64,000 nucleotides of DNA from Cordylochernes scorpioides. Taxonomy: Eukaryota; Arthropoda; Arachnida; Pseudoscorpiones; Chernetidae. The position numbers and the translations under genes were made by a program. Below, piece by piece: positions 1-64,000 of the stretch (positions are counted from its first letter, which is position 1; each line of letters starts with the position of its first letter). The notes beneath the pieces are model-generated. The model made no database searches, was not told where the DNA came from, and saw only the letters and a program-made list of their open reading frames with translations. The stretch is from positions 71,203,020 through 71,267,019 of the forward strand of contig CP092871.1 in the NCBI GenBank assembly GCA_030710605.1. The letters run 5' to 3'.

Positions 1-22
1 AAATATTTTATTATGATATATG

Positions 23-1252
23 TTGGGAGTATGAATAAGTTCGTGTGGCTTTGATAAAGATGTTTATTATTCCACTGTTTCATCTGGCAACACCTTTATT
101 TTGAAGCGTCATCATAAGGCTTCCTTTTACTGTAACCGTCATTTCTCTGAAGTATTAACAACCTAGTTTCTGTTTGTCAACTTTTGAACCAAATAATGTG
201 TTTTTGCGGGGAGTTTTACTTCATTACTTCAATATGAAGAAAAAAGCTGCTGAGAGTCACGTAGTTTATGAATACCATGCTCTAACTGAACGAACGTGTC
301 AGAAGTGGTTTCATGGTTTAAAAGTGGCAATTTTGATTTGGAAGACAAAGAAAGACCCGGAGCGCCACCAAAGTTTGAGGGTGAATAATTAGAGGCGAAG
401 CTCGATGAAGATCCAACATAAACGCAAAAGGAACTCGCAAAAACACTTGGAGCCACTCAACTAGCTATTTTTCATCGCTTAAAAAAATAGGAATGATCCG
501 AAAGGTCGGAAATTGGGTGCCGTATGAACTGAAGCCAAGAGACGTCGAACGCCGTTTTTTTTTCACGTGTGAACAACTGCTCCAACGTCAAAAAAAAAAA
601 AAAAAAGGGGGGGGGGAGGGGATTTTGCATCAAATTGTACCTGGTGATGAAAGGTGGGTCCATTACGATTATCCAAAACATGGGGCAACATATGGATACT
701 CTGGCCGTGCCTCATCATTGACGACCAAACCAAATATTCATGGCGGGAAGATTATGCTGTGTATTTGGTGGGACCAGCTAGGAGTGGTATATTATAAGTT
801 GCTACAACCGAACAAAAGGATCACAGGGGAGGTCTACCGAAGACAATTGATGCGTTTGAGCCGAGTATTGCGAGAAAAATGGCTGCAATGCACCAATAGA
901 CACGACAAAGTTATTTTGCAACATGATAATGATCGGCCGCATGCTCCAGCACCCGTTAAAACGTACTTAGAAACGCTCAAATGGGAAGCCTTACCCTACC
1001 CGCCGTATAGCCCAGATATTTCTCCTTCCGATTATTGTCTCTTCCGATCAATGCAACATGGCTTGGCTGAATGGATAGCGGCCAAAGAGTCGGCCTTTTA
1101 CCGCGATGTGATCCGTCAATTGCCAGAAAGATGGGAAAAATAGTGGCTAGCGACGTACAATACTTTGAACATTGAAGGTCTAACCAATTTTTCACAATAT
1201 AGTTTCATGTTTCGAAAAAAGAAAAACCGCACGAACTTATTTATACTCCTAA
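23..1252 (+). mobile_element. mariner element M1 (left copy)
   Basis: Terminal inverted repeats of about 26 bp lie at 23-48 and 1227-1252, beginning TTRGGAGTAT. A TA follows the right end; the left TA has become TG here but is intact in the right copy at about 53524. The 1.23-kb length is normal for a mariner. The transposase inside is broken, so this copy is not autonomous. Confidence 0.9.
174..1143 (+). pseudogene. mariner transposase, decayed (M1)
   Basis: The N-terminal helix-turn-helix region reads in one frame from a TTG at 174, probably a mutated ATG (RGVLLHYF...ERTCQKWF), to about 392. The linker and catalytic part read in another frame from 493. The catalytic segment keeps VPGDERWVHYDYPK (first Asp), ILQHDNDRPHA (second Asp) and YSPDISPSDY (third Asp), the D,D34D pattern of mariner transposases, and ends LPERWEK. 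Decay includes frame changes between 380 and 490 and an A-run followed by a G-run at 591-618 where the right copy reads a normal QKRKGFLH. The right copy at 52791-53524 keeps only the N-terminal half. Confidence 0.9.
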
Positions 1253-1598
1253 TACATAGATTCGTCCTGGATCCTATAAGAAAGAAAAATCAAACAATTA
1301 TAGAAATGATCAATATGTAAATAGGAATGTAGCTATATACAGTCTTGGTGGAGAAACAACAACCATTGCCTGTGTTCTAGTCATCTCTTTTAATTTTTAG
1401 CGAATTTCTTAGATTTTCTGTTGAATTGAATAAGTAAAAGGGAACTTCTTTTGCCTAAAATTTGATCAAATTATCTTGCACTGGAGGCTCTGTTGTCTAG
1501 GACGACGAAGAATAATTCAAATGCATTAGGCCTGTACAAGCTTTACAGGGCTGCGCAAGAGAAGAAAAAATGAGAAAAGAGAGCCATATGTAAATATA
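1253..1598. other. Intergenic, shared between the two copies in part
   Basis: No gene or RNA is visible. From about 1415 onward the sequence matches the right copy up to about 49711. The part before 1415 is missing on the right, where a Penelope-like element sits instead. Confidence 0.6.
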
Positions 1599-1700
1599 CA
1601 AGGTGTGTCCAATAAATAATGAGCCTAGTCAAAAATAAAGAAAAAATAGAATGATAAAAAAAAAGTATTAGTATTTTTCAAAATAGTCCCCATCCCGCAT

Positions 1701-2147
1701 TCTATATACAGTTACGACCGTCATCATCTCTGTCACCGTTTGCTTTTTTTTTTGGAATGGCGCTCTCCTATTGGTTGGCTACGATCACGTGGCTACGATG
1801 GCGCCGCCACTACGCGAGACACTTTGTTTTTGACTTTGCCCCCCCCCCTCCCACTCGCTTTTTGGTTTTGGTTTTTGTAACTATTGTGTTGGAGCGGGTC
1901 GCTCCTTAAATAAATGCATATATTAGTTAATAACTAAATGGAATCCTCTTTTTCCCAGTAAGAGACGCCTACGGAAGCCAACAGTACATAGACAGATGAA
2001 GCACATAGGCTATAGTTATTAACTAATATATGCATTTATTTAAGGCGCCAATTTATAATTGTAACAAATAGTATTTGAATCAAAACATTCACACACACAC
2101 ACACACAATCGGGTAAAACACGGGCGTTGCCCGGGTCATTCGGCTAG
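1701..2147 (+). mobile_element. Non-autonomous Helitron nested in M2
   Basis: The 5' end TCTATATACAG..CGACCGTC resembles the 5' end of the Helitron at 43532. The 3' end carries a CCCGGGCGTTGCCCGGG-type hairpin followed by CTAG at 2144-2147, then T. It interrupts the very end of the M2 transposase: the terminal GDYFE-like codons lie on the far side, at 1680-1698. No target duplication is seen. An internal palindrome of about 40-bp arms (1912-2042) lies within it, plus poly-C and (AC)n tracts. No Rep/helicase is encoded. Confidence 0.7.
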
Positions 2148-3174
2148 TCTATACATAATTTCCATCTCTTCTCCCATGATTTAAAACATTTAGAAAAGGC
2201 ATCTTTCGGGATGTTCTTCAAGACCTTTTTCGAATCCGCTATGATGGATTCTCTAGTGTCAATTCTCCTTCCTTTTAGAGCCATTTTGAGTTTTGGAAAG
2301 ATAAAAAAATCATTTGGAGCTAGGTCTGGGGAATAGGGAGGTTCTTGAAGTATTTGGATGCTATGTTTAGCCAAATAAGTCAGTACAGATGTAGCGGTGT
2401 GTGGTGGTGCATTATCATGACGGATAATCCAATTTTTGTAACTCCACATTTCACTTCTTTTCAGACGAATTGATTCACGTACACGTCTCATAATGTTTAA
2501 ATAAGACTCCTTATTGATTGTTTGACCTTCCTCTAGATATTCATAATGCATAATTCCCTTTATGTCAAAGAACGTGGCCAATAAGACTTTGTTTTTTGAC
2601 TTGCAAAGTCGGGATTTCTTCGTTCTTGGTTCATCTTTTCCTTTCCACTCCATGGATTGGCGTTTTGTTACCGGATCATACTCGTAAACCCATGTCTCGC
2701 CTCCAGTTATTACTTTTTCCTTCCAATTAGGGTTTTATTCCACCATTTCAAGCATTTTTTGGCAACTTCAACGCGATTCTCCTTTTGTTGGATTTTGAGC
2801 ATTTTAGGGACAAATTTTGAAGGTGTCTTCTTTAAGTGCAAGTCTTCTTTAATTATCGATCCAACTAATGATTTTGATATCCCTGTTTCTTTCTTCTCAA
2901 TGTCCCGTAACCCTATTCGTGGATTTTATTTTATCAAATTTGAAATTTGGCTCACCTTTTCAGGGTTCCTGTGCAGAATTGGACGTCCAACACGCTTCTC
3001 ATCTTTCACCGATTCCATTCTATTTTTAAATCGTGAAAACCATCTAAATGTGGTAGGCTTATTTACATTTTCATTTCCAAATGCCAATTTCAATAAATCT
3101 AAAGTTTCTGAAGCCGCTTTCCCAATTTTGTAGCAAATTTTAATACAAATTCGTTGTTCGAATTTTCTATCCAT
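2144..3174 (-). pseudogene. mariner transposase, decayed (M2)
   Basis: Read right to left, the N-terminus MDRKFEQRICIKICYKIG with its helix-turn-helix (TTFRWFSRFK) lies at 2926-3174. A damaged middle follows, then the C-terminal catalytic part at 2144-2653: IIRHDNAPPHTA (second Asp) and YSPDLAPNDFFIFPKLK (third Asp), ending WEKRWKLCID, after which the Helitron cuts off the final residues. Frame changes near 2660-2930 separate the parts. The family is the same broad mariner type as M3 but not the same subfamily. Confidence 0.88.
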
Positions 3175-3422
3175 TACAAATTAGAAGTTGTTATGCAAGG
3201 CGTTCTTTTTACAAGCTCACAATTTATCGACTGCGCGCGCAATCACGTGATGTGATATACCGCAGTGTAGCTGAAGCTTTCTATTTTTTAATAGACTTAA
3301 AAAAAAAATATCATTTCATTTTTTCTTCGTTTTTGACCGGTCTCAATATTTATTGGACGCACCTTGTATATGTAAATAAAAGATCACCTGTAAATAACTA
3401 ACTCATATTTTCTAAGTAATTA

Positions 3423-3490
3423 TGTACCTGGGTGAATCCTGTGTAGGGCATAGGTCCCCAATAAAAGGCTGTTGCTGTTTTTCTGTTGAA
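3423..3490 (+). repeat. LINE 3' tail fragment
   Basis: The string containing GGTGAATCCTGT, CCCAATAAAAGGCT and a GTTGCTG tail closely resembles the 3' end of the LINE fragment at 62818-62885. A matching copy sits in the right arm near 49385-49455. Only the 3' end is present. Confidence 0.5.
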
Positions 3491-4124
3491 CGGTAGAGAG
3501 AATTTATTTTATTTTATTTCAATTTTAAAGCGCTATGTTCCCCTAGGGCAGTGATTCTCAACCAATGTGCCGCGGTAATTTTGTGTGCCGCGAAATTCTA
3601 AAAATGTGCCGCCGAATTTTAGTCATATGATTATGTTCACGTTTGTATTGGTTTTTCTTTTTTTCTTTTCATTTTTTTACTTTTTAAAATAACGAATATT
3701 TTCTTGGCCTTGAACTGATAAAATGAATATTTGGTTTTGTACATTAAACGTTAAATAAGCCAAGTTATTTGGTGGCCTTGAATTAGCAAATTGAATGTTA
3801 GAGATGTATATTACTTATATTTTGCATAGAAATATTGATACATAATTTGAATTTTATTGCATTCAAGAGTTAGCAAAAGCATTCATAGTTTGTTTAGTAT
3901 GTTTTACTATTCATTAGTTTGTTGTCGTACTTTATTAAATTATATTCTGTGCTGAGAACATGCAAGAAAACATGTACCTATGTTTTCCCACGTGACGCAG
4001 CGGAGCGTGACCTTGGCTGCACGGGTGAGTCAGTTGTTGTTTTGCTCTCTGTATCGATGGACATTAAAACATATTCGAATAAAATATATAGTATATAAAA
4101 TTATATCTATATAAAATATTATAC

Positions 4125-4333
4125 TGTTGACTTTGCTTAGAATTATTAATGAAACTGATTCCAATAATTATTAATTAAACATTATATTTATTGATTAACA
4201 AGAGAGATATAATATAAAAGGGAAACTTATATTGAAACAAAGGAACTCTTTTTTTCTTGTTTTTTTAGCGCCTATTTACCCGTGAGCTTACCCACACTCT
4301 CTGTTGTAACAAATAATTAAAATATGTACAACA
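4125..4333 (-). repeat. Copia 3' LTR
   Basis: 209 bp, starts TG and ends CA. It differs from the other LTR at only a few positions near one end (4292-4312), so the insertion is young. Confidence 0.94.
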
Positions 4334-4355
4334 CACGCTCCCCTGTGTGTAAGCC

Positions 4356-7300
4356 CTAATCAGCAAGTCCAAGGCTATCTGCACATTTCCGTAGTTTGTC
4401 CTTAGGTAGACTCTTCGTTAGTATATCCGCCTCCATGTCTTCACTTTTAGTGTATTCCAGCTTGATTCCATTTTGAATTTCCTCTTTCACAAAATAATAC
4501 TTTCGGTTTATGTGCTTTGTTCGTGAAGTAATCTTGTCAGATTGTATCCAGTTTATTGCAGCCTGGCTGTCACTTTTCAAGGTAATTGGGAAAGTTAAAT
4601 TTTCACAAAGTTCTTCTAGTAATCCCTTTAACCATAATACTTCTGAAATGCCTTCACATATTGAAATAAGTTCTGCTTCACATGTAGACAAGGCTACTAA
4701 ATTTTGCTTTCTACTTCTCCAGTTTATTAAGTTGTTGCCAAGTTTGACTGTATAGCCTGAATAGGATTTTGCGTATCGGGTTGTGCACCAGCTCGCATCA
4801 GTACTTATTGTGAAATTGTTGTCTTTTGACTTATATGCCAACATGTTATCTCTTGTTCCCTTCAGATATCTATAAATCCTTTTAACTCCAGTTAAGTGTA
4901 TTTCTCTTGGATCATTACTATACTGTGATAAATTGCTGACGTTGAAGGATATGTCCGGTCGAGTACCCGTAGAAAGGTACATTAGTGATCCAATCATTTC
5001 CTGGTATACAGTTTTATCTACTGGCTTAGAGTCCAAATATTCATCCAAATTTTGATTTTGATCTCCAGGTGTCTGCACACTGTTGCATTCTTCCAGTCCA
5101 AATCTGTGAAGAATTGTATCAATATAATGAGTCTGAGATAGATAAAATCCATCTTCTTCCCTTTTTATTTCAATTCCAATAAATGGTTCGCTATCTTTCT
5201 TTTCTGTTAGAGTAACATATTTTTCTATTTCTGAGGCTAGGTTGTCATTAATTTCCTTACTAGTTCCAGCAATGATGAGATCATCTACATATAGACCCAG
5301 TATTGCATACTCTTCTCCTCTCTGGAGTTTATAGACACATGGATCACATTTGGTTCTAATCATTCCCAACTGGTATAAAATTTCATTGATCTTTTTGTTC
5401 CAACATTTTCCTGATTGTGGTAGACCATACAGGCTTTTTTCCAATTTACACACTTTGTTTTCTTCTCCTTTTTGTATAAAACCATCTGGTTGTCTCATGT
5501 ATACTGTCTCTTTTAACTCACCATAGAGATAAGCTGTCTTCACATCATAAGTCTTTATGGTTAAATTCTGTTGTGTTGCAAGAGCTACTATTGTTCGCAA
5601 GCTTTCCTTTTTGAGTACAGGTGAAAAAGATTCCTTATAGTCCACACCATATCTTTGATTGCATCCAACAGCAACCAGTCTGGCCTTTCGTTTATATATG
5701 CCGTCAGTTGGTGTTTTCTTCGTACTGTAGACCCATTTACTATTGATGACTTTCATACCATTTCCCCTTGGTACTAGTGTCCATAATTTATGTTTCTCTA
5801 TCTCACTGAGCTCATCTTCCATTGCTTTGTGCCATTCATTTCTTTCTCCACTATCCATTGCTTCTTTAAAGTTCTCCGGAATATAATGATCAATTTCCAT
5901 AATTAAGTTTGCATTATTCCTATCTTTTATTCTTTGTGAGCGTCGAACTCCTTCTTCAATCAATTTCCTTTCTTGTTCTTCAAGTCTTGCTTTGTGCCGT
6001 TCTTCTAAGGTGCTCTTTGTTTCTCCTTTCTTTCTTCCTCCTTTTACACATCTTTCCTGTATCGGTTCAGTTTGTGATGAGTCATTTTCACAGTCACCAC
6101 CTAGTTTTACTGAAGTATCCTCCTGAGACTCCATTTTACTCTCTGTGACAGGATTGTCTTCTTTCAAGATAAGAAAGTCTTCAGCAACTATTTCTTCACA
6201 ATTTCCTTTATAGGTCAAATTATCACAATTAGTATCTTCCTGAATATCATTTGCATAATCAATTCCTCTCTTATCTTCACTAAATTTTACTGATCTGACT
6301 TCATGGATTCTCTTTGTCATTATATCATATATTCTGTAGGCTTTTCTTTTAATGGAATAACCAATAAATATTCCCTTTCTACCCTTTGGTGAAAACTTGT
6401 TTCTTCTTGGTTTGCTCTCAAGCCAATGTGTCAAACATCCAAATATTCGAATGTGTTTGACCGATGGTTTCCTGCCATTCCATCTCTGCATAGGGGTATT
6501 TTGCTTGATAGACCTGTGGGGTTTACAATTCTTAATGTATGTAGCTGTAGCAATTGCCTCTGCCCAAAACATCATGGGTAATTTTGAGTCAATTAGTAAG
6601 GTTCTCGCTGTATCTATAAGAGTCCTATTCACTCTCTCTGCGACTCCATTACTTTGTGGTGAGTATGTGGTGGTAAGTTGGTGATGGATCCCACTTCTCT
6701 TGAAAAGTCCTTCAAATCTAGAGTTACAAAATTCAGTTCCATTGTCCGTTCTTACATCTTTTATTCTAAGACTTAATTCGTTTTCGGCTCTTGCTTTAAA
6801 TTCTTCAAATCTTTCAAAGGTCTCATCTTTTGATCTCAGGAAATATACAAAGATTCTTCTACTGTAATCATCTACTATAACAAGGAAATACTTAGATCCT
6901 CCTAAAGATTGACATGGCATTGGTCCACATAAATCCATATGAATCAACTGCAGGGGCTTAACTGTATAATTTTCTGTAATATTATATGGCTTCTGCACCA
7001 GTTTTCCCATTATGCATGCTTCGCACTCTGGTAACCTTTCGAATTTTAGATCCAATCCTCTTACAATATGTCCTTGAATCATTTTTTTCATGTATTCTTC
7101 ATTTATATGGTTTAATCTCTTATGCCATAAACTTATATTGCTATTTTTATTTGATAAATGTGTATTTATAACCATGACATTTTCATTTTTTGTTATTGGT
7201 ACATTTCTTTGTTTTGTTTCCATCATAAACATTCTATCTTTAATATATGCTTCAGCAACTAAATCATTCCCTTCATTATAAATTTTTGCTCCATCCTTAT

Positions 7301-7565
7301 TGAAAATAACTGAATTTCCCTTGTTGACTAATTCGTATACTGACAAGAAATTATTCCTTAAACTTGGTACATGTAAGATATCTTTGATGCAAATATTTTC
7401 TTGGCCTTCACTTGTGCATGTAGTAAGTCTCATATCTCCTTTGGCTATGGCTTGGGTAGTTTTGCCCTTTTCAGCTAGGTTGATTTCACTTTCATAACTA
7501 CCACATTTTCCATTAAAGTTAGGTTTGGGGTTAAATGTGCGGTGCATCCTGAATCTATACACCAT
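4356..7565 (-). CDS. pol: Copia Pol: protease remainder, integrase, RT, RNase H
   Basis: About 1069 open codons with no internal stop. In order: the rest of the protease region; the integrase zinc-binding pair (SLWHKRLNHINEEY and CEACIMGK); the integrase core with LIHMDLCGPM, VRTDNGTEF and HHQLTTTYSPQSNGVAERVN (the D,D,E residues are all visible); reverse transcriptase with TYDVKTAYLYGEL and LGLYVDDLIIAG (YVDD active site); and RNase H with TDASWCTT, STCEAELIS and a C-terminal KTKHINRKYYF-like segment. It ends GLAD close to the LTR. The first 25 or so residues overlap Gag in another frame and are not real protein. The catalytic domains look intact, so the only visible lesion is the Gag-Pol frame change near 7500-7520. 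Confidence 0.95.
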   Translation of the reverse strand: MVYRFRMHRTFNPKPNFNGKCGSYESEINLAEKGKTTQAIAKGDMRLTTCTSEGQENICIKDILHVPSLRNNFLSVYELVNKGNSVIFNKDGAKIYNEGNDLVAEAYIKDRMFMMETKQRNVPITKNENVMVINTHLSNKNSNISLWHKRLNHINEEYMKKMIQGHIVRGLDLKFERLPECEACIMGKLVQKPYNITENYTVKPLQLIHMDLCGPMPCQSLGGSKYFLVIVDDYSRRIFVYFLRSKDETFERFEEFKARAENELSLRIKDVRTDNGTEFCNSRFEGLFKRSGIHHQLTTTYSPQSNGVAERVNRTLIDTARTLLIDSKLPMMFWAEAIATATYIKNCKPHRSIKQNTPMQRWNGRKPSVKHIRIFGCLTHWLESKPRRNKFSPKGRKGIFIGYSIKRKAYRIYDIMTKRIHEVRSVKFSEDKRGIDYANDIQEDTNCDNLTYKGNCEEIVAEDFLILKEDNPVTESKMESQEDTSVKLGGDCENDSSQTEPIQERCVKGGRKKGETKSTLEERHKARLEEQERKLIEEGVRRSQRIKDRNNANLIMEIDHYIPENFKEAMDSGERNEWHKAMEDELSEIEKHKLWTLVPRGNGMKVINSKWVYSTKKTPTDGIYKRKARLVAVGCNQRYGVDYKESFSPVLKKESLRTIVALATQQNLTIKTYDVKTAYLYGELKETVYMRQPDGFIQKGEENKVCKLEKSLYGLPQSGKCWNKKINEILYQLGMIRTKCDPCVYKLQRGEEYAILGLYVDDLIIAGTSKEINDNLASEIEKYVTLTEKKDSEPFIGIEIKREEDGFYLSQTHYIDTILHRFGLEECNSVQTPGDQNQNLDEYLDSKPVDKTVYQEMIGSLMYLSTGTRPDISFNVSNLSQYSNDPREIHLTGVKRIYRYLKGTRDNMLAYKSKDNNFTISTDASWCTTRYAKSYSGYTVKLGNNLINWRSRKQNLVALSTCEAELISICEGISEVLWLKGLLEELCENLTFPITLKSDSQAAINWIQSDKITSRTKHINRKYYFVKEEIQNGIKLEYTKSEDMEADILTKSLPKDKLRKCADSLGLAD

Positions 7566-8482
7566 ATTTGTCTATCATTGCTCTCATCTGGTGAATCTTC
7601 AAATTCTTTTACATATGTTTCAAATGCTTGCTCATTAATTCCACTTTTCATAGTATCCACTAGGTTATTTGAATGTTCCCTACTGTATTTGTGATTTCTA
7701 TCACCAGGAGTCCATTTCTTTTGGTATCCTTGTTTCTGTTTATCTCGAAACCAGCAATCATTAGCTAGATGTCCCTTTTTATTACAAACAAAACATCTTT
7801 TTGGCTGAAATTGTTGGACTTTTCTATTTTTAATTCTGTATGCTTGTTCATGCCCATTCTCAACCGATTGATTTAATCTCATATTTCTTCTTGACTCCTC
7901 TTCTCTTAGAGTTTGTTGAATCTCTTCAATTGTTGCCTCTCTCTTTGATCGTAAGACAATAGCAATATTTTCATACCTTGGATGTATGCCTCTGACAATA
8001 TGAAATGAAAGTTCTCTTGAGGGAAATTGATGCCCTAATGATGAACTTCTAGCAGCAATATTTTTTGCCCTTGTTATATATTCATCTACAGTTTCATTAT
8101 CTTTCATTCTAATGTTCTTTAATTCTAAGCCTATATCAATAATTTTATCTTCCAAATTGCCTGTGTATGTTTTTCTCAGTGAGTCCCATACTTTCTTAGC
8201 ATTTGTTTCTCCTATGAACATTCCAGCTTGTTCATTTGTCAACGTAGTGATGATTATCCCAAAAGCTTCATCATTTTTATCACTCCAAATCTCCCAAGAA
8301 CTTTTGTCTTCCATATCAGGTTCTGGATCTGAAATTACACATTTAAATAATTTTCTTCCTCTCAGAACTGCGCCGATTTTCAACGCCCATATTTGATAAT
8401 TATTTCCTGTTAATGGTTCAATTTTTGTTTGGGATAAAACATTATATTCAGCCATTTTCGTCTTTTGAGCTAATATAAACAA
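7475..8482 (-). CDS. gag: Copia Gag with start of protease
   Basis: 335 codons are open; the likely true start is the second Met (MAEYNVLSQTKIEPL) at 8455. Residues about 20-200 have the look of the Copia Gag domain (GNNYQIWALKIGAVL, KKVWDSLRKTYTG). A zinc knuckle CFVCNKKGHLANDC lies near residue 233 and would bind genomic RNA. The protease motif begins at WCIDSGCTAHLTPN with catalytic Asp. The frame then ends about 20 codons later while the rest of Pol continues in another frame, so Gag-Pol is split by a frameshift just after the protease active site. Whether that shift is a mutation or programmed cannot be told from one copy. Confidence 0.9.
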   Translation of the reverse strand: MFILAQKTKMAEYNVLSQTKIEPLTGNNYQIWALKIGAVLRGRKLFKCVISDPEPDMEDKSSWEIWSDKNDEAFGIIITTLTNEQAGMFIGETNAKKVWDSLRKTYTGNLEDKIIDIGLELKNIRMKDNETVDEYITRAKNIAARSSSLGHQFPSRELSFHIVRGIHPRYENIAIVLRSKREATIEEIQQTLREEESRRNMRLNQSVENGHEQAYRIKNRKVQQFQPKRCFVCNKKGHLANDCWFRDKQKQGYQKKWTPGDRNHKYSREHSNNLVDTMKSGINEQAFETYVKEFEDSPDESNDRQIWCIDSGCTAHLTPNLTLMENVVVMKVKST

Positions 8483-8707
8483 ACCAATATATAAATTAAA
8501 ACAAATATATATTTTAAATTTATTTAAATATTGGGTAGCTTTTAAACATGCAATATATAGATATAATTTAACTTAATCTATATAAATACCTTTAATCTTC
8601 TTATAAGTGCTTCAGTTTACCGATCAGAATAAACTTCTTGCTTAATCTTCAGATTGAATATTTTCGTTTTTGAGCTTTATATCAATAAACCACCATCTGC
8701 TACCAAT

Positions 8708-8914
8708 TGTTGACTTTGCTTAGAATTATTAATGAAACTGATTCCAATAATTATTAATTAAACATTATATTTATTGATTAACAAGAGAGATATAATATAA
8801 AAGGGAAACTTATATTGAAACAAAGGAACTCTTTTTTTCTTGTTTTTTTAGCGCCTATTTACCCGTGAGCTTACACACACTCTGTGGTAACAAATAATTA
8901 AAATATGTACAACA
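8708..8914 (-). repeat. Copia 5' LTR
   Basis: 207 bp, the partner of 4125-4333 and followed by the second TATAC. By position it would hold the promoter and transcription start for the minus-strand element. Confidence 0.94.
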
Positions 8915-9049
8915 TATACAAAATTGCATTAAGCATTGCGTTATTTCAAATTAGAACAGGTAAATCGTATTTGAAGGTAATATTTGATTCGCTGTTTTTT
9001 TAATATTGTTTGGACAATATAATTTTTATTTAAGCAGATCCTTTTTAAA

Positions 9050-10929
9050 ATGGATAAATGGTTGAAAAAGAGAAAGCTTGACGATAATAACAATATTGAT
9101 ATCGTTGGCGACCGAACGAATGAGCCCATACCTAGTACAAGCAAAAATAGCTCTTGCTCGCAAAAATATGTTGTTTCTCGGAAATACAATGAGGATTTTT
9201 TAAAATTTGGATTTACCTCAACAATGGAAAATTACCAAGTTGTTCCTGAATGTGTAATATGTGGATCTAAATTATCAAATAGTTCTATGGTTCCGAGCAA
9301 ACTCCAACGTCACTTGGTGACTAATCATCCTTCGCTTGCAACAAAAGATAAAAGCTACTTTGAAAAGTCATTATCGTTAAAATTGAAACAAGTAAAAGTT
9401 TTTGAAAAACAAATAAGTGTATCAGGAAAAGCTCAACTAGTTTCTTACGAAATAGCTGAACTACTTGCCGTAAAATTAAAACCACATAATTTGGCCGAAG
9501 AAATTATATTACCAGCTTGTCGTAAAATTGTAAAAACAATGATTGGTGAATCGGCAGATATTAATCTTTCTAAAATACCACTTTCGAATGACACAATCCA
9601 TCGAAGAATTAAAGATATGTCGCAAAATATTGAGGAAAATATTGCAAAAACTCTTGGAAATTCAAATTTTGCTCTACAAATTGATGAAACAACAGATATT
9701 ACAGGGAAAGCTCATTTAATTGCATTCGTTAGATTTATTCACGAAAATGATATAATTAATCAATTTTTATGCTGTCGGGAGTTACATGAATTTACAACTG
9801 GGAAAAATATTTTTAATGTAAAAAAAATTACTTCATATTTAGAAGAAATAAAAGTTTCGTGGAAGTTATGTATTGGCATTTGTACAGATGGTGCCCCAGC
9901 TATGACTGGACATCTAAAAGGATTTGTAGCACTTGTTAGAGAACTTAGTGGGGATATATTAGTTACTCATTGTTTTTTGCATCGAGAAGCACTTGTTACA
10001 AGATATTTGCCATCAGAATTGAAAATAGTTCTGGAACAATGTGTTAAAATGATTAATTATATAAAATCAAGACCATTAAAAAGTCGCTTATTTACTAAAT
10101 TATGTCAAGCTATGGAAGCCAAGTACGAATCCTTGTTACTGCATACGGAAGTAAGGTGGTTATCCAGAGGAAAGGTTTTATCTCGTGTATTGGAATTAAA
10201 AGACGAAATGAAAATGTTTTTTGAACAAGATAAAATTATGAATTTGTTCTTTAGTTGGAAGATAAAATATGGTGTACTAAACTGGCTTACTTATCGGATA
10301 TTTTTGTTATTTTTAATAAAATAAATTCAAGTATACAAGGGCCTAATGAAAATATTTTAACCTCAACCGATAAGCTCGTGGGATTCCAAAAACAAATAAC
10401 CTTGTGGAAGAAAAAAGCTCAGGAAGGCAATTTGGAAAGGTTTGAGTCAGTTCCAAAAGACTGTTATAAAGATATTAAAATAATTGTTATTGATCATTTA
10501 ACAGCATTAGAGGAGAGAATTATTCATTATTTCCCAAAATTAGATATACAGAAATATGATTGGGTTCGTAATCCATTTCATATAACTGATACTTCTGTAT
10601 ATGATTTAAATTTAAATGAAGAGGAAGAACTCATTTTGCTTTCAAATAATCGAGATTTAATTTCAAAACATTCAGAGGAATCAATTAATTCATTTTGGAT
10701 TAATATTAATTGCGATTATCCGCTGATAGCCAAAAGAGCTTTAAATATATTATTACAATTTTCCACATCTTATTTATGTGAATTTTGATTTTCAGCATTA
10801 GTCAATATTAAAACGAAAAAGAGAGCAAGATTAATAAATGTAGAAGATAATATGAGAGTGGCATTGTCACATTTACGTCCAAATATAAATGAAATAATGA
10901 AAAAACGCCAACCTCAAATTTCGCATTGA
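9050..10929 (+). pseudogene. hAT transposase, ZBED5-like, with two lesions
   Basis: ATG at 9050. An N-terminal BED-type zinc finger has Cys68, Cys71, His88 and His93 (CVICGSKL...LQRHLVTNH). The catalytic region includes LQIDETTDITGKAHL and CTDGAPAMTG with the expected acidic residues, then HCFLHREAL and EVRWLSRGKVL, all typical of the hAT/ZBED5 type. The frame shifts near 10250-10280, continuing as LAYLSDIFVIFNKIN. An in-frame TGA at 10786-10788 interrupts LCEF/FSALVNIKTKKR where relatives have Val-Gly. The reading resumes to a TGA at 10927-10929 (QPQISH). Only these two lesions separate it from a full protein of about 625 residues. Confidence 0.93.
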
Positions 10930-11440
10930 ATGTATTGCCATAATTTTATATTTAATTTTTAATTTGTGTTTAATGTATTTTATTAATAAACGTATGTTAT
11001 TTTTGTAATACATATTACTTTATTTTGGACATTTAATAAAATAATTTTTAAATTGTGCCGCCAAATTTTCGAATCTTTAAAATAATGCCGCAACAAAAAA
11101 AAAAAAGGTTGAGAATCACTGCCCTAGGGACACTAGTAAAGGACAGTAGAGAATTAATGGTACAAGTTTTTAAAAATCCTTATTGGATAATGAACAAGAG
11201 AAGAGATTGTAAATATTTGACTTGTTTACGTTGATGGGCATAACAAACTGGTAAATATTGCCTTTCTCTCTGAAGCCGGTACAGTGGAGAATACTCTCTA
11301 TAGTACAACCTATCTTGAATATATTTCACATTCGAATAATTCACAGTCAAAGAAAGTCTTTCTTCTGATATTCTGATCGTGTTTGATTTTAATAATGAAA
11401 ATGTTTTTCTTTTTCACGGATTCTGAAAATGCGTTTTTAA

Positions 11441-11755
11441 TATCATATCCATATTCTGTTATACCTCTTCGAGAACAATTGGAATACAGCACAGTCATTT
11501 CTTGATCTTAACCAACTTCTTGGCAAAGCAACGTTCGGCAAAATTCCAAGTTGGAATCGGATCATACAAATTTGGCGGATCAAGAAGGAAATGTTCAACC
11601 ACAGGCAGCCATGGAATGTTGGCTTCAACCTGGACCATTCGACCATCGCCCGTTGTCTAAAAAAAATCGGGAGCTGTGAGATAGAAGTTGATGGGGAATA
11701 TGCTCCGGAATTATCATTTAAATGTCTTTTGGTAAAAAATAAAACCCCGCAATAA
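11441..11755 (+). CDS. Open segment of unknown function, conserved in both copies
   Basis: A 104-codon stop-free stretch ends at TAA 11753-11755. It has no early ATG, so it is easy to miss. The middle reads LLGKATFGKIPSWNRIIQ, then HRQPWNVGFNLDHSTIA, then EIEVDGEYAPELSFKC. The composition is protein-like (Trp, Cys and charged residues well spread). The right copy (48693-49007, minus strand) keeps the same frame and stop, with amino-acid changes such as GFNLDH to GSTLDH and KKIG to KNIG. It could be a terminal exon of a host gene or coding sequence from an old transposon. I recognise no family. Confidence 0.35.
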   Translation, partial: YHIHILLYLFENNWNTAQSFLDLNQLLGKATFGKIPSWNRIIQIWRIKKEMFNHRQPWNVGFNLDHSTIARCLKKIGSCEIEVDGEYAPELSFKCLLVKNKTPQ

Positions 11756-12102
11756 TTATGCTCCGACCAAATAACATGCTATATATTTGGGTTTTTATAT
11801 TAACGTTCCCCTCGTAATATATCTCGGGGGGAAATGCAAAAAGTGGTGTTATTTTTCACTAGGAATAGTTTGGGTCTAATTAAAAGTTCAAAAGCCTGTA
11901 TAACTTATACCTCGGTAGCAGACTCATATATGTCTTTACTCGCGATAAGGTTTCGTCTTGAAATCATTAGTTCGAAGCATCTAATTATACTTGTCGATGT
12001 TCCTGAGACCACCCTGCGGGTTATTATATTTATATATGTGTTATCAGCAAGCCAAATATAGCCATTCCCACGAAGGGAAAGTCTAGGACGTAAATATATA
12101 TT
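11756..12102. other. No gene seen; shared sequence
   Basis: Sequence shared with 48352-48690 in the right copy. AT-rich with CTCGGGGGGAAAT-like strings. Nothing recognisable. Confidence 0.5.
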
Positions 12103-12113
12103 GTTACGTCGTA

Positions 12114-12692
12114 TAGCGGGGAAAGAAGTTTTCCCGCCCTCTACGGTCACTCTAGAGGGGAGTGAGTGGAGAGGCGTCTCTGCGTGTTCGTCCTCGCGAA
12201 AGCGAGGCGCACGTGTCTTGAAACTCTTGGGTCTTCGCTCTGTGTGTGCGTCATTGGGAGCGTCCTTGCCGTGCGCACCATGAAAAACCAAGGGGTGCAC
12301 ACAGTAGTACCACCCCCCCCGCCTCCGCGCTGGTTTCCCCGCGTCAACCTCGGCACCTCAGAGGTCCTTGATTCGACGGCAGATTCAGGGAGGACTGGGT
12401 AAGGGTGCGAGGGCTAAAGGGGGGGGGGGAGTCCTATTGGAGCGTAGGACGGGTTTAACTAAGTCCGAACGAGAGGGCTCGGTCAGCAACCTTGCCAATG
12501 AACTCTCGGAGACGCCTGTGGGTGAATGGTCAACCCCATTGTAGCCGGACCATACTGGCGGGCGCGAGGGGCCTACCAAAGGCCGCTCGATGCATGGAGA
12601 ATGCATCATTCCTTCGGGCTGTGTGACGCTAGAGGGGACGCAAGGGCTTTTGCTGCCTATATCGTCCCTGGCTTTGGCCGAATTTCTATTCT
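12114..12692. mobile_element. GC-rich insertion with 11-bp target duplication
   Basis: A 579-bp block, markedly more GC-rich than its surroundings, is flanked by GTTACGTCGTA at 12103-12113 and 12693-12703. The right copy has this 11-mer once (48341-48351), so the block is an insertion. No terminal inverted repeats, poly-A tail or tRNA head are seen. It contains a CTCGCGAAAGCGAG hairpin (12193-12206) and long C and G runs. The long duplication fits target-primed retroposition of a truncated LINE or an unusual transposon. I cannot assign it. Confidence 0.75.
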
Positions 12693-12850
12693 GTTACGTC
12701 GTACCCAGACGCTATTCATGTACTTTGTTTACTCAGGATGCCACAACGTTAGTTCGAAGGGATGCAGATAAAGTTGGCGATTTATTATGGCTCTAAACAG
12801 AAGGAGTACAATCAGTAGGACTTGCCTTCAACCTCCCCGGCAGAAGTGTC

Positions 12851-13150
12851 CTTGGCGCTGTGGATGTCACTCTTGTGAAACCTTCCGCTCCACACTATAC
12901 ACATACAGCCTGGACTACACCTTCTTGTAGGTCACTCCGATGTCAGGCTCTCCTGGCACCACCTTATAGGATCATCCACACGACCGGAGGCAAGTCGCCA
13001 CGTCTTCTCCTCCCCGCAGATGTAACCAGACTCTGTCCTCCCCCACACAGGAATGCTGTTTTTAACGCCTGCCACATGACCACGGGGGCAGCTGGAGTCC
13101 ACCCCTCTTTCCCCAACTTTACTCTGGTATCTTGGCCTTGTCATCCATGT
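12851..13150 (+). repeat. Dispersed repeat of unknown type
   Basis: A relatively GC-rich stretch with a diverged relative at 37560-37805 (minus strand), whose own counterpart is 21770-21907, and an allelic copy at 47925-48215. Shared signposts are CTCCTGGCACCA/CTTGGCACC, a GCAGATGT box and a CCCCCACAC box in the same order. The first 40 bp (a GATGTCACTCTTGTGAAAC string) also recurs inside the Helitrons at 19065 and 44890 in reverse orientation. Open frames exist but differ between copies. Confidence 0.55.
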
Positions 13151-13411
13151 TACAATATGCTTATAAAAGAGATTGAAGAAACGCCAATTTTTGTCCTTTT
13201 TTAAATCCAGCTATTGAAATGTTGGACGTGAAGTATGTGTCTGAATAGTTCTAAAAGCATTTACTTAACATGCTCTCACATTCCTGTCTGTTTTTCTGTC
13301 TAGCCACAAATCTTGTGATTAATTTTTGATATACTTCCAGGTCACGTAGGAGTCTGACATCTATTCCATCCTACTAACAAAGCAAGGGTAGATATTTTCA
13401 TACTTCTAGAT

Positions 13412-13702
13412 TAGGGGGTCGGTGGAAGGGTGGTCTAAACCATTTGTTTTAGACCGCTTCGACCCGGGATCGAATCTCGCATTTGGCTTTTTTTTCTAAT
13501 AAAAGAAAATGCTCCAATGGCCCCCGATTATTGCAAAAGTTCAACTTCACCAGCGAGTGCAAGTATCCAAACGGGGCTCTGGCACATTTTTAAGTGCAAA
13601 AATCGAGCTGCTTTTCACATGTGTAGACATGTGGTGTACTTACAGTAAAAGCAGTCGCTAAATACCGACCATGATTATCATGGCCTGTACCACATGGTTA
13701 CT
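13412..13702 (+). repeat. tRNA-derived SINE
   Basis: A tRNA-like head begins GGGGGTCGGTGG with an A-box-like GGTGGAAGGGTGG. The B box GGGATCGAATC is at 13467-13477, giving an internal RNA polymerase III promoter. The body contains an AAGTTCAACTTCACC core, a CACATGTGTAGACATGTGG palindrome and ends in a CCATGATTATCATGG palindrome. Other copies are at 22241-22507, 47371-47653 and 59533-59823 (all minus strand). Confidence 0.8.
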
Positions 13703-14435
13703 ATAGATAATTACAAAATGCTTTTTCATATATCTTAGCGTACTCGAGAGGAAATTAGCCTTTAAATATAAATTTCTTGATTTTTCTCAAAGCTTCATTG
13801 ATCACTTTGGTTTATGGTTGTTTTCCAGTCTGCAGCAGGGCGATGAAGGCCAATATCTCCAGATGCATACATGGCTAACTTGAGTTATCGAGAAACTGGG
13901 TTAGTCAATAGTCTGGAATAGACCAATGTTTAGTTGATATTTATTACGATAGATGGCGCTCTACCATATAAAATGCTCTTTGCGCGGTTATTATTTGCTT
14001 ATTTGGTCATTTTGCTATCTGTGATCGTCTTCTTCTCTCTCTATTTATCACTTTTTGCGACGATATATGTCGATCTATTATCTCTAAATACTGAGAGAGG
14101 TTATGTAAGGGTGTATAAACTCTGCGCTATCATTCATACATTTGAAAATGAAATATGATGATGTAGTTCATAGCGCTCTGCGCAAATTATTTTGTCAACA
14201 GTTCACACCTTTTAGATAATTGGAACACGTTTCTATTCTTCTCTCTCTTTACTGCTGAGCACCAAAGGCGTTATCTAATGGAACAGAAATCAACTAAACA
14301 TTGCTTTTAACTGTTCCCTGATATTTGGCCAACCCAATTTCTTGATAAATCAAGAAAAGCCATCCACGAACGCGTTTCGCGCTGTTGGCGCTCGTCAGCG
14401 TGGAGGAGGCTGTACCTCTACGGTACTTCTATATA
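13703..14435. other. No gene seen; shared sequence
   Basis: Present in both copies (right: 46643-47370). It includes a GATAGATGGCGCTCTACCA string near 13947 that recurs at the end of other repeats, and a GAACGCGTTTCGCGCTG stretch near 14367. An open frame of 74 codons at 13934-14158 has a hydrophobic stretch but no recognisable family. Confidence 0.5.
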
Positions 14436-15867
14436 CAAGGTATGTCCCATAAGTTCCCGGACTGAGTCCATAAAAAAAGGTAAGATATTTTTTTAAAATG
14501 TATTAAATATTTTCAAAGTAATACCCCCCTTTCTTTAACGCACCAGCGCCATCGTTTCTCCCAATTGTCGAAACAGGTCTCTTTTGGAATGCTCTTCAAT
14601 GCTCATAAATGAAAAATGTAAATAAATTTGAGTGTTAATATAGAAAAGATATCTGGCAACACGGTGGTACCAATATCGAGTCGGTAGGTGCGCGCGCGCC
14701 AAGGTAATTCTAATTTATTTAAAGGTTACACCTAGCTCTGCGGCGATTTTACGATGGAACAAAAATTGAAGCAGAGGATTTGCATAAAATTTTGTGTGAA
14801 ACTTCAAATATCAGCAACCGAAACCTTTGAAATGCTTAATGAAGCATTCCCCAATGACGCACCAAAGAGAACAACTGTTTTTGAATGACATTCTATATTT
14901 AAAGCTGGCAGAATTTCCATTGAAGATGATCCTCGTCAAGGACGCCCAAAGTTTCAAAGGACTGATGAAAATGTGAAAAAATCACCGATTTGGTAAAGGA
15001 AAATCCTCGAACCACGTTGCTGGAGCTAGAGCAAGACACAGGCATCTCTAAAACAACGATTGGAAGGATCTTACCCGAAGATTTGAAGCTCAAAAAGACT
15101 CCTGCAAAATTCATCCCAAGATTCCTCACTAATGAGCAAAAACTGTGTCGGCTTGCAACCTGTGAGGACATGTTGGAAATGACAAGAACGGATCCGGAAT
15201 GGAAAGACAAGATAATCACAGGCGACGAGACATGGGTCTATGGCTATTACCCTGAAACCAAGCGTCAATCGGCCGAGTGGAGATGTCAGGGTGAGCCTAG
15301 ACCCAAAGAAATCAGGATATTGAAATCCAGAAACAAGGTGTTGCTGGTCGTCTTTTTGGATAACAAGGGCATTGTTCATCACGAGTATCTTCCTGCAGGC
15401 CAAACAGTTATTAAGGAAATGTATTTGGGCATTCTTCGCCGTCTAAGGGAAGCGTTTCGAAAAATAAAGGCCAGAAAAATGGACTAATGTTGACTCGATC
15501 CTACACCATGACAATGCCCGCCCTCACACAGCGCACTTGGTGACGAGATTTTTGGCGAAAAACGGGACACAAATCCTACCTCAACCACTCTATTCCCCAG
15601 ACATCGAACCAAATGACTTTTTCCTGTTCCCCAAACTAAAGCAGTTATAAACGGAAGACATTTTGTCACAAGGAATGACATAATAGAAAAATCGCTGTTG
15701 GCATTGAAGAGCATTCCAAAAGAGACCTGTTTCGACATTTGGGAGAAACGATGGCGCTGGTGCGTTAAAGAAAGGGGGTTTTACTTTGAAAATATTTAAT
15801 ACATTTAAAAAAAAATATCTTGCCTTTTTTTATGGACTCACTCCAGGAACTTATGGGACATGCCTGG
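14436..15867 (+). mobile_element. mariner element M3 with 170-bp end duplication (left copy)
   Basis: Termini CAAGGTATGTCCCATAAG and the mirrored CTTATGGGACATGCCTGG are each flanked by TA (14434-14435, 15868-15869). The first 170 bp (14436-14608) are an inverted copy of the last 170 bp, including the codons for the transposase C-terminus, so this element has unusually long inverted ends. The right copy at 45207-46640 has the same arrangement, so it predates the divergence of the copies. Confidence 0.92.
14754..15776 (+). pseudogene. mariner transposase, decayed (M3)
   Basis: Starts MEQKLKQRICIKFCVK at 14754 with the helix-turn-helix region. A TGA at 14885-14887 replaces a Trp codon that is intact in the right copy. 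A frame change near 14972 (ENVKK/DLVKENP) and another near 15475 (ARKM/WTNVDS) are shared with the right copy. Catalytic landmarks are ITGDETWVYGYYPETK (first Asp), HHDNARPHTA (second Asp) and YSPDIEPNDFFLFPKLK (third Asp). It ends in a WEKRWRWC-like segment, the part duplicated in inverted form at the other end of the element. Confidence 0.9.
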
Positions 15868-16063
15868 TATATAATGGGAACAATTGGCTTATCTATGATA
15901 ACGCTACTTTCGGGGAGTTTCTCCAGCTCAATCTCTAGACTTACCGAATATTGTATTTGTTGATTTACCTGTCTGAATGAGCAATTACCAAGGAATATTT
16001 CTAGCAAGGGTATTTAAGAAAACTATTTGAAATATGGTTAAAATATTCATCACTGTTATACCA

Positions 16064-18165
16064 CATGTACATGATATCACTAGTTTCCAGCACATGTTGA
16101 AAACACTATATGTTTCAGCACATGTACATGACTATACGTGTTTTCAGCACATGTACAAGACTTCCCCAGCACATGTACAAGAAGACCCTCCCAGCATATG
16201 TACAAGAAGACCCTCCCAGCACATGTACATGACTATACGTATTTCCCGCACATGTACAAGAAGACCCTCCCCCCACATGTACATGACTCTACTTGTTTCC
16301 AGCACATATACAAGACCCTCCCCCCCACATGAACATGACTCTACATGTTTCCAGCACATGTACAAGAAGACTCTCCCACCACATGTACATGACTCTACGT
16401 GTTTCCAGCACATGTACAAGAAGACCCTCCCATCACATGTACATGACTCTACGTGCTTCCAGCACATGTACAGGAAGACCCTCCCACCACATGTACATGA
16501 CTCTACATGTTTCCAGCACATGTACAAGAAGACTCTCCCACCACATGTACATGACTCTACGCGTTTCCAGCACATGTACAAGAAAACCCTCCCACCACAT
16601 GTACATGACTCTACGTGCTTCCAGCACATGTACAAGAAGACCCTCCCACCACATGTACATGACTCTACGTGTTTCCAGCACATGTACAAGAAGACCCTCC
16701 CCCCACATGTACATGACTCTACGTGTTTCCAGCACATGTACAAGAAGACTCTCCCACCACATGTACAATACCTCCCAGCACATGTACAAGAATACTCTCC
16801 CACCACATGTACATGACTCTACGTGTTTCCAGCACATGTACAAGAAGACTCTCCCACCACATGTACATGACTCTACGTGTTTCCAGCACATGTACAAGAA
16901 GACTCTCCCACCACATGTACATGACTTTACGTGTTTCCAGCACATGTACAATACCCTCCTCCCACATGTACATGACTCTACGTGCTTCCAGCACATGTAC
17001 AAGAAGACCCTCCCACCACATGTACATGACTCTACGTGTTTCCAGCACATGTACAATAAGACTCTCCCACCACATGTACATGACTATACATGTTTCCAGC
17101 ACAGGTACAAGAAGACCCTCCCACCACATGTACATGACTCTACGTGTTTCCAGCACATGTACAAGAAGACCCTCCCACCACATGTACATGACTCTACGTG
17201 TTTCCAGCACATGTACAAGAAGACCCTCTCACCACATGTACATGACTCTACGTGCTTCCAGCACATGTACAAGAAAACCCTCCCACCACATGTACATGAC
17301 TCTACGTGTTTCCCCGCACATGTACAAGAAGACTCTCCCACCACATGTACATGACTCTACGTGCTTCAGCACATGCACAAGAAGACCCTCCCACCACATG
17401 TACATGACTCTACGTGCTTCCAGCACATGTACAAGAAAACCCTCTCACCACATGTACATGACTCTACGTGTTTCCAGCACATGTATAAGAAGACCCTCCC
17501 ACCACATGTACATGACTCTACGTGCTTCCAGCACATGTACAAGAAAAGCCTCCCCCCACATGTACATGACTCAACGTGTTTCCAGCACATGCACAAGAAG
17601 ACCCTCCCACCACATGTACATGACTCTACATGTTTCCAGCACATGTACAAGACCCTCCCCCCACATTTACATGACTCTACATGTTTCCAGCACATGTACA
17701 AGAAGACCCTCCCACCACATGTACATGACTCTACGTGTTTCCAGCACATGTACAAGAAGACCCTCCCACCACATGTACATGACTCTACGTGTTTCCAGCA
17801 CATGTACAAGAAGACCCTCCCACCACATGTACATGACTCTACGTGTCTCCAGCACATGTACAAGACCCCCCCCCTCCACCACATGTACATGACTCTACAT
17901 GTTTCCAGCACATATATAAGAAGACCTTCCCACCACATGTACATGACTCTACGTGTTTCCAGCACATGTACAAGACCCTCCCCCCACATGTACATGACTC
18001 TACATGTTTCCAGCACATGTACAAGATCCCCCCCCCCCCCCCCCCACCACATGTACATGACTCTACATGTTTCCAGCACATGTATAAGAAGACCTTCCCA
18101 CCACATGTGCATGACTCTACATGTTTCCAGCACATGTACAAGAAGACCCTCCCAGCACCTGTGAA
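16064..18165. repeat. 54-bp tandem array (left copy)
   Basis: About 38 units of 54 bp, each a dimer of a 25-bp half (CACATGTACAAGAAGACCCTC..) and a 29-bp half (CACATGTACATGACTCTACG..). Both halves begin CACATGTAC, so the ancestral unit was about 27 bp. Because 54 is a multiple of three, several frames on both strands stay open for hundreds of codons; these are not genes. Units vary in a few positions (GTGTTTCC/GTGCTTCC, CCACC/CCCC). The right copy has only about 13 units (42840-43531). A long C-run lies at 18027-18044. Confidence 0.95.
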
Positions 18166-18290
18166 CCGCGCCTGTTGAACCCCATCGATCCAACCAACTT
18201 GGCGCATCCAATCAGAGCCCGGATGACGTCACAGTAGTGGAGTGGGATCCTGTGGGATGGTTGTTCGGCTGCCCAGCTCTCCAGGTACGT
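18166..18290 (+). promoter_or_regulatory. Promoter-like block: CCAAT box and CRE
   Basis: GC-rich for the window, with CCAATCAG at 18208-18215 and a perfect palindromic cAMP-response element TGACGTCA at 18224-18231, 16 bp apart. It is followed 53 bp later by a good splice donor, CCAG/GTACGT at 18281-18290. Both boxes and the donor are kept in the right copy (42700-42835, minus strand). This looks like a promoter with a short non-coding first exon reading rightward, but no downstream exon can be identified, so it is an inference from motifs only. Confidence 0.35.
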
Positions 18291-18299
18291 CCCCTCCAT

Positions 18300-18637
18300 T
18301 CTATCGTCTGCTCCACATATACCCCACACATCATCAATATATATATTTAGCTAATATCTCACACACACACATATATAACAAAAAATTCAAAATTAAATAA
18401 TATCCGTATAAACAATAAAAATACTATTCGCATATAGTAAAAAAATATACAAATTATAAAAATATATATATTCCAATATTTATACATACTTTCCTTTTTT
18501 GCCAACATTTTTTTATTGTTTTAAAACGAAAAAGATTTTAGCTTTCAGAGGGTTTCCTTACAGCGATAGTGGACTAGAGTAAGATATTTCCTCCTGCCAC
18601 AATAGAGATTGGAGATGGAGATATGGAAATTATATAT
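18300..18637. other. AT-rich spacer, no gene
   Basis: Shared with 42358-42650. Contains TATATA and (AC)n tracts only. Confidence 0.6.
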
Positions 18638-18835
18638 ATTCACGAAAATTCTAAACTATTATGGACGCGTATGCTTCTTATAAAGATTAAACAATTTATT
18701 ACTGTCCTTACTGCAATAATAATGGGACGGCCTGGCTCATCAGTGCTGAACTCTCCCAGCGGTTTCTACATTTTATAAAAGGAATCATACGTGTCTATAA
18801 TAGTTTCGAATTTGCATAACAGATAGCGCGTTAAT
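18638..18835 (-). mobile_element. Short inverted-repeat element with partial ribozyme-like core (copy f)
   Basis: Inverted ends, AAACTATTATGGACGCGTATG-like on the left and TACGTGTCTATAATAGTTT on the right, finish in GATAGCGCG. The centre keeps the GAAACC, CTGATGAG and GGCCTGG boxes but lacks the cleavage-site strand. Its counterpart is 42165-42357. Confidence 0.7.
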
Positions 18836-18843
18836 ATGTATCA

Positions 18844-19198
18844 TCTACTTATATAATTGTCTTATTCTGTCTGTGTGAAGTTCACTGTGTGAAGTTCACG
18901 GATAGATTTTGGTCAGGATGGATAAAATAAAAAAAAGTGTCAAGGGATGGGAATCGAACCTACGACCTTCCGCTTACCGGGCAGATGCCATTACCACTAG
19001 GCTACCCTGGACATATTTTTCGTTCACATTTTTATTTTTATATTTTCAAGACACACACAGTTTGGGGCGGGACGTTTCACAAGAGAGACATCCACGGCGC
19101 CAATTTATAATTGTAACGAATAGTATTTTAATTAAAACATTTTTAAAATATATACGCACTCGGGTAAAACCCGGGCGTTGCCCGGGCCATTCGTCTAG
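18844..19198 (+). mobile_element. Non-autonomous Helitron with a tRNA-like segment, left copy only
   Basis: Starts TCTACTTATATAATTGTC directly after an A, ends with a GC-rich hairpin CCCGGGCGTTGCCCGGG and CTAG directly before a T. The right copy shows the uninterrupted A-T junction near 42150. This is the insertion signature of Helitrons: TC start, 3' hairpin, CTRR end, no target duplication. It contains a tRNA-like block at 18938-19012. No protein is encoded. Confidence 0.85.
18938..19012 (-). pseudogene. tRNA-like sequence (Thr-type anticodon loop) inside a Helitron
   Basis: On the minus strand the A-box-like TAGCCTAGTGGTAATGG and B box GGTTCGATTCC are present. An anticodon stem TCTGC/GCGGA closes a 7-base loop CCGGTAA, which would give anticodon GGT. 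Position 33 is C instead of the near-universal U, and the T stem has mismatches, so it is probably a decayed tRNA or SINE head. Confidence 0.5.
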
Positions 19199-19604
19199 TA
19201 ATATATATTTATATTAGTTATCAGATACCAAAAAATTAATCGTTGCCATTGCTTGATGATTTCTTTCAATTCAAATTTGACTTTGTAATTCCGGCTTCAT
19301 TTCAGTAATCTTGTTCCATTTATCATTTTTTGATAGGAACATTCCCAGCTTGAACTACGAGAGATTTTGATTATTTAACTTTCCTACCGTTATACCTCTT
19401 TTTAGAAAGCTCGCAGAAAGAAATATTAGTTCAAACTTGCCTGGTAATTCACAAATTCTTTTTGGGGGTATTCAATTTATAAATAAAAAATCCCTCAATA
19501 TGGTTTTTGAGACTACCTGGAGAACAAGCTCTCAGAAGACATTACTTGAAGAAAGAGACATAAAACTACTAAAAAACAAAATTAAAGAAAAATAAAATTC
19601 TATC
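19199..19604. other. No gene seen; shared sequence
   Basis: Matches 41388-41790 in reverse. AT-rich with no recognisable element. Confidence 0.5.
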
Positions 19605-19770
19605 TATAGTAGAACCTCCCTTTAGCGGACACCTCTCCACAAAGGACAGTTTTCATTTGCAAATTATCATTTTTACAATTTAGCAACTCTCCGGTAAGAG
19701 GATGCCTCTCCCTAAAGGACACTTTGGCTCTGCAATTAGGTGTTGTCTTTTACAGGGAGGTTGTACTGTA
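19605..19770. mobile_element. Fold-back MITE, pogo/Tigger-like ends (left copy)
   Basis: Nearly palindromic 166-bp element with ends TAGTAGAACCTCCCTTTAGC and its mirror. Repeated CTCTCC and AAAGGACA strings sit inside. Copies are at 41206-41387 and 27094-27273. The CAGTAGAACCTC terminus resembles pogo-class inverted repeats; this is an inference from the ends only. Confidence 0.65.
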
Positions 19771-19819
19771 GATAAGGAATTTTTTTCCGGAGGGAAATTG
19801 TCCTATAAAATCAAAAGTC

Positions 19820-19955
19820 GCATCTCCCGTCAAATTAAACTTCCAAGTTTACCAAAGCTGGTGTTGTGGCTTTATCACAGAACCCGGGACCACTAGTTTG
19901 CGGCGACGGTCAATAGATGGCGTCTAGTTTGGACGTTTAATTTGACGGGAGAGGT
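19820..19955. mobile_element. Fold-back MITE with CTCTCCCGTCA ends
   Basis: Inverted ends contain CTCCCGTCAAATTAAAC on the left and GTTTAATTTGACGGGAG on the right. The allelic copy is at 41015-41160. Related single ends (CTCTCCCGTCAA) occur at 20437, 40405 and 63470. Confidence 0.65.
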
Positions 19956-20430
19956 AACCTTCACTTATATATATATATGTTATATATATATACTTATGTA
20001 TATATATATGTTATATAAAAATATTATTTTATTCAAATTATAATTTCATAGATTCAAAGACCCTGCTAAATCGACCGCCAGGGGTCACACTTTGCATATA
20101 AAAACTCGTTGTTGTTCTTCCCCGTTGGCCGGCTCAAAACATTTGTACATTATGTAAATAAGCTTTTCATTTTTTATTCTTAGGCCTTAAGCCAGGCAGT
20201 ACTTTTGCCAAATTATGTTTATCCTAAAGCTCAATTAAAGCAATCTCTTATCAAAACTATTTTTAGTAATCATACTTTCAAGATTTTAGCCACGACTGCA
20301 TCACCAATACCATTTAGCACTAAAAAGAACCAACAAATAACTCCATAGCATAATCCCCAAGATTATCATAAATATACAAGCAGAAAATCAAATATCTTTT
20401 CTTTATATAAGATTATATATATATATAAAG
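19956..20430. other. AT-rich sequence, no gene
   Basis: TATATA-rich stretches at 19967-20025 and 20410-20430 bound about 370 bp with no recognisable feature. The right copy instead has a Helitron here (40430-40997). Confidence 0.5.
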
Positions 20431-20656
20431 ATCGCCTCTCCCGTCAAAATAGACGTCAAAACTAGATGCTATCTAGTGACACTTCTTTTCCGTGTGTCTT
20501 TTTAGTTATGCCATTTTGAAGTTACATCATTGTGCTTTGCGTGTCAATGCACATAAAAAAGCAAGTTTTTCTCATTCGAGGCTCTATTACTAACACAATA
20601 TTGTATGTACAACATATAAAATATGACATATATATATAATACAACATATATATATT

Positions 20657-20730
20657 AGATAGTAAAAAGGCATATATTGGCAAATAAATCTCTTATTCAA
20701 TCCAATATATGCCTTTTATTATCTAATGAT
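20657..20730. mobile_element. Small fold-back element
   Basis: Inverted ends GTAAAAAGGCATATATTGG and CCAATATATGCCTTTTATTA around a 25-bp loop. The same hairpin is at 40117-40190. Confidence 0.7.
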
Positions 20731-21410
20731 TTAAATATGGATTGCTCTATTTTCAAAAAAAAAAAAAGGTATATATTCAAAAACCTTTGAAAAAGACGTA
20801 CGTTCTGATCGTTGATGTAATAAAATCGCAGTTTACTTTCCTATCCAAGATGTGCCGATTTTTAATTTGAATGTTGATTCTTTTGGATTGCGATATTTTC
20901 TTTTTAGGAAAAAACGTGTCCCTTATTAGAGGTGTCTTATTCAATTTATTTAATCACTTTAGTCAGGGCCGTGAGGAAACTTTAACTTGAAATCTCAGTT
21001 TTGTCGTAATGAAGAAGTAAATTGTTTAGGGTTAGTTTTTGTGTTTAAATATTAACATCGATTTTATTCATTAATTTATACACACACTTAGTTTATCAAA
21101 TATTCTATATATTTTATGTATAATTAAAAACATTATATATATTTTTATGTATTTGTTTGTTTTCCTCATATGTTTCAACACTTAATTAAGCCGTTTACTG
21201 TTAATAGTTATTCAGAAATTAATTTTAAAAATGAACAATGAGTATCTTATTTATTGTAAAAAAACGAGTTTTCGAGATACGATACTCGACTACTGGCTTA
21301 TCAAAATTAAGTGGAGAAATGCGAACTGTTTATGCAGGTAAGCATTCGATTTTTACAAGTTGGCTTCTTTAGTAAATCTTGGGTATATTAAAGAACAATT
21401 CACTACAATA
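20731..21410. other. No gene seen; shared sequence
   Basis: AT-rich and present in both copies (right: 38500-39130). At 20780 the right copy has a mariner insertion (39136-40051). Confidence 0.5.
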
Positions 21411-21418
21411 GTATATAT

Positions 21419-21487
21419 AGCGGTCTTCAGATTAATTTGTCGAAACACCGCTGAGAGGATTCAGCACTGATAAACCAAGCCCTCTCA
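21419..21487 (+). ncRNA. Hammerhead-like permuted core, degenerate (copy b)
   Basis: Stem III strands AGCGGT (21419-21424) and ACCGCT, cleavage-type C at 21425, and GAAA at 21442-21445 are followed by a 2-base insertion. The CUGAUGA box has become CTGATAA at 21467-21473. GAGAGG/CCTCTC helix strands are present. The mutated box makes activity unlikely. The counterpart near 38410-38470 has lost the cleavage-site strand. Confidence 0.35.
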
Positions 21488-21907
21488 TTCAACCACTTTT
21501 ATCATTGCAGTAAGGTCTGTAGAGATAATATTTGATGATATATGTAAAAAGAAACACATAATGTGAATAAAATGATCACAAATTGTATCGATCGATGACA
21601 ATTGAATTTATAAAAAATACTTATTGCTTCAACAATGATTGTTACGGCACTCCTTCAGCCGTCATTGTTTGTATACAAGATTTCTTGGTTAGCAATATAT
21701 GGGTTAGTTGTGGATACAGCTTATTACGATGTACTTTATTACTCGAGTTTTAAAGGGATTAATATCTATATACAGTAGATGTCTTCATTGTCCGCCACAA
21801 GAAGGATCCTCCTTGGCACTGTCTTACTTGTTAATCCATACGGTCACACGCCCGGAGACAACTTGTCACGTCTTCTGTCAATGTCGATGTCACCAAACTG
21901 TCTGTTC

Positions 21908-22007
21908 NNNNNNNNNNNNNNNNNNNNNNNNNNNNNNNNNNNNNNNNNNNNNNNNNNNNNNNNNNNNNNNNNNNNNNNNNNNNNNNNNNNNNNNNNNNNN
22001 NNNNNNN
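21908..22007. other. Assembly gap (exactly 100 N)
   Basis: A run of 100 N, the conventional size for a gap of unknown length. It coincides with the inner end of the left inverted copy, which matters for interpreting the whole window. Confidence 0.99.
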
Positions 22008-22240
22008 CTTTTTAAATACGAGAACTCATCTATAGTCATTGCTACTCTGTGAATATTCCAACACGAATTTCGTCCAAAAATCTGATGTTGTGGATAACTC
22101 ACTGATAGAAACCTGATCAGTTTAATGTATTCAATAGATTCTTTTGAATTTTTATAAGAATGAAGAGGAATCCTTTCTTTTATCAGGATATGTAATTTAG
22201 AGAAATAAATCATTCAAATAATCTTATCAATTTGCTATTA

Positions 22241-22507
22241 GTTGGCGAATGATTTTAGTGTAAGTGCACCACATGTCTACACATGTGAAAAGCAGTTCGA
22301 CTTTTGCATTTACAAATGTGCCAGAGTTCCGTTTGATTATTTGCAGTCACTGGTGGGGTTGAACCTTTTCAAAAATCGGGGTTATTGAAGAATTTTCTTT
22401 TAATAAAGTGCCTACAAATCTTTAAATGGGCCCAATGCGGGATTCGATCCCGGGTCGTAGTGGTCGAAAACCAACCAACAGTTTATTCCACTCGTCCACT
22501 GACCACT
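22241..22507 (-). repeat. tRNA-derived SINE (diverged copy)
   Basis: Minus strand. B-box complement GATTCGATCCC at 22441-22451, CCACATGTCTACACATGTG palindrome near 22270, and the same order of blocks as 13412-13702. The outermost palindrome is missing. Confidence 0.75.
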
Positions 22508-23159
22508 ACTATAGTAAAGATATAATTCTATAGATAAAATAACATACAATAACTATATACAACAATACGATGTAGATAAAAACACCCATTAACAGCCCTT
22601 ACCTAGTTTAAACCTTCATTCTCTCTCAAAACCTGGAGGCTTTGATTAGTCTAGTTTACTCTACATTTTAGTTGGAAACTTTGTAATAAATTGTTTAAAA
22701 AATAAATTCTATAATGCAATTTAATAAAATTCATTTACTTAATAATGTGCGTAAACTAATTATTTTAAAACACTTTCAAATTTATTAAACTATTTTTTTC
22801 TTATTTTTAAAAAGCTTGCTCAAGTATTATGCAAAATGGCTGTAAGAAGAAAAACCCAAGTGTAAAATAAAATGAAGTGTTCGAAGAAGCACCTTCCCCA
22901 TTAAATTTATCAAATTAAGGAGGCGTGACCATCGCACATTTTGCCATTTTTCTAAAAAAAAAAAAAGATTGAAAATATATTTCCATAAATCGATAATTTA
23001 TCTCTGTTCTATCTATGTGCTATATATATTACGGTAACTCGTTCAACGATGTTATATCTGGATGGTTACAATCCGTAAACTCAATATCTTAAAAAATTAG
23101 TATGAAATTAGAATTGTACTAAAATCAGGTGGATAATACATCTCCTAATCGTGTAACTA
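22508..23159. other. No gene seen
   Basis: AT-rich, single-copy in the window, no recognisable element. Confidence 0.5.
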
Positions 23160-23320
23160 AAAGTTGCTGATGGCTTGCGCCATCTGTCGGAATACATATT
23201 AACTATTCGTTGATATTTGTAATTAGTACAGAATGAGCTAAATTCTGGAAATAAATAAAAATCAAGGATTAGTTGATATTTATTCGGAAAGATGGCGCAA
23301 TTCATCAGCGACTTTTTGTT
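23160..23320. mobile_element. Fold-back MITE with GCGCCATCT ends
   Basis: Imperfect inverted arms GTTGCTGATGG..GCGCCATCT..AATACATATTAACTA on the left and TAGTTGATATTTATT..AGATGGCGC..CATCAGCGAC on the right, with a loop of about 55 bp. Confidence 0.6.
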
Positions 23321-23534
23321 ACACGATCTGAAGATGCCTTTTTCTCAATATCTTGAAAAAAATAAGCGCAGGATATGTCGAAAGCCGGAAAATGATTTTT
23401 TTCAAGATTCAGAATTTGGACGCCAAGTCTCTGTAGTGCTACCGAGGAAGACTATTGGTAGATTTTTCTGGGACTGACTCTTGTGAATTCCATGTAGGAC
23501 AATGTCGTTGGTATCGTCCATCAAGTCAACTTTT

Positions 23535-23720
23535 GATGACACTATGAACAACTATTCTCCAATTTGATCTGTTAGGGACTATCACTCTCAGCTCATCTAG
23601 TGACCATCCGGTAGTTTTCTTGATCCCTTCTATCCATCTCATTGTAGATCTTCTTCTTTCCTTCATTATTCAATTTTTCCCAGCATCAACGTCTATTATA
23701 AACCATTTTCTCTCATTATA
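23535..23720 (-). pseudogene. LINE reverse transcriptase C-terminal fragment
   Basis: Read on the minus strand this gives RRRSTMRWIEGIKKTTGWS, then LDELRVIVPNRSNWRIVV, a pattern typical of the extreme C-terminus of jockey/CR1/RTE-type LINE proteins (RWxDxIKxxTGxSxxELxxLAxDRxxWR). Only about 60 codons survive. No tail is recognisable. Confidence 0.7.
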
Positions 23721-23867
23721 TATCCGATTAGGTCATTATTTGTTTACTATGTAGTACATAAAGATATATATTTTTCAATGTTATATCAACAGGGTTATCT
23801 ACAATCTACAAGACTCAGGCAAAACCATAACAGACCATTTCAGCATCACTACAAAATCGTGAACAAA

Positions 23868-24563
23868 TCTATATATATAAAATTGAATGTCTGTGTGTCT
23901 GTGTGTGTGTCCTCTATGGATTCAAAAACCATACATCCAATCGCCGTGAAAATTTGGGATATTATTAGGCATATCCCCGGAAAGGTTTACGAAAAATAAT
24001 TTCTTGAATATCTTAAATATCCTTAGAGTTATTTGCAGATTTGTAGCTTTAACTCGCAAGCGGGGGGCGGGTGACCTCCGGGAACTACGTCCATCTTCCA
24101 TAAACGACCATGATTTTATTCAACTTATCGAGTATTTTTCAAGGGACCGGGAAAATATGTAGATAAAACGATGATTTTGTAATGTAGGAAATTAGGAATG
24201 ACAAAAATTCAGGATGACACGGCACACAGGGACCGGGAAAAAATAATCACTTTATCGAGAGATTCACGACCATGATTTTATTCAACTTATCGAGTATTTT
24301 TCAAGGGACCGGGAAAATATGTTCACTAGATAAAACGATGATTTTGTAATGTAGAAAATTATGAAAGACAAAATTCAGGATGACACGGCACACAGGGACC
24401 GGGGAAAAATGTGCACTTTATCGAGAGATTCAAATTTACGAGTTTCAAATTATTAAAATATATCTTTTTTTTTATAAGTTTATAGAGAATTGTTTTAACA
24501 AATGTTCGTTAGACAAACCTTTACTCGGGTAAAACCTCGGGCGAAGCCGGGTACGTCCGCTAG
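23868..24563 (+). mobile_element. Non-autonomous Helitron
   Basis: Starts TCTATATATATAAAATTG after an A, followed by a GTCTGTGTGTCTGTG tract. Ends with GGGCGAAGCCGGGTACGTCCG hairpin-type sequence and CTAG at 24560-24563 before a T. Inside, a block of about 140 bp (the ATTTTATTCAACTTATCGAG unit) is repeated in tandem at 24110-24250 and 24270-24415. No open frame of note. Confidence 0.75.
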
Positions 24564-25443
24564 TACTTTATAAAGAGGAACAGATGTTCATCCTCCCGAA
24601 ATATTGCGTTTATTTTTATCTAAATATACTTTATCAATAAAATCTAAAATAGGTCTTATTATTCCTATTTAACATACGTTTCATGGAATATAGTGCCATC
24701 CTTTAGTTTAACAGAAAAAATAACAAAAGACGTATTTTAGATATTTACTTACTGTAGTTGTAAAATAACCCTAAGAGTATTTTAACAAATAAAATATAAA
24801 AACATTTCAAAATACGGGAAAACCCTGACAAAGATAGGCGTACAGCCTAGCGAAATATTGGAATTTTGATATAATTAAACTATTTAATTAAAAAGGCATA
24901 TATTGTATCAAAACATCATTTATTTTACCAATATTTCAGTTGGCTGAACGTCAACCTTTTTCAATGTATTATAACATATTTGTATTAATGTGTGTCAACA
25001 ACAAACTTTATTAATTACTTAATAATAATAATAAATAATAATTAATTAAAATATTGTATTTTATTTTCGATCCAAAATATGCTTATTAGCTAATAAAAAT
25101 ATATGTTTATATGTTTGATCCGCATACTTTCTGGGTTGAAAAAAATAAATCAGCGCTTAAAATAAACACCAATATATCCACTCAAAATTCGACCAATCTG
25201 GATAAAAGTTTCTCCGACGGATAGAGTGGGGTATGAGTCTTTGTCATAGTTTAGATCTAAGAAATATTATCCAAATAACGGGCTCTATAATGGACTAATT
25301 ATAATGGTCAACAATATTCTATAAAATAATTCCTTGTGTATCAATATTGAATAAAATATTATAACTTAACATGTATTCCTTGTTTCCTTAGTTATACCCT
25401 AGAGGCCTATGTGTCCTCTTATTAGATATATATTTTAGAATAG
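24564..25443. other. AT-rich sequence, no gene
   Basis: No recognisable element or coding frame over about 880 bp. Confidence 0.5.
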
Positions 25444-25908
25444 TGTCACGTATATGGGCCTGAAAACACCTACAACCCCCGCCAATAGATGGCGCTTTCG
25501 CCTATTTGGATTCTGGAAATAGTGTGGATATCGCCGACTGCTGTGTTTCCTGAGGCAAATGTTCGTAAATATCCGTTTATATTGGCCCTAGGACGTAACG
25601 TAATGTAAATACCCGTTAATTTGTTATTCTAGTTATATGTAATGTGTAGTAGAAATGACAATTAAAGAGGAGGAGTGTTGCCGGTTGCTGTTGTGACTCT
25701 CTCGCCAACACCACAGTCGCTACTCTTCTGGTAAAGCCGAAAGATACTGCCAGAGAGAAAGGATATCTACTCGAGTTGTGGTTCTCAGAAGATCTTTGGG
25801 TGGACTGCAGGGTAGAGCTGCAGAGGTAGAGCAACGGAGCCTGGGTTGAGTGAGTCACGAAGGAGGAAGCGGCGTCGTCGCGAAGAACCGGAGGGGCAAC
25901 GCGCGACA
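25444..25908. mobile_element. Probable solo LTR (Gypsy-like ends)
   Basis: 465 bp beginning TGTCACG and ending GCGCGACA, the TG...CA form of an LTR. It is GC-rich toward the right half, unlike its surroundings. No second copy, primer site or coding is beside it, and no clear target duplication is visible, so the call rests on ends, size and composition. It could also be an unrelated GC-rich segment. Confidence 0.45.
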
Positions 25909-26181
25909 ATATTTTGTCTCCATTTGTATTATTATAATAATACAATAATATATTTAAATAAAAATAAATAATATGATTTTTTTTATATCTACAGCATTTT
26001 TATGAAATTATGTAAAGTAGTATCCGATTATATTTAACTCGTGTTCTTTTCGCGAATCATTAACACACACCATGTTTACTCCTGTAAAAGGGTTTTTAGA
26101 AAGATACTTTTCTCTAGAGATATTTTTACTCAATGATCTTTATTAATTATAAGACGATAACGTGGCATCTATATATAAGAA

Positions 26182-26475
26182 ATGGGAGCATTAAAGAACG
26201 AATACATAGGAGAGACCAGCAGATCAATAGACATAAGAGTTAAAGAACATAGCCGTATATATAATATCAGAAACCAAGATAACAAATTCTCAATATTCCA
26301 GCACGAAAATTCTACAGGTCATCAATTCAACCTACAATATGTCACATGTCACTTCCATAACATATTCTCCAAATACAATAGACTCATTATAGAATCTTTA
26401 ATCTTCAAAGACAATAACAGTATAAACAGAAGAATTGATCTACCCCAACAGTTCCAGCATATTCAACGCAGATAA
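26182..26475 (+). pseudogene. Penelope-like element GIY-YIG endonuclease fragment
   Basis: 97 codons ending at a stop. NEYIGETSRSIDIRVKEHSR matches the GIY-YIG catalytic block (Tyr, Gly and the conserved Arg). Further on come FQHENSTGHQFNLQ and NRLIIESLIFKDNNSINRR, which fit the His and Glu positions in the endonuclease of Penelope-like elements. The same order is seen in the full protein at 50008-52344 (YVGETGRTTGIRISEHRR, HIAQTGHSFDL, RLCLESIISTQNN). The reverse transcriptase is absent. A hammerhead-like core lies 200 bp downstream on the same strand. Confidence 0.88.
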
Positions 26476-26673
26476 TGCCAAATCTCATTATAATTTGTAA
26501 CATATAAATTTACTGGAAATATGTTTATTTTATTGCTCGATGCAATACCTTGTAATTGTATGTATGTGCCTCTACAGAACTATAAGCTTATGTCCATAAT
26601 TCACTAAACACACCTAAGCTGCCTTCCATAGAATATACAGAGTATATCCCAAACCAATCCAATACAATAGTAG

Positions 26674-26740
26674 AGCGGTCTAGAGATTAATTTGGAGAAA
26701 CCGCTGAGAGGATTCACTACTGATGAGCCAAGCCCTCTCA
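26674..26740 (+). ncRNA. Hammerhead-like permuted core (copy a)
   Basis: Stem III AGCGGT (26674-26679) pairs with ACCGCT (26700-26705); cleavage C at 26680; stem I TAG (26681-26683) with CTA (26717-26719); GAAA at 26697-26700; CTGATGA at 26720-26726; stem II GCCAA (26727-26731) with TTGG just before GAAA. The extra helix is GAGAGG (26706-26711) with CCTCTC (26734-26739). The pair next to GAAA is G-A instead of G-C. Downstream of a Penelope endonuclease fragment. Confidence 0.45.
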
Positions 26741-26899
26741 TTCAATAACCTACATCATTCCAGTAAGGTCTGTAGAGGTAATATTATTTAAAAGAAACAC
26801 TTTGCCAGTAAATTTATATGTTACAAATTTTAACGATAGATGGCAATTAAATTTATAAAAATTATCTCATTATGATAACATAATATTGGACTTTTGTCA

Positions 26900-27006
26900 A
26901 CGTTCCTACTGCTACTAATCATTTTAATTACCATTCGTCAAAACAATACTCGTTGGGCAAACATTCACTTGTGTAGGACCCGGGCGAAGCCGCCTTATTC
27001 GACTAG
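26900..27006 (+). mobile_element. Helitron 3' end fragment
   Basis: ACCCGGGCGAAGCCG followed by CTAG at 27003-27006 and T. The 80 bp before it resemble the 3' part of 23868-24563. No 5' end found. Confidence 0.5.
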
Positions 27007-27093
27007 TCTTTCGTAATAAAAAAGAAAGTAAGTGAATGATAGGTAGAGAGGATATGATATTTATAAAATAAAATATAGCATTCAATGTTAATA

Positions 27094-27273
27094 TACAGTA
27101 GGAATTCCTCTCTCTAAAGGGCAACACATCTAGATACAGAGCCAAAGTGTCCTTTAAAAAGAGGTGTACTCTTACCTGAGAGCTGATAAATGGTAATTTT
27201 AGCGATAAAAACGGTCATTCATAGAGAGAAATATTCTCTAGAGAGTGTGTGATCTCATGGAGGTTCTACGGTA
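27094..27273. mobile_element. Fold-back MITE, pogo/Tigger-like ends (diverged)
   Basis: Third copy of the family at 19605-19770: starts TACAGTAGGAATTCCTC, ends GGAGGTTCTACGGTA, with AAAGTGTCCTTT inside. Confidence 0.55.
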
Positions 27274-27306
27274 TTGATTTTATTTAAAATATCTCTTTCT
27301 CTCTAG

Positions 27307-27396
27307 GCCACCAGACCTGCAGTACTCGCTCTTTGGCCAAGGACTGGATAACAACATCGTCTCTACCAAGTCATCCATACACAGCTATGACTTGAG
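27307..27396 (+). CDS. Candidate internal exon of an unidentified host gene
   Basis: A 90-nt block is preceded by a pyrimidine-rich acceptor (TCTCTTTCTCTCTAG) and followed by a donor (GAG/GTGAGA). One of three frames is open, reading PPDLQYSLFGQGLDNN then IVSTKSSIHSYDL, with one spare base before and two after, so the exon is phase-symmetric. SLFGQG and the spacing faintly recall cadherin repeats, but I would not name a family. It is the only spot in the inner region with both splice signals and protein-like content. No neighbouring exon was found. Confidence 0.33.
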
Positions 27397-28677
27397 GTGA
27401 GAGCCCCCTTACTGTCTGGAGGAGGACTCTTCGTCGTTGGGGGAGGACTTTACCTAACTGTAAATAGTTTCCTCTTTTATTTTTATTTGGTCTTCTCTTT
27501 TTATTTTCTTTTTTGTATTTTTTCTCTCTTTTTTATATATACAGGGTGATCCAAAAGTCCCGCACAACTTTAAAAATTAATAACTCCGCTAATATTCGCG
27601 TTAGAGCAATGCGGTAAACACCATTGTGTTCAGGATGAAATGGGATTTTTTATGGCAAATAATGAAAAATTCGAAATTGATTTTAGTTACAATTTTATTC
27701 ACCAGATGGCGCTCTACCAGATTCAGATATTCAGGGGCCAAATTGTTTGATAAATTGAAAAATATAATTGAACGACACGTATTTTTCCTTTTTGAATACC
27801 AGGAAAGAACCCTAATAATATCAAATAACAAATTAATAAAACACCACTTCGCCAAAAGTATAAAGAATTGGTTAACGATTTTCAAATACAATCAGAGATA
27901 TGTAAAATAGGCAAATGCAAATTAAAACATGTAGCAAAAATATTTATATTTTATATGGGGTTTTGTGAAATAGATTGAATGTTTGAAAAATACTGCTGAT
28001 ATCAATACACGAATTTTTGATATGTTAATATAGTACCAAAAATTATGATGGCACTACTAATAGGATTTCTTGCTATAAGAAATGTGTAGTTTCTTGACTA
28101 ATTGGAGACCCTTGACTATTTAACTGGATATTTGTCATGATCCAACAAATGAAATATAGAGGGGAGTGACAAAATATATTTGTCGTACTTTATTCCAAAT
28201 ATCCTATGGGCTTGTCAAATGTTATCATTGTTTATTATACTGTACACAATTTAAAAAATGTTTCCCCTCAAATAAAAATAATTTTTAAATCGACCTTTTG
28301 CGTTGAAAAACGTGGTAGTAAAATCATTTTGTATTATTTTTTTTCACAAAATTTCTAAAGTTTTTGGTATACAGAAAATATTCCTTATGCTATTTCTTCT
28401 AATGAGCGAAAAGCGAAAACTAAACATAAGGGGAAAAAATGTGTGTACCAGTGTTATTCGAGAAGTTATAACACTCTGGTTTGCACGACATAATATGTGA
28501 GCAAATGACAAACAAAAAAATTACTGTTCACAAATAAAAAAGGATAGTCAAGATGTGAGGACAGAATTTATTATCCCCATATCCCAACACAAAGAGCTGC
28601 AAAATATTGGTAGATAATATAATACATGGCGGCTTATATAACACATGAGAGGTAACTGCCTTCTCTCTTGTATTAGG

Positions 28678-29430
28678 TCACAATCCTTGCTCAATGTGGC
28701 ACCCTTCATTCTCAATCACCGCCTGCAGACGATAAATGACAGAATGGACAGCATTAAATAACATATCTGTTGAAATTGATAAAACGTGCCATCTGATAGA
28801 AGCCTTCAACATGGCCAATGTGGTAGGCCAGCATCGATAAACACACGATTTAATGTACCCCCATAAACAAAATTCGCAAGGCGTCAAGTCTGGTGATCTT
28901 GGAGGCCACTGGTATATAAAGTGGCGGCTTATCACACGATTTTCACAGAACGTATCCTTCAGCAATTGTTTGGCACCTCGGGAGATATGAGGAGGTCCTC
29001 CATCTTTCATGAATGTTATTTCGCTTAGTGCTTTTGCCCTGCAATATGGGAATACCCTTTTCTCTCAAAAGTTGGACATAACGTTCATCAGTTACAAAAA
29101 CGGTTTTAAAAGTTCTTTCATTGATTTTTCAAAGAAAAATGGCCCAATAATAAAAGAAGTGAACCCACACAAAACTGTAACTCTAGGCTGGTAAAGTGGC
29201 ATTTCTGTAAAAATCCTAGGGTTGTCTGTTGCCCAAATGCGGCTGTTTTGAATGTTAAATTCTCCGTTTAGAGAAAAGTGAGCATCATCTGTCCACAGAA
29301 CATTCGACAGCCAGTTTTCATCAATATCAATTCGCCGGAAAACCGATACAGCGAATTCTTGACGCATATCAAAATCGCCAACTTTCAGCTCGTGAAATCT
29401 TTGAATTTTGTATGGGTACACACAATAGAG
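28678..29430 (-). pseudogene. Tc1/mariner-type transposase, 5'-truncated
   Basis: Minus strand, from IQRFHELKVGDFDMRQEF through LWTDDAHFSLNGEFN (first Asp), KDGGPPHIS (second Asp region) and WPPRSPDLTPCEFCLWG (third acidic region), ending EGCHIEQGL. A frame change near 29020-29090 splits it in two. This is the type of transposase with a WPPRSPDLTPCDFFLWG signature common in arthropods. The DNA-binding N-terminus is missing where LINE A joins. Confidence 0.85.
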
Positions 29431-31320
29431 ACATTAAGTTAAGCGTCTTCGGATATCACAATCATACTCGGCGAATTTAACGCCAAAGGTTCAATTTGGG
29501 GATCACCTGTCCTGGATAACAAAAGTCAGCAGGTTGAGGACATGCTAACAGACCTCGACCTTACACCGTTAAATAACGGAGAGAACACCTATCTAAGTTC
29601 ACAGGCACAGAATCCGCAATAGACATCACAGCGATAAATTACAACATCGCACCCACAATACAATGGAAAATAATGAGAGGTGCAATCAGTGACCACAGAC
29701 CAATTTTAACAACCCTAAACTTCAAAATTGAGAACGTCCATTAGAATAAAAGAACATGGAACTTTAGGAAAGTCGACTTGAAAAAAATTCACAGAAAAGC
29801 TTGAAGAACTGTGCAACGAAAAATTGAATTACAGAACGCTTGACAAAAACTTGGAAAAATTCTCTTCGAACATTTCAAAATCTGCAAAAGCATCGATACC
29901 TAGAGGTAGACGTAAAGACCTGTGGATACCTTACTAGAAGGACCACAACATCGAGGCAGTGATTTCAGAGAGAGAGACAATATCAATGAACTTCTTAAAA
30001 AAATAAAACAGAAGAAAACAGAAAGAACTCATTGAAATTAGTCACAAAATAGAACAAGAAATTTGGATATGCAAACAAGAAAAATGGCAGAATTCTGCGA
30101 AAAAATGGATCCAAGAAAGGACAGCCAACACTGGAATATGATTAAAGTGTTAGAGAACAATCAACACCAACACCAATCCTCCAATACTCTAACCGATATG
30201 AATAGAACAGCGCGAACGAGAACAAACAGATGGCTGACATCATTGCTGAATATCTTTCAAGCACTTCCATACTCAACTATACGAATGAAGACAGGACTCT
30301 AAAAATAATATAAACCAGTTAGTTAAACAAGCAAGAAACTTCCATCAACAAGATATTTTCTCGAGAGACTTCACACTGAATGAGCTAAACTTATCAATAA
30401 AAAAATCCAAGAGGTCACCAAGAGATAATATAATCTTTGGTTAAATGATCAAACACTTTGAAGACAAAGCTAATAATCAACTCCTACGAATACTGAACAT
30501 TTCATGGCAAACTGGTAAACTACCAAAGAATTGGAAGATATCAATTATAGTGCCAATACTGAGGCCAAACAAAGATGCCAAGGAATACAAGAACTATCGG
30601 CCAATTGCTCTCACCAGCAAACTTTGTAAAATACCAGAACGAATTATCCACTCTAGGCTCATAGTCTGGCTCACTAACAATAATAAAATAAACCTCTACC
30701 AAACTGCCTATAGATCCCAGCACTGTACGACTGATCAACTGTTTTACTTCTGTCAATCAATAATAGATTCTTTCCAGGAAAAACCGCCAAAGAAGACCAC
30801 GGCTATATTCCTTGATATGACCTCAGCTTTTGATCGAGTGTGGAGGGAGAAATTACGTGAAAAGCTGCACAACATCGGAGTAAGAGAAAAACCTTAATCT
30901 GGATTGCAGACTTCTTAAGGGGAAGAAGGTTAAAGGTTCGGGTCAATGGAGAATTTTCCAAGGAAGGAAGAACATGGGCTGGTGTAACTCAGGGATCTGT
31001 GCTCAGTCCTCTACTCTATCTGCTATATATTAACGACATCTATCCTTACCTCACTGAAGACACAAAGGTTGCCTGTTATGCAGATGATATAGCCATATGC
31101 CACACAAGTAGCAGCATAGAAAAATCGTAAAAAATACTGAACACATCAATGAGAGGACTGGAGAAGTGAGCAATGGAACTCCAAATGACCATAAACTCAA
31201 TAAAACCAAACCTATGCGTCTTCTCCACTCACAGGAAAAAAGGCATAAATATAACAAAAAAATAAGCATAAACAAACAAATGATTGATAAAATTATAAAT
31301 CCATAATACCTAGGTGTGAT

Positions 31321-31588
31321 ACTGCAGTCCTGTATCTTTCAAGTTGGTCTCGAGGACCACGCCATCACCATCTCCTAAGCGGCAAAGTACGCGATCTACG
31401 TATTCATCGTAGATCGCAAAATGCGTGGTGTCGCTGGAGACCCACTGGCGATTCTCCACAAACTCTGCAGCGCTGGAAGAGGCGCCATATTCATTGTACA
31501 TAGTGTATATAATGCATATTCTCTTTTTTTAATAGTGCAGACTGTGCATGTATTGACAAGATGTCAACAAAATTATTTTAATTATTAT
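31321..31588 (-). other. Insertion in LINE A with a coding-like minus-strand frame
   Basis: LINE A reads YLGVIL before it and DEELEFSEHI after it, which would join cleanly without it. The insert is GC-richer than the LINE. On the minus strand it holds an open frame from an ATG at 31501, MYNEYGASSSAAEFVENRQW then VSSDTTHFAIYDEYVDRVL, running on past the junction. An A-rich stretch lies upstream of the ATG. No family is recognised. It may be a captured host exon or part of another element. Confidence 0.45.
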
Positions 31589-31917
31589 TGATGAGGAATT
31601 GGAATTTTCAGAACACATAATTAGCACCTCAAATAGAACTATCAGAAAACTAAACATTCTGAGAAGGCTATGTGGAACAAATTGGGGAGCAAAACCCAGA
31701 ATTCTCAGAACAACATATACCACCTTAATAAGGCCGATAATGGAATATGCAACACCGGTCTGGGCTCCCTCAAGCTCATCACTAAAAGTAAGACTAGACA
31801 GTGTTCAAGCAAAAGCGGCCAAAATAATCACTGGTGCTGTTTCATCCACCAACAATGAGAAAATTCAGAGAGAATGTGTTCTAGACCTACTCGCTCGAAA
31901 GCAGAAGACAAAATAAA

Positions 31918-34200
31918 AACAACTTGGATCGGCACTTCGGAAACGAGGAACCAAAGGACGAGATCTCTCTGACCACTTGTGGTTTGGTAGATCCGCCCTT
32001 TTCTGAGAATGAGGTGAAACTGACGGCTTTCAAGTTCGGGAAAAGGAAATCTCCTGGTCCCGAAGGGATCGATAACACGGTCATGAAAGCCCTGGTAAGG
32101 ATGCACCCATCGCTTCTTTCCAGGTTATTCAATAGGTGCCTGGACACTGGTACTTTTCCTGAGGCATGGAAGGTTGCCCGAGTAGTGCTTCTCGAAAAGT
32201 CTGGTAGAAAGGGTAATTCTCCTAATGATTATCGTATGCTTTCTTTACTAGCGTGTCTAGGTAAGGTCCTGGATAGCCTACTAGCTCAGCGACTGAAGCA
32301 CTGGCTAGACGGTAATGAGCTCCTTTCCTCTTTCCAACATGGTTTTAGGGAAGGGAAGTCCACAACCACAGCTCTGAACGAGGTGTTAGAGGGGGTTGAG
32401 ATGGGCTTAAATAAGGGTGCTTGGGTTCTTTTCGTGGCCCTGGACATTGATGGCGCGTTCAACTCCATGAACTGGAACAAGCTGATGAGAAATTTGATGG
32501 ACATGGGTTGTCCTGATAATTTGTGCAGCTTGGTACGTGACTTCCTGAGGGATAGACGGATTAGCCTCAGTTTTGGTGGGCGGAAGTTGGAAAGAAACTG
32601 TGCTAGGGGTTGCCCCCAGGGCTCTTGCTGCGGACCTATTCTGTGGAATATCCTGGTAAACACCGTTTTCCAGGAGGAGCTCCCTGAGGGAGCCAGGCTG
32701 GTTCTCTATGCTGACGACCAGTTCCTCATCATTGAGGCTGCTTCGAGAGCTAGGGCTGAGAAGTGTGTTGAAACTTCTCTCCAAATTCTCTCGAACTGGG
32801 CCCATGACTTTGGCCTTAAGTTCAATGTCTCCAAAACTAAAGCCCTCAGCTTTAAGCCTAGGGACATAAGAACTAAAAGGAAAGGGATCAAATGGGAACA
32901 CAAGCCGGCTATCGGGATCGAAGGACGGAGGGTAGCGTTGATCAATAGGATGACCATCCTGGGGGTGGTCATTGATGACAAGATGGGTTGGCAATACCAG
33001 GTGGAGGATATGGTGGCGAGAGGCAGGAAGGCGTTGTGCAGGCCTGTCCTGGTTGGCTCTCAACAGGGGGGGGGGAGAAGGAGGGTACTATTTTTAGGAA
33101 CCTCTGCCTCTCCTGTGTTGAGCCAATCCTGCTATATGCTTCCAGGGCTTGGTGTCGCCGAAACAGGGATCAGAAGGTGGCGACTACTCTAGAGAGAGTG
33201 CAGTGGACAGCGGCACTCAGAATCACAGGGGGATAACGCACTACCAGCAGTGAGGTCTTTTCAGCCGAGCTGGTTGCGATCAGGGTAGCCCGCAGAGTGT
33301 GTGCCGAGAAGAACTTCAGCCCGGACCGCCTCTATTCAGATTGTATGTCGGCCCTCGTCGCCATCAATTTGGATAAAGGGCAACTCGCGCATCAAATAAT
33401 CCAGGAGCTGGAGATGATGACGCGGGCTCCGGTGCTCCCTTGGTTTAGGAGACACAGCCTCATCGAAGGTAATGAGTTCGCAGACAGGATCTCTAAGGCA
33501 GGATGCTTAAAAGGTAGATCACTGAGGACCACAGTGACCAGGAAAGAAGTTTATAGGAGGATCAGGGGGCACGTCCAGGACTTATGTTTGGACAGATGGA
33601 GGAACATTGTGAAGGGGAGAGAGTTATTCAATGGGATAACAACACCCAAGTACCTCTGTAAGGTAATGTCCCACAAACTCATTAGGGTAGTTCGGGACAT
33701 GGGCTCTTCCCCAAGTCTCCACAGATTTGAAATTAAGAGCAATCCTGATTGCGTCTGTGGAGAAAGGGATGTGAATGCACGCCACTACGTCTTGGATTGT
33801 CCAAGGGTAGTGGGTGTGCAGGAAGAGAGAAGGAGGGCGAGGGGCGCGATCGAGAGTGAGCTGCTGAGAAATCACAGCAAGCTTCTTGAGAAAGCCCACG
33901 ACGTGGCAGCTGAGCTTTTCCTCAGCTGTGAGTGAACAGAGTCGACCGGGGTCTGCCTCCCCGCGGTCCCTGCTGGACACAGTAGATAGTTTCCTATTTT
34001 GCTGTGATTAAAGGCCACCGGTATAGAAATCCTTCCAGACACGTTGTCTGGGAGGTGGTGTTTCAAGGTACAATGTCCAATCACTAGCTTGGATACCGTT
34101 ACTTGGCTTATGAGTTGAACAGAATAGCAGCGAAGGCATGCTTCGCATGCCGGCTTGTGGACCGAAAGGTCTGGGTGGCCATCTGCTTCTAGGGTATACC
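31918..34200 (+). pseudogene. LINE B (R1-like), reverse transcriptase and RNase H, 5'-truncated
   Basis: Open from 31924 for 422 codons: KRKSPGPEGIDNTVMKAL, FVALDIDGAFNSMNWNKL (first Asp), GCPQGSCCGPILWNILVN, LVLYADDQFLII (YADD active site). The CPQGSCxGP motif is typical of the R1 clade. A frame change at the G-run near 33068 moves the thumb to another frame (FRNLCLSCVEPILLYASRAW). A stop at 33237 and a gap follow, then RNase H-like sequence (FSAELVAIRVA, LYSDCMSALVAI, HSLIEGNEFADRIS) and a C-terminal zinc motif (CVCGERDVNARHYVLDCP) to a stop at 33933. About 265 bp of 3' UTR follow. Inserted in LINE A. Confidence 0.9.
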
Positions 34201-34224
34201 AACTGTGCTTAGGTGGGATCCTCC

Positions 34225-35640
34225 AGTTCTTGTTTATTTTGGCTACTGTTTCTATTTCTTTAAAAAAGTAAGTTTATTTTTCTGTAGCAAGGGTTCTTTT
34301 GTGCCTTTTTTCGCTAGCGCATCAGCAGCTTCATTGCCTTCAATGCTAACATGTAAGAGTATCCATTGAAGGTGAATTTTTGAGGTATTGAGAGTTTTTG
34401 GAGATAACCAATTATGTTCCTGCTTACTTTGTCTCTAAGTTCCCCTGTGTGACTCAAGTGTTGTATGGCACTTCTACTATCAGTAAGAATCCATATATCG
34501 TGATGTTTAATGTTTCTGATGGATTTTAAGACTTCATAGATGGCTATAAGTTCTGATCTGAAGACTGAGCAAAATTCTGGGTTTCTTCTGTTTATTTTCT
34601 CAATGCCATTTGTGGTTTTTTAATGAGAGAGCCACTGCCAGTGTGTCCCAACTCATCTCTGCTACCATCGGTATAGATAGTTATTGCATTTTTAGGAATT
34701 TTATTAATTATTTCTAATGATAATTGGTTTAAGTATTCTGGATTTTGGTATTGTCTGTTGGTGGTTTCATTTAAAGTGGCATTAAAAATAACATTTTGTT
34801 AGTGGTTCGCATGGAGATATTTTTTTCAGCTAAATGATATTTTTCCACTTTATATTTTAAAAATCCATTTCTTTTGGCCAGGTGGAGAGGGCCTTCTTTT
34901 TTGAGTCTTAGATTGGATTCCCAATTAAGTATGTAATTGAAAGTTCTGTGTTTGTTTTCATAACTCTTGATTTTGTTTATATATTTTGGCATATTGTAGC
35001 TTATTCTATTCTTTAAGGGCATAATGTCTGCCTCGTAAAGTACAATATCATTAGGGCAGGGTTTTCGAAGACCTGTAATAATTCTAGCTGCACTTAGTTG
35101 TATCCTTTCCAGTGATTTTAGATTTGTTTCAGATGCTGTACCATAGATTTGATATCCATATTCCAGGATAGGTCTCATTAGAGATGTGTAAGTTAATTTT
35201 ATTGTTGTTGCTTCAGCTCCCCACTCTTCCTGAAATATATTTCATGATTTTTAGTCGGTCTTTTCCTTTTCTAACAACTCCTTCAATATGCTTACTGAGC
35301 CATTGTTCCATCGTCAATAAATGTATTGTTTGGAGGGTGATACATATTTTATATGTGGATGGCTTTGTTTTGATTGAGGTAGACTTTGATACCTTGGGCT
35401 TCGAGGTCTAATGTGTTTGTAATATTAACGGCTATATCCTCATAGTACAAATTCTTGATTAAAATTGCTAGGCCACGCCCTTCAACAGCATATACAGATG
35501 GATCTTCAGACCTTACCCTGAGTAATGGAGGGGTCGGAATTAACATAATACTGCAAGATGGAACAAACATCAAAATCAAAGAAGGAGCAGGACAGATTTC
35601 GTCAAACTTCACTTGTGAACTAACAGCTATCTGGAAAGCC
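34225..35640 (-). pseudogene. LINE C (jockey/I-like), internally deleted
   Basis: Minus strand. Endonuclease-like start at 35349-35500 (GLAILIKNLYYEDIAVNIT, then NMYHPPNNTFIDD after a stop) jumps directly to the RT thumb at about 35300 (IMKYISG..EWGAE, then MRPILEYGYQIYGTASETNL at 35178). RNase H (IYTDGSRDELGHTGSGSLI at about 34680) follows with several stops to about 34230. Most of the reverse transcriptase is missing. It lies between LINE B and the RNase H part of LINE A in opposite orientation. Confidence 0.75.
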
Positions 35641-36835
35641 CTTGATGTATGCCTTAACCAACCATCCCTGCATCAAGCAGAAGGAATTTTAATATACAGC
35701 GACTCCATATCCGCTCTAGAAGAAATTCAGAAGGGCAATACTAAAATCACACAGAAAATACACTCGTTACTTACCCAACTGGAACCATTGGAGAATAACT
35801 GCATTCTACAATGAATCCCTGCCCATGCTGGGATCAGGGGTAATGAAATGGCATTCGAATTGGCAAAGGAAGCCAGAAAGTTGAGCCAAAGGAAAGAACA
35901 AATGTCATTATTTGACGCTGATTCTTTGTCAAAATACAAGATAATTAAACGAAAAAATAAGAAAAGATCAAAATGCGAAATAAACTCTGAGAGAAAAATG
36001 ACAAAAACTATAACAAGACTTAGAACAAAACACTATAAAGGAATGACAATACATCCAGATGGCACAAGAACCTATAGGGCATGCAACAATTGTCCTGGTG
36101 TGGAACTTACACCTACCCACATATTCTTATAGCCAGCAATGGCCGCAGCCTTGCAAAAATTAGACATAGACCCTGAGCAGCAGCTTTACACACCTAAGAT
36201 AGTGGACATTGCTGCTGCTGTGATGGAGATACATGGATACATCTGAGGCTCTTTATTGGACACGACAACAACAACGGCATTCCAGAGTAAAATAAATTAT
36301 CAGAGATAGATACATATTTTTCAAATGAATTAAAATAAATATAATCGATACTGAGTGAGAGTTGAATTAAAAATATTAGAAATTTATTATCTTCGGAAAC
36401 AAACCGTATCTAAAATATCAATTTTCTTTTTGCTACATGTTTTAATTTGCATTTACCTATTTTACATATCTCTGATTGTATTTGAAAATCGTTAACCAAT
36501 TCTTCATACTTTTGGCGAAGTGGTTTTTTATTAATTTGTTATTTGATATTATTAGGGTTCTTTCCTGGTATTCAAAAAGGAAAAATACATGCCGATCAGT
36601 TATATTTTTCAATTTATCAAACAATTTGGCCGCTGAATCTCTGATTCCGGTAGAGCGCCATCTGGCGAATAAAATTGTAACTAAAATCAATTTCGAATTT
36701 TTCATTATTTGCCATAAAAAATCCCATTGCATCCTGAACACAATGGTGTTTACCGCATTGCTCTAGCGCAAATATTCGCGGAGTTATTAATTTTTAAAAT
36801 AGTGCGGGACTTTTGGATCACCCTGTACTTTATTC

Positions 36836-37250
36836 TCTCTCTTTTTCTATGGTTGAGGAGGGCCTCACCATCGGGACCACCTACCTGAAGGCCTTTCCCT
36901 ATAAGAAACGGGCGGATAAGATAGATTGTTATCAGGGACGAGGACGTCGTCGCGGCACTGCGACCCTACTGCAGGGTGGTTTCCCTGAACCATGAGGTCG
37001 TGACCAGCGGCGGATACACCTGGACTACCGGCAGGCCTTTGTCCTTCTAAATGAAGGCCTAAAACTCCACCAGCTCCCTGCTAAGCGGTGATTGTCTCCA
37101 ACGGAGAGTCGACCTCCGCCTACATCACCTACGGCATTGAGTGTGGCAAATGCCACCGAAAGGAACACCGGCGAGCTTCCTGTCCCTTGAAAGTCGTCCT
37201 GCTCATCTTCAGGACACACGGAGTGGACCGGTGTCTCCATCCTCACAGCC
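36836..37250 (+). pseudogene. LINE/retroelement ORF1 (Gag-like) fragment with CCHC zinc knuckle
   Basis: Three frames join into one coding trace: VEEGLTIGTTYLKAFPYKKR (36851), then DEDVVAALRPYCRVVSLNH and SGGYTWTTGR (36940-37035), then TSAYITYGIECGKCHRKEHR ending RASCPL (37110-37190). CGKCHRKEHRRASC is an exact C-x2-C-x4-H-x4-C zinc knuckle. The layout resembles RNA-binding ORF1/Gag proteins of non-LTR elements. No RT of the same element is next to it. Confidence 0.65.
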
Positions 37251-37679
37251 CACGACCTCCACAAATTCCGCAGAGTCAGGCCATCCCAATATTGTTTTAT
37301 TGCAGTAAGGAGAATTGGAAATATTGATTTACCTTTAACAGAAAATTATACATTGAATTCTTTTTTAATTATCGATCTTAATTTTGTCAAAAAGATGTAA
37401 TAATATTATAATATATATAGTAGTATACAATTATATAGCAATAGGGAATAAAAATGTATTAACATATTTTATCACCATATTACAAGGTTAAAGCTATGGC
37501 AGTGACTCCCTCTAGACCTAACTCTATATGGGGTCAAAGTTTCACTCAGATAAGTGTCAAATATCATAATATGGACAATCCCCTCCTTACTGTATGACCC
37601 CAGGGTGAAGTTGAGGCATGTGGGGGGATGGCCCATGTGGAAGGGAACAAACGCCAGGACGGTATTCCAGTATGGGGGA
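37251..37679. other. No gene seen; part of a dispersed repeat
   Basis: 37290-37550 is AT-rich and featureless. 37560-37679 is the inner part of the dispersed repeat related to 12851-13150, continuing into the right copy. Confidence 0.5.
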
Positions 37680-37845
37680 GAACAGACCGTTTGGACATCT
37701 GCAGTGACAGAAGATACGACAAGTTGTCTCCAGGCGTGTGACCGCGTGGATTAACCAGGAAGATGGTGCCAAGGAGGATCCTTCTTGTGGCGGACAATGA
37801 AGACATATACTGTATATAGTTATTAATTAACACAAAGCAATAACG

Positions 37846-38137
37846 CGCCATCTATATATATAAAATAAAAGAATTTAAAAGCGCGAATGTTTCTTTTATA
37901 CATAAAACGAACTTCTACTGCCCTTACTGCGATGAAAAAATGATCCAATACAGTATTAGAGCTCTGAGAAGCGGTCTGGTGGGTTAAATTGGCGAAACCG
38001 CTGGGAGGGTTACCACTGATGAGCCAAGCCCTCCCAATATATTTTTCATCGCAGTAAGGGCAGTAGAAGTTCGCTTTATGTATAAAAGAAACATTCGCGC
38101 TTTTAAATCCTTTCATTTTATATAGTTATTAATCCCC
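37846..38137 (+). mobile_element. Short inverted-repeat element with ribozyme-like core (copy c)
   Basis: Arms of about 85 bp: AAAAGCGCGAATGTTTCTTT and CTTCTACTGCCCTTACTGCG on the left, mirrored on the right. The outer left end contains GCGCCATCT. The 100-bp centre carries the core at 37970-38035. Confidence 0.82.
37970..38035 (+). ncRNA. Hammerhead-like permuted core (copy c, best preserved)
   Basis: Along the strand: AGCGGT (37970-37975), cleavage-type C 37976 (GUC triplet), stem I TGGTG (37977-37981), linker, stem II TTGGC (37989-37993), GAAA (37994-37997), stem III ACCGCT (37997-38002), GGGAGGG (38003-38009), stem I TACCA (38011-38015), CTGATGA (38016-38022), stem II GCCAA (38023-38027), CCCTCCC (38029-38035). 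All invariant hammerhead core bases are present and all three stems pair (one G-U in stem I). The strand order is cleavage site, GAAA, CUGAUGA, unlike known hammerhead types. A fourth helix, GGGAGGG/CCCTCCC, closes a pseudoknot. Confidence 0.5.
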
Positions 38138-39135
38138 TTAAAACTCGAGTAATAAAGTACATCGTACTAAGCTGTATCCACAACTAACCCATATATTGCT
38201 AACCTAGAAATCTTGTATACAAACAATAACGGCTGAAGGAGTGCCGTAACAATCATTGTTGAAGCAATAAGTATTTTTTATAAATTCAATTGTCATCTAT
38301 CGATACAATTTGTGATAATTTTATTCACATTATGTGTTTCTTTTTACATATATCATCTAATATTATCTCTACAGACCTTACTACAATGATAAAAGTGGTT
38401 GAATGAGAGGGCTTGGTTTATCAGTGCTGAATCCTCTCAGCGGTGTTTCGACAAATTAATCTGAAGACTAAACTACTATTGTAATGAATTTGTTTTATAT
38501 ATACACACACACACACCCAACATTTACTAGAGAAGGCAACTTGTAAAAATCGAATGCTTACCTGAATAAACAGTTCGTATTTCTCCACTTAACTTTGATA
38601 AGCCAGTAGTCGAGTATCGTTGCTCGAAAGCGCGCTTTTTTTACAAAAAATAAGATATTATTTATTAATTATTTTAAAATTAATTTCTGGATAACTATTA
38701 ACAATATACTACTTAATTAAGTGTTTAAACATATAAGGAACAAACAAATATATATAAATACATATAATGTTTTTAATCCTACATAAAATATATAGAATAT
38801 TTGATGAACTGTGTGTGTATAAATTAATGGAAAATATCGATGCTACTATTTAAACACAAAATCTAAACGATAAATGATATACTTCTTCATTACGACAAAA
38901 CTGAGATTTCAAGTTAAAGTTTCCTCACGGCGCTGACTAAAGTGATTAAATAAATTGAATAAGACACCTTTAACAAGGAACACGTTTTTTTCCTAAAAGA
39001 AAATACCGCAATCCAAAAGAATCAACATTCAAATTAAAAATCGGCACATCTTGGATAGGAAAGTAAACTGCGATTTTATTACATCGACGATCAAAACGTT
39101 CGTCTTTTTCAAAAGGTTTTGAATATATATATAAA
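38138..39135. other. No gene seen; shared sequence
   Basis: AT-rich partner of 20780-21760. Near 38396-38470 lies the eroded counterpart of copy b, lacking the cleavage-site strand. Confidence 0.5.
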
Positions 39136-40051
39136 CAAAGGGGGATCAATAAATAAGATGAATTATCTTATTTCTTAAAAATTTAAAAAGCAAAAATAAT
39201 TTAAACCACAGAATATTAAAATATAACATCGAGAGAATATTTAAGGTGTTCTGTTCTTTTTTCTCACGCGCGGCGCGAGACTTATAAATAAACTAAAATG
39301 GAAGTTCCCTTGAAGGATTGCACCACGCTTTAACAACGTGCAGTTATTCGTTTCTTGAATGCAGAAGGTATTCAAGCATCTCAAATATGCCAAAGAATGA
39401 AAGATATCTATGGTGAGTCTTGTTTGTCTCAAAAAAACATTTATAAATGGGTTAACGAGTTCAAAAATGGACGAATTACATGTTCCTCAGGTCTCAACGT
39501 TCGGCCGGTAAAGTTTTATTAACAATTTTTTGGGATGTTGATGGACCAATCTGTCTTGATTTCTTATCCTCAAGGCAACGTATGAACAGCGACCTTTATT
39601 GCGACATTCTTGTAAATAAGCCAAAGCCCGTTATAAGAAACAAAAGAAGAGGAAAGCTTAGTAAAGGTGTTCTCTTCCTTCATGATAATGCAAGGCCGCA
39701 TACATCATGTAAAACTGTATCTACAATCATTAAATTAGGTTTTGAAGTTTTAGAACATCCTGCATATAGTCCAGACCTAGCCCCCTCTGACTATTTCCTT
39801 TTTGGACTACTAAAGAAGGAGTTAAAGGGAAAGCGATTTGACTCGGATGAAGATGTTCAGAAAGCGGTGTAAGATTTTTTTCACACGCTTCCTAAGAGTG
39901 CATATAAAGAGGATATTTACAAGTTGCCAGAACGATGGAGACGATGTATAGAAAGCCAAGGTGATTATTTTGAATAAATCAAGTCCTAATTTTTAATATC
40001 GTTCTTTTTTTTAATAAATTATAATTCACCTTATTTATTGATCCCACCTTG
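39136..40051 (+). mobile_element. mariner element M4, internally deleted, right copy only
   Basis: Ends contain GGGATCAATAAATAAGATG and the mirrored CACCTTATTTATTGATCCC, finishing CCTTG then TA at 40052-40053. The left copy has no insertion here (about 20780). At 0.92 kb it is shorter than a full element. Confidence 0.85.
39298..39977 (+). pseudogene. mariner transposase with internal deletion (M4)
   Basis: N-terminus MEVPLKDCTTL at 39298, a stop, then QRAVIRFLNAEGIQASQICQ and the helix-turn-helix NIYKWVNEFKNGRI. About 100 residues are missing at 39480. Then KVLLTIFWDVDGPICLDFL, FLHDNARPHTS (second Asp) and YSPDLAPSDYFLFGLLKKEL (third Asp). A stop after QKAV, and the end LPERWRRCIESQGDYFE. 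The first catalytic Asp region is within the deletion. Confidence 0.87.
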
Positions 40052-40116
40052 TATATATATACCTTTTTTGTTTTGTTTTGTTTTGAAAATAGAACAATCC
40101 ATATTTAAATCATTAG

Positions 40117-40190
40117 ATAATAAAAAGGCATATATTGGATTGAATAAGAGATTTATTTGCCAATATATGCCTTTTTATTATCTAATATAT
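40117..40190. mobile_element. Small fold-back element (right copy)
   Basis: Counterpart of 20657-20730 with the same AAAAAGGCATATATTGG arms. Confidence 0.7.
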
Positions 40191-40429
40191 ATGTTGTATT
40201 ATATATAATGTAAATATATGTCATATTTTATATGTTGTACATACAATATTGTGTTAGTAATAGAGTCTCGAATGAGAAAAACTTGCTTTTTTATGTGCAT
40301 TGACACGCAAAGCACAATGATGTAACTTCAAAATGGCATAACTAAAAAGACACTCGGAAAAGAAGTGTCACTAGATAGCATCTAGTTTTGACGTCTATTT
40401 TGACGGGAGAGGCGATCTTTATATATATA

Positions 40430-40997
40430 CTAGGCGAATGACCCGGCTTCGCCCGAGAAACCCCTTGGGTGCAACTTCCTTCATACTAAAAATATATCAA
40501 AAATAAATATTAGAAGTGCCATAGAATAGCAATACAGAAGTAACACATAAACTACAGGAAAAAAAGTGTGTGTGATGGCAAAAATTGTATTATATTAGTG
40601 TTTAGATATTTGATTTAATTAATATAGTTGATATAATAATATATATTTATATTATATATAATATAAATGAGTTTTAAAAAGTGTTTTAAAAAATGCATCG
40701 GCCGGGAATCGAACCCGGGCCGCCCGCGTGGCAGGCGAGCATTCTACCACTGAACCACCGATGCTTTAAAAAAATGGCCATATTTAGGTATTCATTCCAT
40801 TCCGGATTAGTCCGCGTAAAAAAAAAAAAGTTATTCAAATGAAAAAAAGAAATAGCCAAAAATACTAATCAAAATGCAGCCGAAAATTTTCCTCAGGTTT
40901 ATAAAAAGCGACATGCAAAATTTGGTACCAATTGGTTCAGTAGTTTTTGAGTTTATCGCGAAACAGACAGACAGAAATTGACTTTTATATATATAGA
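40430..40997 (-). mobile_element. Non-autonomous Helitron carrying tRNA-Gly, right copy only
   Basis: On the minus strand it starts TCTATATATATAAAAGTC (40997 leftward) after an A, then CTGTCTGTCTGTTTCGCG. It ends with CTCGGGCGAAGCCGGGTC, then CATTCGC and CTAG (40433-40430) before a T. The left copy lacks it. 568 bp. The tRNA gene lies at 40694-40764 on the same strand. Confidence 0.85.
40694..40764 (-). tRNA. tRNA-Gly(GCC): tRNA-Gly (anticodon GCC)
   Basis: 71 bases including the discriminator A. Acceptor stem GCATCGG pairs perfectly with CCGATGC. The A box TGGTTCAGTGGTAGAATGC and B box GGTTCGATTCC are canonical. The anticodon stem CCTGC.. encloses loop TGCCACG with U33 and anticodon GCC. 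The T stem GCCCGGG region is intact. A T-run (rc of 40688-40693) follows directly as a polymerase III terminator. All arms fold without mismatches, so it can be functional. It sits inside a Helitron, so it may be dispersed in many copies. No intron. Confidence 0.96.
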
Positions 40998-41014
40998 TAT
41001 ATATATATAGAAGT

Positions 41015-41160
41015 GAAGGTCACCTCTCCCGTCAAATTAAACGTCCAAACTTGACGACATCTATTGACCGTCTCCGCAAACTAGTGGAGTCGGGTAGGTG
41101 ATAAAGCCATAACACCAGCTTTAGTAAACTTGGACGTTTAATTTGACGGGTGAGGCGACC
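41015..41160. mobile_element. Fold-back MITE with CTCTCCCGTCA ends (right copy)
   Basis: Counterpart of 19820-19955: CACCTCTCCCGTCAAATT on the left, AATTTGACGGGTGAGG on the right. Confidence 0.65.
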
Positions 41161-41205
41161 TTTGCTTTTATAGATCAATTTCCCTCCGGAAAAAAATTCC
41201 TTATA

Positions 41206-41387
41206 TACAGTAGAACCTCCCTATAAAGGACAACACCTAATTGCAGAGCCAAAGTGTCCTTTAGGGAGAGGTATCCTCTTACCGGAGAGTTGCTAAATTG
41301 TAAAAATCGTAATTTTGCAAATGAAAACTGTCCTTTGTGGAGAGATGTCCGCTAGAGAGGTGTCCGTTAAAGGGAGGTTCTACTATA
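41206..41387. mobile_element. Fold-back MITE, pogo/Tigger-like ends (right copy)
   Basis: Counterpart of 19605-19770, starting TACAGTAGAACCTCCC and ending GGGAGGTTCTACTATA. Confidence 0.65.
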
Positions 41388-41799
41388 GATAGGATTTTAT
41401 TTTTCTTTAATTTTGTTTTTTAGTAGTTTTATATGTCTCTTTTCTTCAGGTTATGTCTTCTGAGAGCTTGTTCTCCAGGTAGTCTCAAAACCCATATTGA
41501 GGGATTTTTTATTTATAAATTGAATACCCCCAAAAAGAATTTGTGAATTACCAGGCAAGTTTGAATTAATAAATCTTTCTGCGAGTTTTCTCAAAAGAGG
41601 TAAAACAGTAGGAAAGTTAAATAATCAAAATCTCTCGTAGTTCAAGCTGGAAATGTTCCTATCAAAAAATGATAAATGTAACAAGATTACTGAAATGAAG
41701 CCGGAATTACCAAGTCAAATTTGAATTGAAAGAAATCGTCAAGCAATGGCAACGATTAATTTTTTGGTATCTGATAACTAATATAAATATAATACAAAG
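41388..41799. other. No gene seen; shared sequence
   Basis: Partner of 19199-19604; AT-rich. Confidence 0.5.
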
Positions 41800-42150
41800 C
41801 AATAACGCGCCATCTATACATATAAAATAAAAGAATTTAAAAGCGCGAATGTTTCTTTTATAATAATACAAACTTCTACTGTCCTTACTGCGATGAAAAA
41901 TATATTGGGAGGGCTTGGCTCATCAGTGGTGAACCCTCCCAGCGGTTTCGCCAATTTAATCCACCAGACCACTTCTCAGAGCTCTAATACTGTATTGGAT
42001 CATTCTGCTTTTATATGCTACACTGAAGGATGGAATCTTAGAAAGCCAAGCCCTCCCAATATATTTTTCATCGCAGTAAGGACAGTAGAAGTTTGTATTA
42101 TTATAAAAGAAACATTCGCGCTTTTAAATTCTTTTAATATAAATATATAT
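41800..42150 (-). mobile_element. Short inverted-repeat element with ribozyme-like core (copy d)
   Basis: The same arms as copy c (AAAAGCGCGAATGTTTCTTT, CTACTGTCCTTACTGCGATG) enclose a longer centre of about 160 bp with the core in opposite orientation. The GCGCCATCT end is near 41808. Absent from the left copy. Confidence 0.82.
41907..41973 (-). ncRNA. Hammerhead-like permuted core (copy d)
   Basis: Read on the minus strand: AGTGGT (41973-41968), C 41967, TGGTG (41966-41962), TTGGC (41954-41950), GAAA (41949-41946), ACCGCT (41946-41941), GGGAGGG (41940-41934), CACCA (41931-41927), CTGATGA (41926-41920), GCCAA (41919-41915), CCCTCCC (41913-41907). Stem I is five Watson-Crick pairs where copy c has a G-U; stem III has one G-U where copy c has G-C. 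All core bases are intact. Confidence 0.5.
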
Positions 42151-42164
42151 TATGATACATTAAC

Positions 42165-42357
42165 GTGATATCTGTTATGCAAATTCGAAACTATTATAGA
42201 CACGTATGATTCCTTTTATAAAATGTAGAAACCGCTGGGAGGGTTCAGCACTGATGAGCCAGGCCCTCCCATTATTATTGCAGTAAGGGCAGTAATAAAT
42301 TGTTTAATCTTTCAAAGAAGCATACGCGTCCATAATAGTTTCGAATTTTCGTGAATA
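42165..42357 (+). mobile_element. Short inverted-repeat element with partial core (counterpart of copy f)
   Basis: Arms CGAAACTATTATAGACACGT and the mirrored CGCGTCCATAATAGTTTCG. The centre has GAAACCGCT (42228-42236) and CTGATGAG (42251-42258) but no cleavage-site strand. Confidence 0.7.
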
Positions 42358-42659
42358 TATATAATTTCCATATCTCCATCTCCAATCTCTATTGTGGCAG
42401 GAGGAAATATCTTACTCTAGTCCACAATCGATGCAAGAAAACCCTCTGAGAGCTAAAATCTTTTTCGTTTTAAAACAATAAAAAATGTTGGCAAAAAAGG
42501 AAAGTATGTATAAATATTGGAATATATAAATTTTTATAATTTGTATATTTTTTACTATATGCAAATAGTATTTTTATTGTTTATACGGATATTATTCAAT
42601 TTTGAATTTCTTGTTATATATGTGTGTGTGAGATATTAGCTAAATATATATATTGATGA
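42358..42659. other. AT-rich spacer, no gene
   Basis: Partner of 18330-18637. Confidence 0.6.
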
Positions 42660-42699
42660 TGTGTGGGGTATATGTGGAGCAGACGATAGAATGGAGGGG

Positions 42700-42835
42700 A
42701 CGTACCTGGAGAGCTGGGCAGCCGAACAACCATCCCACAGGATCCCACTCCACTACTGTGACGTCATCCGGGCTCTGATTGGATGCGCCAAGTTGGTTGG
42801 ATCGATGGTGTTCAACAGGCGCGGTTCACAGGTGC
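42700..42835 (-). promoter_or_regulatory. Promoter-like block, right copy
   Basis: Reverse counterpart of 18166-18290. TGACGTCA at 42759-42766, the CCAAT box complement CTGATTGG at 42775-42782 and the donor complement ACGTAC/CTGG near 42702-42711 are all preserved. Confidence 0.35.
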
Positions 42836-42839
42836 TGGG

Positions 42840-43531
42840 AGGGTCTTCTTGTACATGTGCTGGAAACACGTAGAGTCATGTACATGTGGTGGGAAGGTCT
42901 TCTTATACATGTGCTGAAAACATGTAGAGTCATGTACATGTGGTGGGGGGGGGGTCTTGTACATGTGCTGGAAACACGTAGAGTCATGTACATGTGGTGG
43001 GAGAGTCTTCTTGTACATGTGCTGGAAACACGTAGAGTCATGTAGATGTGGTGGGAGGGTCTTCTTGTACATGTGCTGAAGCACGTAGAGTAATGTACAT
43101 GTGGTGGGAGGGTCTTCTTGTACATGTGCTGGAAACACGTTGAGTCATGTACATGTGGGGGGAGGCTCTTCTTGTACATGTGCTGGAAGCACGTAGAGTC
43201 ATGTACATGTGGTGGGAGGGTCTTCTTGTACATGTGCTGGAAGCACGTAGAGTCATGTACATGTGGTGGGAGGGTCTTCTTGTACCTGTGCTGGAAACAT
43301 GTAGAGTCATGTACATGTGGTGGGAGAGTCTTATTGTACATGTGCTGGAAACACGTAGAGTCATGTACATGTGGTGGGAGGGTCTTCTTGTACATGTGCT
43401 GGAAGCACGTAGAGTCATGTACATGTGGGAGGAGGGTCTTGTACATGTGCTGAAAACACGTATAGTCATGTACATTTGCTGAAACATATAGTGTTTTCAA
43501 CATGTGCTGGAAACTAGTGATATCATGTACA
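42840..43531. repeat. 54-bp tandem array (right copy)
   Basis: About 13 units of the array described at 16064-18165, in reverse orientation. Contracted relative to the left copy. Confidence 0.95.
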
Positions 43532-43825
43532 TCAACATATATAGTCACGACCGTCTTTTCACCGTCAATCAATTCCTCAATTCCTCATGTCACGGATGCG
43601 CGCGCATCATCATTATGATCATTATCATTATCTAATGATAATAATAATAATTATTATTATTATATTATTATTATTATTTTATTATTATCAACATATATAT
43701 AGTCACGACCGTCTTTCTTCAATTCCTCAATTCCTCATGTCACGGATGCGCGCGCATCATCATTATGATCATTATATCATTATCTAGTGATAATAATAAT
43801 AATAATTATTATTATATTATTATTA

Positions 43826-44534
43826 CTAGCGGATGTACCCGGCTTCGCCCAGGTTTTTCTCGAGGGAATGTTTGTAGTCTAGTAATAAGAAAATATACTA
43901 CACCTAAAAACTATCAGAGAAAAGAGAAACCACGGAAGGTGAACAGAAAAATGCTTACAATGGATGTTATGTTTACGATATCAAGTTAAATAAGTTGCAT
44001 ATCAAGTTTGCATATGTTGGTCACTATAAATTTGTATATTTGTTAGGCGAAATTAGAAACATGATAAAATAATTGGGTATTTAAAAACAAATGTAGAAAT
44101 AAAAGTTGAAGTATAATAAACAATGTTAAAGATTAGTTTTAATTATTAATCAAGATTGTGTGTGAATATGTGAGAAAGATGTAATATCGTTGTTGTTTTC
44201 TTGGCCGACTGTTTTACATATGGTGTTATCTTAAAATTGCTTGTTTAGAATATTTTTTAGATTGAGATTATTAGCTAGTATGTAAAAAAATTAACTCTGT
44301 TGAAATTTAATTTTGTATTTATATATAAATAAAATTAACTCTGTTGATTTTTTTTGTATTTAATCGATAACAGCGAAGTTACGCATGTTAATGTTAGGAA
44401 ATATATTTTGATGTTAAGCAAAACCTGCTCCATCTCGTTTTACATAAATGTTGAAAATTTGGTTGAAATTGATGCATTGTAACGAAAGTTTTTAGTGATG
44501 TCCACTTATGAAATTTCCATTTTATTAATATAGA
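43826..44534 (-). mobile_element. Non-autonomous Helitron nested in reverse
   Basis: On the minus strand it starts TCTATATTAATAAAATGG (44534 leftward) after an A and ends AGCCGGGTACATCCG..CTAG (43829-43826) before a T. The hairpin GGGCGAAGCCGGG is the same as in 23868-24563. Confidence 0.75.
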
Positions 44535-44705
44535 TTATTTTATTATTAATATCAACATATATAGTCACGACCGTCTTTCCTCCTCAATTCCTCAATTCCT
44601 CATGTCACGGATGCGCGCGCATCATCATTATGATCATTATCTTCTATAGAAGCTTCTATCTTTATAATTATGTATATTCTAAGATCAAAGAAATTGCGCA
44701 TAAAA

Positions 44706-44794
44706 TTAAATCCAAAAGACAAAAAACCTCTCGCAATCAGTATCTTTTATTAAAAGATACTGATTGCGAGAGGTTTTTTGTCTTTTGGATTTAA
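44706..44794. repeat. Perfect palindrome, 44-bp arms
   Basis: Arms 44706-44749 and 44751-44794 are exact complements around a single T at 44750 (TTAAATCCAAAAGACAAAAA outward). No mismatch is seen, so it is young or maintained. It lies in the 3' half of the composite Helitron. Confidence 0.92.
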
Positions 44795-45206
44795 TAATTA
44801 TGTATATTTACAAAAAGTCAATTCGCTCGCGCCTCTAGCGGTGAAAATGAGGGGTAATACCAGCTGACCTAATGTACATGTAAAGTCTGGAGCGGGACGT
44901 TTCACAAGAGTGACATCCACGGCTCCAATTTATAATTGTAACAAAAAGTATTGGAATAAAAACATTCAATCGGGTAAAACACGGGCGTTGCCCGGGTCAT
45001 TCGTCTAGTGTGGTATAACAGTGATGAATATTTTAACCATATTTCAAATAGTTTTCTTAAATACCCTTGCTAGAAATATTCCTTGGTAATTGCTCATTCA
45101 GACAGGTAAATCAACAAATACAATATTCGGTAAGTCTAGAGATTGAGCTGGAGAAACTCCCCGAAAGTAGCGTTATCATAGATAAGCCAATTGTTCCAAT
45201 AATATA

Positions 45207-46640
45207 CCAGGTATGTCCCATAAGTTCCTGGACTGAGTCCATAAAAAAAGGTAAGATATTTTTTAAAAAATGTATTAAATATTTTCAAAGTAATACCCCC
45301 TTTCTTTAACGCACCAGCGCCATCGTTTCTCCCAATTGTCGAAACAGGTCTCTTTTGGAATGCTCTTCAATGCCAACAGCGATTTTTCTATTATGTCATC
45401 CCTTGTGTCAAAATGTCTTCCGTTTAGAACTGCTTTAGTTTGGGGAACAGGAAAAAGTCATTTGGTTCGATGTCTGGGGAATAGAGTGGTTGAGGTAGGA
45501 TTTGTGTCCCGTTTTTCGCCAAAAATCTCGTCACCAAGTGCGCTGTGTGAGGGCGGGCATTGTCATGGTGTAGGATCGAGTCAACATTAGTCCATTTTTC
45601 TGGCCTTTATTTTTCGAATCGCTTCCCTTAGACGGCGAAGAATGCCCAAATACATTTCCTTAATAACTGTTTGGCCTGCAGGAAGATACTCGTGATGAAC
45701 AATGCCCTTGTTATCCAAAAAGACGACCAGCAACACCTTGTTTCTGGATTTCAATATCCTGAATTTTTTGGGTCTAGGCTCACCCTGACATCTCCACTCG
45801 GCAGATTGACGCTTGGTTTCAGGGTCATAGCCATAGACCCATGTCTCGTCGCCTGTGATTATCTTGTCTTTCCATTCCGGATCCGTTCTTGTAATTTCCA
45901 ACATGTCCTCACAGGTTGCAAGCCGACACAGTTTTTGCTCATTAGTGAGGAATCTTGGGATGAATTTTGCAGGAGTCTTTTTGAGCTTCAAATCTTCGGG
46001 TAAGATCCTTCCAATCGTTGTTTTAGAGATGCCTGTGTCTTGCTCTAGCTCCAGCAACGTGGTTCGAGGATTTTCCTTTACCAAATCGGTGATTTTTTCA
46101 CATTTTCATCAGTCCTTTGTAACTTTGGGCGTCCTTGACGAGGATCATCTTCAATGGAAATTCTGCCAGCTTTAAATATAGAATGCCATTCAAAAACAGT
46201 TGTTCTCTTTGGTGCGTCATTGGGGAATGCTTTATTAAGCATTTCAAAGGTTTCGGTTGCTGATATTTGAAGTTTCACACAAAATTCTATGCAAATCCTC
46301 TGCTTCAATTTTTGTTCCATCGTAAAATCGCCGCAGCGCTAGGTGTAACCTTTAAATAAATTAGAATTACCTTGGCGCGCGCGCACCTACCGACTCGATA
46401 TTGGTACCACCGTGTTGCCAGATATCTTTTCTATATTAACACTCAAATTTATTTACATTTTTCATTTATGAGCATTGAAGAGCATTCCAAGAGAGACCTG
46501 TTTCGACAATTGGGAGAAACGATGGCGCTGGTGCGTTAAAGAAAGGGGGGTATTACTTTGAAAATATTTAATACATTTAAAAAATATATATCTTACCTTT
46601 TTTTATGGACTCAGTCCGGGAACTTATGGGACATACCTTG
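45207..46640 (-). mobile_element. mariner element M3 (right copy)
   Basis: Reverse counterpart of 14436-15867, with TA at 45205-45206 and 46641-46642 and the same 170-bp inverted end duplication (45207-45378 against 46470-46640). Confidence 0.92.
45300..46320 (-). pseudogene. mariner transposase, decayed (M3, right copy)
   Basis: MEQKLKQRICIEFCVK at 46320, with Trp intact in TVFEWHSIFK. A frame change after ENVKK and another near 45600, both shared with the left copy. The catalytic trace is as at 14754-15776 (ITGDETWVYGYDPETK, HHDNARPHTA, YSPDIEPNDF). Slightly less damaged than the left copy. Confidence 0.9.
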
Positions 46641-46642
46641 TA

Positions 46643-47370
46643 TATAGAAGTACCGTAGAGGTACAGCCTCCTCCACGCTGACGAGAGCCAACAGCGCGAA
46701 ACGCGTTCGTGGATGGCTTTTCTTGATTTATCAAGAAATTGGGTTGGCCAAATATCAGGGAACAGTTTAAATCAATGTTTAGTTGATTTCTGTTCCACTA
46801 GACAACGCCTTTGGTGCTTAGAAGTAAAGAGAGAGGAGGATAGAAACGTGTTCCAATTTTCAAAAAGGTGTGAACTGTTGACAAAATAATTTGCGCAGAG
46901 CGCTATAAACTACATCATCATATTCCATTTTCAAATGTATGAATGATAGCAGGGTTTATACACCCTTACCTAACCTCTCTCAATATCTAGAGATAATAGA
47001 TCGACATATATCGTCGCAAAAAGTGATAAAATAGAGAGAGAGAAGAAGACGATCACAGATAGCAAAATGACCAAATAAGCAAATCATGACCGCGCAAAGA
47101 GCATTTTATATGGTAGAGCGCCATCTATCGTAATGAATATCAACTAAACATTGGTCTATTCCAGACTATTGACTAACCCAGTTTCTCGATAACTCAAGTT
47201 AACCATCTGGAAATATTGGCCTTCATCGCCCTGCTGCACACTGGAAAACAACCATAAACCAAAGTGATCAATGAAGCTTTGAGAAAATCAAAAAATTTAT
47301 ATTTAAAGGTTAATTTCTCCTCGAGTACGCTAAGATATATGAAAAAGCATTTTGTAAATATCTATAGTAA
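46643..47370. other. No gene seen; shared sequence
   Basis: Partner of 13703-14433. Confidence 0.5.
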
Positions 47371-47653
47371 CCATGTGGTACAGGCCATGATAATCATGGT
47401 CGGTATTTAGCGAATGCTTTTACTGTAAGTACACCACATGTCTACACATGTGAAAAGCAGCTCGATTTTTGCACTTAAAAATGTGCCAGAGCCCGTTTGG
47501 TTACTTGCACTCGCTGGTGAAGTTGAACTTTTGCAATAATCGGGGGCCATTGGAGAATTATTATTATTAGAAAAAAAGCCAAATGCGAGATTCGATCCCG
47601 GGTCGTAGCGGTCGAAAACCAACGGTTTAGACCACCCTTCCACCGACCCCCTA
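47371..47653 (-). repeat. tRNA-derived SINE (right copy)
   Basis: Counterpart of 13412-13702. B-box complement GATTCGATCCC at 47590-47600; ACCACATGTCTACACATGTG near 47431. The head pairs better here (GGTTTTCGACCGCTACGACC) than in the left copy. Confidence 0.8.
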
Positions 47654-47924
47654 ATCTAGAAGTATGAAAATGCGTACCCTTGCTTTGATAGTAGGATAAA
47701 TAGATGCCAGATTCCTACGTGATCTGGAAGTATATCAAAAATTAATCACAAGATTTGTGGCTAGACAGAAAAACAGACAGGAATGTGGAAGCGTGTTAAA
47801 TAAATGCTTTTAGAACTATTCAGATACATACTTCACGTCCAACATTTCAATACCTGGATTTAAAAAAGGACAAAAATTGTCGTTTCTTCAATCTCTTTTA
47901 TAAACATATTGTAACATGGATGAC

Positions 47925-48215
47925 AAGGCCAAGATACCAGAGTAAAGTTTGGGAAAGAGGGGTGGACTCCAGCTGCCCCCGTGGTCATGTGGCAGGCGCT
48001 AAAAACAGCATTTCTGTGTAGGGGAGTACAGAGTCTGGTTACATCTGCGGGGAGGAGAAGACGTGGTGACTTTCCTCCGGGTGTGTGGATGATCCTATAA
48101 GGTGGTGCCAGGAGAGCCTGACATCGGAGTGACCTACAAGAAGGTGTAGTCCAGGCTGTATGTGTATAGTGTGGAGCGGAAGGTTTCACAAGAGTGACAT
48201 CCACAGCGCCAAGGA
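47925..48215 (-). repeat. Dispersed repeat of unknown type (right copy)
   Basis: Counterpart of 12851-13150. Confidence 0.5.
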
Positions 48216-48351
48216 CACTTCTGCCGGGGAGGTTGAAGGCAAGTCCTACTGATTGTACTCCTTCTGTTAAATCGCCAACTTTATCTGCATCCCTTCGAAC
48301 TAACGTTGTGGCATCCTGAGTAAACAAAGTAGCGTCTGGGTACGACGTAAC

Positions 48352-48692
48352 AATATATATTTACGTCCTAGACTTTCCCTTCGTGGAAATGGCTATATTT
48401 GGCTTGCTGATAACACATATACAAATATAATAACCCGCAGGGTGGTCTCAGGAACATCGACAAGTATTATTAGATTTACTTGAACTAAAGATTTCAAGAC
48501 AAAACCTTATCGCGAGTAAAGACATATATGAGTCTGCTACCGAGGTATAAGTTATACAGGCTTTTGAACTTTTAAATAGACCCAAACTATTCCTAGTGAA
48601 AAATAACACCACTTTTTGCATTTCCCCCCGAAATATATTACGAGGGGAACGTTAATATAAAAACCCAAATATATAGCATGTTATTTGGTCGG
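48352..48692. other. No gene seen; shared sequence
   Basis: Partner of 11756-12102; AT-rich. Confidence 0.5.
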
Positions 48693-49007
48693 AGCATAAT
48701 TATTGCGGGGTTTTATTTTTTACCAAAAGACATTTAAATGATAATTCCGGAGCATATTCCCCATCAACTTCTATCTCACAGCTCCCGATATTTTTTAGAC
48801 AACGGGCGATGGTCGAATGGTCCAGGGTGGAGCCAACATTCCATGGCTGCCTGTGGTTGAACATTTCCTTCTTGATCCGCCAAGTTTGTATGATCCGATT
48901 CCAACTTGGAATTTTGCCGAACGTTGCTTTGCCAAGAAGTTGGTTAAGATCACGAATTGACTGTGCTGTATTCCAATTGTTCTCGAAGAGGCATAACAGA
49001 ATATAGA
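48693..49007 (-). CDS. Open segment of unknown function (right copy)
   Basis: Counterpart of 11441-11755 with the frame and stop kept, ending LLVKNKTPQ. See that entry for content. Several differences from the left copy change amino acids, so selection on the protein is not demonstrated. Confidence 0.33.
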
Positions 49008-49509
49008 TATGATTTTACAAATGCATTTTCAGAATCCGTGAAAAAGAGAAACATTTTCATTATTAAAATCAAACACGATCAGAATATCGGAAGAAAGACT
49101 TTCTTTGACTGTGAATTATTCGAATGTGAAATATATTCAAGATAGGTTGTACTATAGAGAGTATTCTTCATTGTACCGGCTTCAGAGAGAAAGGAAATAT
49201 TAACCAGTTTGTTATGCCCATCAACGTAAACAATTCAAATATTTACAATCTCTTCTCTTGTTCTTTATCCAATAAGGATTTTTAAAAACTTGTACCATTA
49301 ATTCTCTACTGTCCCTTACTAGTATCCCTAGGGGAACTTAGCGCTTTAAAATTGAAATAAAATAAAATAAATTCTCTCTACCGTTCAACAGAAAAACAGC
49401 AACAAACAGCCTTTTATTGGGGACCTATGGCCTACACAGGATTCACCCAGGTACATAATTACTTAGAAAATATGAGTTAGTCATTTACAGGTGATCTTTT
49501 ATTTACATA

Positions 49510-49525
49510 TACAAGTATACTTGTA
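49510..49525. other. Probable mariner excision footprint
   Basis: TACAAGTATACTTGTA stands exactly where the left copy has M2 with ends TA-CAAGG and CCTTG-TA. It reads as TA, the first 4 bases of one end, TATA, the last 4 of the other, TA, as expected after excision and joining. Confidence 0.6.
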
Positions 49526-49734
49526 TATTTACATATGGCTTTCTTTTCTCAATTTTTCTTCTCTTGCGCAGCCCTGTAAAGCTTGTATAGGCCTAATGCA
49601 TTTGAATTATTCTTTGTCGTCCTAGACAACAGAGCCTCCAGTGAAAGATAATTTGATCAAATTTTAGGTAAAAGAAGTTCCCTTTTACTTATTCAATTCA
49701 ACAGAAAATATAAGCATGCAAATATGCAAGATAA

Positions 49735-49953
49735 TATGCAAATTTCATTTTAAATATTTATGTTGTATTCTCTTTTTACGCTATTATCTCTTCAGTATGT
49801 AAATTTATTGGTGTATATATTAGTTCTTCTCCTCTAATAGCATGTTAGTACGTTTTTACTATCCACGCCCGTTGAAGAACGTTTTGTTCGAAAGCTTGCG
49901 GTAATAAAGAAATTTACACAAGAAGCTCCTCTTAATGTTTATTATTGTTTTAA
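49735..49953 (+). repeat. Penelope-like element, left terminal repeat
   Basis: Differs from 52572-52790 at only a few bases (ATTTATG/ATTCATG, TTCTCTTT/TTATCTTT, ATTGTTT/ATTATTT), so the insertion is recent. Holds a hammerhead-like hairpin at 49869-49905. Confidence 0.92.
49869..49905 (+). ncRNA. Hammerhead-like motif in Penelope terminal repeat
   Basis: CCGTTGA (for CUGAUGA) 49869-49875, A, stem II GAAC (49877-49880) with GTTC (49886-49889) around GTTTT, then GAAA (49890-49893). Two core bases deviate. Known: many Penelope-like elements carry type I hammerheads in their terminal repeats. Confidence 0.45.
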
Positions 49954-50007
49954 TGATCGTGATTTTAAGAGTTTAATTTCTACAATCTTAGCCTTAGTCC
50001 TTTTACA

Positions 50008-52344
50008 ATGAGTCACCCGAATCCTGATCTGCGTTTTTATGTACACCAATTGGAAAAGAAATCCCTACAACTGTCTAAATGGAGGCTTCATCTTACCTTC
50101 AACCTGCATTGCAAGAAAGTCGGTTTCATCCCGCCGTCCCTTAGAATAAAAGATCCTGTCAAGAATCCATTCTCCTCAAAGCTCACCAGGAAGTTTCATT
50201 TGGACTTACTCGAGGCCAGAATACAAGGTTCTCATTCCAATATTAGATTCCTCTCCAGATCTATTAAAGGCCTCATCTTTCTTCTCCACCAGTTAATGTC
50301 TGCGGACGACATCGCTAACCTAGTAAGTTCCATCACCCTTAAGGTTCATCAACAAGAAATTGCGCTTAAGAATAGGCATCTATCAAAATTGGCATATTGG
50401 AAAAGAAAGTTTAATTTTCCTGATGTTGCCGAGTCCACGGAATCTGCTCCTCCCAACGTCCTAAATTTGTCTTCAACCAAGCTGTCTGATAGAGAGGAGA
50501 GGATCTTAGCGTTAGGTCTTCAATTCATCCCCCCAGCTAAACCGGACATCCCTAGAATAATTGCCGGAATCGAAGGCGTCACAAGCTCACTTAATCATCT
50601 TGAAACTCTTAAAGTACGAAACGCCGTAGTTCAAATTCTCAGCAGACCTTCACAGATACCACCTTCCAGCAATAGACATCGCCCGATCATTAAGAAGTTG
50701 CAAAGTTACAAGTCTCTCATTTTCATTAAAGCGGACAAAGGAAGCCACACTGTCGTACTTGACCGCTCAGATTATCTTTCTAAGATGACGGACATTCTCC
50801 AGGACAACACTACCTTTTCTTCCATTTCACCCCAGGAAAATCTTGCGTTGACCAAATCGTTCAGAAAGGCGCTCGGCGAAATGAAAAAATCCAGCATCAT
50901 CACACCTGATCAATTTTCTCAATTTACATCTTGCCTGGATAGGGAAGCTTATATTTATGGCTTGCCTAAGGTACACAAGCCGGGGGTCCCACTCAGGCCC
51001 ATAATAGCTTATCATCTTTCTCCAGCCTACTCTGTAGCCAAGTTTTTGGTAAGTTTTTTGTCCCCTCTCATGAAAGACAATCCTAACACATATAGCATCA
51101 CGCATCCCCCCAGTTTCATAGAAGACCTCCTTGATTTACAACCACCACCCCTACACAGTATGGTGTCTTTTGATGTCACGTCCTTATACCTCTCACTTCC
51201 ACACTCTCTCATTGCTGACAAATTGCAATCGTTCCTTATTACCAATAACATTGACACACAAACGGCTTCCCCTATCCTGCAACTGGCTTCTCTCTGCCTC
51301 TCGATTTGCACTTTCACCTTCAACAAGCAGTTTTATAAACAGACCAGAGGAACCCCTATGGGTAGTCCCCTATCGTCAATCATCTCTGAAATAGTCATGG
51401 GTTCTTTGGACACATGGATCAATCAAGCCCTCCCTTCCGATATATACTATTGGAGGAGATATGTAGACGATATCTTTTGCATTATCAAAACAGACAGCCT
51501 TCAACTCACATACAGTACCTTGCACAATTTCAACACCCACATTAAGTTTACATATGAAACAGAAATAGACTTTGTTTTACCTTTCCTAGACATCCTTATT
51601 ATTCGCACCCCTCAGTTTTTTCACACCTCTGTTTTCCAAAAGAAGCACATCCCTCCCCAATATACGCATTTCTCCTCCAATAGTCCCATCTCCTTTAAAA
51701 TTAATACAGTCAGGACCTTAACTAAAAGAATTTTTACCCATTGTTCCTTACCCGTTTTTAAAACAATAGAAAGAACTAGAATCCATTCCTTATTAACAAC
51801 CGCTGGTTATCCCATAGATTTTATAGAAAAACATACTTTTGATCCATGTGTCCACAGAACCACTACAATTCATAGGGCCACATGTTGGCTCCCGTTCTCC
51901 CCTGCCGCAGTATCCATATCCAGAGTCCTACGTCCATACGGCATAAAAGTTCTCTACAATAGTCCCCCCAACTTAGCCACCCTCCTTAGACATCACATCA
52001 CCAAATCTGATAAACCCACCCTACCCATAAACTCTACCGGCGCAGTTTATTCCGTACAGTGCCTGAATTGCCCAACTTCTTATGTTGGGGAAACGGGCAG
52101 AACCACTGGCATCCGTATTTCAGAACACAGACGCAACATCCGCAATAAAGATCCTAAATCCTTAATTTTTACACATATAGCACAAACAGGCCATAGTTTT
52201 GATCTCGACCATCCTCAAGTTAAATACCGGCACATACATAACAAACATCACCGACTCTGCCTAGAATCTATTATTTCCACACAAAACAATAGTTGTAACC
52301 GCAGAATAGACCTCCCAGACATTTACCAGATACTCTATAAATAG
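50008..52344 (+). CDS. Penelope-like reverse transcriptase with GIY-YIG endonuclease
   Basis: 778 codons, intact, ATG at 50008. The N-terminal 230 residues are basic and unassigned. Reverse transcriptase landmarks: LIFIKADKGSHTVVLDRSDY, YGLPKVHKPGVPLRPIIAY, MVSFDVTSLYLSLP (first Asp), QTRGTPMGSPLSSIISEIVM and WRRYVDDIFCII (YVDD active site). The KVHK and RGTPMGSPLS strings are characteristic of the Penelope class. The C-terminal GIY-YIG endonuclease follows from residue 690: CLNCPTSYVGETGRTTGIR, HIAQTGHSFDL, RLCLESIISTQNN, NRRIDLPDIY. All key residues are visible and there is no stop, so the protein may be functional. Length fits the family (about 700-850). Confidence 0.97.
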   Translation: MSHPNPDLRFYVHQLEKKSLQLSKWRLHLTFNLHCKKVGFIPPSLRIKDPVKNPFSSKLTRKFHLDLLEARIQGSHSNIRFLSRSIKGLIFLLHQLMSADDIANLVSSITLKVHQQEIALKNRHLSKLAYWKRKFNFPDVAESTESAPPNVLNLSSTKLSDREERILALGLQFIPPAKPDIPRIIAGIEGVTSSLNHLETLKVRNAVVQILSRPSQIPPSSNRHRPIIKKLQSYKSLIFIKADKGSHTVVLDRSDYLSKMTDILQDNTTFSSISPQENLALTKSFRKALGEMKKSSIITPDQFSQFTSCLDREAYIYGLPKVHKPGVPLRPIIAYHLSPAYSVAKFLVSFLSPLMKDNPNTYSITHPPSFIEDLLDLQPPPLHSMVSFDVTSLYLSLPHSLIADKLQSFLITNNIDTQTASPILQLASLCLSICTFTFNKQFYKQTRGTPMGSPLSSIISEIVMGSLDTWINQALPSDIYYWRRYVDDIFCIIKTDSLQLTYSTLHNFNTHIKFTYETEIDFVLPFLDILIIRTPQFFHTSVFQKKHIPPQYTHFSSNSPISFKINTVRTLTKRIFTHCSLPVFKTIERTRIHSLLTTAGYPIDFIEKHTFDPCVHRTTTIHRATCWLPFSPAAVSISRVLRPYGIKVLYNSPPNLATLLRHHITKSDKPTLPINSTGAVYSVQCLNCPTSYVGETGRTTGIRISEHRRNIRNKDPKSLIFTHIAQTGHSFDLDHPQVKYRHIHNKHHRLCLESIISTQNNSCNRRIDLPDIYQILYK

Positions 52345-52571
52345 CTTGTCTTTCACCCCCCCCCCCCCCCTCTTATATCTCAAAGATAGTGGTAGCACTG
52401 GGTGGGACCCTCCCTTTCCCCTGCCTTGGTCTTGTTGATTTTAACTTCCATATACTGTTTTATTCTATGTTCTGTTGGTGTAGGGATGTCGCCGTTTTGA
52501 TAATAATTTTTTACCTTAGTTTTTAGTCTCATTCAAGTTTATTGCTTATTTTTTAGTCGTCACGTTTGTAT

Positions 52572-52790
52572 TATGCAAATTTCATTTTAAATATTCATGT
52601 TGTATTATCTTTTTACGCTATTATCTCTTCAGTATGTAAATTTATTGGTGTATATATTAGTTCTTCTCCTCTAATAGCATGTTAGTACGTTTTTACTATC
52701 CACGCCCGTTGAAGAACGTTTTGTTCGAAAGCTTGCGGTAATAAAGAAATTTACACAAGAAGCTCCTCTTAATGTTTATTATTATTTTAA
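52572..52790 (+). repeat. Penelope-like element, right terminal repeat
   Basis: Direct repeat partner of 49735-49953. Confidence 0.92.
52706..52740 (+). ncRNA. Hammerhead-like motif in Penelope terminal repeat (right)
   Basis: Identical to 49869-49905: CCGTTGA, GAAC/GTTC stem, GAAA at 52727-52730. Confidence 0.45.
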
Positions 52791-53524
52791 CACAGCATAA
52801 TCTTCACGCCATGAATATTTGGTTTGGTCGTCAATGATGAGGCACGGCCAGAGTATCTATACGTTGCCCTTTGTTTTGGATAATCGTAATGGACCCACCT
52901 TTCATCACCAGGTACAATTAGATGCAAAAACCCCTTTCTTTTTTGACGTTGGAGCAGTTGTTCACACATGAAAAAAAAACGGCGTTCGACGTCTCTTGGC
53001 TTCAGTTCATACGGCACTCAATTTCCGACCTTTCGGATCATTCCTATTTCTTTTAAGCGATGAAAAATAGCTGATTGAGTGACTCCAAGTGTTTTTGCGA
53101 GTTCCTTTTGCGTTTGTGTTGGATCTTCATCGAGCTTCGCCTCTAATTATTCACCCTCAAACTTTGGTGGCGCTCCGGGTCTTTCTTTGTCTTCTTCCAA
53201 ATCAAAATTGCCACTTTTAAACCATAAAACCACTTCTGACACGGTCATTCAGCTAGAGCAGGGTCATCATACACTACGATGACTCTCAGCAGCTTTTTTT
53301 CTTCATATTGAAGTAATGAAGTAAAACTCCCCGCAAAAACACATTATTTGGTTCAAAAGTTGACAAACAGAAACTAGGTTGTTAATACTTCAGAGAAATG
53401 ACGGTTACAGAAAAAGGAAGCCTTATGATGACGCTTCAAAATAAAGGTGTTGCCAGATGAAACAGTGGAATAATAAACTAGTAGCAACATTTTTATCAAA
53501 ACCACACGAACTTATTCATACTCC
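52791..53524 (-). pseudogene. mariner M1 remnant (right copy), 3' half lost
   Basis: Counterpart of 23-760. The frame at 52791-53017 reads PYELKPRDVERRFFFMCEQL, QKRKGFLHLIVPGDERWVHY and LTTKPNIHGVKIMLC and stops at the Penelope-like element. Helix-turn-helix traces lie at 53080-53340. The terminal repeat ends near 53524. Confidence 0.9.
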
Positions 53525-53546
53525 TAATATATATCATAATAAAATA

Positions 53547-54554
53547 TTTTTATTGTAAAATAATTAAACAAAACGCCAATTTTAAAGGAATAAAAGTCGC
53601 AATATAATTATACACCGACTCAAAATACATATGCAGTCTCCCACTTTACATATCTACAAAATAAGCGACTATGTGCGCCACAGGGCCTCACAGGTTTACG
53701 AGAATGCTTTATCACAGGTCATAAACCAGGTTAGGCTGCTAGGTGGCATAGCACCCATTACTGCCGCTTTTATTGATCCGTTTTATATAAACTTTATCAC
53801 TTCGAAGTTAAGTTGGATTTGATTTTAGTTGGTAGTTTCCTAAATTTTTCTAGAAGCCTAGTCGAAAGGGACTGGCTTTACCTGAGTACCCAAGTTTATT
53901 TCAGACATTTTTGTTAGGGTTATTGTGTGACTATAATTGTTCGTGTGATTATTTATTTGATTAGTTAAATAATTTCAGTTTAAAATAACATTGCGTAAAA
54001 ATTGACACTAATCAAATGTACTTATTACACCTATCATAGTTTCCAACAGAAGTAAGAAACAGAACTACAGAAATGGGCTGTTGATTTATTTAAATTACCA
54101 AATACACATTTTTAGTTATTTTATAATAGTATAGATATAAGAAATAAAACCATTAAGCACGAATTTATCTTTTAACATTCAAACAAACTTTCTTCTGTCC
54201 TCTCTGCGATGGAATCTTTATTTATTTATTAATCAACCACACACACATGCGTGATATTGATATATTTGCGCCTATTACCGAGGAAACAAACAAGTTGAAA
54301 CAGAATTAAATATTCACACAAATTTACATGTATTAATCGACAGAGTTCATAAAATGTATATAGACAAAGTGGCTGATGTAAGAAAGTTAAATGATATAGA
54401 ACAGGGAACAATCGATGTCTCACTTCTGCGAAGTACAGACAGTCATAGGTAAGGGGAAGAGCAGTTGAAAGAATTTCGGGAAGAACTTGGCTCATTCATT
54501 GGTGAGCCCTCTCAGCAGTTTCGCCAATATATATGTAATTCTATTGTCTCATAA
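53547..54554. other. No gene seen; degenerate ribozyme-element copy at its right end
   Basis: AT-rich. At 54480-54530 a minus-strand trace of the repeat core is present (TTGGCGAAACTGCTGAGAGG and GAGCCAAG), with the CUGAUGA box changed to AATGAATGA. Outer arm traces (TTTCTTCTGTCCTCTCTGCG) lie near 54190. Confidence 0.5.
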
Positions 54555-56317
54555 AAAGGTAGCGGTGACCTCCCTAACACGACCTATCTGGTAGTGGTGA
54601 CCTCCCTAACACGACCTATCTGGTAGTGGTGACCTCCCTAACACGACCTATCTGGTAGCGGTGACCTCCCTAACACGACCTATCTGGTAGTGGTGACCTC
54701 CCTAACACGACCTATCTGGTAGCGGTGACCTCCCTAACACGACCTATCTGGTAGCGGTGACCTCCCTAACACGATCCATATGGTAGCGGTGACCTCCCTA
54801 ACACGACCCATCTGGTAGCGGGGACCTCCCTAACACGATCCATATGGTAGCGGTGACCTCCCTAACACGACCTATCTGGTAGCGGTGACCTCCCTAACAC
54901 GATCCATCTGGTAGCGGTGACCTCCCTAACACGACCCATCTGGTAGCGATGACCTCCCTAACACGACCCATCTGGTAGCGGTGACCTCCCTAACACGACC
55001 TATCTGGTAGCGGTGACCTCCCTAACACGACCTATCTGGTAGCGGTGACCTCCCTAACACGACCTATCTGGTAGCGGTGACCTACCTAACACGACCCATC
55101 TGGTAGCGATGACCTCCCTAACACGACCTATCTGGTAGCGGTGACCTCCCTAACACGACCCATCTGGTAGCGATGACCTCCCTAACTCGACCTATCTGGT
55201 AGCGGTGACCTCCCTAACACGACCCATCTGGTAGCGGTGACCTCCCTAACACGATCCTTCTTGTAAGATGACCTCCTTAACACGACCCATCTGGTAGCGA
55301 TGACCTCCCTAACTCGACCTATCTGGTAGCGGTGACCTCCCTAACACGACCCATCTGGTAGCGGTGACCTCCCTAACACGATCCATTTGGTAGCGATGAA
55401 CTCCCTAACACGATCCTTCTTGTAAGATGACCTCCTTAACACGACCCATCTGGTAGCGATGACCTCCCTAACTCGACCTATCTGGTAGCGGTGACCTCCC
55501 TAACACGACCCATCTGGTAGCGGTGACCTCCCTAACACGATCCTTCTTGTAAGATGACCTCCTTAACACGACCCATCTGGTAGCGATGACCTCCCTAACT
55601 CGACCTATCTGGTAGCGGTGACCTCCCTAACACGACCCATCTGGTAGCGGTGACCTCCCTAACACGATCCATCTGGTAGCGATGAACTCCCTAACACGAT
55701 CCTTCTTGTAAGATGACCTCCTTAACACGACCCATCTGGTAGCGATGACCTCCCTAACTCGACCTATCTGGTAGCGGTGACCTCCCTAACACGACCCATC
55801 TGGTAGCGGTGACCTCCCTAACACGATCCATCTGGTAGCGATGAACTCCCTAACATGATCCTTCTTGTAAGATGACCTCCTTAACACGACCCATCTGGTA
55901 GCGATGACCTCCCTAACACGACCTATCTGGTAGCGGTCACCTCCCTAACACGATCCATATGGTAGCGGTGACCTCCCTAACACGATCCATCTGTTAGCGG
56001 TGACCTCCCTAACACGATCCCTCTGGTAGCGATGACCTCCTTAACACGAACCATCTGGTAAAGATGGCCTCCCTAACACGATCCATCTGATAGCGGTGAC
56101 CTCCCTAACACGACCTATCTGGTAGCGGTGACCTCCCTAACACGACCAATCTGGTAGCGATGACCTCCCTAACTCGACCTATCTGGTAGCGGTGACCTCC
56201 CTAACACGACCCATCTGGTAGCGGTGACCTCCCTAACACGATCCATCTGATAGCGGTTACCTCCCTAACACGATCCATCTGGTAAGATGACCTCCTTAAT
56301 ACGACCCATCTGATACC
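54555..56317. repeat. 32-bp tandem array
   Basis: About 55 units of 32 bp (GTGACCTCCCTAACACGACC then TATCTGGTAGCG). Variants differ at CTAT/CCAT/TCCAT, GCGGTG/GCGATG and CACGA/CTCGA. A variant unit GATCCTTCTTGTAAGATGAC recurs at 55253, 55412, 55539, 55698 and 55857, giving a higher-order period of 4-5 units (127 or 159 bp). Confidence 0.96.
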
Positions 56318-56329
56318 AGAGATGAGATA

Positions 56330-58622
56330 TCATCTCTGTAAAACAAAAATGGCTCGAAATAATCCAACCTACAATGGAAGTCTACTTTTAGAAAAGATCA
56401 CCCAACTAAGATAGTCAATATACGTCTGGGAGAGACCATCTATCTCAATAGACCACCTCTAGGAGAGACCACCTCTAAGAGAAAGCACCACTAGGAGTAA
56501 CTACATCAAAGATAAAACATCTCTAGGAGGGGGGGGGGTCTCCCCCTCTAAGATAAAACACCTCTAGGAGAGACCACCTCTATAAGAAACCATCTCTAGG
56601 AGAAAACATTTCTAGCAGAGACCACCTCTAGGAGAGACCAACTAATAAATAGACCATTTCTTTGAGAAACTACCTCTAGGAGAGACCACCTTTAATAGAA
56701 AACATCTCTAGGAGAGACTACCTCTAGAAGAGACCACCTCTAAGAGAAAACACCTCTAGGAAAAAAACACCTTTAATAGAAAACACCTCTAGGAGAGACC
56801 ACCTCTATAAGAGACCGCCTCTATGAGAGACCACCTCTATGAGAGACCATCTCTGGGAGAAAACTCCTCTAAGATAAAACACCTCTAGCATAGACCACCT
56901 CTAGGAGAGACCACCTCTAACAGAGACCATCTCTAAGAGAAAACACCTCTAGGAGAGACTAACTCTAACAGAGACCATCTCTAAGAGAAAACACCTCTAT
57001 GAGAGACCACCTCTATGAGAAAAAACCTTTAGCATAGACCACCTCTAGGAGAGATCACCTCTAACAGAGACCATCTCTAAGAGAAAACACCTCTAGGAGA
57101 GACTAACTCTAACAGAGACCATCTCTAAGAGAAAACACCTCTATGAGAGACCACCTCTATGAGAAAAAACCTTTAGCATAGACCACCTCTAGGAGAGATC
57201 ACCTCTAACAGAGACCATCTCTAAGAGAAAACACCTCTAGGAGAGACTAACTCTAACAGAGACCATCTCTAAGAGAAAACACCTCTATGAGAGACCACCT
57301 CTATGAGAAAAAACCTTTAGCATAGACCACCTCTAGGAGAGATCACCTCTAACAGAGACCATCTCTAAGAGAAAACACCTCTAGGAGAGACTAACTCTAA
57401 CAGAGACCATCTCTAAGAGAAAACACCTCTAGGAGAGACTAACTCTAAGAGAAAACACCTCTAAGAGAAAACACCTCTAGGAGAGACCACCTCTAGGATA
57501 AAACACCTCTAGGAAAGACCACCTCTAGGAAAGACCACCTCTAGGATAAAAAACCTCTAGGAGAAACCACCTCTAGGAAAAAAACACCTCTAGGGGAAAA
57601 CACTTCTAGCAGAGACCACCTCTAGAAGAGACCATTTCTTTGAGAAACCATCTCAAGGGGTAAACACCTCTCGCGGAGAGACCATCTCGAAGAGAAAACA
57701 TCCCTAGGGGAGACCATCTCAGAGATAAAACGCCTCTAGGGGAGACCATCTCAAGGAGAAAACACCTCTAGGGGAGACCATCTCAAAGATAAAACGCCTC
57801 TAGGGTAGACCATCTCAAAGATAAAACACCTCTATTGGAGACCATCTCAAGGAGAAAATACCTCTAGGGGAGACCATCTCAAGGAGAAAACACCTCTAGG
57901 GGAGACCATCTCAAAGATAAAACGCCTCTAGGGGAGACCATCTAAAAGAATAAACACCTCTAGGGGAGCCATCTCAAAGATAAAACGCCTCTAGGGTAGA
58001 CCATCTCAAAGAGAAAACACCTCTAGGGGAGACCATCTCAAGGAGAAAACACCTCTAGGGGAGACCATCTCAAAGATAAAACGCCTCTAGGGTAGACCAT
58101 CTAAAAGAGAAAACACCTCTAGGGGAGACCATCTCAAAGATAAAACACCTCTAGGGGAGACCATCTCAAAGATAAAACGCCTCTAGGGTAGACCATCTCA
58201 AAGATAAAACGCCTCTAGGGTAGACCATCTAAAAGAGAAAACACCTCTAGGGTAGACCATCTCAAAGATAAAACGCCTCTAGGGTAGACCATCTAAAAGA
58301 GAAAACACCTCTAGGGGAGACCATCTCAAAGATAAAACACCTCTAGGGGAGACCATCTCAAAGATAAAACACCTCTATTGGAGACCTTCTCAAGGAGAAA
58401 ATACCTCTAGGGGAGACCATCTCAAAGAGAAAACACCTCTAGGAGAGTCCGTCTCAAAGAGAAAACACCTCTAGGGGAGTCCGTCTCAAAGAGAAAACAC
58501 CTCTAGGGGAGTCCGTCTCAAAGAGAAAACACCTCTAGGGGAGTCCGTCTCAAAGAGAAAACACCTCTAGGGGAGTCCGTCTCAAAGAGAAAACACCTCT
58601 AGAAGAAACCAGTTCTAGGAGA
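56330..58622. repeat. 16/32-bp tandem array
   Basis: Purine-rich on this strand. Units of about 16 bp (GAGACCACCTCTAGGA, GAGAAAACACCTCTAG) dominate on the left, with a longer period of about 145 bp repeated three times at 56955-57400. From 57650 a 32-bp dimer (GAGACCATCTCAAAGATAAA then ACGCCTCTAGGG) takes over. The final 150 bp repeat GAGTCCGTCTCAAAG. Adjacent to and period-matched with the array at 54555. Confidence 0.95.
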
Positions 58623-59232
58623 GACCACCTTTTACCTAATACCATAGAAAGAGGATTTAACATTGTTACTTTAGAGAAATAAAAGGACTCTTTAACCATA
58701 AACGTTTATTATATTTCAACAGAATTTTGAAAAATACTGTCCACAAGTCAGGATATAATGAAATACAAATATATGCCTCAATACCCTTAAAGTACACGTA
58801 TCAAAAGAAACACCTCTCCTTTAATACCATCCTCCCTCAACGTTCTATGACATATACGTGAATACTTACTCAAGTACTCCGCAAAATGTTTCTTTTCTAA
58901 TTTATTAGTATTGGCAAGGAGTTAAATACTTTAGAATATAACTCATTGTAAATAGCTCAACTTGATCAACTTTCTCTCTGCACAATATTAATTATTACAG
59001 ATAACTTCATTAAATCAACTTCCATCATTACTTAACATATTGTAAATAACTACCTTACGGTTATTCTATCTGCTTATGTTGTTGCTTATTTGTTTAATGT
59101 ATATGTTTATTCAATGCTCTTTTTCTTATTTTTTATTTTCTTTTTGACAATTCTGTTACCTACTCTACTACAATATGAATTATTGTAAATAGTTTCACGC
59201 GCAATTATCCAGATCGGATATAGCGTGTCTTG
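58623..59232. other. AT-rich sequence, no gene
   Basis: No recognisable element or coding frame. Confidence 0.5.
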
Positions 59233-59400
59233 TTTGCAACTGGTAATAAATAAGGAGTTAAATAACTCTTACACTTGCGTTTCTTTCAAATATGTTCTTT
59301 TAAAAATAAATATATTTGGAAGAAAGGCCTGTTGAAGAGGTATTTTCCTCGAAAAGTTTGTCATGATAATAAATTATAAAAGAAATTTTTTGGGGTCTTG
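59233..59400 (+). mobile_element. Penelope-like terminal-repeat remnant
   Basis: Ends in the hammerhead-like motif at 59329-59354: CTGTTGA, A, GAGG (59337-59340), TATTTT, CCTC (59347-59350), GAAA (59351-59354), followed by GTC and AATAAA-like sequence. The stem bases differ from 49877-49889 but pair as well. Confidence 0.45.
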
Positions 59401-59532
59401 ATTAGGTTTTTAATTTATTTTCTGCAATTTCCAAAGCGATGTGAAATATACATATATGTGAATACATTTTTGTATGCCGACATTTTCTATTGACTATTTT
59501 ATTGTTTTTTTATTATTATTATTATCCCTAGT

Positions 59533-59823
59533 ACACGTGGTACAGGCCATGATAATCGTGGTGGGTAAAAGTAGGCGACTGATTTTACTGTAAGTGTACA
59601 TGTCTACAAATGCGAAAAGCAGCTTGACTTTGCACTTACAAATGTGCCTTAGCCCAGTTTGGTTACTTGCACTCGCTGATGGGGTTGAAATTTTGAAAGA
59701 ATCAGGAGCCATTGTGGCATTATTATTATTATTATTATTATTTTATGAGAAAAATGTACCTAATGCGGGAATCGAACCCGGGTCGAAAACAAACGGTTTG
59801 GACCATTCTTCCACCGACCTCCC
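59533..59823 (-). repeat. tRNA-derived SINE (diverged copy)
   Basis: Minus strand. ACACGTGGTACAGGCCATGA at the outer end, B-box complement GAATCGAACCC at 59769-59779, (ATT)n tract in the middle. Confidence 0.75.
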
Positions 59824-59825
59824 CG

Positions 59826-60690
59826 TTTTTATTGCTCTTAAGTCTAGTTTATTCTGTCTTTTCTCAATATACCTTTTTTTTAGTATACTAAATAAAATTC
59901 AATTTTATATAGATAACATATACTCGTATACTGTTAAAAAAATGCCATGTTGTATTAAACACCATACCAGTCTATCCATCAGAGAAATGTGTACAGAAAT
60001 AGATGGTCCATTTAGTAGTCGTCAAGAATCAATGGGGAAAAGTTGACACCCCGAGCTGTATAAAAGACAAAGTAAGAATAACAAAAGCTATTTGAATGTT
60101 TATTGATCAAGTGGTAGAATAGATTCACTCTGACATTTACGATTGGTGACATTTATCTTGGAGTTGACACTTGTCGAATTGAGTTGTCGATGACTCGAGG
60201 CTGGACTACGAATGGAGTCTGTTAGACAGAGAGAAAATGACCTCACCTTACAGGACACCAGTTGTACATGCTAAACAGTGTGTGTGTGTGTTTTCAATAA
60301 AAATCTCATTTTCAAAAAAATATTTTTTATTTCAATGTTACGCGAATTTTACTATATCATTGGAATTTACCAATTTAAATATCGAAACATTTCTGAGAAA
60401 AAAATTCAGAATTTTTCTTTAGAAACAAAATATCGAGATAAAAAGGAATGTTTTAGTATTCTTTTGTTGTGTTGATAGAAATTGGAAAATACAAAATGGA
60501 ATTTTTTTCTCATATTGTTCTGTGATCTCTCCAAGAAGCCGAGTTATAAATAACTCTCTCTTTCTGTAGTTCAGCGATCATTCATACATATTGTAAGATT
60601 TTTTTCTCTATCAATATATAATCCGCAAGTAAGCCCTTCAACGGATTTCATAAACACCCTATTAATTTTTAAAATAATAAATCCAAAGCA
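59826..60690. other. AT-rich sequence, no gene
   Basis: No recognisable element. A (GT)n tract lies near 60277. Confidence 0.5.
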
Positions 60691-60711
60691 ATATGAAAAA
60701 AAAAATCTTCA

Positions 60712-60845
60712 AATTAAAGATACTTCGGCCAGTAAATCTTTTTTATTGCCTCGACGTTTCAACAAAAATCTTTTGTCCTCGTCTTTTTGTCGAAACGTCG
60801 AGACAATTAAAAAGATTTACTGGCCGAAGTATCTTTAAATTGAAG
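60712..60845. mobile_element. Fold-back element
   Basis: Arms AAAGATACTTCGGCCAGTAA on the left and TTACTGGCCGAAGTATCTTT on the right, with a second inner pair CGACGTTTC/GAAACGTCG around a loop of about 40 bp. Confidence 0.75.
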
Positions 60846-60904
60846 AACTATGAATGCTGGCCAGGCAACCTCTATCTTTACGATGAAAAAATTACGATGC
60901 ACTA

Positions 60905-61759
60905 GCGCGCCATCTGTTATGAAAATTCGAAACTATTTTAAAGCGTGAGTTTCTTTTTGAAATTAAACAATTTCTACTGCCCCCCCTTACTGCAATGGAA
61001 AAATTAATGGGAGGGCCTGGCTCATCAGTGGTGAACCCTCCCAGCGGTTTCGCCAGTTTAATCTAACATACCGCTGTAATATTGCATTTTTCGATCTTCC
61101 TTTTATAGTGATACTGATGCTAGACTCTTGGAATGGGTATTTTAGATGAACTATGAACATTAGCTTTGAGGACAGTAGAATTACATACAGTCTGCTCTCG
61201 TTATAACGCCACCATCCGGATGTTGCAAAAAAGCGGCGTAAGGCGAGGGTGGCGTTGTATCGAACACGTTTAAAATGTGAAATTTGAAGATTCAATAAAT
61301 TATTTATAACAATTAATAATAACAATTTATATTTAAGAGTCAATATATAGAATGCAAAACCGGCATTAATTGATTAATATGATAAATAGAAAGCATTAAT
61401 TTATAATTTATTCTCATAAAAAAATAATTACATTTTCTTGAAAAAGTCTGTGATCACAACTTGTGTTTTCTCTCCCTCACTTATGCCATAGACACGGTGT
61501 AACAAATCCGCAGATAGATTGACGTCGTCAGATGTTGCTCTCTTGGAGTGCTCAAGAAACAACAATAGTGATACTGATACTAGACTCTTGGAATGGGTAT
61601 TTAGATTTACTATGGACATAAGGTTTGAGGTCTGTATAATTTTACATACAATTATAAATTTATAATATTTCCATCGCAGTAAGGGCAGTAAAAATTGTTT
61701 AACTTTCAAAAGAATCATACGCTTCTATAATAGTTTCCAATTTTCATAACAGATGGCGC
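60905..61759 (-). mobile_element. Inverted-repeat element with ribozyme-like core (copy e, long form)
   Basis: Arms of about 90 bp at 60905-60998 (CGCGCCATCTGTTATGAAAA...TTACTGCAATGG) and 61668-61759 (CCATCGCAGTAAGGGCAGTA...CAGATGGCGCG). Inside are the core (61009-61075), two copies of a block starting GATACTGATRCTAGACTCTT (61100 and 61570), and a short TACAGTCTGCTCTCGTTATA piece (61190-61265) that looks like another MITE end. No protein coding. Confidence 0.75.
61009..61075 (-). ncRNA. Hammerhead-like permuted core (copy e)
   Basis: Minus strand: AGCGGT (61075-61070), cleavage-type A at 61069 (GUA triplet), CTGGC (stem II), GAAA (61051-61048), ACCGCT, GGGAGGG, CACCA, CTGATGA (61028-61022), GCCAG (61021-61017), CCCTCCC (61015-61009). 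Stem II is CTGGC/GCCAG here against TTGGC/GCCAA in copies c and d, a compensated change. Stem I is weak (TG/CA only). Confidence 0.42.
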
Positions 61760-61930
61760 GCAAATGCTTTTTATGTAATAAAGTGCTTTCATTGGATAGC
61801 TCAGAATCTTGAATTCCAAGTTAAATGTTTTGTTCTCGTGTTTTTCACCAGTTTTTAGAATTATTTTATCCGATCGTTAATATGACCTTATAAGTCAATA
61901 AATTTATCAACCAAACTCTTTGATACAATA

Positions 61931-62885
61931 GTGAGAGCTGTCCTGATGTATGCCGCTCCATTGTGGGCAATAGAGCATAAAGACTTATTGGATAGTATAC
62001 AAGACATATTTATCCGTAGGTTCCTGAATCTGCCCAGATACACTCCAGGCTACCTAATCAGATTAGAAACCGGTCGTATCTCATTGAGTGTAACAGCCTT
62101 AAAATTAACCCTGAAGTATTGGCTGCGGGTGTTGAATATGAGCAGTGACAGATTGCCACGTATATGTTTTAATAGAACACGGGAACTGTCTAATGCTTCG
62201 GGCACACCCATCGGTTTCATTAAAAAGCTCACCAATCTGCTTAACAATAATGGATCCCCTGCACTTGTTTCCTGTGATGACCCTGAAACGCTGAGGAGCG
62301 CGATTACAGGGCTCTTAAAAACAGCGGCAGACCAATCTATACAAAACGACCTTACAAGAATGGATAAATCTAAGCTATACTCTCACTACAAAGACATTCA
62401 CATATCTTTCATGACGGAGGGATACCTTTTAGGAGATTTTCCTTTCCCGGTTGTAAGACTACTCGCACAAGTTAGAATACTTTCAAGTTTTTTTATAGAA
62501 AACCACACCAAGATGCTCTGCGGTGAGAAAGAAGAACCCTTATGCTCAAAACTGGGCAACTCTGTGCTTCACTTCCATCAATAATTGACAATATGACCCA
62601 GAATAAGTATATTGCTAAGGCGTTTTATGATTTCCACAAGTCCATATCTCAGAAGAAGGCCAAGTGATACTCACTCCTCACTTTCTTACTGCTACTCTTT
62701 TTGTGTTGATTTCTTGCTTCCCTCTTTCTTTTTATTTTTCTTTTCTTGTTTTTTTTTCTTTTTCTTCTTACTCTGTATATATCGTTATTTCCTTTGTCTC
62801 ACTGCTTTGTTCTTATGCATACCTCTGGTGAATCCTGTATAGGGTCAGTGACCCTAAATAAAGGCTTTTTTGTTGTTGTTGTTGT
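61931..62885 (+). pseudogene. LINE 3' fragment
   Basis: Open for 217 codons from 61931: RAVLMYAAPLWAIEHKDLLD, IFIRRFLNLPRYTPGYLIRL, then LLAQVRILSSFFIENHTKM with CGEKEEPLCSK, a pattern of the post-RT C-terminal region of LINE proteins (thumb and Cys-rich motif). It then has a 3' UTR with TGAATCCTGTATAGGGTC, AATAAAGGC and a (TTG)n tail at 62868-62885. The RT core is absent (5'-truncated). Confidence 0.8.
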
Positions 62886-64000
62886 AATATGACCTTATCA
62901 TAGACTTCTGAATATTTAATTCCATATTTTCCATCTGATTTTGTTTTCAAATGAATCATAAATTGCGTAAAACAGATGGCGCGGTAATTCATAATGTTCA
63001 TATTAAGTCTAAATGAACTTTACTTGTTGTTTGCGGTGGAGCAGCGCTCGAAGCATGTTTAGGAATTTATAAATATTTGTATTTCTACTGTACTTAAGCT
63101 TATGTTCATAGTTGTTTAAAATCCCTTTTACAATAGTTTATCTCCAGTATTACTATAAAATAAAAACAGGAAAATACAAAAATTAAGCGGGATGGTAGAT
63201 TAAACTGACAAAACCGCCAAGTAGATTCACAAATGATGAACCAGGCCCTCCCATCATTTTTATCATTGCGGTAAATATACTAGAAATTTAGTAGTTTTTA
63301 AAATGTTCATACGCATCATAAATAGTTGAAATTTCCTACAAATGAATATATTGTATTATTTTAGGTCCATACGATTTGTTAATTTGTTCTTTGATTTGAT
63401 TTGAGAAGTTTATGGATGGAAACATTTCTAGGCGAAGCTGACCTAAAATATATAAAGGCCCCTCCTCTCTCTCCCGTCAACATAGATACAATAACTTTGC
63501 TATATATCTATCAACCATTTTATTCAATCTAGCAGACTCTGGTAGAGGTCAATGCCACAATAACATCTTTGTAAAATTCAGAATGTCACCAGGAGACCAT
63601 GGTTTGGTTTATGGCTCTCGGCAGTCTAGGGAGAGCTTTGATTTCTTGTTATCCGCAAGGGATGCGTAGAATTTATCCAAAGAGTTATTCAGCGCTCTCA
63701 AAGTGGTTAGTTAATTCTATGGGGGAGATATATATGTAAATTTGTCACTTAACCGAGAGAGAGAGTCTGCAAGGTTGATGAGGCATTCAATCAATAAAGG
63801 CATAGTTCTGGCGTCTATTTTGATGCAAAATGCGACGTTTATTTTTTGCTAAAAATCTAGTATATGATTGAGGGTCACCCAGAGTTCGAAAATGGCACTG
63901 AATTTAATGAAACCTTTCAACGTCATATAATCAAGGAAGGGCATGTGATACATCAGTGGGGAATCCTCCCATCGGTTTAGCCAGTTCAAGCTCCAGACCT
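62886..64000. other. No gene seen; degenerate ribozyme-element traces
   Basis: An ACAGATGGCGCGG end lies at 62972. A decayed core is at 63185-63265 (AAACCGCC, AAATGATGAACCAGG, CCCTCCC). A CTCTCCCGTCAA end lies at 63470. Another minus-strand core trace is cut by the window edge at 63940-64000 (CATCAGTGGGG, CCTCCCATCGG). Confidence 0.5.

Follow-up and report, generated by a model that had tools for sequence, protein, structure and literature searches.

The question raised by this locus is whether a hammerhead core whose three strands stand in a reversed order is a genuine ribozyme and, if so, what kind of element carries it. The locus lies in a stretch of 64,000 nucleotides from Cordylochernes scorpioides, which was analyzed as a whole and is here called the window; the genome assembly comprises 2.62 Gb in 24 contigs. 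An arthropod host agrees with the 150 scored matches to the cuticle family Chitin_bind_4, all above its cut-off; none was found in 14 control genomes, which may or may not have included an arthropod. The features discussed are collected in Table 1.

A hammerhead core with non-circularly permuted strands

Reading of the sequence at 37970-38035 identifies all invariant hammerhead bases, stems I to III and a fourth helix, and the blocks follow one another from 5' to 3' as cleavage strand, GAAA strand and CUGAUGA strand. The original prediction of a 1-3-2 strand order with an additional pseudoknot helix GGGAGGG/CCCUCCC is thereby confirmed. Its suggestion that this is a new ribozyme topology has to be given up, because the identical order, together with the same helix between stems I and II, was published in 2023 as type-SGC (PMC10085705). 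Eckert et al. describe a non-circular permutation with the block order S-G-C and a helix joining stems I and II, along with 583 sequences, in vitro cleavage of five type-SGC candidates and compensatory mutants of one of them. The core at 37970-38035 is, judged by its sequence, a type-SGC hammerhead with predicted cleavage.

Table 1. Coordinates of the ribozyme core, its insertion and related features in the window
Feature	Position	Strand	Basis or remark
Inserted element, 291 bp	37828-38118	+	Inverted partial unit (to ~37939) and direct partial unit (~37939-38118) with core
Target-site duplication, left copy, 15 bp	37813-37827	.	Direct repeat; single copy, one mismatch, at 21758-21772
Target-site duplication, right copy	38119-38133	.	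Repeat search and empty-arm comparison
Stem III, 5' strand AGCGGU	37970-37975	+	Sequence, descriptor; U37975 = U16.1
Cleavage triplet GUC	37974-37976	+	Sequence
C17 of GUC	37976	+	Predicted cleavage 3' of C17; site assigned by comparison with type-SGC (PMC10085705)
Stem I, 5' strand UGGUG	37977-37981	+	Sequence; pair 2 is GC in A/B, AU in C
Linker, stem I strand to stem II strand	37982-37988	+	Sequence
Stem II, 3' strand UUGGC	37989-37993	+	Sequence; outer pair UA in A, CG in B
Conserved GAAA	37994-37997	+	Sequence; A37997 = A15.1
Stem III, 3' strand ACCGCU	37997-38002	+	Sequence
Stem I-II bridging (fourth) helix, 5' strand GGGAGGG	38003-38009	+	Sequence; pair 2 changes from GC to AU in C/D
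Stem I, 3' strand UACCA	38011-38015	+	Sequence; outermost stem I pair G.U
Conserved CUGAUGA	38016-38022	+	Sequence
Stem II, 5' strand GCCAA	38023-38027	+	Sequence
Bridging helix, 3' strand CCCUCCC	38029-38035	+	Sequence
Second intact A-subfamily insertion	41783-42149	-	Core 41906-41975
B-subfamily core	61008-61077	-	Sequence; GUA, stem II CUGGC/GCCAG
C-subfamily core	26672-26740	+	Sequence; stem I UAG/CUA, bridging GAGAGG/CCUCUC
D copy with CUGAUAA, predicted inactive	21417-21487	+	Twin 38404-38479 (-)
Penelope-like element	49732-52790	+	222-nt direct repeats 49732-49953/52569-52790 (98% identical), open frame 49969-52341

The hammerhead reading itself was upheld. A descriptor for the order cleavage-GAAA-CUGAUGA (stems I to III of at least 4 bp, fourth helix of at least 5 bp, G.U allowed) matched the window twice (37975, plus strand; 41968, minus strand) and matched none of 300 dinucleotide shuffles of the window. 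Across the loci compared, most of which were chosen for carrying the repeat, it matched 39 times in 221,179 bases. The copy at 37970-38035 is one base short between stem I and the fourth helix, as are 4 of 60 aligned copies. Its nested fold (-29.6 kcal/mol, z -2.77, with 2 of 200 shuffles equally good) consists of two hairpins, formed by stem III and by the bridging helix; the program folds nested pairs only, and stems I and II, as pseudoknots, lie outside its reach.

Hammerhead families in Rfam (HH9 and others) have the same catalytic core, and none of the hammerhead models in Rfam 15 matches its permuted form here, where other families gave sub-threshold matches only. At gathering level, Rfam found two tRNAs across the window and no ribozyme at the core. 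A search of phage DNA gave no match, and the exact core pattern occurred 0 times in IMG/VR. The segments AAGCCC and GGAGGG, which resemble a Twister motif, led us to consider Twister; this candidate was dropped, as the strands are arranged in an unsuitable order and Rfam has no match at the core. Elsewhere, locus L028 contains a Twister-P1-like motif (3454-3508, minus strand; 34.4 bits, E 3.9e-4) that scores below the gathering score of 67.2. The window also contains a minimal type I hammerhead-like motif with a palindromic stem III (dimer type) at 46662-46727 on the plus strand, with a twin near 14398 on the minus strand; HH9 scores the former at 18.5 bits (E 0.029), below gathering.

Copy number, subfamilies and compensated changes

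A 35-mer reaching from stem II through CUGAUGA has 33,085 exact occurrences in the 2.62-Gb genome, and its reversed control has none. Classified with exact 40-mers by the outer stem II pair, copies genome-wide number 16,950 with UA, 13,344 with CG and 333 with CA; the UG class can hold at most 2,458, because all four classes contain the 35-mer. Among 14 arbitrarily placed 5-kb pieces, two contained copies (one A copy in one and, in the other, a C array whose cores follow at 367 bp).

The repeat unit is about 367 to 379 bp long and occurs in tandem. L028 contains 6.7 and 3.5 units of 373 bp (98% match), L019 contains seven cores spaced 371 to 379 bp, L029 contains a C unit of 377 bp, and L035 contains a C array with cores 367 bp apart. 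Cores of the CG class, which we take as subfamily B, lie 371 bp apart among the matches listed. When folded as a circle in search of a rod, the unit was no stabler than shuffles (17 of 100 and 30 of 100 equally good). At G000:C1:7156396-7161964, two unit arrays stand head to head on opposite strands, with cores mostly 372 bp apart. In L019 (3594-6232) and L028 (4972-7364), variants are common to every second or third unit, which suggests some amplification at the DNA level.

Subfamilies were distinguished by their core sequences. In subfamily A, the triplet is GUC and stem II is UUGGC/GCCAA; in B, they are GUA and CUGGC/GCCAG. Subfamily C is marked by stem I UAG/CUA together with the bridging helix GAGAGG/CCUCUC, and D is decayed, with CUGAUAA. 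The catalytic bases are identical in A, B and C except for the permitted change at H17. When one A unit was compared with one C unit (the core being taken from an intact neighboring C copy), 60 of 72 positions were alike in the core and 206 of 339 in the rest. When the genome was searched with subfamily C, 3,283 candidates emerged at first look, and 40 of them were scored.

For alignment, six window copies were compared by BLAST (E 0.01) with the window and 26 of 28 loci, L001 and L008 being excluded because they repeat the window and L002. This gave 109 places with 98 distinct sequences, from which 79 distinct cores were extracted. We aligned 60 of these (alignment A1); the other 19 were dropped by eye because a part of the core was missing or unrecognizable, and the alignment therefore favors intact copies.

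In A1, 89.9% of 1,370 pair cells are paired, compared with 88.3% after column shuffling and 35 to 54% in slid controls. Cells changed on both sides number 27, compared with 8.5 after shuffling, and the covariation score is 0.122, compared with 0.094; slid controls score no higher than 0.082. None of 500 shuffles reaches the observed value in any of these three measures. Double changes occur in 10 pairs, a number equaled or beaten by 5 of 500 shuffles and also reached by the +2 slide; further pair types number 26, compared with 24.7 in shuffles, 150 of 500 of which reach that number. All of these statistics are inflated by kinship among the copies.

Compensated changes are present in stem I (pair 17-59, GC to AU in 4 rows), stem II (pair 30-78, UA to CG in 8 rows) and the bridging helix (pair 48-85, GC to AU in 6 rows); in stem III, apart from G.U changes, a double change occurs only once (1 of 60 rows), and the outer stem I pair is unpaired and uncompensated in 24 of 60 rows. 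The compensated changes that separate the subfamilies probably represent few independent events. Outside the core, A and C have a candidate long-range stem in common, CTACTGTCC/GGACAGTAG versus CTACAGACC/GGTCTGTAG, recognized by eye and containing two compensated differences.

These results bear on two alternative readings. Since a single copy alone is short, the core might have been a chance match in AT-rich repeats; the absence of descriptor matches from the shuffles, the tens of thousands of exact copies of the core stretch and the compensated changes among copies rule this out for practical purposes. According to the other, the repeat is a real retroelement whose ribozyme was formerly active and is now irrelevant, so that present copies spread without cleavage. 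While every invariant base is kept in 45 of the 60 aligned cores, an invariant base is missing in the remaining 15, and D copies carry CUGAUAA; moreover, insertion by an Anolis Penelope protein in vitro did not depend on hammerhead activity and was not impeded by hammerhead mutants (PMC11167929). Against this, the 40-base core strand is kept without change in 30,294 copies, the variable pair of stem II being UA or CG, and the 98% likeness of the array units in L028 suggests a recent expansion of intact cores. We regard a relic ribozyme as quite unlikely.

Insertion, 3' ends and the Penelope-like element

The copy at 37828-38118 borders the second arm of an inverted duplication (11122-21772 and 38119-49333, about 91 to 97% identical in the main pieces), which later insertions interrupt. 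The first arm provides the empty site: the target is single there and doubled around the element in the second arm. The duplication is also useful for dating insertions. A tandem minisatellite of ~54 bp, at 16060-18162 and 42828-43532, is much longer in one of the arms, and a mariner-like transposon with inverted ends (45138-46640) apparently sits, as judged by eye, within a decayed copy of the permuted core.

Insertion ends were surveyed in 42 clusters in which one or more stretches are at least 88% similar to the A unit; units are numbered from u1, the first base 3' of the predicted cleavage. There were 64 outward 3' ends, of which 25 lie at u145-159, 20 at u175-189 and 19 elsewhere, some of the last being cut by locus ends or N; two positions ~32 nt apart thus hold 45 of the 64. 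In clusters with two outward 3' ends, one end of each class was found in 15 of 22, two of one class in none, and an end outside both classes in 7. The number of independent one-of-each insertions is nearer 13, because L026 and L027, with two insertions each, seem to be a single region in duplicate. Direct repeats of at least 13 nt lie beside 6 of the 15 one-of-each insertions, including the copy at 37828-38118; in mismatched flank pairs, repeats of at least 12 occur in 8 of 210, two of the eight being cross pairs between L026 and L027. Ends of C copies are more scattered than those of A, mostly at u166-206 and also at u104, u138 and u257. An exact start at the cleavage site, with unrelated sequence preceding it, was seen in only two of the copies compared, both in L005.

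The distribution of ends speaks to a third alternative, a DNA-level satellite or foldback MITE with merely ribozyme-like helices, spread by transposase or unequal crossing-over with no RNA step. Head-to-head copies do resemble terminal inverted repeats, and the arrays contain higher-order repeats. However, the inverted arms vary in length and at the 5' end, yet most 3' ends fall at two fixed positions, a pattern that reverse transcription would produce. In addition, A, B and C differ in their catalytic bases only by the permitted change at H17, and the compensated changes respect the pseudoknotted core. A spread at the DNA level alone is therefore improbable, though slightly less so than a relic ribozyme.

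The window also contains a Penelope-like element, an assignment that rests partly on its sequence motifs. Its frame encodes 791 amino acids with an RVT_1 match (E 2.9e-11) and a GIY-YIG match below the cut-off (E 0.29), and in the PDB the protein weakly matches three entries (E about 8e-4), which are reverse-transcriptase proteins. The open frame and the 98% identity of the 222-nt repeats suggest recent Penelope-like activity in this genome. No CUGAnGA motif was seen by eye in the repeats of this element. From the ends and from the co-occurrence in the window, we infer a link between the retrozyme-like repeat and Penelope machinery.

Taken together, it is likely that the repeat is a non-coding animal retrozyme-like element of about 367 to 379 nt with one type-SGC hammerhead per unit, mobilized by Penelope-like machinery, with cleavage and circles as presumed steps. 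Direct support comes from the core and its helices, the tandem units, the insertion with target duplication, the clustered 3' ends, the high copy number and the structure-preserving differences between subfamilies. Multimeric transcripts would self-cleave after the H17 base, and the unit RNAs would be ligated to circles. A Penelope-like reverse transcriptase/endonuclease would then copy circular or multimeric RNA, with synthesis starting at ~u152 on one target strand and at ~u183 on the other. With such start sites on opposite target strands, two copies would come to face each other head to head, and synthesis that runs through several units would give rise to arrays.

Comparison with published ribozymes, retrozymes and Penelope-like elements

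What is novel here is the setting of type-SGC, that is, animal chromosomes and a Penelope-style retrozyme family. Non-circular hammerhead permutations were previously reported from RNA and DNA whose hosts were mostly unknown; the available part of PMC10085705 reports type-SGC from no genome of a known organism and describes HRIMA-1 from metatranscriptome contigs with hairpin ribozymes. We found no later report of SGC hammerheads in genomes among the matches listed, which covered literature other than subscription papers and preprints. With its tens of thousands of copies, this genome assigns the SGC form to a class of hosts, indicates a probable life cycle and offers a natural collection of mutations for study.

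With HRIMA-1 and its variants, the core has in common the S-G-C order, all invariant bases, stems I to III and a helix that connects stems I and II at their other sides. A stem III directly adjoining the bridging helix, as here, is found in a few of the published type-SGC sequences; their linker from stem I to stem II typically has 3 nt, compared with 7 nt here when a 5-bp stem I is counted (PMC10085705). Their setting also differs from the multi-copy retroelement in animal chromosomes described here. There is a further possibility, which we consider evenly balanced, that type-SGC hammerheads are native to animal genomes and drive a large class of Penelope-mobilized retrozymes with circular RNA intermediates, that metatranscriptomic SGC ribozymes may derive from or share descent with them, and that each insertion represents two reverse transcriptions from two different fixed RNA sites, one per side of the break.

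Animal non-LTR retrozymes, according to Cervera and de la Pena (2020, PMC7229834), are non-coding tandem repeats of 150 to 450 bp with low GC content, one type I hammerhead per unit and, when present, target duplications of >4 bp. The family described here resembles them in its tandem units of 367 to 379 bp, in its low GC content (36% in unit A, 34% in unit C), in the lack of coding capacity of unit A (longest ATG frame, 37 amino acids) and in its 15-bp target duplication with an empty site. It differs in carrying a type-SGC rather than a type I hammerhead in each unit, an indication that a retrozyme need not have a hammerhead of type I or III.

Penelope-like elements, according to PMC11167929, have two adjacent internal start sites for reverse transcription with a tail of 30 to 40 bp between them; both target strands are extended, and copies are tandem or partly tandem. 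The two end sites ~32 nt apart are likewise tail-like here, whereas the A unit, unlike those elements, has no protein gene. In Anolis, that study observed the strands to be alike in their start sites; here, by contrast, one end class per side was found in 15 of 22 clusters, and this one-of-each pattern allows a direct test of a model in which Penelope-like elements use double target-primed reverse transcription.
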